From: Polytrichum commune
Taxonomy: Eukaryota > Streptophyta > Polytrichopsida > Polytrichales > Polytrichaceae
Assembly: GCA_950295325.1 (NCBI GenBank)
Contig: OX485806.1
Coordinates: forward strand, 45,627,169-45,691,168
Direction: 5' to 3'
DNA length: 64,000 bases
Shown here: positions 1 through 64,000 of the stretch, piece after piece
How positions within the stretch are numbered: the first letter of the stretch is position 1
Layout: each line of letters begins with the position of its first letter
Notes under the pieces: model-generated
What the model saw: only the letters and a program-made list of their open reading frames with translations
The model's database searches: none
Told to the model about the DNA's origin: nothing
Position numbers and translations under genes: made by a program

Positions 1-510
1 GTGCACATGTGTGAACGGGCCGGTTGATTGGATAGGTTAGTATCCTTTTGTGATGTATACAATCAATTTAGTTGGCACCTGATTTGGTGCGAGTTTTGTG
101 AGTTTTGGCATGGTTATGCACATGTGTCAGCAGATTGGTTTATTGCATAGGTTAGTATCATTTTCTGATGCATACATGTAGTTTAGTTGATACTTGAGTT
201 GGTGTGAGTTTCAGCTGGGTTGTGCACATGTGTCAGCGGGTTGGTTTATTGCAAAGGCTAGTGTCATGTTGTCTTGCATACAGTCACTTTAGTTGCTTGG
301 TGCGAGTTTTGTGAGTTGTGGCCTGGTTATGCACATGTGTTAGCTGGATGGTTTATTCCATAGATTAGTATCTTATTCTAATGCATACAGGCAGTTTAGT
401 TGCCACCTAAAGTGGTGTGATTTTGTGTCGGATTATGTACATGTGTTGGCAGGGTGGTTTATTGCATAAGTGAGTATACTCTTATGAAGCGGTGTGATTT
501 TGAGTCGATG
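1..510. repeat. ~107-bp minisatellite, block 1
   Basis: About five degenerate tandem copies begin with a TGCACATGTG-like motif near 1, 116, 223, 329 and 434, so the period is 105-115 bp. Each copy holds the phrases GGTTTATTGCATAGGTTAG and GTTTAGTTGCCACCTGA in varying states. Related blocks lie at 2828-3290 and 3678-4100. No coding capacity is evident. Confidence 0.8.
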
Positions 511-928
511 TCTGGTTGGTTGGGTGATATATACTCAAGGAAACAATTACAATGTCCTAAATCAAAAGAAGGGACACCAGTTTAAAGTATTTGTTAGTCA
601 CTGTTGCAAGCATGCACATGCACCTGGGTGGCCTGAATCATAGAATGTGCACAACATATATGAAAGTCTTATGGAAGTCATATGAAAGTCCACAACATAT
701 ATGCAGATATGGAAGTCCATAGATATGGCGGAATATGTTTGAACAATTGAAATTGGGTCAGTAGCCTACGTGACAGGTTGTAATGTGGAATCAATCCATA
801 CCTTCCCATGTGGTGTTGTGGCCAGATTGTTTGGGGCATTCAATTCCTCGTAGAGAAACGGGGACAAAACATGCTTTAAATTGTCATTGTTGTTGTGCAT
901 TACTGGAACTGCATGTTTATGTATGTGA

Positions 929-2508
929 ATGCATGTGGTAAATCCATGTGTGGATAGGTCCAAAGGGAGGTATTTGTCTCTAAATTTGGAACCACTTTGT
1001 CCAGAACTTGTCTGCAAGCGTGGCGACATGCTTGAAAACACTGAAGAGAATAAGCTCGACGGAGAATCGTTGGGGGTGGATTTTGCTGTTTTTTTGCAAG
1101 AATTGTCTGTGCTGAACTCAAATGTTAAAGCTTTGACAGACGCAATGATATCTAATTTGAAACAAACTCAAGATGCAACCCAACATCATTCAAAGCAAGA
1201 TGGAGAGAAGACTCTTGCATCCAGTACACCAGATGGGAAGACAAACAAGGAAATCCTAGGTGCCTCACTCAGTCCATGCACAAAAAAACATGGATCACAA
1301 AAGGGAAATGGGAGCTGCGAGATTGGCCCGCAAATATCAGAGCGCACTCGCTCAAACCCGCAGCAAAGAGATAGTTAGGCCAGGGAGCCTCCCACGTGGC
1401 ATCATTCATGTGCAAGCAATGGTGCCCATCAATGTGCCATCTTCATCCACTGAGGACGACGAGGATGCAACTACAGTGGAGGAAAAGAGGCATGGCTCTA
1501 CGTCACCCGGTTCAGATGGTGTTTTTGCACCAACACACGCGAAGGTTAAGGCAACACAGAAACCAAGGAAAAGGACAACCTCAAACGCCCAAGGGAAAGC
1601 TATAGCAAAGGAGATAGCATTGAATGCAAAAAGGAAGCTGGTAGGGAAGCCGCATTGGGCATGACCACAACTCCTTCAAGAAAGGTATGTTCAGATGTGT
1701 AGCATGGGTCATTTACAAATTGTCACCATGACCAACCCAGCCCCGTAGTCCATAAAACCATTGAGCGGTACATAGAACAATAGTAATACAGTTGAGCATT
1801 GAAAACACTTGCAGGTGAGAGTCCTACGGTTGTCCATAGCTGGAGTGGGGGCAAGCAGGTTCATGAAGGTCAAGGCCAACCCAATTTTTAGACTGTTGAA
1901 TTGGTGCAACACATTATGGGAGGGTTGCACATGTGATGTTTATGATACTAGTGTGCACTCAAAATTGGCAACTACTCGAGATGATACATTTATTTGTGTG
2001 CGCAGAATATTGCAAGAGGGAGAAGAAGGGGCGATGTCAGGTCTTCTGGCTGCGCATGCAAGCCAACAACAAAGGTAGCCTTAAACATGGCAAATCTCCC
2101 CCCAAAGAAAGTTTTTTATGTAAGAATTACAACTACATTCCTCCACCTATTGGATGATGTCCACATAGCAATCCAACTTGAATCCAACATTGACTATGTT
2201 TGGGTTGCTCATGCATGCAGGGAACATGGTCGGAAGGGGAGCTAGTAGATCTGTACCACCTTGAGGTCCCGGATTCCAAAGTTGCCGAATGCTGCACGGT
2301 ATCTGGGTTTGCTTGGGAGCCATTCCACGGGTTGAATATTGCTGAGGGCATGTTCAAAGTAAATGTCAGACGTGTATTTGACGAAACATGCCCGCTATTT
2401 GTCACAGTCGAGGACGACATGCCTCCCCAGCTCACCCTTCTTAATGTTAAACGCGGGATGATTGTTTGGCCGGGATCCCATCTACGTGCATATGAAAAAA
2501 ACTCCAAG
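929..2508 (+). CDS. Exons of an unrecognised spliced protein gene (partial, boundaries uncertain)
   Basis: I do not recognise this protein. The segment 929-1664 reads as a polar, Lys/Ser/Thr-rich chain in two overlapping frames and ends near a donor-like AAAG|GTATGT at about 1683. A segment following a CTTGCAG acceptor near 1813 reads VRVLRLSIAGVGASRFMKVK and onward to 2078. A third exon, after an ATGCAG acceptor at about 2220, reads GTWSEGELVDLYHLEVPDSK and continues to WPGSHLRAYEKNS, ending at a good donor (AA|GTGAGC near 2509). Acceptor and donor signals and protein-like composition argue for real exons, but the frame change near 1620 means either a missed small intron or an indel. It lies between minisatellite blocks. 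Function unknown. Confidence 0.4.
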
Positions 2509-2511
2509 TGA

Positions 2512-2827
2512 GCGTTGAAACCATAATAATTTCAAATAACCATTATATATGGAAGGGAAGGTGCGCTCCCTCTAGGCTTTGAGGAGTAGTTACAACAAAG
2601 GGGCAATTTTGATAGTGCAAATTGTTATTACGGAAGGTATACAGGAGTATTATATAGCAAGATTACATGGTTTTTGTGCAAGGGTATTTGTTGTCAACCC
2701 GTACATGCAACACATCTGGGCATTGCACCATTTTTGGATGTTGAATTCGATAATATAGGGATATGTCCTTTGTTCTGTGGTATTGCTGGAACGACCACAT
2801 GGCATGCAAATGAGGCAACTGTATTTT
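2512..2827. other. Short intergenic stretch
   Basis: I see no convincing gene, RNA or repeat in this stretch, apart from the entry into the second minisatellite block at its right edge. Confidence 0.4.
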
Positions 2828-3290
2828 TTGGGTTGTGCACATGTGTTAGCTGGGCTGTTTTATTGCATAGGTTAGTATCCTATTCTGATGCGGACAATGG
2901 GATTAGTTGCCACCTGATTTCGTGTGAGTTTGAGTCGGGTTATGCGCATGTGTCAGCGGGTTGGCTTATTGCATTGGTTAATGTCCTATTCTGATGCGTA
3001 CATGCAGTTTAGTTGCCACATGATGTGGTGTGAGTTTTAGCCGAGTTATGCACATGTGCTAGCGGGCTAGGTTATTGCTTAGGTTAGTGTCCTCTTGTGT
3101 TGCATGCAGTCAGTTTAGTTGCCATTTGATTTGGTGTGATTTTCAGGCGGGTTATGCGCATGTGTTGGCGGGCTGGTTTGTTCCATAGGGCAGTGTCCTC
3201 TTCTGATGCACACAATGTTATAGTTGTCACCTGATGTGGTGTGAGTTTTAGGCGAGTTATGCACATGTACATCAAAATTGTTGGATTTCA
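2828..3290. repeat. ~107-bp minisatellite, block 2
   Basis: Copies start with TGCACATGTG- or TGCGCATGTG-type motifs near 2834, 2941, 3048, 3155 and 3258, giving a clean 107-bp period. It is the same family as 1-510. The last copy runs into TGCACATGTACATCAAAATT, which also ends block 3 (as TGTACATGTACATC), so both blocks end in the same junction sequence. Confidence 0.8.
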
Positions 3291-3677
3291 TTAAGGTATG
3301 AGGTGTTGTACATATGTTGGGCCCACTTAGAACATTGACTGTGGGGTGGTGACCCTCCACACGGAATTGAGGAGGCCTATGAGGCAACTCCCAGATGACA
3401 AGGTACACATTCTCAAAACACTAGAATATTTAGAGAGAAAGAATTTTTTTTACTTTCACCTTTTGCATCGCTACTTTGATTGTTGAAACTCGAAGTGATA
3501 GCCCGCAAGATTCACAATTGCTATTTGGATGAGATTAATTCCCACGCTGTTCCAACAGTTAAAGTGCATGTGGAGTTGGAAGTGTCCACATTAGGGCCAC
3601 ATGCCCGATGCACAGTGGATCACTTTGTCTCTGGTGGTGAACAAGGATGCTAACCTCGCCTGCTTGAAAAGAAATGT

Positions 3678-4100
3678 CAGGTTATGCGCATGTGTTAGCA
3701 GGCTACTTTGTTGCATAGGTTAGTACCCTCTTGTGTTGTATACAGTGAGTTTGGTTGCCACCTAATTTGGTGAATCAATTTAACCGGGTTATGCGCATGT
3801 GTTAGCGGGTTGGTTTATTGCATAGGTTGGTTGCCACCTGATGAGGTGAATCAATTTAGCCGGGTTATGCGCATGTGCTAGAAGGCTGGGTTATTGCATA
3901 GGTTGGTATCCTCTTGTGTTGCATACAGTCAACTTAGTTGCGACCTGATTTGGTGATTCAATTTAACCGGGTTATGCGCATGTGTTAGCGGGTTGGTTTG
4001 TTGCATAGGTTGGTATCCTCTTCTATTCCAAACAGTGAGTTTGGTTGCCACCTCATTTGGTGTGATTTTTAGCCGAGTTATGTACATGTACATCAAAATT
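3678..4100. repeat. ~107-bp minisatellite, block 3
   Basis: Copies start near 3683, 3790, 3865, 3973 and 4079; one copy is shortened to 75 bp. The sequence following blocks 2 and 3 is also related (GGATT.CATTAA..TA.GAGGTGTTG, GTTGGGCC, GGAATTGAGGAGGCC). The duplicated unit therefore includes minisatellite plus about 150 bp of flank. Confidence 0.75.
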
Positions 4101-5375
4101 GTTGGATTCTATTAATCTACGAGGTGTTGTGTGTGTGTTGGGCCAACTTAGAAGATTGTGTGTGGTGTGTAGATCATATACATGGAATTGAGGAGGCCTT
4201 TGAGGCATTGATGCCATTAAGTTAACAAATGCTCCATGAGAAGTTTTTTACATCAAGACTCTCAAAAGGAGAGCCATGTTGATATGTTGATTCCTCTTGC
4301 AAGGAAGTTTTTTGCAGTCAATTAGTGTTTAATCTATCATCCACAGACAATGTGTTGGGAAATAACAAGTGGATAATAACATCCAGAGGAAAAAATTGCG
4401 CTTGAATCACATGACCATTTAATAACTAGTAACTATGGGCATTGCTTGTTGTAGAAGTTGCCATTCTTAATAGTGGTTCACTCCTTGTACTTGCAGGTGG
4501 CAACGAGCACCAACCATCGAGGACAGGACCGTACTAGAAGGATTGCTATCTTCATGTCCTCATGGACGATGTCGCTCATCACAAAATAGTATGGTGAGTT
4601 TCCCACCATAATGCCATGCGGGTTCCCCAAATCAAATTATGGCAGCCATCATTTATGTTGCGCAAATGGGAATGGACGGGGTTTTGGATTGCAATATTGC
4701 AAATTATGTTATATGCAATCGATTCACATATCTTATTACAATAAAATCTCTGCCGATGATGGCCATGTCCAATCTACATTGCACACTGATATAACAGAAG
4801 GTACTTATTGCAAAATAGTTGGGCATGGGCATTATATGCCACATCAGAGGTGTGGTCGCCAAATGATGAGGCGGCAATGTCCGCAACCTCCTCTGATAGG
4901 AAGCCTTCCAATCACATATGCAAGGCATATGTGCAATTGGTGGATGCATTATGGTACCCCGAGCTGGTGCGTGTTGAAACCCACACCTTCTTTTCCTCTA
5001 GTTTTCCACACAGATTGCTGCAAGTTTGTTGTAATGTGTGGGTTGCATATAACAGGGGTTCTAGTTGTCTTCCTGGGTGTATTGCAATTATGATGGGATT
5101 GGTACACACGGAAGATGGGATCACACAAATGATGAATAGGAGTTTTTTGTGGGCATTTGGATCTTATATGATATTGACTGTAGACTATATTGGTAGCAGG
5201 ATGGTTGTGCCATTTGCAGTAAAATATGTGTTGAAGTCAAAAACATGCATCCTACCCAAATGATTGGTGAAGTTTTGTTTGTGCTAACCTCCATGGGCAT
5301 TGAAATTGTAGGAGTCATTGTTTGTGGCTGGGTGTGGCTAACCAGGGTGGGGAATGCCCAGGCCAACCATATACA
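4101..5375. other. Low-information stretch without a convincing gene
   Basis: The open frames at 4611-5263 overlap each other in two phases, show no conserved motif and have no supporting splice pattern. I see no RNA gene. It may hold introns or upstream sequence of the F-box-like pseudogene that follows. Confidence 0.4.
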
Positions 5376-5876
5376 ATGGAGGCACTTGTATTGGACCTCG
5401 ATGAAAATGCGTAGTTGGAGGTGCTTGTTCTGAACTTGCTGGTGGGTGCCACAAAAGTGAATTTGGGTGCAGAAACACCAGCAAACACACTGCTTCGTTT
5501 GCAAGCAATGCACAAGATGAGGTTTTCTTGTAAAACATGGAAAGCAGTGGTTGACAAAAGCACCGAGTACAATGCACTACGCCTGGCTGAATACGAGTGC
5601 GCAATGTGGCCCAATGACTAGGGAAAAAGGTACATGACACGTGAATACAACATTGTGACACAATTTCAGGAGAATATGATGTGGTTTTCTAAGAGCCGGC
5701 ATCTAACTACACGAGTTTCTCGGAAGATTCTTCGAGCGACGTTGGAGGAATTGAAATTGCCGGAGCTGGATGGGCTGAGGGAAGCACTAGAGATGTCATT
5801 TTATGCAGTGGAGTTTTACGGCATGAGTTTTCATCCACTTGCACCATATTGGACATGCCCGGCCGATAGGGGGTAG
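5376..5876 (+). pseudogene. F-box-like protein pseudogene with two in-frame TAG codons
   Basis: One reading frame runs from an ATG at 5376 to the stop at 5874-5876, broken by TAG at 5412-5414 and 5619-5621. Both TAGs could derive from CAG by a C-to-T change. The stretch LLRLQAMHKMRFSCKTWK followed by AVVDKSTEYNALRLAEYE resembles the segment downstream of an F-box, where a leucine-rich stretch leads into V/SCKTWK, but the F-box core itself is not visible. The C-terminal half (MTREYNIVTQFQENMMWF and onward) is unfamiliar. If the family guess is right the protein would be a ubiquitin-ligase adaptor. The family call is weak; the single frame with two point stops is directly visible. Confidence 0.45.
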
Positions 5877-8162
5877 TTGGAAATGTATTTGACTACACAA
5901 ACATGGACTTGGCGTTGGAATTCACATTTCAGTTGTTGAACAATTTTTCTTCGCATCTTTGGCCATCTGACAAGGCTTGTATATATCTTATAGTTAATCG
6001 GCTTGTAAATACCTTATAGTCAATCGGCTTGTTATTAGTTGTATGTGCCCATAAAGGTTTTTTGTTGCTTTCATTGAGTTAAACCTCAAAAACAAAATTC
6101 AACACAAACGCCTAAACACAACGTGAACACTCTAAACTGCCATATATTATTCGAATCGCACCCAAAAGACTCCGAAGTGCACCCTTCGATGCAGAAACAT
6201 ACACAACAAAACTCAAATCCAACATAAAACACTGAATGGTATTAAACAATCACCAAGTTCCACCCTAATGACACTTTAACGACACTTGAACCCACCGCAG
6301 GTGCACCCGAAACTCACCCAGACCTTGAACACACCCCTGAACCCAATCGCCACCCAACCCAGTAACACACACCCGACCCAAACCCCACCCAACATACCCA
6401 ACCTCGACCCGCTCTTGGGTACATGCGCACTGCACATACACTCAGCTGCACACCCGGTGTACACCGGGGCCACCATTACTGTCCCCAAACCCTCAGACGC
6501 CGCAAACCCACCCTACGAGGGTGACCCACCCCACCCCATCCATCATTGCAACAACATGGCCTCAACCGATTCGTCATCACCGTGCGAGGTCACCGACAAA
6601 CGACTACACCATTGAGGGTGACTCATGCGCACTCCTTAAAACCCATTCCCGGACCGCATCACCAAGGAGGGTTACGAGGTGATTAAATCCGACACCCATA
6701 TTCGGTACACTAAACCCTGTAACGCCCATTGGGTGTGCATCACCCCAAGCGGGCAAGCCCCCACCCATACATTATTCACGTGGCACCCAACAACGACATT
6801 GGAGCCAGCACCCGGCCTTTGACCTGGCCATGGGGACTGCACCCAGTATTGGCAACCACCAGCCACCGGTGACCGCATCCACTGTTATTTGTGCAATCCT
6901 GCACGGTTCATTTGGACAGGTTTTGCTCTAGTGATACACCCAATGATGTTCTTTTCAACCCCTTGGGGCTTCTGTGGGTGACAATCCCCATCCTATGGGT
7001 GAAGCATACCCTTTGCCCATTCTACCACAATGGGTGGGGTGGATTGGGTTTTGGGTGATTCGGTGCCTTCTAGGTGACGTGCGTGGGAATTGGGTACTTT
7101 GTGGTGCGCACCATCCACGGGTAGATCACTCTAAGGCATTTTTGTGCACCAATTTTGTGCGGCCAAGGTTTTTTATTTTGGGGTTATTTACCTTCAAGGG
7201 CTGAATTAAAACCTCCCTATAAATACTTAAATTTCAAAAATGGCCCATTTGTTTGTACCCTTCCAATACCTTATATTGTCCGAGTCACTGCAATTTTTGG
7301 TACTCTATATTTTTTTTAAGTAATAAAAACTAATCTACTTCCTAACGCAATTGACGAGTGTTGATGGAAAGCATAGAAACAAAGAAAGGTGCAAACAGTA
7401 ATACCATTGCAAATAAAGTTATGAAGAAAGCACATAGGAGACCATAGCAAAGTAATACCATTGCAAACATTGTTATGATGAAAACGCATAGGAGATGCCA
7501 GCACAAATACCATAGCGGTCATTATCATACTAAACATACCTTATAGGATCCTTATCTTTAGCCCCTATATTAATTTTACAAAAAAATAATGGCCCACATT
7601 TTGTGTCCGTCTAACTTACTTATAATGGGATTGTCTACATTTAATGGCCCCTTCATTATTTGGAATTCCTTTATAATTTTTATTTCAGATGATTTTAATC
7701 CTCTCTATAATATGCCACACGTCTTTTTTTAAATGCACTAAGTGATCTACCCTTGGCACCATCTACCCGCATCGGTGGACATACCAAGATGGCCACCGTT
7801 GTTAATGCACACATGCCATTCACCTATCATGTGTTGACACGTCCCACATTGGAGTATATTTAGGGTATGACAAGTAATCCGTCCACAGGTGGTGCATACC
7901 AGTCACCGACCAATCTGATTGAGGATGGACATATTGGGCGGCATGATGCACTAGCATAAATAGGGTTGGGTGTCGGGTCGGGTATAGGGTACTTGCGGAG
8001 GTGGCATTCGGGTACATACTCACCCACATGGTCACCACTACCGGATTTACTTCCAATTGGCATATCCACGCATGCCACGTCAATCCATAAGTGACCAAAA
8101 ATGTGTCATGTCTTACCCATGAGTGGGTGGCGTTCAATGGGTGAGGGTGGGTCGGTGTTGAC
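5877..8162. other. Non-coding stretch with simple-sequence blocks
   Basis: At 5975-6035 a ~28-bp unit containing AATCGGCTTGTAAATACCTT is duplicated. At 6286-6420 the top strand is rich in CACCCAACCC-like sequence, the complement of the GTTGGGTG minisatellite at 8163-8366. At 7380-7520 a ~60-bp unit with AATACCATTGCAAA and CATAGGAGA is repeated two to three times. The open frames here follow this low-complexity sequence and I do not take them as genes. Confidence 0.5.
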
Positions 8163-8366
8163 TTGGGCTTGGGTGGGCGTTATCGGCGGATGGGTAAGGG
8201 TCGGGTAGGTGTTGGGTGGGCGTTATCGGTGGATGGGCAAGGGTCAGGTGGGCGTTGGGTTAGTGTTGAATTAATGTTGGGTATGTGTTGGGTGTGTCTT
8301 GGGTGGTTGTTGGGTGGTTGTTGGGTTAGTGTTGGGTGGTTGTTGGGTTAGTGTTGGGTGAGTGTA
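8163..8366. repeat. GTTGGGT-type minisatellite, left of the large element
   Basis: Short units such as GTTGGGTTAGTGTTGGGTGG repeat irregularly. The same sequence class resumes at 27741, directly beyond the right end of the proposed 19.4-kb element. This suggests one minisatellite was the insertion target. Confidence 0.75.
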
Positions 8367-8402
8367 CAGGAATGCTACGATGTGAGCGGTGAGCAGATCT
8401 TG
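8367..8402 (+). repeat. Left terminal inverted repeat of the large element
   Basis: GCTACGATGTGAGC at 8374-8387 followed by GGTGAGCAGA matches, in inverted orientation, the sequence at 27697-27744. The first 20 bases pair with the right end at 15 positions under an ungapped comparison. Confidence 0.5.
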
Positions 8403-8589
8403 TGAGCCGAAAATCAAAATTTAAAACTCCATTTAACGAAAGGTAGGACCCCTATGACCGTGGGTTTTGCACATATTTCAAGTTTAATTTTGGAATTATG
8501 AGGCCAATATTTATGGAGTGCCTAATTTTTAGGACCAAAAGTTTATTAAAATTACCAACGAGTCCCTATGGCCGTGGGAAAATTCAGTG

Positions 8590-8950
8590 TGGTTGAGAAG
8601 ATGGTGGACCTATGGGAAGAGGCCTCGGATCCGAGGCCTCTTAGTTGTGGGTAGCTTATGCTTGAAAATCAAAATGTTATGTATATTTGAGTTGGCTACT
8701 TGTCTTTGCATTTTGCCATTTCTTGTATGTTCTAGCATGAGGAGGAGGTTTGGAAAAAGGCCTCGGATCCGAGGCCTCTTTTTTGTGGGTAGGATATGCT
8801 TGAGAAATCAAAATGTTATGTATATTTGAGTTGGCTACTTGTTTTTGCATTTGGCCATTTCTTGTATGTTCTAGCATGAGGAGGAGGTTTGGAAAGAGGC
8901 CTCGGATCCGAGGCCTCTTTTTTGTGGGTAGGATATGCTTGAGAAATCAA
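8590..8950. repeat. Three 139-bp tandem repeats with perfect palindromes
   Basis: The units contain GAGGCCTCGGATCCGAGGCC (centres at 8629/8630, 8767/8768 and 8906/8907), followed by a shared text with GGATATGCTTGAGAAATCAA and CTTGTATGTTCTAGCATGAG. The palindromes are perfect over 26, 20 and 28 bp. They lie about 250-550 bp inside the left end of the proposed element. Their core TCGGATCCGA is also the core of the satellite palindrome further right. Confidence 0.85.
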
Positions 8951-9127
8951 AATGTTAGGTGTATTTGGTTTGGCTACTTGTCTTTAGATTGTCTACTAGT
9001 TGACGACCACAAAAGTGTAGTGTTATTTGAGAACAATGACAAGATGCATTCAACAAGACAATTGGAATATTAAAAACCACACCACACTTTATAAATCCAA
9101 ATACCAATCAATCAAACCAAAAATCAA

Positions 9128-12100
9128 TCAACAATGAGGTTCCCTACTTCCAAAGATACTTCCCTCATGGCTGCCCTCATCTGAAGTGGAATCTAAGGTA
9201 TGGCATTCATTATCCACCTCTGCAAGAAGCTCGAAGAAGTCTAAGGCACGGGGGTCATAACGTGGAGACGGGGTACTAGCTTTGCTAGTAGAAGGTTGTG
9301 CCGCTAATACCATCGCCATATCATGGGCATAGATTGGCAAAGTGAATCCCTTGGTAGGCGTACCAAACACATCTGCTCCAAGGCCAAGTCTGAAAACAAG
9401 CATGAAAATTGTAAGAAAGAGGATGGAAAGTGTAAAAGCTGAGTGGACAAGGAAAAGAAGCAACTTAGAAGGTCATCATACTCACTTACTGCGAGGACTC
9501 TGGCCTCGATCGCTTCAAGGCCGGCGGCCTCTTCTGCGTGCCTTGTGAAGCCTGTGTGGAAGCAACAACAATGGATGGAGCCTTCACCGGATGCTTAACA
9601 CTCTGAAGTGGCTTAAGGACACGGTTGAAGATGTCCTCGTCCTCCTCGAGAGCAACGATATGGCGCCCAAGTTGCCTGCATGCATGGATAGAAGTCCTTG
9701 TTGCGGAGGAATGGTTAGCAAACATAAATAAAAGCAAAGGTAGAAAATGAAAACCAAGATATGATGGCAAGTGAAGTAGGACATACCAACGTCTGCATTA
9801 ACGTCAACCACGATCTGCCCAATGTCAGTAATTGTCATGATCAAGGAGGGCATGAAAGAAATATCTTTCTCACGGGGACCACACCAAGCTTTGGAGCCAT
9901 CCATGAGAGGGGTTGTGGTATAATTCATAATGGCATCATCCATGTCTAGCTCAATGCCAAGAGCCTTGAGCTCATTGGCATCGCGAAGGCGAAATGACGA
10001 GTGCGGGTCCGCTTATATAGGTCGGATCCAATTGTTTTCGTGGCACGAACAAGTAGCACAACTTGGAAGAGGTTAGTGGTCTTGTCCACATGTTTAGCTG
10101 AATGAAGGTGAAGACGGTTGACTCCCAGCCACTCCTTAAAGATGGTGAAGCCAAAAGCAGCGAAGTGGTCTTGAATGCTCTCCTTGAAGTCACCATTGTC
10201 ATCTGGATGAAAGAAGAGGAGAGCTCCATCATCATGCAGGATCTCATCCGCAAAATCGAAGAGCTCACCTAGAAAATCGGTATCCAATGCATTCCAGGAA
10301 GGTACACTATAGGAAGGATCGGAGACATTGGGTACAGGCAGGTTCTTAGGGATGTCGGCAATGACAAAATCAGCCATGCCCACATCTGACCTCGCAACGC
10401 CTAGAGCTCTCCGCGGATAGGAGGGTGGAAGAGAAAGAATGAAGTTGGAAACCTCCTAAAAATGACGACGTTGATGAAGGATAGAGGCATTCAAGATGCA
10501 TTCTAAAACAACGGGAAGACGCCTAGCAGATGAAAGAATGGGCGGAGGAGGCGGCCTGGATAGAGTAGGAACTTGACTAAGAGATGGAGTAGATGCCACA
10601 GCCGCCTCAGGTGAAGCAGGGGGAGGGGGATCATCCTCCACAGTCTTCAGCTTCTTCGCGCGTTTCTTCAGTGATGACTGGTCTTGGGTTGCACGCTTCC
10701 TCCTCTTGGACTTCTGTGTGGTGGCCTCATCGATAGTCGCAACTACCTCATCCGCCTCCGGAAGTTGACTGTCAAGGACAACAACCTCATCGCTTTGAGA
10801 AGGAGGCAGTGGAGGCTCTCCACCGGAGAGTCGAATCTTCAACTCCGCCTCCTCATCCGGTTGCCACGTCCTCTTACATTCCAAGTACCAGCAACACTCG
10901 CGGAGATGCGGGAGGGAGAAGTTGCGCTTTTGAGCCGGGGGAAAAATGAAAGTGGGCGAAGAGGAATCAAACCATGCGTCTAGAAATGGAGGGAGCTTCT
11001 TCAAAGCCTTCTTCTTGAAAAGCTCGTGCTTGATGTACCTTGACAACAAAGGAGTGAGGCCATTCAGCAACTTAGAAATAAAATGGTTTGAAATAAATGA
11101 AGACAAAAGATGTCCCAAGTAACTTACCGAAAAATTAAGCGCTTGACAATGTTGTTAGCGCCTTTGACATCCTTCCACCACGTCCCCTTTCCGTAGATAT
11201 CTGACCCAGAGAAGTGACCAATGAACGCCTTATCCCAAAGGCAGATTCGCCACTTCTCCAAGTAATCCGGCAACGAATCAACTTCCATGTCTCCATCAAG
11301 CCCACCCAATGCAGTAAGTATATCGGGTAACTCCTTGACCGCAACATACTCTAGCTGTGAACAAATTCGAGGCCAAATCAGATTTCACAAAAATTGAAGC
11401 TATATGGCCTCTTTTCAGACCCCTTACAGGCACGCTCAAATCCCAAAAATCTAAAATGTAAACCTACATGGCCTCAAATAAGACCCCTACCAAGCATACC
11501 CCTTGCGAGAATTCTCAAAAATCTAAACCTACATGGCCTCTAATCAGACCCCCAACAAGCATACCACTTCCAAGAATTATCAAAAATCTAAACCTACATA
11601 GCCTCAAATCAAAACCCTTACAAGCCAGCCTCAATCTTTGAAATAAAAAAATAAATATATATGGCCTTAAATCAGACCCCTTACAAGCATGCCCGAATCC
11701 AACAAATCACAAAATGTAAACATATGTGAGGACCCGAGTACTGAAACTAAGGGCCTGTCGGATCAGACACCCCCCCTTTGCCTCAAATCATAAATCAGAC
11801 CCCTAACAAGCCTCACCCTTCAAGGAATTCCCAAATATTAAAGCTATATGGCCTCTTTTCAGACCCCTTACAAGCCTGCCCCAATCTTAGAAAACAAAAA
11901 ATAAAGCTATATGGCCTATTTCAGACCCCTTACAAGCACACCCAAAACCCGAAAATAAAAAATCATACCCCATACGAGAATGTTTAAAAATCTAAAGCTA
12001 CATAACCTCAAATCAGACCCCTTACAAGCCTCCCCCAATCCTAGAAATCAAAAAACAAAGATATATGGTCTCTTTTCAAACCCCTCACAAGCATGCCCGA

Positions 12101-15100
12101 ATCCAACAAATTACAAAATGTAAACATATGTGAGGTCCCGAGTGCAGAATCTAAGGGCCTGTCGGATCCGACATACCCCTCCTTGCCTCAAATCACAAAT
12201 CACACCCCTTACAAGCCTGCCCCAATTTTAGAATTCAAAAATTAAAGGTATATGGCCACTTTTCAGACCCCTTACAAGCATGCCCCTTCAGAGAATTCTC
12301 AAATAATTAAGCTATATGGCCTCAAATCAGGACCCTTATAAGCCTGCCCCAATCTTAGAAAATAGAAAATAAAGCTATATGGCTTATTTTCAGACCCCTT
12401 ACAGGCACTCCCAAAACCCGAAAATCAAAAATCTAAACCTACATGGCCTCAAATCATACCCCCAACAAGCATACCCCTTACGAGAATGTTTAAAACTCTA
12501 AAGCTACATAACCTCAAATCAGACCCCTTACAAGCCTCCCCCAATCTTAGAAATAAAAAACTAAAGATATATGGCCTCAAATCAGACCCCTTAAGAGCAT
12601 GCCCGAATCCAACAAATTACAAAATGTAAACATATGTGAGGTCCCGAGTTAAGAACCTAAGGGCCTGTCGGATCCGACAAACCCCCCCCCCTTCCCTGAA
12701 ATCACAAATCACGCCCCTTACAAGCCTCACCCTTCAAAGAATTCCCAAATATTAAAGGTATATGGCCTCTTTTCAGACCCCTTACAAGCATGCCCCTTAA
12801 GAGAATTCTCAAATAATTAAGCTATATGGCCTTAAATCAGGACCCCTTATAAGCATGTACCAATCTTAAAAATCAAAACTAAAGATATATGGCCTCAAAT
12901 CAGACCCCTTAAGAGCATGCCCGAATCCAACAAATCACAAAATGTAAACATATGTGAGGACCCGAGTACTGAAACTAAGGTCCTGTCGGATCCAACATAC
13001 CCCCCCACCCTTGCCTCAAATCACAAATCACGCCCCTTACAAGCCTCACCCTTCAAAGAATTCTCAAATAATTAAGCTTGCCCCAATCTTAGAAATCAAA
13101 AAATAAAGCTATATGGCCACTTTTCAGACCCCTCACAAGCATGCCAAAATCCAACAAATTACAAAATGTAAACATTTGTGAGGTCCCGAGTTCAGAACCT
13201 AAGGGCCTGTCGGATCCGACATACCCCCCCCCCTTGCCCCAAATCACAAATCACACCCCTTACAAGCCTGCCCCAATCTTAGAAATCAGAAATTAAAGCT
13301 ATATGGCCTCTTTTCAAACCCATTACAAGCATGCCCCTTCAGAGAATTCTCAAATAATTAAGCTATATGGTCTCAAATAAGGACCCCTTATAAGCCTGCC
13401 CCAATCTTAGAAAATAAAAAATAAAGCTATATGGCTTATTTTCAGACCCCTTAAAGGCACTCCCAAAACCCGAAAATCACAAATCTAAACCTACATGGCC
13501 TCAAATCATACCCCCAACAAGCATACCCCTCATGAGAATGTTTAAAAAGCTAAAGCTACACAACCTCAAATCAGACCCCTTACAAGCATACCCCTTCAGA
13601 GAATTTTCAAATAATTTAGCTATATGGCCTGAAATCAGAACCCCTTATAAGCCTGCACCAATCTTAAAAATCAAAAACTAAAGATATATGGCCTCAAATC
13701 AGACCCCTTAAGAGCATGCCCGAATCCAACAAATTACAAAATGTAAACATATGCGAGGACCCGAGTACTGAAACTAAGCTTCTGTCGGATCCGACAAGCC
13801 CCCCCCCCCTTGCCTCAAATCTCAAATCACACCCTTTACAAAACTCACCCTTCAAAGAATTCCCAAATATTAAAGATATATGGCCTCAAATCATACCACT
13901 TATAACCCTGCCCCAATCTTAGAAAACAAAAAATAAAGCTATGTGGCCTCTTTTCAGACCCCTTACAATCATGCCATTTCAAAGAATTCCCAAATATTAA
14001 AGCTATGTGGCCTCTTTTCAGACCCCTCACAAGCATGCCATTTCTGAGAATTCTCCAATATTAAAGCTATATGGCCTCAAATCAGACCACTTACAAGCCT
14101 GCCCCCATCTTAGAAATCCAAAAATAAAGCTATATGGTCTTTTTTTAGACCCCTTACAAGCATGGCAAAATCCAACAAATTACAAAATTTAAACATATGT
14201 GAGGTCCCGAGTTCTGAATCCAATGGCCTGTCGGAACCGACATACCCCCCTTTGCCTCAAATGAGACCTAAATCAAGGCCAAGATAAGTAATGAAGAGTT
14301 GAAAGGTAAGTAAGGATAAGGAGGATAGACGTACCCCTGCCCAGAACGCTGCTTTATTGAGCCAATGTTTCAAGTTGTCCTCGCTTGCATGACTTTTGGG
14401 AAACCGGATAGCTTCACGATTGAATCTTCCACTGTTCCACCACTTTAGCCAACGAACTTTATACTCTGGCTCCACAGCAGCTGTAGCAATGAGTTGCAAT
14501 TTCTCCAATGTCATCTCAATCTTTTGAGAATGGTGGGCGCTATAATGCTTAATAACCTGAAACAAATGACATCAAAATTGAAGGCGGAGTAAATTTCATA
14601 ACTACTCAAGCAATGAATGCGAGCAATACCGAAGGTATAATTCCGAAGGTGGTGACAAAGAAATTACCTCCTCCAGGAACTCTTTTCCAAGGGCCGGGTT
14701 TGCAATTGATTGTTGCTTGTTAAACTTATGCCCAAGTTCCTCAGTCGTCTTCTTTATTACAACGTCCAATACATCACTCAACCCCTTCTCTGACTGCTCC
14801 TCTAGAGGCACGTCCTCCTTGTAGATTTGGGTAGCCTCATCTACCGCATCGGCTATCTCTTGCTGTACATATACTCTCAATTGTTATATCATGACTAAGA
14901 ATAATGAATGTGAAGGAGAAGGTTGAGGAATTTGGAGTGACTTACATTGAAAATGAAAGACACCATAAGATCCTGAGTCAGTGGGTACCAAGGGCTCTTG
15001 GGGCCTCTGCTCTTGCACGCTTGGAATTGCTCGTGGGTCAATAATGGCTGGTAGTAGCTAAGATCATACGAACCGTATTTTTGAATGCGGTGTAGAGTGT

Positions 15101-15946
15101 GTACGAGGCTAGTTTCAACGTGTGCGGTCTTGTTAGCCCTGTTGCGGTTGAGACAAATGCCATTAGATTCCAATCAAAAAATGAAGGAAAAATAGATTTG
15201 AAAAACTATCATACTTACTTGTTGATGTCGTGCATTGCGTTAAAGACATCTCCACGCCCACCCGTTGTATCGAAGACGACACATTCTGGGCAACCATGCT
15301 TCTCGTACCAGAGTGCATTGTCCTTGTGATCTGATTCGATGCACTCTTTCCACGCAAGCAAGCGGTGGTTACCATCATACACGAAGAACATACATCCACT
15401 GAGGCTCATCAAGTCCTTATCCGCGCGCAAAAGAGACTCAAACTTATCATTTTCTGCACACCAAAGCTCTTCCCATTCACGCATGTCTTTCGCAGAAATG
15501 AATCGATTTTCTCCAGACTCATTTGTAGTAGACACATACAAAGTGGCAGACCCAGCTCGGTATCCAAATTGAAAAGCCGCCATGAGCTTTGTAACGTCGT
15601 TGCGTAGGGTTGGACGAACCAATGGCATGTGAATCAACCTGCAGAGGAGGATTCTCATAGAGGACTTTTCTACCGGTTGTATCCTCATGCCCTCAACAAC
15701 TGAGAAACTATCTTTCTTTAAATTGTGGCGAATCCGATACTCCATTGCACGAACACCCACATCCGGCTCTGGAAGAGAGCCGCATAATGGCATCACTGGT
15801 GTATGCGGTTCGCTACTACCTGGTGTAAGAACACTATTTCCAGCATATGAGAATGAAGACCCTTGCTCCCTCTGTTCCTCCCCACTAAAAGATGACCCAC
15901 CGCCAATGGGAACCCCAACATCCAATAACTCTCCATCCGCATCCAT
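9128..15946 (-). CDS. ParB/Srx-like domain plus methyltransferase-like protein
   Basis: Ten exons can be joined mostly in frame: 15219-15946, 14946-15138, 14668-14862, 14335-14556, 11128-11354, 10513-11038, 10455 to about 10010, about 10005-9787, 9490-9675 and 9128-9389, about 1,060 residues in all. Exon 1 holds FVYDGNHRLLAW, the G-N-H-R signature of the ParB N-terminal/sulfiredoxin-like fold. Exons 5-6 lead into a Lys-rich, probably nuclear basic stretch (KSKRRKRA, KKRAKKLK) and Pro-rich linkers. Exon 7 looks like a Rossmann methyltransferase core: DFVIADIPKN, a Gly-Ala-Leu strand (GALLFFHPDD) and FQVVLLVRA. The DPPY-type motif is altered to DIPK, so catalysis is doubtful. Two junctions (exons 7/8 and 8/9) do not keep frame under simple GT..AG rules. 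The start ATG follows a good acceptor, so a 5' UTR exon lies upstream. Function unknown; a DNA-binding or DNA-modifying role is inference. Confidence 0.6.
11360..14280. repeat. Satellite array 1, inside intron 4 of the ParB-like gene
   Basis: Degenerate tandem copies of TATATGGCCTCAAATCAGAC, CCCTTACAAGCATGCC and related phrases fill the 2,980-bp intron between 11355 and 14334. The longer unit with AAGGGCCTGTCGGATCCGAC followed by a C run recurs about every 200-600 bp. It is the same family as array 2, read in the same direction. The open frames it contains are repeat read-through. Confidence 0.9.
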
Positions 15947-16504
15947 CTGAACGATCTGCTGAAACAGAGGAGAAGCAGTCAAAAAACTTGCAAACATGAA
16001 AACAGTCAAATCAGACCCCTAACAACCATACTCCACTCCGAGAATTCTCAAAAATTAAAGCTAGATGGCCTCATATCAGGCCCCTCACAAGCATGCCCGA
16101 ATCTAAAAAATCTAAAATCTAAACCTACATGGCCGCCAATTAGACCCCTAATAAACATACCCCACTCCGAGAATTCTCAAAAATTGAAGCTATATGGCCT
16201 TAAATTAAACCCCTTACAAGAGTGCCCGAATCCCATAAATCAAAAATCAAAGCTATATGGCATCAAATTGGACCCCTTACAAGCATGCCTCAATCCCACA
16301 AATCACAATCCTAAGCCTACATGGCCTCATATTAGGCCCCATAGAGGCACGGCCAAATCTCAAAAATGCACAAAATTATAACAAATGTGAGGTCCCGAGA
16401 TGTGAGCCCAAGGGCCTGTCGGATCCGACACCCCCCCCCCTTGCCTCAAATCAAACCTCTACCTACAAGACCCCAATCCTAAAATTCCCAAAATTTCAAC
16501 CTAA

Positions 16505-18500
16505 ATGGCCTCAAATCAGAGCCTTCATAAGCATACCCCACTACTTGAATTCATAAATCTAAACCTACATGGCATCTCACTAGGCCCCCCTCAGGCACTC
16601 CCCAATCTCAAAAATATGATATTTATACCAAATGTGAGGAGCCCTGTTCTGAACCAAAGGGCCTGTCGGGTCCGACACCCCCCCCCCTTGCCTCAAATCA
16701 AACCTCTACCTACAAGACCCCAAACCTAAAATTCCCAAAATTTCAACCTAAATGGCCTCAAATCAGAGCCTTCATAAGCATACCCCACTACTTGAATTCA
16801 TAAATCTAAACCTACATGGCATCTCACTAGGCCCCTCTCAGGCACTCCCCAATCTCAAAAATATGATATTTATACCAAATGTGAGGAGCCCTGTTATGAA
16901 CCAAAGGGCCTGTCGGGTCCGACACCCCCCCCCCTTGCCTCAAATCAAACCTCTACCTACAAGACCCCAATCCTAAAATTCCCAAAATTTCAACCTAAAT
17001 GGCCTCAAATCAGAGCCTTCATAAGCATACCCCACTACTTGAATTCATAAATCTAAACCTACATGGCATCTCACTAGGCCCCTCTCAGGCACTCCCCAAT
17101 CTCAAAAATATGATATTTATACCAAATGTGAGGAGCCCTGTTCTGAACCCAAGGGCCTGTCGGGTCCGACCCCCCCCCCTTGCCTCAAATCAGACCTCTA
17201 CCTACAAGACCCCAAACCTAAAATTCCCAAAATTTCAACCTAAATGGCCTCAAATCAGAGCCTTCATAAGCATACCCCACTACTTGAATTCATAAATCTA
17301 AACCTACATGGCATCTCACTAGGCCCCTCTCAGGCACTCCCCAATCTCAAAAATATGATATTTATACCAAATGTGAGGAGCCCTGTTATGAACCAAAGGG
17401 CCTGTCGGGTCCGACACCCCCCCCCCTTGCCTCAAATCAAACCTCTACCTACAAGACCCCAATCCTAAAATTCCCAAAATTTCAACCTAAATGGCCTCAA
17501 ATCAGAGCCTTCATAAGCATACCCCACTACTTGAATTCATAAATCTAAACCTACATGGCATCTCACTAGGCCCCTCTCAGGCACTCCCCAATCTCAAAAA
17601 TATGATATTTATACCAAATGTGAGGAGCCCTGTTCTGAACCCAAGGGCCTGTCGGGTCCGACCCCCCCCCTTGCCTCAAATCAGACCTCTACCTACAAGA
17701 CCCCAAACCTAAAATTCCCAAATTTTCAACCTAAATGGCCTCAAATCAGAGCCTTCATAAGCATACCCCACTACTTGAATTCATAAATCTAAACCTACAT
17801 GGCATCTTACTAGGCCCCCCTCAGGCACTCCCCAATCTCAAAAATATGATATTTATACCAAATGTGAGGAGCCCTGTTCTGAACCAAAGGGCCTGTCGGG
17901 TCCGACACCCCCCCCTTGCCTCAAATCAAACCTCTACCTACAAGACCCCAATCCTAAAATTCCCAAATTTTCAACCTAAATGGCCTCAAATCAGAGCCTT
18001 CATAAGCATACCCCACTACTTGAATTCATAAATCTAAACCTACATGGCATCTCACTAGGCCCCTCTTAGGCACTCCCCAATCTCAAAAATATGATATTTA
18101 TACCAAATGTGAGGAGCCCTGTTCTGAACCAAAGGGCCTGTCGGGTCCGACACCCCCCCCCTTGCCTCAAATCAAACCTCTACCTACAAGACCCCAATCC
18201 TAAAATTCCCAAATTTTCAACCTAAATGGCCTCAAATCAGAGCCTTCATAAGCATACCCCACTACTTGAATTCATAAATCTAAACCTACATGGCATCTCA
18301 CTAGGCCCCTCTCAGGCACTCCCCAATCTCAAAAATATGATATTTATACCAAATGTGAGGAGCCCTGTTCTGAACCAAAGGGTCTGTCGGGTCCGACACC
18401 CCCCCCCCCTTGCCTCAAATCAGACCTCTACCTACAAGACCACAATCCTAAAATTCCCAAATTTTCAACCTAAATGGCCTCAAATCAGACCCTTCACAAG
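16505..18500. repeat. Sub-array of eight ~247-bp higher-order units
   Basis: Unit starts are at 16505, 16752, 16999, 17244, 17491, 17735, 17980 and 18226, so the period is 244-247 bp and copies are nearly identical. Each unit is two protomers (64 + 63 bp) plus a ~120-bp block with AAAGGGCCTGTCGGGTCCGA and a C run. Period differences come mainly from the length of the C run. Confidence 0.92.
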
Positions 18501-21320
18501 CATACCCCACTACTTGAAATCAACAAACTAATCCTACATGGCCTCTTATTAGCCCCTGTCAAGCATGTCCAAATCAAAATATTTTCAAAAATCAAAGTTA
18601 ATTGACCTCAAATCAGACCCCTCACATGCATTGCCACCTACCTGAAATCAACAAACTAACCCTACATGGCCTCTTATTAGCCCCTTCCAAGCATCACCAA
18701 ATCAAAATATTCTCAAAAATCAAACATAAATGGCCTCAAATCAGACCTCTTACAACCATACCCCACTACCTGAAATCAACAAACTAATCCTACATGGCCT
18801 CTTATTAGCCCCTGTCAAGCATGTCCAAATCAAAATGTTCTCAAAAATCAAAGCTAATTGACCTCAAATCAGACCCCTCACATGCATTGCCACCTACCTG
18901 AAATCAACAAACTAACCCTACATGGCCTCTTATTAGCCCCTGTCAAGCATGACCAAATCCAAATATTCTCAAAACTCAAAGCTAAATGGCCTCAAATCAG
19001 ACCCCCCACATGCATTCCCCCCTACCTAAAATCAACAAACTATGCCTACATGGCCTCTTATTAGCCCCTTTCAAGCATGACTAAATCCAAATATTATCAA
19101 AAATCAAAACCAAATGGCCTCAAATCAGACCCCTCACATGCATGCCTCAATCGCACAAGTCACAGATTAAACCTACATTGCCGCTTATTAGGCCCCTCTC
19201 AGGTACTCCCCACTCCCAAAATTTTGAAATTCATACCAATTGTGAGGTCCCCAGTTTGGAACATAAGGGCCTGTCGGATCCGACACCCCCCCCCTCACCT
19301 CAAATCATACCTCTACCTACAAGACCCCAATCCTAAAATTCCCAACATTTCAACCTAAATGGCCTCAACTCAGACCCTTCACAAGCATACCCCACTACCT
19401 GAAATCAACAAACTAACCCTACATGGCCTCTTATTAACCCCTCTCAAGCATGTCCAAATCAAAATATTCTCAAAAATCAAACATAAATGGCCTCAAATCA
19501 GACCTCTTACAACCATACCCCACTACCTGAAATCAACAAACTAATCCTACATGGCCTCTTATTAGCCCCTGTCAAGCATGACCAAATCCAAATATTCTCA
19601 AAAATCAAAGCTAAATGGCCTCAAATTAGACCCCTCACATGCATTCCCCCCTACCAAAAATCAACAAACTAAGCCTACATGGCCTCTTATTAGCCCCTTT
19701 CAAGCATGACTAAATCCAAATATTCTCAAAAATCAAAACCAAATGGCCTCAAATCAGACCCCTCACATGCATGCCTCAATCGCACAAGTCACAGATTAAA
19801 CCTACATTGCCGCTTATTAGGCCCCTCTCAGGTACTCCCCACTCCCAAAAATTTGAAATTCATACCAATTGTGAGGTCCCCAATTTGGAACATAAGGGCA
19901 TGTCGGATCCGACACCCCCCCCCCTCGCCTCAAATCAGACCTCTACCTACAAGACCCCAATCCTAAAATTCCCAACATTTCAACCTAAATGGCCTCAACT
20001 CAGACCCTTCACAAGCATACCCCACTACCTGAAATCAACAAACTAACCCTACATGGCCTCTTATTAGCCCCTGTCAAGCATGTCCAAATCAAAATATTCT
20101 CAAAAAACAAAGCTAATTGACCTCAAATCAGACCCCTCACATGCATTGCCCCCTACCTGAAATCAACAAACTAAGCCTACATGGCCTCTTATTAGCCCCT
20201 TTCAAGCATGACCAAATCCAAATATTCTCAAAAATCAAAACCAAATGGGCTCAAATCAGACCCCTCACATGCATGCCTCAATCGCACAAGTCACAGTCTA
20301 AACCTACATTGCCGCTTATTAAGCCCCTCTCAGGTACTCCCCACTCCCAAAAACCTGAAATTCATACCAAATGTGAGGTCCCCAGTTTGGAACCGAAGGG
20401 CCTGTCGGATCCGACACCCCCCCCCCTCGCCTCACATCAAACCTCTACCTACAAGACCCCAATCCTAGAATTCCCAACATTTCAACCTAAATGGCCTCTT
20501 ATTAGCCCCTTTCAAGCATGTCCAAATCCAAATATTCTCAAAAATCCAAGCTAAATGGCCTCAAATCATACCCCTCACATGCATTCCCCCCTACCTGAAA
20601 TCAACAAACTAAGCCTACATGGCCTCTCATTAGCCCCTTTCAAGCATCACCAAATCAAACTATTCTCAAAAATCAAACATAAATGGCCTCAAATCAGACC
20701 TCTTACAACCATACCCCACTACCTAAAATCAACAAACTAACCCTACATGGCCTCTTATTAGCCCCTTTCAAGCATGTCCAAATCCAAATATTCTCAAAAA
20801 TCCAAGCTAAATGGCCTCAAATCATACCCCTCACATGCATTCCCCCCTACCTGAAATCAACAAACTAAGCCTACATGGCCTCTCATTAGCCCCTTTCAAG
20901 CATCACCAAATCAAACTATTCTCAAAAATCAAACATAAATGGCCTCAAATCAGACCTCTTACAACCATACCCCACTACCTGAAATCAACAAACTAACCCT
21001 ACATGGCCTCTTATTAGCCCCTTTCAAGCATGTCCAAATCCAAATATTCTCAAAAATCCAAGCTAAATGGCCTCAAATCATACCCCTCACATGCATTCCC
21101 CCCTACCTGAAATCAACAAACTAAGCCTACATGGCCTCTCATTAGCCCCTTTCAAGCATCACCAAATCAAACTATTCTCAAAAATCAAACATAAATGGCC
21201 TCAAATCAGACCTCTTACAACCATACCCCACTACCTGAAATCAACAAACTAATCCTACATGGCCTCTTATTAGCCCCTTTCAAGCATGACTAAATCCAAA
21301 TATTCTCAAAAATCAAAACC
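18470..21320. repeat. Sub-array of 128-bp dimers and 256-bp tetramers
   Basis: Two 64-bp protomers (GGCCTCAAATCAGA- type and GGCCTCTTATTAGC- type) alternate, giving a 128-bp period, seen cleanly at 20555, 20683, 20811, 20939 and 21067. Between 20555 and 21250 the 256-bp tetramer is repeated with almost no change, which indicates recent amplification. Interspersed copies carry the palindrome and C run. Confidence 0.88.
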
Positions 21321-21934
21321 AAATGGCCTCAAATCAGACCCCTCACATGCATGCCTCAATCGCACAAGTCACAGACTAAACCTACATTGCCGCTTATTGG
21401 GCCCCTCTTAGGTACTCCCCACTCCCAAAAACCTGAAATTCATACCAAATGTGAGGTCCCCAGTTTGGAACCCAAGGGCCTGTCGGATCCGACACCCCCC
21501 CCCTCGCCTCAAATCAGACCTCTACCTACAAGACCCCAATCCTAAAATTCCCAAAATTTCAACCTTTATGGCCTCTAATCAGACCCCTCACAAGCATACC
21601 CCACTATCTGAAATCAAACATGTAAACCTACATGGCCTCTTTTCGGACCCCTTTCAACTATACCCTAATCCAACATTTCACAAAAATCTTATATATATTG
21701 CGTTAAATCAGACCCCTTTCAAGCATGCCTCAATCCCACAAGTCACAAACTAAACCTACATTGCCTCTTATTAGGCCCCTCTCAGGCACGACCCAATTCC
21801 ATAAATCTGAAAATTATAACAAATGTGAGGTCCCAAGTTATGGACCCAAGGGCATGTCGGATCTGACATACCCCCCCTTGCCTCAAATCAGACCCCTAAC
21901 TACCATGCCGCTCTCCCAGAAGTTGAGAATCTAG

Positions 21935-23470
21935 CAATTAGCAAACAAAAACATCATATTAAACCTCTATCATGATAACCCCAAGACCAGAAAGCAAAAA
22001 AATAGGCCTTTGCGAGGTTCTGAAGCTGGCTCACAATTGTCTCTCACCTCAGACCTCTCCACAGGGCGACCACTGCCCTTCCCTCCAGTCACTCCCCCTC
22101 TCCAAATCGTGGCTGCAACCCTGTGCGCTGAGTGAATTCCTTGTATGCGGTGCAAGACCCTAGTTCTGATTTCCGTTGTAATTCGGTGGACGACGGTATG
22201 TTACTGCTGTGGCAGTCTTGTTCCCTTCCGACTAGCTCATTGTGACCACCCGTTGGATGGTGAGTTCTTTTACGGGCCCACTCTTGCTGCCTTCTCTATC
22301 TCACAAAGACAACCCCTAAATTCTAGTGCATATATGTATACATCGACTTGAGGTCCATACCTGTGTCTCGGAAATTCTCGATAGTTCATGTGATATTTGG
22401 ACCTCCACTTTTCTGGTCGTACCCACTCCAGCTTCCCTCCTAGCTATGTCTTCACCACGATTACTCTTCTTGTCATAATTCTAGACCTTGATCGTGTGCG
22501 GTTTGGGGAGAATTCCAATGCCTTGACTGTGATGTTTAAGCCATCATATTGTTGTTTTTGTTGTCTCATCCTAGAAACCCTTATTTGTTTCCTGCTTGAG
22601 AAAAGTGCCTTCCTCCTCCTCTTTGCCTTTGGTTTCACTAACTCTAGCGGCGAAGACCCTGTCATGTAACTGAATCCACTTCGCAAATTCTACACTACCC
22701 TCCTTTGTGAACATCGCTATATCAATGTATGTGTCTCGCCTGGATTACATCTACACTAATATTCCATCTCATAATCTCCTTCCCATAATGTCGATGTATT
22801 TTGATTACAATCTAATTGCTATATACATATAAGGAATCATCGAAAGGAACACTTATAGAATGAACACAAATGTTTAATAACATTTATTGAAATAATCCAG
22901 TGCAAATCTAAATATGAGGAGCATCATGCGTTATAAAAATACATATTTTATTACAAATGATAATACATAATTCAAGCTAAACAACAAGAAATAAATAATT
23001 TGTATAGCCATAAATTGACGAGACTCTTCCCACTAAACTAACCTATTCTTGCTTCTCCTTAAATTTGAATGCTCTGCCCTTTCCCATTTGAAGCCTCCAC
23101 TAAAAAATTAACACTTTCCTTTAGGGTGTCCCTTACATCCACTAAATGGTTCACGTGGTCTCTGGTGTATTTATAATTACGGCACTCGGCATTCAGCCTC
23201 ATGTTTGTTCTTAATATATCTACATTGGATTGGCATTTGTTCATGACTAACTTAAGTAATTGTTGCATTGCATTTTCAGTTCTTAATCATGTTGCTATCA
23301 TGAGTCCGCTTATTATTCCACTACTAATCCAAGTCTGCGCCGTCTTTCATAGATTCCATCTTGCCATGACCTTCTAACCACATCACTATATACACCGCCC
23401 CACTTTCTACTCAACTTAAGTCCATTGCCCATTTGGCCACTCCCTTCTGTGTACTTGCATTTACATTCCT
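21935..23470. other. Central spacer between the two divergent genes of the element
   Basis: No recognisable gene. The stretch should contain the start regions of the leftward ParB-like gene and the rightward transposase, but I cannot point to a promoter motif. A minus-strand open frame at 23059-23268 (69 residues, including YKYTRDHVNHLVDVRDTLKE) has protein-like composition and could be a small exon. Confidence 0.35.
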
Positions 23471-23476
23471 TCTACA

Positions 23477-26400
23477 ATGGCCACCATCCGAGCACTGCAC
23501 CATTCCATCCCCCTTATGATCCCTCTTGGAGATGATGGTCTAGCCAAAGTCGCGGAGTCGTTCCTTAGTCTGAGGTTTAGATTCCACCCAGACTCAATTC
23601 ATGTCGAGGAAGAGGTCTTTGATGACAACGGTGACTTGAGTCACACTGTCCTTCAGATGTCCTTTCGCATTGACGATGGTAGGGTTTGGTTCTTTCTCCC
23701 TGCAAAGTACAAGGCCATAGGTGTCACTGAGTCGGAAATGGCCACCACTACTGTGTTGCTAACACCAGGCGTGTCCCTCACGTCCACCACGCAGGCTCCT
23801 CTTCTGGCGACGGTCAAAAAGGAGCCCGGCATCCAAGAGGTTACCTTGCTCAGTGATGACTCTGATGATATGTGCCACCTGCCTATGACTTTGCCTCACT
23901 TAACCCACCTCCATCGCAGGATCAGCCCTTCATCAATCCTCTCAGGATTCCACACTCGCCTACTGTGAGTCAACCACCTACTTCCAGACCCCCAGTTCAC
24001 CCAGGTGTCTCCATAGATCGTCCCAGTGTTGTCCAGCAATTGAAGTTGCTTGCAACCCGACCAGGGTCCAAGAACATCCTCAAGAGTATTGATTATGAAT
24101 CTGTTAGGCATGAGAAGGTTGACTTCCTCCCATCTGTTTTTGACGGCGACGTCATCTTTGAGTTCCCTCCTCTGGGAGCTCATGCTCCCCATTCCCATGC
24201 TAGACTCATGTTCGGAATGGACAAGCGTTTCGACGGTTATGCTTGGTGTAGGACAAAGACGTCTAACATTACCAATGATCTCGGCTTGACCTTCTGGTTT
24301 TCATGTTGTGTTGGCCATCTCTGCTATCATAACGAGGGATGTGATTATCTCAACCGCCCCAATTGAGCCATTGACGTCAACAAGACCGAATGGGAAGGTT
24401 GTACCGCCTCACCCTTCACCGCAGATGCTGATCCCCCAGCTGGGTCATCTCTCGTTTGTAAGGTCTGTAAAACACCACCCTATTGTCTTGATACTTGCCA
24501 GGCTAAGATGTACAATGTTCTTGGCAGAGGTGACATGACCCGTGCATGCATCCATATGGGTCATCACCATCACCCTGTTTCGCAAGGTGTCTGTAGAGAG
24601 TCTAAGGTCAAAATTCATGATCTCATTGGTAGAGAGGTTGAGAGGACTCCCACCGCCACCAACTCTGCCATTGCATTGGCTACTAGTAAAGAGTTCCTGG
24701 CCAAGTATCTTCTACGCACGGGATATGATCCCAATAAAGTTATGGACCTGGAGTCCATGAAGTTTGTCATGGACATGTACCAACACCTCAGCACCCAGAG
24801 TATTCGAAACACTATCACTTCCTTCAAGCGCATTGGGCGAGGGGGGATCATTGACAGCATCACCGGACTCAGAGGTCATAGCAGTTGGCCCTATGTGCAA
24901 GAAAACAAATTCCCAGGCCAAGGAAAATTGTTGGAGAAAGTCTATGTGTTCAAGATGTCCGAGGTGGGCCCTGGGTCTGGAGTTGACCTTGTCAGGAGAA
25001 TGCAACCACACGGTGATTTGCAGGATGCTTGGGTCATGTTTGACCATGTCAAACGTGTCAAGGGGTGGACAACCATGGCTTGCCATGTCTATGACTCGGC
25101 CTACTGCCGGGTTATGACTATTGCAGTATGTGATATGCAGTCTGAGGATGTCACGGCGCAGAGCCTTCTTTGGCATGGGCTCAATGAAGTTATGCTCAGA
25201 CATGGCATTGCTAAAGTTAACTTCAAAGGGTTCATGGCGGACAGTGCACAGGCCAATTGGAATGCAGTTAGGATTATCTATGGCAGCGGTGATCCCAAGG
25301 TTCCTATGGAGTCTCGCGAGAGGACATGTCTATTGCATTGGACAGTGTCTATGGAGCGCCACACCGCCACCCACATCAAGCCCGACCTCCAACAACAACA
25401 CAAGTTGTTATGCAAGCAGTACAAGGATGCCAAGACTCCCGAGCAGTCCGAGTCCCGTTATCTTGCCATCCGGGCATGGTGGCTTTCCTCTGGAGCTGCA
25501 TCCGAGGAAGGAATCAAGGACCTTGATACATGGCTTGCATTCTGGCATTTTCGTTACCGTCAATGGGGTGGTTTCATGCAACTAATGAGTACCCACCGAC
25601 TTTCTATTTCATTTTTTGGGGTCAACTTTTTTTTTGGTTTTTTTTGGTTTTTTGGTGTCAGTTTTGGCTTTTAGCGTGTTTTTGTGCAAAGCGTATTCAC
25701 TACATTTTATTGACTTCTCTCAGAATTTCACAGATTCTGAGTTGGCAGAGATGCCATCTTGCAACCTCTCTGAGACAGTCCATAACAAATGGCTTCAGCA
25801 GTCTGGAAACCGTGGCTCTGATCTATATGTTGCGACCGTGGATGATTTTGTGAGGGCGTTCATGCAATGTGCAAACTACTACGCCTACTTGAAGGGTGAA
25901 CGGTCTGGCACTGGCCTAGGAAAAGAAGAACTCCGCCTTCGTGCTGCACAACGATCCGGTGACGCCAAGAGAATTGTACGTTGCAGCCCTCAAGCACATG
26001 CCTGGAGCAGAGCATTGGTGCACCCGCAAACCCCAACTCGAAGGAGAGGAGGTCTTTGGCACCACCAAGCGCAAACTTGATATACCCCCTGGTTCTGAGC
26101 AGGATTCACATAGACCCGACAAGGTCAGCTTCTCTCATCCACGAGTGAGCACTAGGTCAACCAAGGCACGCACTGATTCCGCCACACCATCAAACCTGCC
26201 CCTAACACAATCCCCCGAGAAATCGATTCCACAACGGGTCACCCACGTCAATAACATTCAGGAGACCCACTGCGATGTCTCCGAGTGGCACATTTCTAGA
26301 CTGCCCAAGACTTCCGCCAAGGCTTGCTTCGCCATGCAAGCTCGCACAAAGACCAAGTGCACCCAGAAGATCGTTCGGCATGGTAAAAGTACTCCAGCTC

Positions 26401-27137
26401 CTACGTACACCGGCTACATGCGCGACTACAAGAAGAACAAGGAATTATTGACACAGTTCTTCTTCTGCAACGACGACATTGAGAGATGTGTCAAAAGCAC
26501 TAGGAGGAAGTGGGTGCAGCACCGTCCGGATGTCCCGGACGTCTGGCCTGTCCTCACTGGGACAAACCTCACTCTCCAAGAGGTTTTGGCCCTTGAAGAA
26601 GGGGGATTCCAACTTCAGCAGCGTCAAGATGTGTCACCCGGAAGACTCTTCGGCGACTCCTCCAATGTTGCTTCATCCATGGCCGAACTCCCTACCCCGG
26701 CCCAAGCCGATCAATACCCTACGCTGAGGTTTGGAAAAAAGATCCGACGCAGTAACAACGGACCATGCGTCCAACAACGCAACAAGTGGGAGTCAGCCCT
26801 CAACGTCGACGGTCAAATCACCTCCGTCACAATGATACCTCACCCAGGGATCGGGTGCATCATTCTGTTCCAATCCCGAAAGAAGGCTTAGGTTGAAGAG
26901 TACCGTATCACTATCAGCACCTTCCCGTCGTGCACGTGCCTGGATTTCGTGGAGATGTCAGCAAGAGCACTTGGGAAGCGGCGCCCTTGGGTGAACTGCA
27001 AGCACTTGTACTTCATCTTCCGTGTGACCTGCAACTTGGATCAATACCAAGACACTTTCATCCATGCTCCGAGCCTTAGTTTCAATGAAGTGAAGCACAT
27101 CCTCGAAAGTGGCATCATGAAGCATGTGGGACCTTAG
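23477..27137 (+). pseudogene. Mutator-like transposase (zinc-binding, MULE core, SWIM finger), decayed
   Basis: Reading rightward: an acidic N-terminal region from 23477; a C/H-rich module (YAWCRTKTSN, then FWFSCCVGHLCYHNEGCDYL) of WRKY-GCM1 type; a CxxC/CxxxC module near 24460; a MULE-like core with FMADSAQANWNAVR and ERTCLLHWT; an AIRAWWLSSGAASEEG segment; and a SWIM finger (CTCLDF ... WVNCKHLY) near 26935-27010. An intron at 25589-25723 joins in frame. Lesions: a frame change near 23870, TGA at 24364-24366, a frame change near 25950, and TAG at 26889-26891. Both stops fit C-to-T change of CGA and CAG. Such proteins cut and join transposon ends in the nucleus. This copy could not make a full-length protein. 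It lies 600 bp from the right end, pointing to it. Confidence 0.8.
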
Positions 27138-27696
27138 CGTGGATACCTATAGGAGCTAGGCTGCCCCCCCTTATTTATAAGTTGTCGCTAAGTATTATTG
27201 CGTTGAGTATACTATAGTATGAGTGCACATTTTCCGAAAATATCGTTGATATATCAGACCTATCATTATCTACATGATGTAAATTGTATTTGTTTTTAAA
27301 TATCTATAAAGGTTTCTAAATATTTATGGGTCTCTCCTTCCAACAGTAGTTTTAGATGTTATTGAATGGTACGAGTTTTGCTACTTTGCTTGAATGCTTG
27401 AATGCTTGAATTTTTTGACTTAGAATTTTCTCTTACGTTGTGACCATAGCCTATGATTAACCGGCTCTCACCATAATATGGACAGTCAAAAGTTCCCTGG
27501 TTTAAGTAAATCATGTCAACTAGTCTCTCTGAAAGGTACCCTAAAACCAAGTCTCTGTCCTGAAAGCCCTCAAAATTTGCACGGAAATAGGTCCATCATT
27601 GTTACTAAAAAAAGAGGCCCCACGATTTTTTCTATTTATTTTTTCTAAAATTGGAAATTTTATTACTATAATTGGAAAGCGTTGACTTTTTTTCTG
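27138..27696. other. 3' flank of the transposase
   Basis: AT-rich sequence with no gene that I recognise; it leads to the right terminal repeat of the proposed element. Confidence 0.4.
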
Positions 27697-27744
27697 CTCA
27701 CCGCTCACCGCTCCCGTCCCAGCGCTCACACGGTAGCGTCGTTG
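27697..27744 (-). repeat. Right terminal inverted repeat of the large element
   Basis: CTGCTCACCGCTCACCGCTC, then CCGTCCCAGCGCTCACACGG and TAGCGTCGTTG. The reverse complement parallels the left end but has extra GAGCGG-type units inserted between GTGTGAGCG and GGTGAGCAGA. Confidence 0.5.
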
Positions 27745-27872
27745 GGTGAGTGTAGGGTGAGTGTTGGATTAGTGTTGGGTGGGTGTTGGGTTAGTGATTA
27801 AGGTTGGTGTTCGGTGGGCGTCTTCGATCATGGATTAGTGTCGGGTGGATGTTGGGTGGGATTGTATTAATT
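27741..27872. repeat. GTTGGGT-type minisatellite, right of the large element
   Basis: GTTGGGTGAGTGTAGGGTGA and similar units continue the sequence class of 8163-8366. The first bases match the left flank over 14 bp. Confidence 0.7.
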
Positions 27873-27883
27873 CAAATGATCCG

Positions 27884-28370
27884 TGGATAGCAAGTTCATG
27901 ACAAAATCCACAAGCTACATTATCAAAGTCCATCTCGTGCCATTTTTCCCACAGTGCCTCTTCCTGCAAAGGATTTCATCGACGCACTTGTTCACCACAC
28001 CGACACGGTCATTCTCTTGCGAAACATATGCCACTTCATATTTAGGGAAGTCATCGGTGTCATATTATGCATCTTGTTCAATAGGCATGCAAGATCGAAT
28101 TTCACAATTGTGCTTAGAATGAGTAATGTGCCTACAAAATTCAAGTTGTCCACCACCACTGTGGTAAGATACTACGTAGACTCCGACCCAAAAACTAGGC
28201 ATTCTGTATGTGCGCCTAAAATTCACTACTTGGCAATCAAGTTCATGAGCTATTTCAGAAGTTTGTATGAATATCCCTGTAGTTTGCACCTCATGTTGCA
28301 CATAGGCGCATTCATAAACATCATAGTCACCATCTAGAGCACGAATGCAAAACTCAACAATTATGGCAGT
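27884..28370 (-). pseudogene. Unrecognised minus-strand exon with one TAA
   Basis: A single frame reads from about 28370 (IVEFCIRALDGDYDVYEC) through VVNFRRTYRMPSFWVGVYVV to a TAA in GATGCATAATATGAC (about 28064), and then continues convincingly (PKYEVAYVSQENDRVGVVNK) to about 27885. Composition is protein-like with several Cys and His. I do not recognise the family. It lies just outside the right end of the proposed Mutator-like element and on the same strand as the gene fragments to its right. Confidence 0.4.
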
Positions 28371-28640
28371 AGCTTATGCCTGCACAAACCAACAGGAACA
28401 AAACACATCTAATCTCAATACTGCCCACATAGGCACATAGAAGCAACATACTCACAAGTAGAGCATTTCGAGATTGATGCAAAGCAAGGACAGAGGTTAG
28501 CAACATGTGTCTTTCAAAGTATGACCATTGATGTCGGAAGTTGTAAATCATTCAAAACAACCATCTGCCATGAACAAACCTTCACCCTGCTCTACCTATT
28601 TGAAACAATGCACTTGCTTAAAAAAAACCATGATACTCAC

Positions 28641-28985
28641 CATTGATAGGGTAGCAAAACCAACACCAACAGCATTCTGGTTCGCAGAGACAGCTCCTCA
28701 ATCTCTTTGGGGGAAAATTCCACAGTGGGCTTTGTCTTAGAAAGCTAGGGTAAGATGCTAATGCCCGCATGTCCACCAATGATAGGTACATCTACATCAA
28801 TCAGACCCAACTTCTTCTCTGCCACAAAGGTGTTGGCACAAACCACATCTAGAGTTGTCACTCCAAACAACATCCGTGGGTCATACACACCCTTGGACTT
28901 CGCAACCTCAGCAGTGATAGGGATGGTGGAGTTCACTGGGTTGCTGATACATACGTTACAAACCATCTCAAGAGAGTGCTCCTCA
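28641..28985 (-). pseudogene. Malate dehydrogenase fragment
   Basis: About 100 residues of NAD-malate dehydrogenase are recognisable: [66 protein letters not shown], then KTKPTVEFSPKEIEEL. These contain the family's SNPVNST and GGHAG(I/V)TILP motifs, the latter carrying the catalytic histidine. Damage: a TAG directly after ILP, and a short deletion with frame change before FATLSM at the donor GTGAGT (28640). The N-terminal Rossmann half and the C-terminus are absent, so it is a captured or relict internal fragment with no likely enzyme activity. Confidence 0.85.
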
Positions 28986-29154
28986 TCATGCATTGAATGT
29001 GAATACACTTAACAAGATTGTAAATCATACTTTCAAGATATAAAATCCAAAGTTTACACTAAGTTCAAATGAAGCAATAGAAGTCTTTTGAAGTTTATAC
29101 TAGTTGTAGGTATAAAAGCCTTTCAAGTCATGTTGTGATGGGCAAAACCTATAC

Positions 29155-30169
29155 CTTGACAACAAACTCAAAAGAAGCATTGCACATTCTTTCTTCCAAG
29201 TTACCCACATCTCGCAGGCATTTGAGCTCTGCCTCCATAAACACCTTTCGTTTGTATTCCTGAATTGCGCATGTTATCATGATAGGCTTTGTAACGCATT
29301 TTGAGGAAATAACATGTACACAGGTTGAAAGCTTAATCAAGTATCTTGGGATTAATTTGAGTGTTCTTCCACCCCTTCAGTTTGTGAAACAAGATAAGAG
29401 GGAAAACTTCCAAAGACAAACTTAAAAGATTTCTTTGAATAAACAACCTCTTGTTTGTTTGCAATGTCAAAATTATCCAGAATCCTAGCAAAGTAATCTC
29501 TCATACAAAAGAAACCACACCAAAGAAAATTCGTACTTACCTCAAAGTGTTTTTTAACAGTTGTATGAAGTTGTCTTTCATACTTCTTCCTTGTTGTTCC
29601 TCCACCCACAGCCTCAGTGTTGAAGATGTTCAATGCTACTTGAAGAGCTTCTTCTTGAGCCTCTTGCATTAACAACTACAACATGCCAACATGTACTCAG
29701 CATTGATAAAAATAGCTCCAATCACATTGAATGATGGAGTGTTTTTCATGTACAAATTCACAAGGAGGTTAATTATACCTCTTCAGGTGAAGTTAATATA
29801 TTGAAGGACGTTGTATAGGTTTCAAATGCCAAGCATAGGTTTGCTGACATTCATTCTCTTCCACATTATGGGCAAACCGCAGCAAGGGCGTAAGATCATG
29901 AAGCTCGAATCAAACCCTGAATGGAAACAATGACTATGCCTAAAATCAACAAGAATGGAAGAGCAGTAGATTGCAAACGCCAACTTGCCAAGAGGTGGCT
30001 ATGGTAGGCACAACCCCTGCATTGATAGCATCTAGAAACGACTTTGTCAAAGTAGCAAACATAGGGCCTGTTAACACAAAAGATCCAAGCTGCTTCGGCT
30101 TTGCCCTCTCATTATATAATTTGCAAATGCATCCATTCCAGCCTTGAATTCAGGCTTTAAATGCTCCAT
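29155..30169 (-). pseudogene. Guanylate-binding protein (GBP-like) fragment, four exons
   Basis: Exons on the minus strand are about 29986-30169 (MEHLKPEFKAGMDAFANY, then after a 1-base frame change LGSFVLTGPMFATL and AINAGVVPTIATSWQ), about 29779-29850 (LAFETYTTSFNILTSPEE), 29541-29675 (QEAQEEALQVALNIFNTEAV, GGGTTRKKYERQL) and 29155-29259 (EYKRKVFMEAELKCL). These correspond to the helical middle region of plant GBP-family GTPases, after the GTPase domain. GT..AG boundaries are kept. The GTPase domain and C-terminal coiled coil are missing, so the copy is a fragment. The upstream neighbour on the same strand is the ABCG7-like pseudogene and the downstream one is the MDH fragment. Confidence 0.8.
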
Positions 30170-30458
30170 CTGCAAAATTCACATAATGCACTAACATGTA
30201 GTAAACATCAAATTCCGTCTCTTTTGTCTTCAGATCTATCATCTTGTCCATGATGAATACCGCAGAGTGGTTTCGTCACCTTTTCAATGATCCATTCAAC
30301 CAAGACCAATGAGGCTCATTGTAGATGATAAACTATACAGATTATTCAAGACAGTTCCAACATTGTTAGCAGAAGGCAAGGTTTGAGGTCAAGAAATGAT
30401 ATCACACAGGCATATCGTCCATGTGCTGCAACTTTTTTTCTGCTTCAAGCGGACGTAC

Positions 30459-33400
30459 CAAAGCGGGCGGCCTCAGTTGTAGGTGCAAGAGCACCCACAG
30501 TCAACCCCATGGCAGATGCTGCAAAAGCTTCAGCTGTGACCACACCTGAGAACGTCACAAATCTACCAACAAAAAAATGTAACAAACATAATGAAGGTTA
30601 GGTTACATGATTAAATTATAGATGAAACTTTACTATTTAAGATGGCAAGTAACTCGTTGGAGCTTTACTTTCGAAGACCATTAGCTACTACCACTACTTG
30701 CTTACATACAAAAATATGTCTAGAATTAAAATACAAGAAATGTACACTTCCTAATTCTACAACTCAATTAAGTGATCTTTTTAAATCCTCAAAGCTCATT
30801 AGACACCAAGGTAGGTCATGCCTCTCTACCTTTCAGGTGATGGGTGAAGCCGAGCCATAAGGTACACAACTGCACCGAATACAAGAGGAAATGCAGCACT
30901 AACTGGTGCTTCTCCCACTACCTTGGCAATCGAATATGGGGCCAAAGCGTAGCTACCCTTTGTTTGCTCCCTTTGAAGAATTGACCTCTCCTTTGGAAAT
31001 AAATTTATAGTCGTGGTGAACGCTGCCATTGCTGTGTTGATAGCTTCCACCTGGAATAACAACGTTTGAATAGCATGACAACGCAGGAACAAAACACAGC
31101 ATACGCTACAAATAAACAGAAGGCACACTTAGATTCAGACCTCACTAAACTAGGAAAACCTTGAGTCAGATAACCACCTTTCCAAGTTTGAGCAAATCTG
31201 ACTCTAGAGTTAAATCCAACAATCTCTTCTTTAGCTACTTATACCGACCAAAACTACACAACCACAGTAAACATGTGAAATTGGCAGTCCAATCATATTT
31301 AAGACCATTTTTTAGGAAAAACATGCTAATGCACTCAAAGTGAGGCTATCTTTATCACATTGCAAACATCCTTTGGCGTATGACACAGACAATAACAAAA
31401 CTATGGCAATTTGTTTGTTTGCACCTGGAGTAAGTCCATTCGGTCTGGAATAGAGGTCTGAGATTTGCCCATGCGCTAGAAAATTGATCTGAAGATGAGA
31501 GCAATAGTAATTGACATAGTACCTCGAGTTTGTTTGTTGCTTTGTCTCTTGTTGTCTATTGGGCAATTTGGCATAGGGTAATTGGTAAACTACATCACAT
31601 ACGTCCTACTAAAAAGAGCATACCTTAGCAGTTTGCAGCAACTTTCTACTCAGAAGCATCAAAGCTTTGTGACCTCTTATAATGTAGAGAATCTAAATCG
31701 TTTGCAAGCTGGTTTGGCGTTGAAAGGTGCGGAGATACTTATACTCAGTAAACAAAATGATAGCAATAAACATCGCAAGACAATGACAAGATGATCTATC
31801 AATTTAGAATTCAGCTATAAACAAAATTACGTCATTGGAATACTCAATGTGTGCCACCTTCAACTAGGTAAAAGCTCTTAGTAGACTGGTTTTCCTACAC
31901 TTCACAACAAATTCAATTCATCCATCTTAAATAAAACTTGCAGAAATGACCATTCCAAAAACTTTCCGATTTCAAGGGGAATTGATAATTAATTCAGTTA
32001 GTTCCACCAAGGAAATACATAGCTCATTGATAGTGGTTCACCAGTGCCCATACTCAACAGCAGAAAATTTCCCCTGCCACAATGTCCCCATGTAAGGAAG
32101 TGAAAGAAAAAGTACCTGCATCCATGCTTTTCTGAAGAGCAGCTGAAATTGCCTCCACCACCCTTCCTTATGCGCACAAAGGCAGATGAAGAGAGACTTT
32201 CATTTTTCTCGTACTTTTCATCGTCATCACAAGTCATTTCGGACAACAAATCACTTGTTTTTCTCTGTCTTCTAGCAAACGCCTCTACCATATCAGAGAC
32301 CTTGTGAGAAGCTGCTTCATTTTCATAATAGTTGTAGTCTATAGAGATTAGATCTGCAAAAAATTTAGCAGGGTTTGTGTGCTCTGGACATTTGTACCTG
32401 TATGCAAAGAAAGAATGTGAGCTACGTAGATTACAGAAGTTTCACAGCCGAGAATCGGTAGTCAATGATCCCAATGCATACCACATTTGTTTAGAAAGTG
32501 TTTAGGAAATAGGTCCAAGAAATACCCCAAATTAGCAAAGTAGGCTAGTGCATTTTTGTGAGCAGGACCAACATAGATGACTGCCCCATTTGAAAGGAGG
32601 AGGAGGTCATCAAACTTCAAATAGATAGATCCACGTGGCTGGTGAATGGAACATTCAAATGTGTGACCCTCCTGAGCAAGTTTTCTAAGTGTGTCCATCA
32701 CTTGCTCAGGCTAAAATGCATCCACACCTGTAAACAGAGAGTTTTCATGAATGTGAAATGGTCATAAGGGTCATAACTTGGCCCAACTCTACACTAGCAA
32801 AAAGTATTGGTTGCAGTACAAGAATTTCCATGATACTAATAATTGTTTCCAATAAGAGTATTGATCAAGGTCTAGCCAATTTTCAAACAACTGACAGAAA
32901 ACAACCATAAACCAGAGATGTGCAAGAAAGTAACCAAATGCAAGGTTAAGCTAAGTGAATAAAAGTGTATGATAGTGAGGAAATATATTTGTAGTTGGCT
33001 CATCGGCAAAAATCACAGATGGGCTTGCAATGAGCTCTGAAGCTATGGATAGCCGCTTCTTCTCACCCCCACTTATATCCCGTACCTTGGCATCACCAAC
33101 AATCGTATTTGCACAAGTCACCTGCTCCAAAGTAGATTGCCCACCTTCAGAAACTTTGACCTATATGAGAGGCTTTGAAGAAGTCTTGTGGTATTTCCAA
33201 GGCAAACAATAATGCATATAAAAACAGAGCAAGTCTAACCATGAAGTTAAAATTGAAATTGTGGATATTATATAGGACATGGGCAAACCAATAATGGAAG
33301 GTAAGAAATTACTAACAGTCCCAGTCACAAAGAGGAGTATTGACCAGCTTGGAAGTGGCTGATATTGTGGTGGCAATGGGCATCTCCAAAAATGAGGTTC

Positions 33401-35199
33401 ATTGCTTCTAATAACATATCAGGGAAATTGTGTGAGGAACACACCAGACCAAGGCCATATAACAACTCCTCTTCGTAGCACTCCCTAGCTTTGGATTTCC
33501 AGGTCTTGGGTAATTGGAGCTCTGCTGCAAGGGACAATGTCTCCCTTACTGTAAGTTGTGAGAAGAAAAGATCCTCTTGTCTCACATACGCCACCCTGAT
33601 AAAATAGAACATTGCACCCAACTTGTTGATCAACTTTGTCAAAGATATATGCAACACCGTGCTGGCTGCTGGTAAATGCAAAAATATAACTAAAATGTCA
33701 GCTTTTCATATTGATAATTGTAATAGAATATGCGAGATAACAACCATGGTAAGAATTAACTCTGTTTCAAAGGGTCTTACAGGTGGACAACTTTCCAGCA
33801 ATAAATACTTCCCTTGGAGGTCAGTTTGTTTGAGATTTGTTAACTAACCTTAACCTCATCCAAACCTACATGACTGTTGTAGGACCACGTTTCTAATTAA
33901 AAAGCCACTGAACGTACTACTAACATTTGGGACTGAGATTCGTCATCGACTGAAATTGCTAATATTTTTAAATGATGGCAGATTCAAGTAATACATTATG
34001 GTAAACATAATTCATATTCAAACCTCTGTTTGGATTTCAAAGCGGAATGGCCGTTTGTAGTGAGACATCCAGTAAGAAACAAGCGAGGAGACGCAGATAG
34101 CTGGGCCAGCCAAAATGTTCAGCAGTGTTGTTTTTCCTGATCCAAATGGACCCATGATAGTGAGCAGCTTTCCTACCTTTGCCTTGCCACTAACACCTTG
34201 TAGCAACCTTTTCACCTGCGCCCATTAATGTGAACTTCTAAACCGACACCTTGACACAAATAATGCTTCAATTGGCCATGAGAGAATATCAAATCAATGT
34301 TCTTTAGAAACTCAAACATCATCTCGTACACCAACAGATGTATCAACAGAGATGATATTAACCTCCAAATTTCTTTGAGCTTGCCAATGTAGGACAGACT
34401 TGTAATGAATAGCATGTCAATCTGCAATAGTATTTCTCAATGCCACTACTAAGAGAGTATTTAGTGGGCGGCACCAAATTCAATCAGCTTGGAATGTGGT
34501 CGAGCAAGTTTTAAATATGACTTCTACTTTGACTTCTAAAGTGAAATTTGAAGGATGGTAATTCAAGGACAAACCTTCTATGAGTAGTATGAGAGTCTCT
34601 TAGGAACCCTACTAGCTCGCTATTCCAACAGAAAAATATATGTATTAGTATGCTCTTAACCCAAACTCCGATAAGAACATGATCAAGGAAAAGTCCTTCC
34701 AATGAACTCAAAGTGGGATATAACATACATCACACTGTCTCCTAACGTCCAATAAATTTGCCATTTCTATCCCACTTAAAAAACAATGATTATTTTATTA
34801 CTCCAGCCACTTTCAGCCAGCTCAAGGTCGACACATTTTCCATGTAATGAAATTGTCATCGTGTAGTCTACAGTCCATTTCAGGAAGGGAGTTTGTGTAC
34901 ATTTTTGCCCTTTTGATTGGAAGATACAGATGAGAAATCATTTAAGAATAGAAGGTTTAATAAAAACATACCACATTACCAAACTTGTCACGGACAACAC
35001 ATTGAATGTTATCCCATGCAATTGTAACTGGATAGACACCGATGAGGGCAACAAAAGCATCACCATCCTCGAGCTCTTCATTCTCAGCTTGATCGCCATT
35101 ATTTTTCTGTGCATCGGGTTTCCTTCTGAATGCTACAAACTTCACCGTAAGGGCTGCCATGCCAGCGGCAAGCACGGTTGCCACATTTGGTAGCACCAT
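30459..35199 (-). pseudogene. ABCG7: ABCG7-type half-size ABC transporter, broken and lacking the C-terminus
   Basis: Exons: 34972-35199, 34024-34215, 33445-33595, about 32990-33121, about 32480-32727, 32116-32397, 30830-31050 and 30459-30562. Visible motifs: an N-terminal hydrophobic segment, VTIAWDNIQC, Walker [10 protein letters not shown] (usual GPSGSGKTT), VAYVRQEDLFFSQLTVRETL, signature ISGGEKKR, Walker [10 protein letters not shown], switch SIHQPRGSIY, then AINTAMAAFTTTINLFPKER and MARLHPSP of the membrane half. Lesions: one extra C in the CCC at about 34105, which shifts frame (exon phases fit only without it); donor lost after EPTT (AATATAT near 32989); TAG at 32711-32713 replacing the Gln of LDAFQ. 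The last ~90 residues are absent and GBP-like exons follow. Plant ABCG7 relatives are membrane exporters, possibly plastid-linked; this copy should be inactive. Confidence 0.88.
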
Positions 35200-37188
35200 G
35201 CTCCTCTATTGCCAATTCCAAACAAACTAGTGGAAACCAAATTAGTACTAGCAATTTAACCCCTATAATCGTTCTTGGAGCGGTTTTTTAGCTCCTCGTA
35301 TGTATACGATAATTTGAGATTGTACAACATCAATATCCATCCGGATATGATTCTTTGATAGATAGTAATATCATGTTGTATTGCAAGGTGACACTACTTG
35401 ACACCCACACAATGTAACTTAGAAAGAATTGATGAAGGTGATTTCAATTCATCACGTATAAAAAGAGACTACACACTTGATATGAAACTGCCAAGACTCT
35501 CGTTTAGGGGTTAACAAAGTATACCAAACATAAAATTCTCAATCAAGAGTGAATTAAGACTGTTCAGGAACTCCACAAAAGAAAAGAGTAAACAAAAAGA
35601 AAACATGTCATCCCAATCAGTTATTTGCAAAGCAAGAGTTAGTGAACAAACTGTGGAAACCCAAGGATTCAACAGATACATGGCAAGTACCCAAGATCAC
35701 TTGCAGTCCTAGTTCTAGATCAACTTGGCCACATCCAATATTTATTGATGAAGGATACTATAATCTGCTATGATACAAACAATTCAACAATATGACATTC
35801 ACTTGAGGAAAAAATGGCAACTAGTTTTATTGTTTTGCATACAAGTCTTTGCTGAGCTTGAAAGTGATGCGTGTTTGGTTGATGTTGAATGTTGGCCATC
35901 CCTGGGGTCGTTCATGGATACCGTAAGAGTAAAAGCCCACTTGTAAGCGTCACTTGCACTATCCCATTGTCCAACACAACCTATAGTTGCACTTCACCCA
36001 GATTATACTACTTCCAACCTAAAACACATATATCACCCCAATAGCACACCAAATTCACTGGACCATTTCTTGCAAATTAATTGCACAGCTTCCGCCAAAC
36101 CACCATGACTAAGTACAAGATTGAGACAATGTATACACGTTTACATGGCATAGTGTTGATTTCTCATATGAATCAATCAAATAACCAAAGCAACAGGCTT
36201 ACGTATTTATCTTGCTCAGTCAGCACAACATCTGCAGCATCATCTCTCTTCCCAGGAGGATGTTGTTGGTGGTCCTTCAATATGCCCTCCATCTTCACAA
36301 TCCTGAAACTCAGAATTGAACGATTCCAAATTGAAAAAAACTACAAATTACATATTATATCTACCATCTTCTCTGAGTCCCATTAATCCACTCTTGAACC
36401 TGAGTCAACTTCAGACTCAAATCCTGGGTTTATTGAATATCCTATTTCCAGAGAATGTTTACTTTCAAAACTTGAGCAACCTTGACTCATGCGCTATAAG
36501 CTGGAATTGGGGAAGGCACAAAAGCTACGCATATATGAATGATGACATTCATATATTAGCATAATTGAACATCATAAGATAGATGTGTCTAACTCAATTA
36601 CTTATCTTAATCCGACACCTAGGATATTGTTATGTGATTTGGTGTGATTCCAAGAACATACACCAAAAAAACATGTGATTAAAAGGATTGGACTATGCAA
36701 AATATGTAACTTAACCATTTTAGGCTTGAAAGCCAACATAATAGGGGAGGGGCCCTACATGACCACTTGATGAGCACAATAATCTTCACTTTGAGAATGA
36801 ATAACATATTCATATGAGCTCTGAAAATGATGAGGAAAGTGGCTACAACCATGATTTGGATTCGCTAACCATCTTGTAGTGTGTGTTGTACATTTGGGGA
36901 AGTGGGCTACTTGGAAAAAGTAACCATTCAAGACCCATCTGCTTTATGCGGAATCATATTTTTTTCTTGGTCTCTCTCTTGTGCACAGAATAAAAAACAT
37001 GACAAACATCGTTATACAAATAATGATGTGACATGCAAGGAATAATCAACGAGAATGAACCAAGTGAGAGAATATTGTTGTCACCTTTGACTGCAGCCCA
37101 CACGTCTTTGAGCACCTTCGATTTTCGGGGACCCTATAATTTAATGTAGAGTGATTAGGTAGCTAGGAGTTTAAATGCGGCTCTCTCA
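35200..37188. other. Spacer with one exon-like segment
   Basis: Apart from the exon-like piece at 36203-36302, I see no gene or RNA. The sequence is moderately AT-rich and may include intron or upstream sequence of the ABCG7-like copy. Confidence 0.4.
36203..36302 (-). pseudogene. Unidentified exon-like fragment
   Basis: Between an acceptor TTTCAG and a good donor GTAAGC the minus strand reads IVKMEGILKDHQQHPPGK, then RDDAADVVLTEQDKY. The spacing of HQQH and DDAADVVL recalls the mid-region of plant cytochrome P450s, but 33 residues are too few to name it. It adds to the same-strand series of gene pieces. Confidence 0.3.
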
Positions 37189-37203
37189 AAAAGTGGTGCT
37201 ACT
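37189..37203. repeat. Target-site duplication of the LINE, left copy
   Basis: AAAAGTGGTGCTACT occurs here and again at 42735-42749, exactly bracketing the LINE sequence. Confidence 0.85.
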
Positions 37204-37690
37204 GTGAAGACCTCACCGAGGTTTAAAATGAGAGGTAACAAAATACAAAACCCCCGGGGGGGGAGGGGGAAGGAGCAAAGTCCAACAACCCAAAAGGGGT
37301 AGAGAGGCCAATGAGGCCATCAAAACAATCAAAACAAACTAAAAAAGAAAAACAGAAGGGGGAGAGGCCGTTGGGCCCTGCCCGGCCCCAACGGGGGGCC
37401 AAGTTTCAACTCCCGCGTCGGGGTGATGACCTGGCAGCAGCCACTGGCGGGACCAAGAGGGGGAGAGCCCCTTAGCAGAGTTCGCGAAAACACAAAGCGG
37501 GTCCCAGACGAGGTGCTCCGTTTTGCAACTCCATTGTCGCTAGTCGTAAGCATCCAAGATGCTGATGTCGTCCTTGTCGAAGTCGAAGTCAAAGTTGAAC
37601 CTTGTCCTTCCGAGGTCCGCTGCCCAGCGGTAGACCCCGAGAAGGGAGCCAGAGGTGGGGTGGACGTGTGTTCTGAAGTACCGCAGACAA

Positions 37691-38821
37691 TCATCTTTGG
37701 GGAAGGCGGCAGAGGCAGCTGGCGCTTCTGTAGCCTCGGCCATTGGGTGCTTGGACTAACTCCGTGTGTTCTTGTTGATCAGGATGATGCGCAGTTGCTA
37801 GTATTTCCTCTTGCCCATGGATTTGCGGTGAATTGGCCCTTGGCCCTAATGGTTCTCCCTTTCGTATGTTGTTATTCTCCCTTGAGTTGTTGTCGGGTGT
37901 TGGGGGTGGTGTATTAGACTTGGGGGGTTCACGTTCTTCCGGTGGTGGCCTCCAGTTGTTGCCCATAGTCCACAATAAGTTGTCCACCAAGTCTGGGAAG
38001 TCCAGGCGTGCAGCGAATTCTGCTTCTGCATCAGGGGATGGTGACAAGTGGCGTATAAGGATTGGGGGCGCGATCCAAGCTCCCAAATCCCTGGGTAAGA
38101 ATTCTTGCGGTGGAGTGACATTCCATTTAATGGTGGTTCCTTGTAGTCTGCCAAAAATATTAGTCGTGGTCCATATTTTCTGGAAGTAGTCAATCAATTC
38201 TCGACGCTTTTCTTCATTTCTTTTATGGCGGAATAATTCTTTGTAGGCCTCCATGGCACAGTAGATAGTATTCCGCCAAGCATGCCACATGACAACCCCA
38301 AGATGGAAATCGTCTTCTCTAAATGTGTGTGCAACCCGTTGGCACCAGATAGACCAAAGCAGCTGAGCTCGGAGTATGTCCAAGGGGGTCTCCGAGTTGA
38401 TGGAGCAGGCCGAGGTGGTGTCCCATCTCAAGTCCTCATCTACCTGGGGCCCTGGGGGATCCAACATCAGTCCTTGACTGATTTCCGGCCATGAAAGGTA
38501 CGCCGATGGTGGTCTAGCGACGTTCCTTGTATTTCGAAACAACTCCCAGGCTCGACTAAGGTGAGGGCAATCCTTGAGCGCATGTTGGAGGGTTTCCCTT
38601 GCTTGATCCGGACAGAGCTCACATGCACCAGGTAAGCCGATCTTTTCCCTCCAGGCCCCGACCGAAAGCCCTTCAGTGAGTACTAGCCATTGCATGGCTG
38701 ACACTTTTCGAGGTAAGTATGGGTGCCAAATGCGATTGAAATTTTTTGCTCTGCTTTTGCTGTTGAATCCTTGCGCTTCAAGTTCTGCATCCAAGGTCAT
38801 TTGTTGTGTGTTTTGTTTCAT
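37691..38821 (-). pseudogene. LINE ORF2 C-terminal part (zf-RVT-like)
   Basis: The 376-residue frame contains FNRIWHPYLPRKVSAMQWLV and CELCPDQARETLQHALKDCP. This matches the zinc-binding region found after the reverse transcriptase in plant LINEs (WxxxxPxKVxxFxWL, CxxC..E...H....C). It is separated from the reverse transcriptase frame by a stop/frame change near 38830. Confidence 0.85.
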
Positions 38822-38836
38822 GGCTATTCTGTAGCC

Positions 38837-41103
38837 TCATTTAGTTGTATAATTCATGATGGATGTGTCGGGAAGGATACCCAACCTTTTCCACTGCCAC
38901 TCCTTGGGGTCCCATTCCATATCACTAATCCATTTATTTCCACATAGCCAGTGCGATTGTTCCGGTTCGGAGTCCTCTTGCGGGTTGTAATCCAAGACCA
39001 TTCTCTTAGGGCCCCCACATCGGAGTACACGAACCTCCTCCATCGGTTCATCTGGCAGAAGTTTATTCAGTTCCCTAAGGTGAAGTAGTTCGGTTTTGTC
39101 CTTCTGATATCTCTTGGCCTCTAAGGGTGTTATGCTATGAAAATGGTAGACCGTTGAGATGGTCCCGTCTTCTTCCTTACTAGCGATCCATTGGCCAATG
39201 CTGGGTGTTGGTCTGGGGCAGGCATCCCAGGGGATGCTGTTTACAACTCGAGCATACAACAGTGGGGCGACGCTGGTTCTTCGGAGGCGGAGCAGCTCTG
39301 CAAAAGTTTTCCAGCCATAGCCGTCGGTTCTTGTGATGTCTTTGAGTGATCCAAACTGTTTCTTTGACCACCATCTCATATTGGATCGGGGCTCTGTACC
39401 CCATTGGGTGCCTACTTCGCTAGTTAGGAATCGATTTCCAAATAATGGTTGTCTAATAATTTCCGACCAGCTTGTTGGATCCTGTTGTTCCAGGCTAGCT
39501 TGAATCGTGCTCCATGCTCGCATGACCCCTTGCCACATGGTTGAGCCTTGCTTTACTAAGTTGGGCGAGTTCATTATCCAATTAGCATGGGCGGGCCAGC
39601 GTCCTCTTCTGGACTGTTTGGTTTGGGCCACCATGTGTCTTACTAACGTTTTCCATGGTTCATATCCTACAGATAATCCCTGGATGAGGAGTTTCACGAG
39701 GAGGACTGAGGCTTGCCATTCCCGGTCCAGGATCTTCACTCCTCCTCGCACAATTGGTAAGACCACAGTGGTCCACTTGACCCTAGCCCTTGCGCGTGAT
39801 TCTCTCTTGCCAGACCACATATAGTTCCTAACTGTGGCCCTTGCAAGTTTCAGGGATTTTCCGGAGAATTCAGTACAGGAGGCAAGATACCAAATAGACG
39901 AAAGCACTACCTGGTTGGAGACCATGATTATTCCTGCCAGGGAGAGTTTGTTGTTGGACCATCGGAGAAGATGCTTTCGAATTTGTCCGAGCATCCTGCC
40001 ATCTTTCTCCTTTTGGGGGATGTTAATGCCAAATGGATAGCCCAAATACCTGGTAACTTCTCCTTCTCCTAGCCATTTGAGACCGGCTTCCTCCCCCCAT
40101 TGCCAGTTCCTTTCCATAGTTGATAGCCAAAGTCCAATTGATTTATGCAAGTTGAGTTTCGCCCCCGATGTTGCTCCGAATCGATGTATTACATTGAGGG
40201 CTATGTCTAGATTTTCCCGGGTACCATCTAAGAGTAGCAAGGTATCATCCGCAAACATTTGATTAGTGATTGTTGTCTTGTCAGGTAGCCGAAGGCCTTT
40301 TACTCGGCATCCCGGGTGTTGAAGCATTTGTCCAAGCACGTCTACTGTGAGGAGAAACAAATATGGGGCTAGCGGACAGCCCTGGCCTACGGAGCGTTGA
40401 AGGTTGAATGTCTTCGATGTCTGTCCATTGACAATGACCAATGCTGATGCGTTCTCGTTGAGAGTCATCACTTGGTTAATCCACGTTTTGTGAAATCCCA
40501 TCCTCTCCATTGCGTGGCGCAGGAAAGTCCAATTCACCCTATCATATGTTTTTTCGAAGTCTAATAATAACATGCTGAGTTCTTGGTGGTTTTCCTTTGT
40601 CCATTCAATGGCCTCAAAGGCCAAGAATATGTTACCTAGTATGCAACAGTTCAGGACGAAACCTGTTTGAGAGGGTAATATCCAGTTATGCAATAGAGGT
40701 TTCATTCTATTGGCATAAACCTTAGCAACTATTTTATATAGTGTGTTAAGGAGGGAGATTGGTCGGTAATTCTGTATGCGGAGTCTATCTTCTGATTTCG
40801 GTAATAAGGCTATTTTGCTAATATTAAGTTCTGCAATGAGTGAGCATTGGCTGATTACCTCAGAGACAAAGTTGAAGATATCAAATTCGATATCTTCCCA
40901 CATCTCCTGGTAAAACTCCGCAGGTATGAGTCCACACCTGGTGACTTCCCTGCGGGAAGTTGTTTCATAGCGTCAGCCATTTCCTCCATGGTTATGGGTC
41001 AGAGCAGTTCCGCATTGTGCTCCTCCGTTACTGTTTGTTTGAGGTATTGAAAACACTCCCTTGCCATTGTGTTAGCTTCCACCTCTTCGTCCCTGGTGTT
41101 TAA
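38837..41103 (-). pseudogene. LINE reverse transcriptase (ORF2 central part)
   Basis: A 688-residue frame (38837-40903) carries RIQNYRPISLLNTLYKIVAK, MLLLDFEKTYDRVNW, GQGCPLAPYLFLL and the catalytic FADDT, diagnostic of non-LTR reverse transcriptase. One base is missing just upstream (near 40925, in the codons for VDS..PAEFYQEMW). The preceding frame has TGA at 40999-41001 and TAG at 41104-41106. It would copy element RNA at a nicked target; this copy is defective. Confidence 0.9.
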
Positions 41104-41106
41104 CTA

Positions 41107-42578
41107 TTCATAGAAACTGAGTATGTGTGTTTCAATCTCAACTTGGGACGTAAGCAGCCGATCCCCATCCAACATTTGATGTATGGTGACCGGGCATTGA
41201 ATGCCATTGTGGTGCTCAAAAAATTCCTTGGTGCAGCGATCTCCCACCCTTGCCCATTTGGAAAGGATAGCACTTTCCTGACACTGAAGCTTTTGCTGTC
41301 GGACTTCGTGCAGGGCAGCCTGAGCGTCACTTAGCCGGTTACGCGCCTCTCGGGACCCCCAATTGCGTTGTAATTCCTCCTCCATGGCTATAATGTCTTT
41401 GAACTGTGCTAAGTAAGTTGCCTTCCAGTATTGCTTCTGTTGTTTGGTAAGTTTTGTGGACTTCAGTCGAATTGCTTGATTGGTTGCAACCATTCTTTGG
41501 TTCCATGTGTCCCATGTAGGGTCCTCCATGACTTTCTTCCACGTGGCTAACAAGGCTGATTTGTGTTGTGGGTTCTTCAACAGTCCTTTGTTGAAGGGTG
41601 CATGTCTGGATTTTTGTTTCCCTTTGTCATTGAAATGAACAACGTATCCTGTGTGGTCCGATAGGTCCCGGATGGTAGGGAGGATCTCTGTAGTGCCTCC
41701 TATTCTTTCTATCTGTATTGGTATGTAGATACAGTCAATGCGGGATTGGATCATGGTCTTGTCATTGTGGGCATTTGTCCAAGTGAAAGCCTTATCTGAC
41801 TTCCTGTAAAATGCTCCAAGGTTGAACGCATCACTAACGCCCAACCGAATAAGAAGGTGGGTCCACGCTTCCAATTCTCTGGTGTTAATGCTTGTTTTCG
41901 TCGAGCCACCTTGTTTATCCCTCGGATGTTCTATATTGTTAAAATCCCATGCTAGTATCCAGTGGGCCTCCGGGAGGTCAGCATGCGCGAGGTGATTCCA
42001 CAACATTGCTCTTGGCCCAGTGTGGCTAAAAGCATACACGTTTATTATCCCAATGCGGAGGAGGGGCTGAGTTGGAGGACAACAAATTGTGCTTTGCCCG
42101 GGTACAATATGCCATGATGTATGACTGCGGAGGGCATCCTTTCTGAGAGTATGATGCTTGTACCTCCCTTGAATCGTCCAGATTGGGCGGAGAAAGAACC
42201 TTCGTTCCACAAGCTGGTACCTCCTCGGAATTCAATATATCGAGCTTGTCGAAGGCATGCCTCTTCCGGGAGCTTGGTTTCCTGTAATAGCATAATATAT
42301 GTAGGTGGAGTGGTGAGTTTGAAGATGTTTTTAAGTTCTTTACGTTTCCTTCTTTTGGCTAGGCCTTGGCCTAGCCCTCTCGTGTTTTGCGTGGCAATCG
42401 TTAGTTTGTCACCTTTCATAGGAGATTTAGAGGTTAAATCTGGATTACTGCTCCGAGTTGGATTCCTCGTCGAGTAAGGTGGAGAACCGGTTGTGTGAAT
42501 CCGGTGCTGGTTGGTCTCCCTCCCTGGTTCCAGGTAAGCGACCTGCCATTTTCTGCCAGTGGCTCTGATTGGGGTCAA
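41107..42578 (-). pseudogene. LINE endonuclease (AP/exo-endo type)
   Basis: Two frames join near 42080. The first holds TIATQNTRGLGQGLAKRRK and YIMLLQETKLPEE, and the second IGIINVYAFSHTG, WILAWDFNNIEHP, RIDCIYIP and LSDHTGYVV. These are the N, QE.KL, GD.N-like (here AWDFN) and SDH motifs of the apurinic endonuclease fold. The helical linker KSTKLTKQQKQYWKATYLAQ follows. A frame change near 42080 disrupts it. Confidence 0.85.
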
Positions 42579-42734
42579 TTGCTTGAATGGTGTCTGTCGT
42601 ACGTGAGGCGAGTATGGTCGTTATCTGCATGGGTTCTCTACGCCATCCCAAATTATTCCCTTTCCTCGGCTTGACCTTATGTTCTGGCATGTCAATGCTA
42701 ACATACAATGTGCATATGTGTCCTTCCTCGCCCG
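42445..42734 (-). other. 5' end of the LINE
   Basis: An 87-residue basic frame starting at 42708 precedes the endonuclease and may be the remnant of ORF1 or the ORF2 leader. The element ends at 42734, against the target duplication AAAAGTGGTGCTACT (42735-42749). Confidence 0.45.
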
Positions 42735-42749
42735 AAAAGTGGTGCTACT

Positions 42750-43151
42750 ATAATGGGGGTGATCTCCCAGTTTTATAGTCAGGGTGCGATGGTATCATCA
42801 CGTGGATTGGAAGTCAAGTCAAATTAAACGTCAGATGCACGTCCGACATGGTGAGGGAGCAATCTGGAAGACGAAGAAATGGGGTTCCAGGTTTTGACAA
42901 AGTTACCACGTTTGGATTGCAATGAAAGTCTCAATTTCATATCAAGTGGTTAGCAATCCAACAAATTTAATCAATATGAGTCAAATGTAAGGTATCGTGC
43001 GACCCTATTGTGGGCACTTCCAACTCCATGGACAATTTCTTGCACCAAATTGGGAATCATCCCTTTTGGTTAGCAATTGTGAATCATGAAGATGGTCACT
43101 CCAAGCCCAAGAATAACTCAACTATAGAAATAGCAATCAAGGAAAACATAC
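42750..43151. other. Spacer right of the LINE
   Basis: I see no gene. Before the LINE inserted this was contiguous with 35200-37203. Confidence 0.4.
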
Positions 43152-43938
43152 CCAAGAATGAATGCTCTGCCAATGTTCTTCAAACGGCCATTGAAGAAGT
43201 AGACACAAGCACCAAGCGTAACAACTACGTACCTGAGGACAAAAGTAGTCTCAGTCTTGATGTATTCATAATGCTTATTTTCAAAAAAACACAAAAATTG
43301 TAGTATTTGCACCTATACTTGAAGGAGATGTTAACATGGTTGTAGACCTAGAAGGTTGGCCCTCCCTCTGTAGGATTGAACACACTCTACACTCCAAGCA
43401 ATGCAAAGAGCGCCGCTCTTTGTCCACTGACTGTGGTGCTAGGAACCTCAACCATGTTGGTCATACTTCTCACCCACGCAGGATACTCCTCCACCTTCTT
43501 CTTCAAGTTGTTCTTCATGTTGATTTTTTATTTCCTCCGATCTCAGAAACTCTCCATGATAGTTTTGTCATATGTTGCCTCAATAGACTCTCAGCTTTTT
43601 ATTTCATTTTTCTCGAACAAAGACCACCCCCATAAACCATGTCTTAATTGAAAGGCATTCAATTATATTTATGCTTCATAACATCCCACATAGAAATAAC
43701 AAATCCCTGTAAGAAGAATGGAGGTGGCAAATAATTCACTGTAATCAAAAGATAATCTGTAATTAACCTGGCTGGAGAGGTATTTGCGGGCTTCTCGAAA
43801 CTCTTCCTCGGAAGCATCTCTGCTGACCACCAACCACTTGAAGGGATCCCGCACATTGAGTCTTGGAAATATGGGTTGAGCTATTACAATCCAAAAGTTG
43901 GCCTCTTTGTAGGCACCTCCAAAATCTCTGTCATAAAC
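43152..43938 (-). pseudogene. CPP1: CPP1/CDF1-like (DUF3353) fragment, three exons
   Basis: Exon 43768-43938 reads FWIVIAQPIFPRLNVRDPFK and SRDASEEEFREARKYLSSQ, the J-like start of the plastid chaperone-like protein of POR (CPP1, also CDF1). A middle exon at about 43348-43520 reads NMKNNLKKKVEEYPAWVRSM, VEVPSTTVSGQRAALFALLG and NPTEGGPTF, the first membrane region. A third at 43152-43232 reads VVVTLGACVYFFNGRLKNIG. The middle exon has TAG at 43387-43389 where TGG (Trp) is expected and TAG at 43348-43350 where CAG (Gln) is expected. The family acts in chloroplast membranes to stabilise protochlorophyllide oxidoreductase. The N-terminal transit peptide and the last membrane segments were not found. 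Confidence 0.75.
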
Positions 43939-43939
43939 C

Positions 43940-45228
43940 TGGTACAGTATGTCAAAAAACACACAAAATTGCAGGTTTGTCTATGTGTTGTCACATGGAA
44001 ATCACTTAGCTTTATACTATATCTGCAACATGAAATTCGACATTTGGAAGGTTAGAAGTTTCCAGTATGTGTAAGAACATGGAATAAACAAGATAGATCG
44101 GAGCAAAAACGATTCCTGAAATAATAAGAACATATTTTATTGCCAAGTTCATGTGGCCAATATGAACGCCTCGTACATGATTATACTTGTGCGTCTACTT
44201 ATACTACTTATTCAAAATATTAAAATCGCATTATTTATTCTGAAATTTTCTCGTATGGGCCACACCGTCATCCCACATTTCACATTCAAAAGTGTTTAAA
44301 GAATTTAAAGAACATGATATACAAACCGAATTACACCCACGTACCTTAGCTCAAATCCCTCGCCAAAATGTCAAAAATAAGTGCATCTACCTTATGAAGA
44401 AAGATTCCACATAACATGCAGTGTGTTGCTAGCAAGTCCCACAACTGTAACAACCCACCTGTTAGATACCGGCCATATTACTTCCTCACCTGTCAATTAC
44501 AGAAAATATTGGCAATGCCAATTTGCATGTTGAATATGCTAATTGTAGTCACCAGGCCCATGCGAGGCAAACCACTGCATGAGGTCATGATTTAGTGGGC
44601 AAACTACAATGCTATTATACATTTCTTCACTAGGTTCAGACTTTGCACTGTAGAGCTTGAAAAGTGAAAACAGAAAGGAACCAATCATCTAGAGATTGAC
44701 AAGAGAGTATGTGTTTCACAATCTTCACCAAGTTTCATAGTTTTCTATATAATGTGCTTTGTGCAACTTGGACTCATAAATCCTCTAGATACCCACAGCT
44801 TGTGGGTTAAGAGAACTCACCAACAGGAGTAAATGCAAAAAAATTGTAATCCAAATCTCAATATTGCCTGAGCTCATAATAATTTGCTCACTAACTTATT
44901 GTATCCTGCAAACCACAATAGAAATCGTCCCTCTATGAAGAACCACATGAATTCCAATATCTCTAGACAGTACCACTCCAATCAATGGTTGGTGGACTTG
45001 ATTAGAATTGAATCAAATAACTAGAGATCTGCAACACCTCAGATTCATCTCACAAATTTGTGTTGTTTTCTACAAATCGACGCAATATGCAGGTCAGAGT
45101 CAGGCAATTGATAATCTAGCATCTTTCCAAGCCAAATGAATTCCAACTGTTTGATTCCAACTGATTACTGCAAAAACGGCCTGCTCTTCCCCAAAAAGTG
45201 TGTTTTTAACAAAAAATAATGCAATGTA
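43940..45228. other. Spacer between CPP1-like and EDR2-like pieces
   Basis: No convincing gene, RNA or strong repeat. It may hold the 3' flank of the EDR2-like gene and intron sequence of the CPP1-like copy. Confidence 0.4.
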
Positions 45229-45618
45229 CTAACTTCCAGGATTCAAGCTAGTCTTATCAAGTAGCATCATCATCACTACTGTTTTGTACAGAAGCACTAG
45301 GCTGCATAAAAGTTGAGAATGACTTCCAGAGCCGCGATTGAAATGAGCTTCCTTCTGCATTAGTGGCAAATTTGGAGATGAATTCCACAGGGATAGCAGC
45401 AGACAAGTCAAGTTTCTTCAATCTTACTGTTCCCTGAATTCGCTCTGGAAGTTCTTCCTCTGCCCATCCTTCAATAAGGAAAGCCATGTCAACAGTGAGG
45501 GAAGTGACGTAGCCGATGGCAACATGCACAATTGCATTGGCTACAATTGAGGAACCAATATCCACATCAGCCTCAAGGAAGTTGGTTCCTTGTGAGTACC
45601 TGCAATTATGAGGTGTGG

Positions 45619-45650
45619 ATACACTATAAGGAAATGGGTGTTGAAATGAC
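45619..45650 (+). repeat. Left end of the large CACTA element with ATA duplication
   Basis: ATA (45619-45621) precedes CACTATAAGGAAATGGGTGT. The right end, read on the minus strand from 60652, is CACTACAAGGAAATGGGTGT, and ATA follows at 60653-60655. Confidence 0.9.
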
Positions 45651-47018
45651 TAAAAGTTGACACAAAAATGTCCAAAATGACAAATGCAACCGCTTTCATC
45701 TCTACTCTTGTCATTTTGATTTGTTTTTTATTTTTTGTCAGCTTTTTGTCAACTTTTGGTTCACATTTATAGAGTGGACTCGCAAATTAGGCTATAATTC
45801 AGAATATATTTGTGTTTTTCATATTGTTTTGCATACGTGGACCTTCTTGTTTACATGTTATATATATGTAACTTGCCATAGTGACTCGGGGGGGACACTT
45901 AGGAAAATTAGTAAACATGGTGCGTTAAAATATAGGGTGTGTTTTATTCATGAGCAATAAAATTAAGAAAATTATTGGATATAACTATGGACTATTTAAA
46001 TTGAAAATCCATATTATAAATAATATTGGGGTATACTAAGTATTGAAATTTATCAAGGTTTTAGATATAATATAGTATAAGGATTTTGATAGAATGAAAA
46101 ATAATATTACAGTCCACCCTCTATAAATGTTAGGCTTTGGAGTAAAATTTTCCTAACATTTATAGTGAGTTAACATTGTAACAATTATAAAGGGAGTTTT
46201 TTGAATGCTTAACAAATATAAATTCATTATAATTATGAAGGGAGAGTTTTGCAAAATTATCATATATATAAAATATGTGTATCAAAATCAATCTTTTATT
46301 TATGAAACAAAATAAGAATCAATAGTCCTTTGGATTGATTCTGAAGCATTTACAATCTTTCGAATGAATGGTTATAGACTAATAGAATGTAAGGTAGTAG
46401 ATTGTAAGGCACTAAATACTTTGGATATATTTTAATAAATAAAAAATCCTCATTATATAGTTACTTGTAAAAACTTTTACTTTATTTTTCAATTTAAAAG
46501 TATTAAAAGTAAATGTAAAAGTGTGTATTCAAAAGTGTGATCCTAAATGTAATAATGTCAATTTAAAAAGTAAAAATGTGTATTAAATTAAGTAGAAAGT
46601 AAAAAACAAAGACCCCAGGTAGTGCAGCTGGGGCCCTCGGGTAGTGCAGTTGGGGTTCATAGGATTCTTAAATCCCAGTAGATTTGGATGAATTGTTGTT
46701 GGATGTCAAATGGATGGCACATGTTTATTTACTGCAACGACATTATCCCATTGAAATGGACTCCGCTCTTGTTCTAGTTCACACTAACAAATAACACCAC
46801 TTCAAGAAAACAACACATAACATATGTACACGCATATTACAAATGTTAATTCCACCAAAATGAGAACATGATCATGAGTACACATAGAGTTAGGGCTCCA
46901 ACTATACCCTGACATGGGAAAAACTATAATATGGTCTAAAAGTCGTATTACAAAGTTGATATTTGTGGCCTATGAGCATGTACCACCCACTTCATTTTGT
47001 AGCAGGGAAACTTAATTA
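45651..47018. other. Left arm of the CACTA element
   Basis: AT-rich, with subterminal motifs of the TGACA.AAAATGT type near 45660 that also occur in the nested derivative near 50005. At 46618-46660 a short direct repeat GGTAGTGCAG(C/T)(T)GGGG appears twice. No gene seen. Confidence 0.5.
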
Positions 47019-47128
47019 TGTGAGCGGAGAGCGGAGATTTGAAATTTTTGTAATAAATTTTGATAGAAAGTGGGCGCTCTCCGCTCTCCAAATCTCTGCT
47101 CTACGCTCTCCGCTCTCACCTCACATGC
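47019..47128. repeat. Foldback sequence rich in GAGCGGAGAGCGG
   Basis: GTGAGCGGAGAGCGGAGATT near the left side is inverted at the right as CTCTCCGCTCTCCAAATCTC and again CTCTGCTCTACGCTCTCCGC, leaving a loop of about 40 bp. The motif and its tandem GAGCGG organisation resemble the terminal repeats of the 19.4-kb Mutator-like element. Confidence 0.65.
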
Positions 47129-49605
47129 TCATCTTCGGTGTGCTCTGAATAAGTGGAAGAAGATTGAGAAGACAAACTCTCATAATAACTCGCTTCTTCC
47201 TCTGAGTTGGTAGCTTCGTTGTTGTGAATGTCTTCCTCTTAATGATGTCTCTGCCGTATGAATATGTTCCCACGGACTTCATTGTGTGACCTCGTTCTTC
47301 TAAGAACTCGTCCAACACTATCAATATTTCCTCTGTACAATCGTTATTCTTCAGCTTGTGGATCCTCTTCACTGCCTGCATTTCCTTCCGGCTCTTCTAC
47401 TGGAGGTCTATGAGGACTGGCACGCCCGCCACGCCTGCCCCTTGTGCCTCCTCGGCTACTACCATGAGCCCTACGTCCTCCTCGTATTCCTCTATTTGGT
47501 CTAAAGATTGGTTCAAGTAACACATCCTCTCTGGTTGCGGTTGGTGCTAGCTCCTGCTCCCCAACTTCCCGATCAGGCCGTAAGCCTTCGAAGTCTTCGT
47601 CTCGGCCCATTTGAAACAATTGAGCATCCTCTCTGCCTTCATTGTTTGGTAATACTCGTTTCCCTCACCTTTTTCCTCAACACCACTCTCCAACCTGGAG
47701 ACTCCCTAGCATTTGAATAAAACACTTGTTCATAGTGCCTTGGAAAAGCAAAACTATCTCTGCAAACTCTACCATATCTTTTGTCGTCGTTCGCTATTGT
47801 GAAGCCCCATTTTTTTTTAATTGTTGCATTTTCCCCAATGTAATTTGCGTTCACAAAATCACACACTAACACTACCAAGAAATGACGTCTATAGTTTAGT
47901 TCCAAAATCTCCTCAATGTGTCCTACATATTCCACATCTGCATTAACTTGGTTACCATCTTGGATATTGTTCCTGCATACTTGTCTTAATGTAGCTGTAA
48001 CTCCACTATCGCATGTTTTCAGGGGTCTCTCCGAGCTTAGAACTCGATAATGGTTCCCAAAAGCAAACATCGATTTATATGCTGTAGCTATATGCAACGG
48101 ACCTCTTGCTGTGTCCACTACCCTTGGATTCACTGCAACATCGGCTTGTTGGCCACGTCTTACCTCTTCTTGGATCCAATCTGCAAACCTGGTACTAGTC
48201 GGAGCTCTCTGGGGAACACAAAACGGGTTCTTCTTCTGCCTCGACGTTGTCCACGTCGGTGTAGTTCTCTTTCATGCTCTCATTCCGTTACTGCCTCCTC
48301 ATATTTCCTATACAACGTCAATGACTAAATGAAATCCGGAATTGCTAATCATTAGATTATAGAGTCCCCAGTATTCCTCTTTATCCAGACACCACCGATA
48401 TGGACCTCCAGTAAACATGTGGTACATTCTGTGACCATAAAGCTCGGTGCATATACATGCCGAACTATATGATTCATATTGATAGACTTCAACAAAGTAA
48501 TGCAATCACTAGCTAAATTGTACAACACACGACTGTAATGCAACACAACATCTTCAGACCACACTTCCTTATCACCTATATTTGTCATCGTTTAATATTA
48601 CGCAGTCTTCAATACTCATATTACGATATTCTGTATTTTATCCATTTTGGTTTATATACATCAGTTATAACATATTTTTACAATATAAAAGGAGAACATC
48701 ATATCATACATTTTGTACGGATCCATGTGTTCTGTGTTGTCTAATACAAATCCATGTATCAACTTCAAGAAATCCGGTGTCATTACTCAGTCTCTTTTCG
48801 CACCTTCCAGGATTTCGTTGTACATGGCAGGTTCCTCCTTATCATCCCATGCACGCTTTGTTGTCGGAGTATACTGAGATAGATATTCATTGAGAAATCC
48901 AATTGACTCTTCCCTCAAATATCCATTTGCCATACTCCCTTCAAGTTTAGCTTTGTTTGTCACAAAGCCTTTCAACCCCTTCATATACCTCTCAAACGGA
49001 TACATCCAACGCGTATGCACCGGACCGCAAATGAATAACTCCTCAACCAAATGTATTAGGAGATGCATCATGATCACAAAAACTGATGGTGGCAACTCTT
49101 TCTCTAAAGAGCAAATGGTTTCAGCAACATTTTCTAGAATAACCACTTTTTGATCGACATCTACCACCTTTGTACAAATGTGCCGAAACAATCTACTCAC
49201 CCGCATGACTGCTCCAACAACTTTGACATTACCTACATTCCTCAAGCACAATGGTATAACTTGTTGGAGGTATATATGAAAGTCATGAGTTTTCAAACCC
49301 CTTAACTTCCCATCCTGAATCCTGCGGCTTAAGGCACCTACATAACCCGATGGAAATTTTAATTCCCTCAAGGTACTCAGAAACTCTTGTCGATGCTCTA
49401 TGGTCAAGACATACGGTGTGTCGGGCTTAAAATACGTATGTCCATCCGGGTTCCGTTGCAAGTGGAGATGGTTGCGGATGCCCCGAGCATGCATGTCCTC
49501 TTGTGATTTCGCACCATCCGTCTCTCCAAACAAAGTTCGTAGCAAATTTTTGCATATGTTCTTCTTACAATGCATTGCGTCCAAGGTGTGTCGTGTTGGA
49601 AGTTT
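47121..49605 (-). pseudogene. TNP2-type CACTA transposase, 3' part only
   Basis: The exon 48787-49605 starts after a GACAG acceptor and reads LPTRHTLDAMHCKKNICKNL, GLKTHDFHIYLQQVIPL, LPPSVFVIMMHLLIHLVEEL and VHTRWMYPFERYMKGLKGFV, the region after the catalytic core plus DUF4218. The frame 47639-48133 has VEYVGHIEEILELNYRRHFL and FPRHYEQVFYSNARESPGWR, i.e. DUF4216. An Arg/Gly-rich tail (47344-47619) and a short Lys-rich end follow. The catalytic DDE part upstream is missing; the nested insertion and unrelated sequence lie where it should be. Transposases of this family act in the nucleus on the CACTA termini. Confidence 0.85.
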
Positions 49606-49981
49606 CTGTCCATAGAAAACACAATTTAATTAACAAAACACGTGATGACAGTAGTATGTATGTCCACTGTGATTATGTACAACATTATAAACAAAGAACC
49701 GTGCATTATCATTGATCTGTGTAGAAAACAACATTTGACCATCACAATTATGGTGCACACTTCACTGTCAACAATCCTCGATCGCCTTAGAAAGAACTTA
49801 TTAAATCCTATATTCTACATACATCAGGTATCTGATGCACCCCTTGGGTCGTTCCCTTACAATTTAGCTCAAAAAGACTCATGGTGAGACATCACGTAAA
49901 TTTGTATTCGCTTGAGAACTACCGTGCCTCATTAATATGTTCGGTCTCGAATTAATAATCCCTCTCTTCTCCTTATGATAT
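49606..49981. other. Intron-like remnant of the TNP2 gene
   Basis: AT-rich sequence upstream of the last TNP2 acceptor and ending at the TAT target duplication of the nested element. No coding signal seen. Confidence 0.4.
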
Positions 49982-50269
49982 CATTACAAGGAAATGGGTG
50001 TATAATTGACAAAAATGTGACACTAAAATGTCCGAAGTGACAAAATCAGCTCAAAGCTATGAGTTTTTGTCAATTCGGACATTATTCAAAATTTGTGTCA
50101 ATTTTCTGTCATCAGATTTATATATTTCACGTTTAACTTATTCCCTTCACCTGAGCATGTGTCTCATATTTATTAACAACAAAAGGTGTTACAAAAGGTG
50201 TTACAAAAGGTTTTTAAGTATTGTAATTACTAGTATAAGTAATTAATATAAATAATGTATTTACTATAA

Positions 50270-50560
50270 TTAATGTAATAACTAATTTAATTAATTAATG
50301 TAAATACTGAAATTACCAATTTAAGTAAATACTGAAATTTGCTAATTTAAGTAAATATTGAAATTTGCTAATTTAGGTAAATACTGAAATTTGCTAATTT
50401 AAGTAAATATTGAAATTTTCTAATTTAGGTAAATACTGAAAATTGCTAATTTAAGTAAATATTGAAATTTTCTAATTTAGGTAAATACTGAAAATTGCTA
50501 ATTTAAGTCAATACTGAAAATTGCTATTTTAAGTAAAATACTGAAATTATTGTAATTAAT
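50270..50560. repeat. AT-rich 26-bp tandem repeat
   Basis: About nine copies of GTAAATACTGAAATTTGCTA followed by ATTTAA, with a few substitutions (ACTG/ATTG, TTGC/TTTC). Confidence 0.85.
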
Positions 50561-50778
50561 GTAGTTAAAATAATTACAATAATTACTGTAATAATGTTTA
50601 GGAGTATTTTTATAAATTGTTTTTAATACAAATTCAATACGTACTAATTAAAAACAGTAAATACATTAATTCTATGCTTGTTTTTACTTTCACTAATTAA
50701 AAATATATATACATAAGTTTATAAGTCTTATGGCTTCTTCATACAAAACTCTTACATACTTGGCCTATATCATGTAAT

Positions 50779-50850
50779 GAGCGGTGGCTTAGTGGCTAAG
50801 GCCTTCACACTATAGCCAAGAGGTTCAAGGTTCGATCCCCTTGACCCCTC
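50779..50850 (+). other. tRNA-like sequence, probably the head of a SINE
   Basis: GAGCGGTGGCTTAGTGGCTA resembles an A box (TGGCTTAGTGG) and GGTTCGATCCC is a B box. The arms CAAGG/CCTTG around TTCGATC form a T stem, and GAGCGGT pairs with ACCCCTC except at one position. The anticodon arm is poor, so it is more likely a tRNA-derived repeat or relic than a working tRNA gene. It is followed by a body with repeated TTCGCCTAGGGTAGGT-like text up to about 50960. Confidence 0.6.
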
Positions 50851-51220
50851 ACCCTTGGCTTCGCCTAGGGTAGGTAGGTGGCTTTGTCCATTCGCCTAGG
50901 TTAGGTGAGGTGGCCCTTCGCCCTTAGATCTATGTGAGTAGGCCACGAATGCGAGGGTGGATTACTAATTTAGGATTTTTTTACTAGTATAACTTGGACA
51001 TTAAACCACATCACCATGGGTAAATGACGAAGTAAAGAGAATCCAACATGGCAAGGGGGCCGGAGTAAATGGAATCCTACGTGTATAATTGTCCCAGATG
51101 ACAAAGAAATTGACAGAACTTTGTTAATTATATGACCGAATCAAGGTGCCCTATATGACACCCAAATTAACAGAATTTCGTCACATTTTTGTCAAATAGG
51201 TCATATAAACTCTTGTAGTG

Positions 51221-53400
51221 TATGAATATAATTATTGGAGTGAACACAATCTCATTATCTTAATTCTTACTCTCAATGTAAGGCATCATTGATAATAAGA
51301 ACCATTTAGATTTAAAGAAAACATCAAGATGTGTAACAATATCCTTGATAATAATATAGTGTTCAATAAGTTGTATGAATCCTTAAGGTTAGTAATTCAT
51401 TAACATTAATCATACAAATGATAGTAAACTTATAATGATGAAGAAGATCTAATATTCTTGAGTCTTCCTTTTTAAGCTCAAGTGTTACTACTTATAATAT
51501 TGTAACTTGACATATATGCATATAGTAGTTATAATTTCGTGAATACATCATTGATTGTTTTGCAATGTCACGTTTAACTTCAAAGTGTTTTAATGACAAG
51601 AATAATTATAACTCTCTTGAGGTTTATTCAAGAGATAAACCTTTTTTTTATTGTTAATGACATCCAACAACTCACAAAGTATCTTAAGAGAAGAAACATT
51701 TTTACTACAAAGTGTTTCTTGATGACGAGAAGTAAACCTATCTCTCTTGAGGTTTGCTCAAGAGAGAGAAAGAGATCTTCTTTTGAATAAATAATCCTTC
51801 AAATTGTAATGACATCCAACAACTCACAAAGAAACTTAAAGAAAGAAGTTCCAATAACAATTATAGTAAGTAGAATATCTTATATCAATATTACTTCATT
51901 CATATGTATTCAAACTTTGATGTGAATTAATGTCTTCATCATTCTTGTCAATCATAAGTTCAACAATCAATATGTAGTATAATATGTATAATACTTATAA
52001 GTCAATTGTGTAGTTTTCAATAATAAGCTCATCATCTTTTGAAGGAGTTTGTAATCGTTAAGTGATTTTGCTTTAATCATATAATGCATATAATTCTTCA
52101 ATCATTCAATCACATGTATATTTATAATTCTTTTTTGAGGAGTTCAATGATAAGTTCCACTTTAGAGAGTCAATCATAATTCCGACGTTCAAGTCAAATT
52201 GTCGTCACTACTCACAACAACTACTCTCAAAGTTCCATTGATACTCCAACTCTTCTTGAGCGCTTTGTTCTCACCCTCGCACTAATACTTTGAGTTCTTT
52301 CTCAAAAGAGTCTACTCAATCTACTCTACTCTCGGTTGCTCAATCACTTTAAGTTTCAAGTACCGCTTAACAAACTTGTAAGATAATTTGAGAGAGAGGT
52401 AGAAAGATCACACATATTTGTAGAAAAGATAATGTATTGCAAAAGTGCTCCGAGAGGAGAGATACAAAAGAAACTCAAGTGTTTTTGACACTCAAAATTT
52501 AAGATAACTTAGTTGTGTAGAAAATGAGGTATAGGTCTCCTAAATTGCTTCCCTTATATAGTCTTTTCTTCCTATCCAAAATCTATACTAAGAGTGGTTG
52601 TTAACTTCTACTTTCCTAGATACTAACTATCTTTGATATATGTAGATGATATCTATCATGAAACGGTTATAACCGTTTTACCACCTTAATGTTCCTATCT
52701 CCAAGATCACACTAATTCCTTGTCGTGGCTACATTCTAGTTCCTTTTGAAGACCAATCAAATCTTCATATTGATTGATTAATGATCATGATAGAAGAATG
52801 TACCATATTCCTATATGCTCCTTAATGTCTTCATAATGTCTCTTGAACTTCATATCCAAAATTCCCATATATTCCATAATCGTGCCTCCTCAAAATCCTA
52901 CATTCTATCTATTCCATAATCATGCTTCCTTGGATAGTCATTCATCCTCAAATAAAATCCTAAATACATAATTATGTCTCTTCAATATCCTACCTTCGTA
53001 GTACTTCATAATCATGCCTCAAAATAGTTTTAAAACCTCAAAATCCTACATTTCTAATTTCCCCTATATACCCTTAATACATCCTTAATACACCCCTTAA
53101 TATGCCCCTAATATATCCCTTTAAAGTCCTTTGATCAATACTAAGAATTCCTTTGTAAGCCGCCGACACCCTACTACCGTGGATAAGGGCTCCTAAGACC
53201 GCGTGATTTCCTTGCATTTCCGCGGTAAGGGGGCCTAAACCCGTGGCCGAACTCCATGGCCGAGCTCTAACTCTCTTCGGCGTTCCATTCTTTGTTCGGT
53301 GTTGATCCTCTCCCTCTTGGTGGTGTTCGTCGTTGTTGGTTGCTTCATTGTGCCTTCAATCTCTCTCATAATGTTGTTTCTCAACATTTAACCCCCCCCC
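51221..53400. other. AT-rich insert of unknown origin within the CACTA element
   Basis: No coding region recognised. AATGACATCCAACAACTCAC occurs at about 51655 and 51808, showing a ~153-bp tandem duplication. The right edge, read on the minus strand, is a run of about ten G followed by TTAAATGTTGAGAAACAACA, which resembles a polypurine tract and the start of an LTR. I could not find the partner LTR. Confidence 0.4.
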
Positions 53401-53588
53401 AAGGGTTAGATCCTGCCCTCAGGATCTTAAGAATTCAGGAAAATGCTCTGTTGCTAGATCCTGTAATTCCCTTGCTGCTTCTAGGTTGTATGGCTCTACT
53501 TAGCATTTAAGCATGTGACTAATCTTGGCGGTGATTCTCTCGAACATCTATTTGGTGGTAATTTCTTCTTTTATATCTGCTGGTTTGC

Positions 53589-54765
53589 TTAACCATTGGT
53601 CAAAAGCTTCAAGCTTTGCCAACTCCAAAATCCTCTGGTGATTATCAGTTGAAGTGTGGATCTGTTGTAACCCTTGAAGATGTGCCGCAATCTCTGCGGA
53701 TGTATATTGAAGGAATCCTCTCCTTTCAAAGTTAGAACCATTTGCTTGAGTTGTTGAAGGCTGTCGGAATTCCGTGTGGCAGATTGTTTGTGGGTTTGTA
53801 AGGATCTGTGCAGATCGTCAATCTGCACGAGGTGCTGCTGTTTGGCATTTCGGAGAGATTTTATCTCAGTGGAGTGCTGCTCCTCTATCAGTACCAATTT
53901 TTCTTGCAGGAGGTCTTTTTGGAGCTTCTCTTCTGTTAGTTGGATCTGCAACTTTTGGATAGATCCTTTAATGAGTTCCTGCTCGCCGTGACTCTGCTCA
54001 CTCAACTCCCGCAGATGCTGCTCCTGGAGGAGCCCTAATTTTTCAAGTAACTGTTCCCTCTGTATAGTTATATTTTCAAGTTCCAATTCGAGTTTCTGAA
54101 CTCTGGCATGCTCGGTGGCTCCCTCTGGGTGCCCGTAAGGTGTATCAATTGACTGTTTTGGAAATACCTTGGACCACTGTTGGAGTGTTTTCTCCATGGA
54201 AAAGTTTGTGTGTTCAAACTTTTCCAAAATGACTTGCAATAATTCTGAGGTATTGCATGAATGATGATCCTTTGTCTGAGTCAATACCGGTTAAATCAAT
54301 GCTACTTCTATTGTTGATTGTGGTTGTTGTGCTGAAGACTTCCCCTATTGCGTACCACTGGGCTCAAGTTCCGTTTGAATGAATGTTGCTTTCTGTAATG
54401 ATGATTCTCCTCGTTGTGTAAAACTGGGTTCCAGTTCCGATGTATGCTTCCTCTTCTTGTTGACAGGGAAGACTCAAAAAATGACGGCATCAAGATCCCT
54501 CAATGGCCGCTTCGCCTCTGGTATAGTTCATTCAAAGATTCTTCATGTGCCAGCTTTGCTCCGTGCTTTTTCCAGATCGCTTGGAAAATATCCACCGCTT
54601 TCACCTTCGGCGTTCCTGGCTCCCGCTTTGCTGCAAAAGTTGTCATGACTGCCTTCCCCTTCTCTCTGGAAGCAAATCCCATTGCAAACTATACAATATG
54701 TTCTCCCCGAAATACCATTTTGAACTTCACTAAGTATCCTGGCTACCCGAGACTGCACTCCTGAC
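53589..54765 (-). pseudogene. Unrecognised coiled-coil protein pseudogene
   Basis: The minus strand reads from about 54730 (KGKAVMTTFAAKREPGTPKV, DIFQAIWKKHGAKLAHEE) through a frame change near 54520, then VFPVNKKRKHTSELEPSFTQ with in-frame stops near 54490, 54350 and 54300, into a long heptad-rich part at 53589-54284 (LELELENITIQREQLLEKLG, QKLQIQLTEEKLQKDLLQEK). The second part is a predicted coiled coil of more than 120 residues. I do not recognise the family. It may be a captured host gene or the internal part of a retroelement next to the LTR-like sequence at 53380-53400. Confidence 0.5.
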
Positions 54766-54769
54766 AACC

Positions 54770-55633
54770 TTTAAAAAAAACGATTCGAAAACTCTGCTGA
54801 TGCAATTGCTACTTGGACAGTCTTCTTGTTCACTTCTCCAACCATTCTACAAAGTTCTTGAGATCTGGTTATGGCAAGGTTTCCGTGAATCCGTCATCTC
54901 ATAAGTAATCCGCAGACAAGCATCTTTGGTAATGTGCGCTCATGATATTACAGGAATAATGATTGCACACTTAACCTAGTTAACGTGGAACTGAAGAGGA
55001 AAAACCTGAAAATGTAAGCATCGTGCATTGTGGCAAGTGCAACATGATAATGAACATTGAAAGTGTACCTCAGTTTCATAGTCACATCAAAGATGCTTGA
55101 TTCAGCAGGAAATTGAAAGTGGCCGGAGACAGCAGTGTCTATTCCTTCTAAATGACAGTATACAGTTCACTTCCAACATCTCTGAACACACGTCTGCAAA
55201 CAATCTTCCCTCAATGTTCACAAGTTTAGAAAAGTAACACAATTTTCCACATCAAGAATTTTCATTTTCCTCGAACACGACCATTACAGGCACTTCGGCT
55301 CATTGAACATCGAAAACCCCTAATGCATGGAAGTGGAGGTCACCAAAGACTATGAAGATTGCGCTGTAGGTGCGCTTGAGCAACAAAAGACTGAAGCTGT
55401 GTTGTAAGAGGAACCCCTAACCCCAAAACCCTAAACCCTCACAGGATGGTGACGGAAAAAATCCGCCGTTCAGTAACTCACTAGCTTGTGTCAAACAAAG
55501 TAGGGTTAGTTTTCAAAAAACAAGGTGGTTCAGTAGGAAGACAACAACAGAGTCCTAGTGTCTTCATCAACTTAGGGTTTCATGGATGAAAGTGGGCATA
55601 CAACGTTGAGGTACAAACTTTGAAGTCTGTAGC
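54770..55633. other. Spacer without clear gene
   Basis: No gene recognised. ACCCCTAACCCCAAAACCCT near 55420 looks telomere-like only by chance: there is no tandem array. Confidence 0.4.
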
Positions 55634-56031
55634 CTCCCGTCACCTTTGTTGTCAGTTTTAGTAGTATTCTTGCATGCCTTCTGTCAACTGGGTTTCTGTG
55701 GTGGCTGTATACCTCTTGGACGGCGAGGGTTGCAAATGTTGAAGCGTTGTTGGAGGCAAAACCTGCACTTGCTACAAGAGAAATCAACACTCCATCACAA
55801 TGTTCGAAATGGACAGCTGCAAGCTCCGGCAGTGAAGAGGTGACGTTGGAGAGGACGACTTCTGGCTGCAATAGTACTGCATCAAGTAGCAGAGAAGAGT
55901 ACAAGATCAAGCATTGTGAATGCCGAAGCGGCAAAGGGTCCGAGACCATTGAAAACGAAGACTTAGGAGCACGACCGAATACTCGTCATCTACAGACGTC
56001 TGCTCAGAGGTCCGTAATATGCCAGGATTAG
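55634..56031 (+). CDS. Exon-like open frame with one membrane segment, unrecognised
   Basis: After a TCTGTAG acceptor at 55633 the plus strand stays open to the stop at 56029-56031: TFVVSFSSILACLLSTGFLW and WLYTSWTARVANVEALLEAK, then a polar Ser/Glu-rich tail (ASSGSEEVTLERTTSGCNST). The first 25 residues are a probable membrane helix. The antisense frame (55572-55949) is also open, so the strand is not certain. No family recognised and no upstream exon found. Confidence 0.35.
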
Positions 56032-56718
56032 GTTCTGTCTGTGGTGTGCATTATTAGGTTTCCTTGTTCAAATTTTCAATTGCTGCGGATTGCCTGCCTA
56101 TTGAAAGGTGAAATCATTGTGGGAATAACGGAGTAACTTCCAAGTAAGTAGTCCGTATTGGAAATGCTTATGAGTCGACGTATACTTGAACAAGTCAAAC
56201 TCTTGGATTGGTCTTTCAATAACTTTTAATCATAGAGTCTTCAAACAATGTCGTCGTTCTTTTGGTGCAATTGATAATCATAACCCAAGGTTAGAATTTC
56301 TTCTTATTAGAAAACAATTAAGATGACTGGACCCAAGTTGCAGGTATTCTCTTAACCCCTAGATGACCAAGGAATCATGGGTTTAAAATGACAAATTCAA
56401 TCAATAATATTGTGCAAAAAATAGCTTAGATGGGATCAAATTGTATATCATTGGAACCATTAAAGAATAAGATTGCGTGTGTTGAAAAAAAAAACATAAA
56501 AAATCTAAAAATGTTTGAAAAAAAACAGGAGGCCCAATTCAGCATTTGGTTGTTAGGGGTTAGCTTATTTTTGCCACATGTTCTAAATGTGACATGCTGT
56601 ACAATGAATGTATTTAAGATGTAGTCGTTTTCATACATAGTATGTATTGGGTGATCAGATATGTAGCTGTTCCTACGAGAGAATTGATGATAGCAATATA
56701 CTGTGATGAATCTTGCAG
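56032..56718. other. Spacer upstream of the TnpA-like gene
   Basis: AT-rich, no gene seen. It ends at the acceptor ATCTTGCAG (56710-56718) of the first TnpA-like exon and may be its first intron or promoter. Confidence 0.4.
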
Positions 56719-59700
56719 GAAATGGTTCGACCCGCAACTTTGGACCGAGGAAATGAAAAATTTGTCCAGTGGAAGGAACCCTTGCAATCAAAGGGAGACA
56801 CAACAAATGTTGGTGGTCATGATTCTACTTCCAGAGTGAGAAAGAAGAAGCTGACAACGAGACAAAATTCTACTCTTACATCGCTTGTAGCGTCAATTCA
56901 GGGGTCAGGGATTGAAGAACGAGGCCATACTAGAAATCCTACTACAAAATTGATTGAAACAGGAGTTGGAACTTTGTCACCAAGTCATGCAGAAATGCAT
57001 TTTGCAGCTCCTCTACCCAGATTCAAGCCGCCTTGACGCGTGCAGAGTACGAGATCCACAGTACTGCTTCCCAGATCAACTGTATCTGAAGGGGCCTCAG
57101 AACAAACACCAAACATGCTACCTAAATTTAATAATCACAGAGCGTCACGAAGTGAATCACTACAACATCAGTGCCCACGGAATTGGATTCACGAACGAAT
57201 CCTGCAACGCAACAGGAAACTAAGTTTATGCAAATTAAAGAGGGAGAACGAAGTCAACAACCTAGTACTCCACGGCGTGTGCATAATGAATTTCCACAGC
57301 GTAGCCCAGCATACGTTAGATCAAGGATCCCGTTTGTCGCAAATGCTCATTGGAGGTCACCGAGTCCAAATATAGCAGGACACAATAATGAAGTTGTTAC
57401 CTAAACCCTTTGACTTGGTTGAATGTGGAACTTTCTTCTACTCTTACTTCGATATTTTCAATAGAACATCTGCATAGACTTTTACCAAGGCATTGGTGAT
57501 GTATATGTATATTGGTAGGAGCATGAAAGGAATGCGTTGAAAGGATTGCAGTTGTTAGATAGTCCTGCAATGTTATAATTGTCTTGTATTTTTTTACTAC
57601 AGGAATGTGGGAGAATTCCAGAAGAATATGTAGAAGGCAGAGTTTGGAGGTCCCATGCTACACGGCAGCAAGAGCCACAGACATACTCCTTTTACAACGC
57701 GAATAATGAAGTAGATAATAGTGATGACAGTGAAAAAGATTATGAAGAAGAAGTCGAGGAAGTAGAGGAGGAACAAAATGAAGATGCAGAGGATTTGGTC
57801 GCAGATGACGTTTACTGTGAAACCAAAGCACAGAAACAAAAAGAGAAGAGACGAGCAAAGGTGGCTCGTGAAAGAGAAGGAGATAGGTGTTGTCGAGAAG
57901 GTCTGCCGAGAAACTATTTACTCATAAATGAGAATACGAAGAAACCTTATGGCGTTGGTGTGAATGATTGGCGGAAAGAGGTGATGCTACTCTCTAGAAA
58001 ACTGGACCCAACCATAGGTTTAATTAATAGACAACCTCATGATGTTGTTAAAGAAATTGCTGACTGGATACAACATACATGGGAATACAGCATCCCAATT
58101 AAGTTTGAGGTCGTGAAGGAAGTTATAGCCCGTGGAGTGTCTTTGAGGCACACAGAGTTGTGGAAAAAAATTCGCAGCAATGAACCAAAACCTGAGGATG
58201 TATCAGATCGAACGTGGCGGTTGCTGAAGAGGGAGTTGGAGAATCCGGCAACGATCAAGAAGTCACAAAATTGCAGCAAGGTTAACGCAAACCGAGTGAA
58301 CTTTGGACGAACCAGTCCATCGGGAGAGGTGGGGGTCCGTGAGAGACTAAGGAAGCGGTTGAGAAGATCCACTGATCCAGATGAGATAAGATTTGAAATG
58401 GCAAGGGACAAAGGATATGGTGGACGTTGAAAACGAATGCAGAACCAAGATAATGTCATGCATGGGAGTCAACATGAGTCACCTGTGTCATTGGGAGTGG
58501 CCCGGGTAACTAACCTTCTTGGAAATCCGTACTTGGACGAAGCTGAAGACGCATGTAATCCTTTGCTAACATGTGGTTCACGTGTTCAAATCAATGACGA
58601 TATCATAAGTGAAGCTAGGCCTGCCACTGGGAATATTGGATCAGGGGGAGTACAAACTATGTCAGAAGAGCAACTTGCATGTAACCCATTTGTAATGAAA
58701 CTAATGGAAAGAATAGCATTACTGGAAGGCCGCCAAAGCACTGTTCCAATTGAAGTTGCAGTCGTGACCAGAGAGAAATTGTCTACAGAAGTCATAGAAG
58801 ATGGCGTGGAACTGGCAGCTGTGGCAGTGCATACTACAGGCATGGAGGTGAGTGAAAAATGTTCATGTTTAAACTGTTTATATACACGAAGAGCCAAATG
58901 GAATTGTTCTTGTACGTACAAATTGTTTTGACAATCAATTGTTAGTGTCATTGGCAAGCAAGACGTAGAATAATGAAGTCTTCCATATGATTTGCAGTGT
59001 CTCGCATCGGAATCAGCAGCAGCGGTGGAGCAAATGCGTGATATCCAGGTGTGTCAACACTGATACAAGACACTTGTTGACACACCATTGGTGTGTCTAC
59101 AAGTGTCTCATATCTTTTGTCATAGTTGTGCATGGCAATGTCCATACTTTGTAGGTCACCACATGTACGTGTAAATGATTTGCAATACTTATCATAACAT
59201 ACTGCAGTCATATAAATTGAAAACGTACCATAGGTCGTATAGTTTCCAAGATTATGAAGATGCTCCTGGATAATATCGGCTGCTCTTAGTACTTTTCAAC
59301 ATGCATTGTATTGTCAGGGACATGCCGTGGAGCCGGGACCAGTTGATGATCCCTCTCATCCGAACAGGTGTGTGAGTTAAGGTCACAATAAGGGGAGAGA
59401 GTATGTACAATTTTGGCAAATCCCTGACATGGTCTTACAATATATTGTACTGAAGACCAGTATGGTCATAGTCATTGAAATTACATTTTGGAAAGTGCCA
59501 AAATTGTGACTTTCAAATTCTGTGGACCTGCAAAAATTAAGAGTAGTATACATTTGGGGCTTTGTGCGGGCATCTCACACTGCACCAATTTGAGTGAATT
59601 TTTTCAGTTTAAGCAATATGAAGTTCAATGTAATGTACGTGATTCCGTGGACTGGTGTATAGTTAAGAATGCATGCAGTGGTTTTCGCAGTGTGAGGACG

Positions 59701-59774
59701 ATGTTGCTGAACCAGGGAGCAGTCAAGCAATGAGAAGATCAGAACGCGTAAAGAAGAAAGCAATACGGCATTAA
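56719..59774 (+). pseudogene. Transposase_24/TnpA-like second gene of the CACTA element
   Basis: Exons: 56719 to about 57400 (basic, Ser/Thr-rich; TGA at 57034-57036 and a frame change near 57165), about 57602-58850, about 58999-59048, about 59318-59374 and 59691-59774. The main exon has an acidic tract, RRAKVAREREGDRCCREGLP, WKKIRSNEPKPEDVSDRTWR and NCSKVNANRVNFGRTSPSGE, which fits the plant Transposase_24 (Ptta/En/Spm) domain with its W..L, NK.NR-type core. TGA at 58428-58430 interrupts the frame and then MQNQDNVMHGS continues in phase. The last exon gives a basic tail, RRSERVKKKAIRH. Such proteins bind subterminal CACTA motifs. Orientation is opposite to TNP2. Confidence 0.7.
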
Positions 59775-60652
59775 TTTAAATATCGCCTTCAGTAGTCCGT
59801 AGTCCTCTCTGATCATCTAACCCAACAGCAGAAGACAGTTGATGCGTCCGTCTTCTTTGAATGCAACAATTCCCAATGGTGAGGGAATTAATGGGCATGA
59901 CACTCACTAGATGTATTATATCGACTACATAACATTTGTAGGTTCTACTTGATAGCACACGAGATCCATATTTGTGCATAGCATGTACGATTATACATGT
60001 GAAATACATCGACAATACATAAGGTATATATATATATATATTTGCATGTATTGTGAGGGGCAGTGTATGCTTGAATAGAAACAGACGCGTGTACTACTGT
60101 AATAGTTTTTGGAAAAAATTCAAGAAATAATTTTGTATTTTACAGTTGTATTTAAAACCCTAAACCGTAAATCGCATATGAGAATGTGAATGGTTGTAGG
60201 ATTTCCACGTGCACAGAAGCATGATACTATAATTGGGTGTGTCGATACATGTCCACTTGTAACCGGGAGAGTGGTTCACTATGAAGTTTCCACGAAAGCC
60301 ACGGAATATAAACTCACAGTTCACCCTCAAATCGTGGAGCTTTTAGAAAATTATCTAATGGGATAGTTGCAATTTTATCCAATCTACCAACATTCCAGGA
60401 AATTTAGTATATGTTTTACCCAATTAAAAAATAAGGATTTACATAGATGTAAATACTGACATGGCTGGGAAGATCCAGCGTGGTGTTGAGGAACGGCAAC
60501 AGTGTATCTAACGTGTATCTCTATCCGATATGACAGTGGAACTGACAGAAAGCTGTCAACTAAGTGACCGAATCAAGGTCTCTTAATTGATGAAACAGTT
60601 GACAGTGGTTTGTCAAGTTTCTGTCAATTAAGACACCCATTTCCTTGTAGTG
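59775..60652. other. Right arm of the CACTA element
   Basis: Non-coding. Subterminal sequence near 60540-60640 repeats GACAG(A/T)..CTGTCAA-type motifs in both orientations (CTGACAGAAAGCTGTCAACT, GACAGTGGTTTGTCAAG), likely binding sites for element proteins. A (TA)n run is at 60027-60043. Confidence 0.55.
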
Positions 60653-60655
60653 ATA

Positions 60656-61834
60656 AGTTAGAATAATCAAGATAATTCCACACAGGTGCACCATCGATAA
60701 TCAACTTGGCTTATTATAGAAAAATAGCAAAGGAAATTATACAAATCCTTGACAAAAAGGGAGGAATTTGTACTGAAGAAGTCACATAGTTTCCAGAATT
60801 AGGTTGATCCTTGCGTTGTTTCCAAACATGTGAAAAAAAAGTTGGACTACACATCTCGTAGATGTAGCACGCACTAGTCCAAAATGTTGAATAGATTCCA
60901 GATGAACACTATCTAGATTAGGTTGGTTTCACCACATACATTCACTGTTTAAGAAAACCTTTATCAAAAGTATAGATAAGATATGAAGCATATAATTAGA
61001 GGTCCACATCAAAAATCAGAGCAAGAACGAATATGAATGAAGTGATATTATTATGCCATTGATTATTCAGGTTAATCCAAATTTTTGTCAAAGCACTCTA
61101 AGGCTTCAAAATCCATGAGCCTCATTTCAAGCTTCAGGCTCCAAAACTTGCATTTGCATGTTCTAATTTCTTAGGTTTGACTACTTTAAAAACATATTTG
61201 AGTGCCTTCAGAATTAGTTCCACATGTTGAGAGTGTGACATGATTACCTGAATGAAAGTAAAGTAGCCTTATTATGTTTTCAACACATAATCCCTTATTT
61301 CGTGACTTCACCAAATAGGTCTTCATAATGCATTCAGGAAATTCTGAACTTTCCATTCCCCCTCACCTTCAAATGGGATGTATCTATGTAATTATTGTGT
61401 AAACAACACTAAAAAATATCAGTAATCATGTAACAAAAGACTTAGAAAAAGGAGAGATAACCAGCCCAGAAATTAAATTTTTTTGCAAACTCCATTCAGG
61501 CTCTTTAGTGCTAAAACAGAGGAAAGAGCAATGATCAAAATCTGTACGAATCAACTGCAACAATAATTGAATGCTCCATATAAGAGTCAGCTTTCTTAAC
61601 AGACCTTTCATTCCAAAAGTTGAAGTGTGATCCTTCCTTGCTTTCAGTGTTTATGGGATTTAGATATGAGAAATGTTCCAAGAGTTTAAGCATTTGGATA
61701 AGAGCACCAAAGTTGTGAGGACTACACCTGATAGATCAACATTTTATAAGCATTGTTAGATGATGTGACAATGATCTGAAACTTGTCACTAAAGAACAAC
61801 GCAACAGATTCAAAATCAGAATTTGAGAGTCCAC
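60656..61834. other. Remaining part of the EDR2-like last intron
   Basis: No gene seen. Together with 45600-45621 this is the original intron, about 1.2 kb, before CACTA insertion. Confidence 0.55.
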
Positions 61835-62770
61835 CTGCAAGTAAGGGATCTTCCAAGAATGCAGATTACCTGCTCTCCAACAGCCGTCTTAACAATCCAT
61901 GGCCCTTCCGATATATTTGCAATGAGCTTTAGTTTTGAGTTCATGTACGTATCATCACCTTTCAAAAATCGATCCCACACAGATTCATCTTCAAATTTGT
62001 TGTACGTTACAAAATATGATACAACATTGAAGTGCTCCTTGCTAGGAACCTGCAAAGAAAAATTTAAGTTAAGTCAGGAGCAAGAGATAAGACCAATAGC
62101 ATAGCATTATTTCCCACTTGCTGATTATAAAACAAAAGTCCACGATTGAATCTCCAAGAAGTTCCCATTTATTTCTTGCACTGCTTGGTATACCACACAC
62201 ACAAGCAAAGACATTCTTGCGAGTCACACCATGCTCCTGAAAAAAACCTGCAACAACCTCAAGATTAAAAGTCTAAAGTGAATCCTTCCACTGCTCACAT
62301 TTTCTATAACCTCTGTCATCTCTTAAATTGTTTTTCCTGCTATAAAACAGAGCACCCTGATTTGGGTTCAGATTGAAATCAAGTGCTGAAGGTAAATTTC
62401 GCTCAATTGATAAATCTAGTGTGGGCAATTTTGGAAAATCTGACAAAGAATGAGATACATACCTGTAAATTGAAGGCCCAAACAAAGGGATCCCCTTTGC
62501 CAAGTGTGCTTGCTCGACCTAGAGCTGTCGTAACCCTGTGATTAGGATTCTCCAGAACGTTATCAATTCGAGATTATTTTTTCAACCAATCAAAGGCAAG
62601 CGGCTTCAAAAGACAATCATCTCTTGGAATCTTCACTTTATCAGCCAAGTAATGAGGGCCTCTTACTGTGAAGAAATCTCCCAGTAGCGATGACCATCCA
62701 GAAGTACTCTCGCCAACATCGGTGCAAATAATGAGCCTCCCTTCTTGAGCTGCTCTATCCATTCCTCTGC

Positions 62771-64000
62771 TTCCTCAAATTTACCTTGTATCGATGCCTC
62801 ATTCTCCATTACCTATTTGGATGTAAGCATATCCATGTTTTTTTCCAAGCTTGGCGAAAAATTTGTCCTCTCTCCATGAAAATATGTCATACTGAAGCAA
62901 GGGGAGGACGGCCGCACGGAGGTCTGCCATATTCATGTCCAAAACAACAATGGTTGTAAGAAAGGGGAGAGGAGTTACAACGGGGTCAATCCCAGGGGAC
63001 CCCGATGGAGATGGGAAACCCAAACAGTCCAGCATTCCCTCCACCCCCAAAGAAGCCTTGTACCTGTGTATGAGATCTTTCATGGTTTCCAATCGGCTCA
63101 GCAATTTGTGGTTCACAAATGCAAGCTGACGGCTGACAGCCGACAACCACAATCTCATGCTCAATCTTGTCACCCTCGGAGCCAGACATCACGAAAGGAG
63201 GACAACAACCAAGGGTTTGAAGAGGTTGTTTGGGTTTGTACACGAAGAACCCACAATTTCCTCCCACAAGCAGATTCTAATTTGACACACATACAACAAT
63301 GCAAGCATCGGCTGCACCTCACACAAAATAGTGGAATGGGGGTTCCCAACCTGCTAGTCCTCCAAAATATGGCGTCGAAACAAATTGCATAAGGGAGAAT
63401 TAGGTTTTTAGATCTAGGGTTTGGAGGAGAACAGGCCGGTGTGACTGTGCGAGTGACCATTGAGCACATGCCATGGTTCCAGTTCGGGCGGATGGAAAGA
63501 GAGAACACCCACAACCCAAGAATAACAAAACCCAAGAAATTGATCCAACCCACATGCTGGATTTTGCACTCAATAATAGTTGGAGTCGTTCTTGGACCTT
63601 TGTCACACGTTTGTTATGCTCATCCACGTAGGTGCTTGATTGTTGCACAGCAAAGCCATCTTGAACGCCCCCTCCCTCTTCCACACTCCCTTCCTCCTCT
63701 GTGTTCCCTCCTTCCTACGCGCTACCTCCACAGTCCCTGATGCACTTTATGTCCTCCTTTCCTTCCACAAACACTCGTTTGCGCTTTACCTCCCACTTCT
63801 CCGCCTCCTCTTGCCCCCGGTCGTTCAAGTTGGCCTCCCAATCCCCTATCCCCTGGTAGCAGTTGCTCCCTCCCACCTCTCTTCTTCCCTCATTTGCATG
63901 CCTCAATTCGCATTGCCCTTTCCCTTTGATGCATTGGAATACAGGTTGCAAGCATCCAGCGCCAAGAAACTCGACCTCTCTGCTCGCATGGACAAGTCCA
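62771..64000. other. Upstream flank of the EDR2-like exons, no clear gene
   Basis: Short exon-like pieces on the minus strand (for example MENEASIQ before a donor-like AAG|GTAAAT near 62790, and the frame 62799-63173) could be further exons, but I recognise no PH or START domain. The 63400-63960 region is open in several frames on both strands, so open frames alone are not evidence. Confidence 0.3.

Follow-up and report, generated by a model that had tools for sequence, protein, structure and literature searches.

Why should a plant genome hold a spliced gene that seems to join a ParB/sulfiredoxin-like domain to a DNA methyltransferase-like one, and does such a gene serve its host or a mobile element? 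The question is raised by a locus of Polytrichum commune, whose features within the window (the whole 64-kb stretch of DNA that was analysed) are given in Table 1.

Table 1. Features of the locus, in window coordinates
Feature	Position	Strand	Remarks
Candidate 10-bp target site duplication (TSD), left	8353..8362	+	GTTGGGTGAG
Whole transposon	8363..27740		19,378 bp; older, partly broken copy; inverted terminal motif, candidate TSDs, flanked left and right by the same GTTGGGT array
Left terminal inverted repeat region	8374..8397	+	GCTACGATGTGAGCGGTGAGCAGA
Three AGGCCTCGGATCCGAGGCCT-type palindromes	8617..8920		in 139-bp tandem repeat
Last exon	9128..9389	-	reaching stop region
Exon 9 of the sequence-only reading	9490..9674	-	region past motif I, QLGRHIVALEEDEDIF
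Exon 6 of the c1 model (exons 6-8 of the sequence-only reading)	9787..11038	-	linker and methyltransferase core
Exon 5	11128..11354	-	
Intron 4	11355..14334	-	~64-bp tandem array; seven palindrome sites, of which four are exact and three differ by a single substitution
Exon 4	14335..14556	-	
Exon 3	14668..14862	-	
Exon 2	14946..15138	-	
Exon 1	15219..15946	-	predicted ParB/sulfiredoxin-fold domain, DGNHRLLA motif
Tandem arrays (64/128/247 bp) between both genes	16385..21868		14 more anchored palindrome sites
Divergent transposase-like gene	23477..27137	+	DDE-like region; C-terminal SWIM-like CxC...CxH by eye
Right terminal inverted repeat region	27693..27737	-	
Candidate 10-bp TSD, right	27741..27750	+	GTTGGGTGAG

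The gene and its two domains

The coordinates, strand and motifs quoted in an earlier sequence-only reading of the locus proved correct. Its model of ten exons survives in part: GT-AG sites connect exons 1 to 5 and the beginning of exon 6 without a shift of frame, whereas in a relative, c1, 1,096 aa are encoded by eight exons, exons 6, 7 and 8 being a single exon of 1,238 bp, and the window copy is broken. Within exon 6 of the c1 model, the window copy encodes motif IV (ADIPKN) and motif I (VVVDVNADVG), and it also harbors a TAG in frame at 10458-10456 and a frame change near 10014-10009; additionally, an in-frame join of the originally proposed exons 8 and 9 was sought in this copy and none was found. 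Because of these three defects, the window copy of the ParB-methyltransferase gene is probably a decayed one. An acceptor-like AG is located just 5' of the exon 1 ATG, making an upstream exon possible. Comparison of the window copy with c1 gave dN/dS values of 0.09-0.30 in seven of nine, partly overlapping, segments, with 0.17-0.18 for both domains; exon 9 (0.66) and the variable stretch formed by the first 60 residues (0.60) gave higher values. These ratios, the relatives returned by protein searches (64 for exon 1, 34 for the methyltransferase part) and the many exon-1 matches in the plant's genome (see below) place the gene far beyond chance. The spliced protein as a full-length query retrieved no relatives, while exon-level queries succeeded. 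Single exons gave no useful match in Pfam, and exon 1, exon 7 or profile A3 no credible match in a PDB sequence search.

Concerning exon 1, modelling predicts a ParB/sulfiredoxin fold for the encoded domain. The structural likeness expected by the sequence-only reading was obtained in that the predicted fold matches, but only one of five AlphaFold models is confident (mean pLDDT 81.4; the other models 45.7-54.7), and no Foldseek match of the predicted domain reaches E 0.001. The profile match, whose absence the sequence-only reading had named among its refuting outcomes, failed to appear: none of 65 sequences matches PF02195 at E ≤ 1, and CB_ParB_C is the sole ParB-type profile matched, by two of the 65 members (best E = 0.12). 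The nucleotide-binding signature, of the G-x-x-R / DG-x-HR type, is present: 51 of the 65 rows read DG-x-HR, while among the remaining 14 ten are empty at this position, one is truncated and three carry changes. It is only the predicted fold and this motif that carry the ParB assignment. The ParB profile did not match the phage ParB-methyltransferase XTK82159.1 in hhalign (probability 0.3). Alignment A1 found no relatives in prokaryote genome contigs, and neither exon 1 nor A1 found any in viral contigs; on these empty viral searches, a virus origin was rejected.

Sequence comparison shows the later exons to encode a permuted N4/N6-type DNA methyltransferase domain. In c1, the motif IV-like ADLPEN precedes the SAM motif I VVVDINAGVG, which is the permuted order, and the alignment with a phage methyltransferase spans residues 2-226 of 230. 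PF01555 scored 25.0 bits (E = 2.1e-5) against c1 and 22.1 bits against the spliced P0083, both below the Pfam curated score of 26.7, and up to E 10 the c1 protein matched nothing else in Pfam. The hhalign match of A5 to a phage methyltransferase was weak (probability 13, E = 0.0021), and an AlphaFold model of the domain (mean pLDDT 37.4) was left unused. The catalytic motif is D-x-P-E in place of DPPY. Specifically, [DNS]PP[YFW] is absent, and the fourth residue of motif IV is E in 28 of 33 aligned rows, K in two, D in two and N in one, hence aromatic in none; phage enzymes have DPPY at the aligned position. Because of this D-x-P-E, an altered or inactive fold appears more likely than an ordinary 6mA/4mC enzyme.

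The transposon and its inverted-repeat arrays

The candidate TSD occurs exactly twice in the window, once per flank, as many occurrences being reached in one of 100 shuffles; this evidence is only moderate because the site falls inside the GTTGGGT array. The last 16 bases of the left terminal inverted repeat correspond to the right end inverted (16/16), a score equalled by none of 1968 random placements. Four relatives from the same genome, 16.2-17.1 kb in length, share the gene layout of the window element, and all four have perfect 10-bp TSDs and ends that are inverted alike (by eye), the hallmarks of a cut-and-paste DNA transposon. These data show that relatives of the window element have moved recently. 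The transposase-like gene of the window is broken by an in-frame TGA (24364-24366), among other places, where that of c1 is uninterrupted. Neither the broken gene nor the c1 transposase protein matched Pfam; the 10-bp TSD and the SWIM-like C-terminus are only suggestive of MULE membership, without a match to a MULE transposase profile. Between the window and c1, the transposase is 49-70% identical in four main pieces and 35% at the N-terminus, and the ParB-methyltransferase exon pieces are 84-96% identical.

Exon 1 has at least 151 matches in the P. commune genome, and intact exon-1 frames are kept in diverged subfamilies (52-56% and 37-43%). All copies were found via exon 1, so that the sample represents elements bearing the gene; four near-identical ones were picked by equal scores, as a non-random sample of the family, and eight further upstream pieces were chosen to span the similarity range, one of them from a group with equal scores. 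The gene is best explained as the accessory gene carried by a large family of DNA transposons in this plant. The earlier proposal of a mobile, prokaryote-type protein carried by a plant transposon is borne out by the fold match, the methyltransferase matches, phage proteins of equal domain order, and the inverted ends with 10-bp TSDs.

Inverted repeats with the core TCGGNNCCGA were found in 11 of 13 copies examined, mostly in tandem arrays. Their arms are subfamily-specific around a core constant as TCGG-NN-CCGA, the central two bases of which vary between subfamilies. Two of the eight further upstream pieces have no TCGGNNCCGA (one is mostly masked) and one has only two; in L031-L033, perfect palindromes of at least 14 bp were sought and none was found, the repeats being imperfect there. 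The 14 sites between both genes comprise five exact TGTCGGATCCGACA, eight TGTCGGGTCCGAC[AC] and one with a substitution, and the palindromes at the left end belong to the type found in a 40% copy (L030). Genome-wide, TGTCGGATCCGACA occurs 658 times and its reversed control never, a count that covers this one palindrome type. Among the 50 sites listed, 45 have an exon-1 match no more than 10 kb away, and five are 36-44 kb from the nearest listed one. The exact core TCGGATCCGA is absent from 178 kb of flanking DNA. In the four c1-type copies, every GGATCC is located within a palindrome core (20 of 20 in c1).

A putative self-recognition system and its alternatives

The combination suggests, without yet proving, an element able to bind and mark the DNA of which it consists. 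Bacterial ParB acts on multiple palindromic parS sites of the replicon that encodes it; here too, a predicted ParB-type fold is accompanied by multiple palindromic sites on the encoding element, with a core that we take to differ from the parS sequence. By analogy, the protein would bind the TCGGNNCCGA repeats as ParB binds parS, load onto the element and spread over it, while the methyltransferase-like domain would bind SAM and DNA at the element, leading to an altered chromatin state. Such a change would most likely counter host silencing, as VANC does for VANDAL elements of Arabidopsis. We give this reading, parS-like binding with a VANC-like effect, a probability of roughly 0.55. A bolder version, which we put somewhat short of even, is a eukaryotic ParB-parS-like transposon weapon, in which each subfamily's protein has co-evolved with its own arrays, loads only on its own kind and spreads, the methyltransferase fold, its catalytic aromatic residue lost, either binding SAM and DNA as a module or acting as a novel enzyme.

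VANDAL elements are Mutator-like and VANC contains the DUF1985 and DUF287 domains; to our knowledge, it has no ParB or methyltransferase domain. Neither DUF was found in the c1 protein, PF01555 being its sole Pfam match up to E 10. As described in the available text of two studies, VANC is an accessory gene whose element-specific short motifs (YAGTATTAY) reside in noncoding tandem repeats, also in accessory-gene introns and upstream of the transposase, and vary between related elements, and for which binding and demethylation were shown (PMC5735166, PMC10398659). The Polytrichum element resembles that description in having an accessory gene, motifs in noncoding tandem repeats including an intron, and repeats differing between related elements. 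However, YAGTATTAY is not a long palindrome, and binding and demethylation, shown for VANC, are what we infer here. If the bolder version holds, sequence-specific anti-silencing of the VANC kind would have arisen in plants a second time, independently and from phage-like parts. The locus bears on the means by which large DNA transposons survive in plant genomes that are silenced. A single element unites the protein, putative sites for it and recent copies, so that binding, spreading and any methylation effect are directly testable, and the constant core with subfamily-specific arms offers a natural series of protein-site pairs.

The arrays could instead be transposase binding sites or cis sites for transposition, with the ParB-methyltransferase acting elsewhere. 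Plant transposases such as those of En/Spm bind repeated element-internal motifs, and arrays between two divergent genes suit both equally; they are, however, central and not subterminal, in the window they occupy intron 4 of the ParB-methyltransferase gene as well, and window and c1 share their core although the transposases have diverged far more than the ParB-methyltransferases, so we consider this unlikely. Less likely again is an active 6mA/4mC methyltransferase that modifies the palindromes (TCGG..CCGA or the internal GGATCC/GATC) and thereby labels the element as self. The methyltransferase fold, SAM motif I, purifying selection on the core and the confinement of GGATCC to palindrome cores in c1-type copies agree with it, as does the role suggested for an Ectocarpus protein, that of binding and modifying its own transposon (PMC12477816); the non-aromatic, mostly E, motif IV position where phage enzymes have DPPY speaks against it, and GGATCC as a shared target is contradicted by the subfamily variation of the central two bases.

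Gene capture by transposons, the decay of both genes in the window copy and a search based on exon 1, which would miss elements lacking it, would all suit a passenger without a role in transposon life; yet the intact exon-1 frames of diverged subfamilies and the dN/dS of both domains make this very unlikely. As for a domesticated single-copy host gene near transposon debris, in keeping with a spliced, conserved plant gene, the number of exon-1 matches and the precise element ends with TSDs rule it out for the family, and we give it virtually no weight.

Algal and phage counterparts

The accessory gene of Sola1-1_Ec32 in Ectocarpus encodes ParB-like and N4/N6 DNA methyltransferase domains in 1,104 aa, with transcription opposite to the transposase of a 21.5-kb element; besides this brown algal case, the pairing is described for transposons of green and red algae, for which Iyer 2011 and Petroll 2025 are cited (available text of PMC12477816). 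Compared with that description, c1 likewise has both domains in a protein of ~1,100 aa encoded opposite to the transposase, in elements of 16.2-19.4 kb in Polytrichum. Sola1-1_Ec32 belongs to a brown alga and to the Sola-1 superfamily, whereas here we find a plant host, 10-bp TSDs, a SWIM-like transposase and a degenerate motif IV, as well as inverted-repeat arrays, of which the available text of PMC12477816 makes no mention. The earlier statement that no plant transposon with this pairing was known holds for land plants in the literature searched, where no report was found, but the pairing itself had already been described in algae. What is new is that the host is a plant, that the motif is degenerate and that arrays are present, extending the algal accessory genes to a plant together with candidate DNA sites, for which the literature searched yielded no report.

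ParB_N and N6_N4_Mtase domains are also combined in phages, namely Streptococcus phage Javan244 (QBX25231.1) and phage NatCom_3357 (XTK82159.1). Domain order is equal and the methyltransferase alignment covers 98% of the query, but the phage proteins have 413-415 aa, an intact DPPY and a detectable PF02195 (just under the cut-off in XTK82159.1), whereas in the plant protein several hundred extra residues separate the two domains, and no ParB similarity is detectable at the sequence level (compared with XTK82159.1 only). Finally, the bdelloid N4CMT and the 4mC methyltransferase of Marchantia are bacterial-type amino-methyltransferases in eukaryotes, which the available text of PMC8885841 does not describe as transposon genes; the rotifer enzyme carries a chromodomain, and that of Marchantia stands without an extra domain (PMC8885841).

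Structure and mobility of the gene-bearing element

The sequence-only reading placed the ParB-methyltransferase gene at 9128-15946 with FVYDGNHRLLAW in exon 1, and both placements were recovered, the gene running on the minus strand; the peptides DFVIADIPKN, GALLFFHPDD and FQVVLLVRA share a single open frame (10455-10014). Of the ten exons it joined, the first five and the beginning of exon 6 are linked by GT-AG sites in an open frame; for exons 8 and 9 of the window copy an in-frame junction was sought and none was found. With an in-frame TAG at 10458-10456 and a frame change near 10014-10009, the window copy of the gene is not intact. The gene of c1, a relative copy from the same genome and the sole copy spliced in full, has eight exons with GT-AG at all junctions and a product of 1,096 aa. 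As a kind, such a transposon gene is already known, since a 1,104-aa protein joining ParB-like and N4mC/6mA methyltransferase parts lies opposite the transposase in a 21.5-kb Sola-1 element of Ectocarpus, and similar proteins are stated to be known from green and red algal transposons (PMC12477816). No land-plant report of such a gene, nor any report of the arrays, was found in the literature searched, which took in few subscription papers.

A search of 5.8 billion proteins found relatives of exon 1 (64) and of the methyltransferase part (34). No precomputed Pfam domain is attached to any of them, and several of the methyltransferase-part relatives read through sites broken in the window copy. 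Exon 1 has at least 151 matches in the window's own genome (G000; 408 Mb, 64 contigs; 1,126 candidates, 150 scored). The EDR2_C exon and the DUF4218 CACTA gene of the window, both belonging to plant families, mark the host as a plant. Among the matches listed, 43 rows are full or near-full-length, comprising the window copy and 42 at 79-86% identity, some with stops, and the others are shorter or broken rows, a few at 52-56% and a large group at 37-43%, many of the last without an internal stop. In this more distant subfamily several matches share an E-value (2.1e-33 for six of them, for example), suggestive of a recent burst.

Four copies, c1 and c6 among them, were chosen with equal exon-1 scores. 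Their elements measure 16,166-17,134 bp, have inverted ends similar by eye and are all flanked by perfect 10-bp target-site duplications (CTTACGAAAG, AGGTCCAAGG, ATGGTCACGC, GAGCCATTCT). Compared in four of the six pairs, their long collinear pieces, into which some of the internal repeat array falls, are 97.8-99.7% identical. All ten exon-piece queries, which cover the linker only in part, are present in order in every copy, and the aligned pieces lack stops in three of the four, c6 having one in exon 2. The transposase-like gene of the relative copies is oriented opposite to the ParB-methyltransferase gene.

Bounds of the window element were set by the layout common to these four relatives, from whose ends its own ends differ. 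The terminal motif GTGAGCGGTGAGCAGA is inverted at both ends (16/16 bases; 0 of 1,968 random placements scored as high). The TSD-length GTTGGGTGAG occurs exactly twice in the window, once per flank, which 1 of 100 shuffles equalled; it sits in a GTTGGGT-type array and is therefore weaker as TSD evidence. BLAST within the window found that array on both sides of the element and in no other place, as would be expected had the element jumped into it. Between window and c1, identity in the transposase-like gene is 35% at the N-terminus and 49-70% across its four main pieces, and in the ParB-methyltransferase exon pieces 84-96%. A 139-bp repeat inside the left end bears palindromes of the type seen in L030, the 40% copy; the window element could therefore be chimeric or contain a nested fragment. 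Elsewhere in the window, an inverted-repeat element of ~100 bp shares its terminal motif (TGTGAGCGGAGAGCGGAG) with the 19-kb element and is possibly a MITE mobilised by the latter's transposase.

Coordinates of features in the window
Feature	Position	Strand	Remarks
Window element	8363-27740
139-bp repeat	8613-8985		inside left end
Transposase-like gene	23477-27137	plus	broken in window copy
LINE-like retrotransposon	38840-42231	minus	reverse transcriptase RVT_1 E 3.1e-31, frame 38840-40972
EDR2-like host gene exon	45260-45649	minus	EDR2_C E 4.1e-23
Inverted-repeat element	47019-47125
CACTA-type transposon genes	47642-49629	minus	DUF4218 E 3.7e-30; DUF4216 E 7.8e-4, under cut-off

Methyltransferase domain and selection

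The METHYLTRANSFERASE domain of the spliced c1 protein matched PF01555 at E 2.1e-5 (25.0 bits, slightly under the cut-off of 26.7), and the spliced protein P0083 matched DpnA (5hek; E 8.3e-6) and CcrM (3e-4) in PDB. Comparison of the c1 domain with 50,697 phage records yielded 135 matches at E up to 10. An adenine methyltransferase of Streptococcus phage Javan244 (E 3e-4) aligned with 98% of the domain; a phage protein carrying a ParB-like annotation gave a weaker match (E 0.06). Two phage matches inspected are ParB_N and N6_N4_Mtase fusions, PF02195 lying slightly under cut-off in the second. In the alignments, DLPE of c1 falls opposite phage DPPY; among 33 aligned rows the fourth residue is E in 28, K in 2, D in 2 and N in 1, and aromatic in none. 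Motif I reads VVVDVNAGVG in 11 of these rows, with variants including VVVDVTAGTG in the remaining detected ones; the pattern missed it in 12, the majority being rows that stop or are truncated upstream of it.

The element is mobile and two of its domains are under selection. Window against c1, the ParB domain has a dN/dS of 0.17 and the methyltransferase core one of 0.18, compared with 0.60 in the variable first 60 residues and 0.66 in exon 9; the segments compared lie outside the linker and the last exon. The altered motif IV therefore looks kept by selection, not decayed.

Inverted-repeat arrays and their possible role

The inverted-repeat arrays go with the element; their core is constant and their arms change. 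The window holds 12 TCGGATCCGA and 21 TCGGNNCCGA, all of them in the element, and the 44,631 bp of window sequence beyond it are free of both; the flanks of the four copies (133,276 bp) hold 0 and 1, respectively. By chance, ~1.4 TCGGNNCCGA would be expected across the whole control sequence of 177,907 bp and 0.05 per 6.2-kb piece. Twenty-one TGTCGG-type window sites could be anchored by upstream context alone (9 exact TGTCGGATCCGACA, 8 TGTCGGGTCCGAC[AC] and 4 with a single substitution, one in the central pair), and three AGGCC-type sites at the left element end are separate. Each of the four c1-type copies carries 16-23 TCGGATCCGA, most of them in the form CTGTCGGATCCGACAG; in c1 they sit in a 170-bp array (L011), whose unit looks different from the window's.

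Eight more pieces upstream of exon-1 matches hold 12, 49, 16, 15, 7, 0, 0 and 2 TCGGNNCCGA, one of the two zero pieces being mostly masked, and at least two core sites occur in 11 of 13 copies examined. Arms are GGTGGTGG/CCACCACC in the subfamilies at 55% and 52% exon-1 identity, AAGAGGCC/GGCCTCTT at 40%, GGTGTC/GACAACC at 43%, GGTGTG/GACACC at 42% and GTGTT/AACAC at 37%; in the last three the central two bases are unpaired and the arms partly imperfect. Pieces L031, L032 and L033 hold no perfect palindrome of at least 14 bp. Genome-wide, TGTCGGATCCGACA occurs 658 times (reversed control, 0; expected, 1.5). The 50 sites listed are those that come first along contig C1, a non-random sample; 45 of them are no more than 10 kb away from a listed exon-1 match (random positions, 0.8%), and the other five form a single cluster 36-44 kb from one.

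The ParB-methyltransferase protein would bind these arrays, and its predicted ParB fold makes loading followed by spreading the natural model. Binding may then lift silencing of the element, as VANC does in VANDAL elements, where motif arrays likewise lie in noncoding tandem repeats and an accessory-gene intron and differ among related elements (PMC5735166, PMC10398659). By analogy with this arrangement, and more so given the altered motif IV, anti-silencing appears more likely than self-methylation. The main rival to array binding by the ParB-methyltransferase protein is that the transposase binds the arrays instead.

Two further palindromes were observed. L035, a 6.2-kb piece lying upstream of a copy at 38%, contains a single perfect 54-bp palindrome but no TCGGNNCCGA. 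A different 24-bp palindrome, GGGCGCTGTCCCGGGACAGCGCCC, recurs at 6179 of L029, in the flanks of copies c1 and c4 and inside copy c7, and is probably another repeat family.
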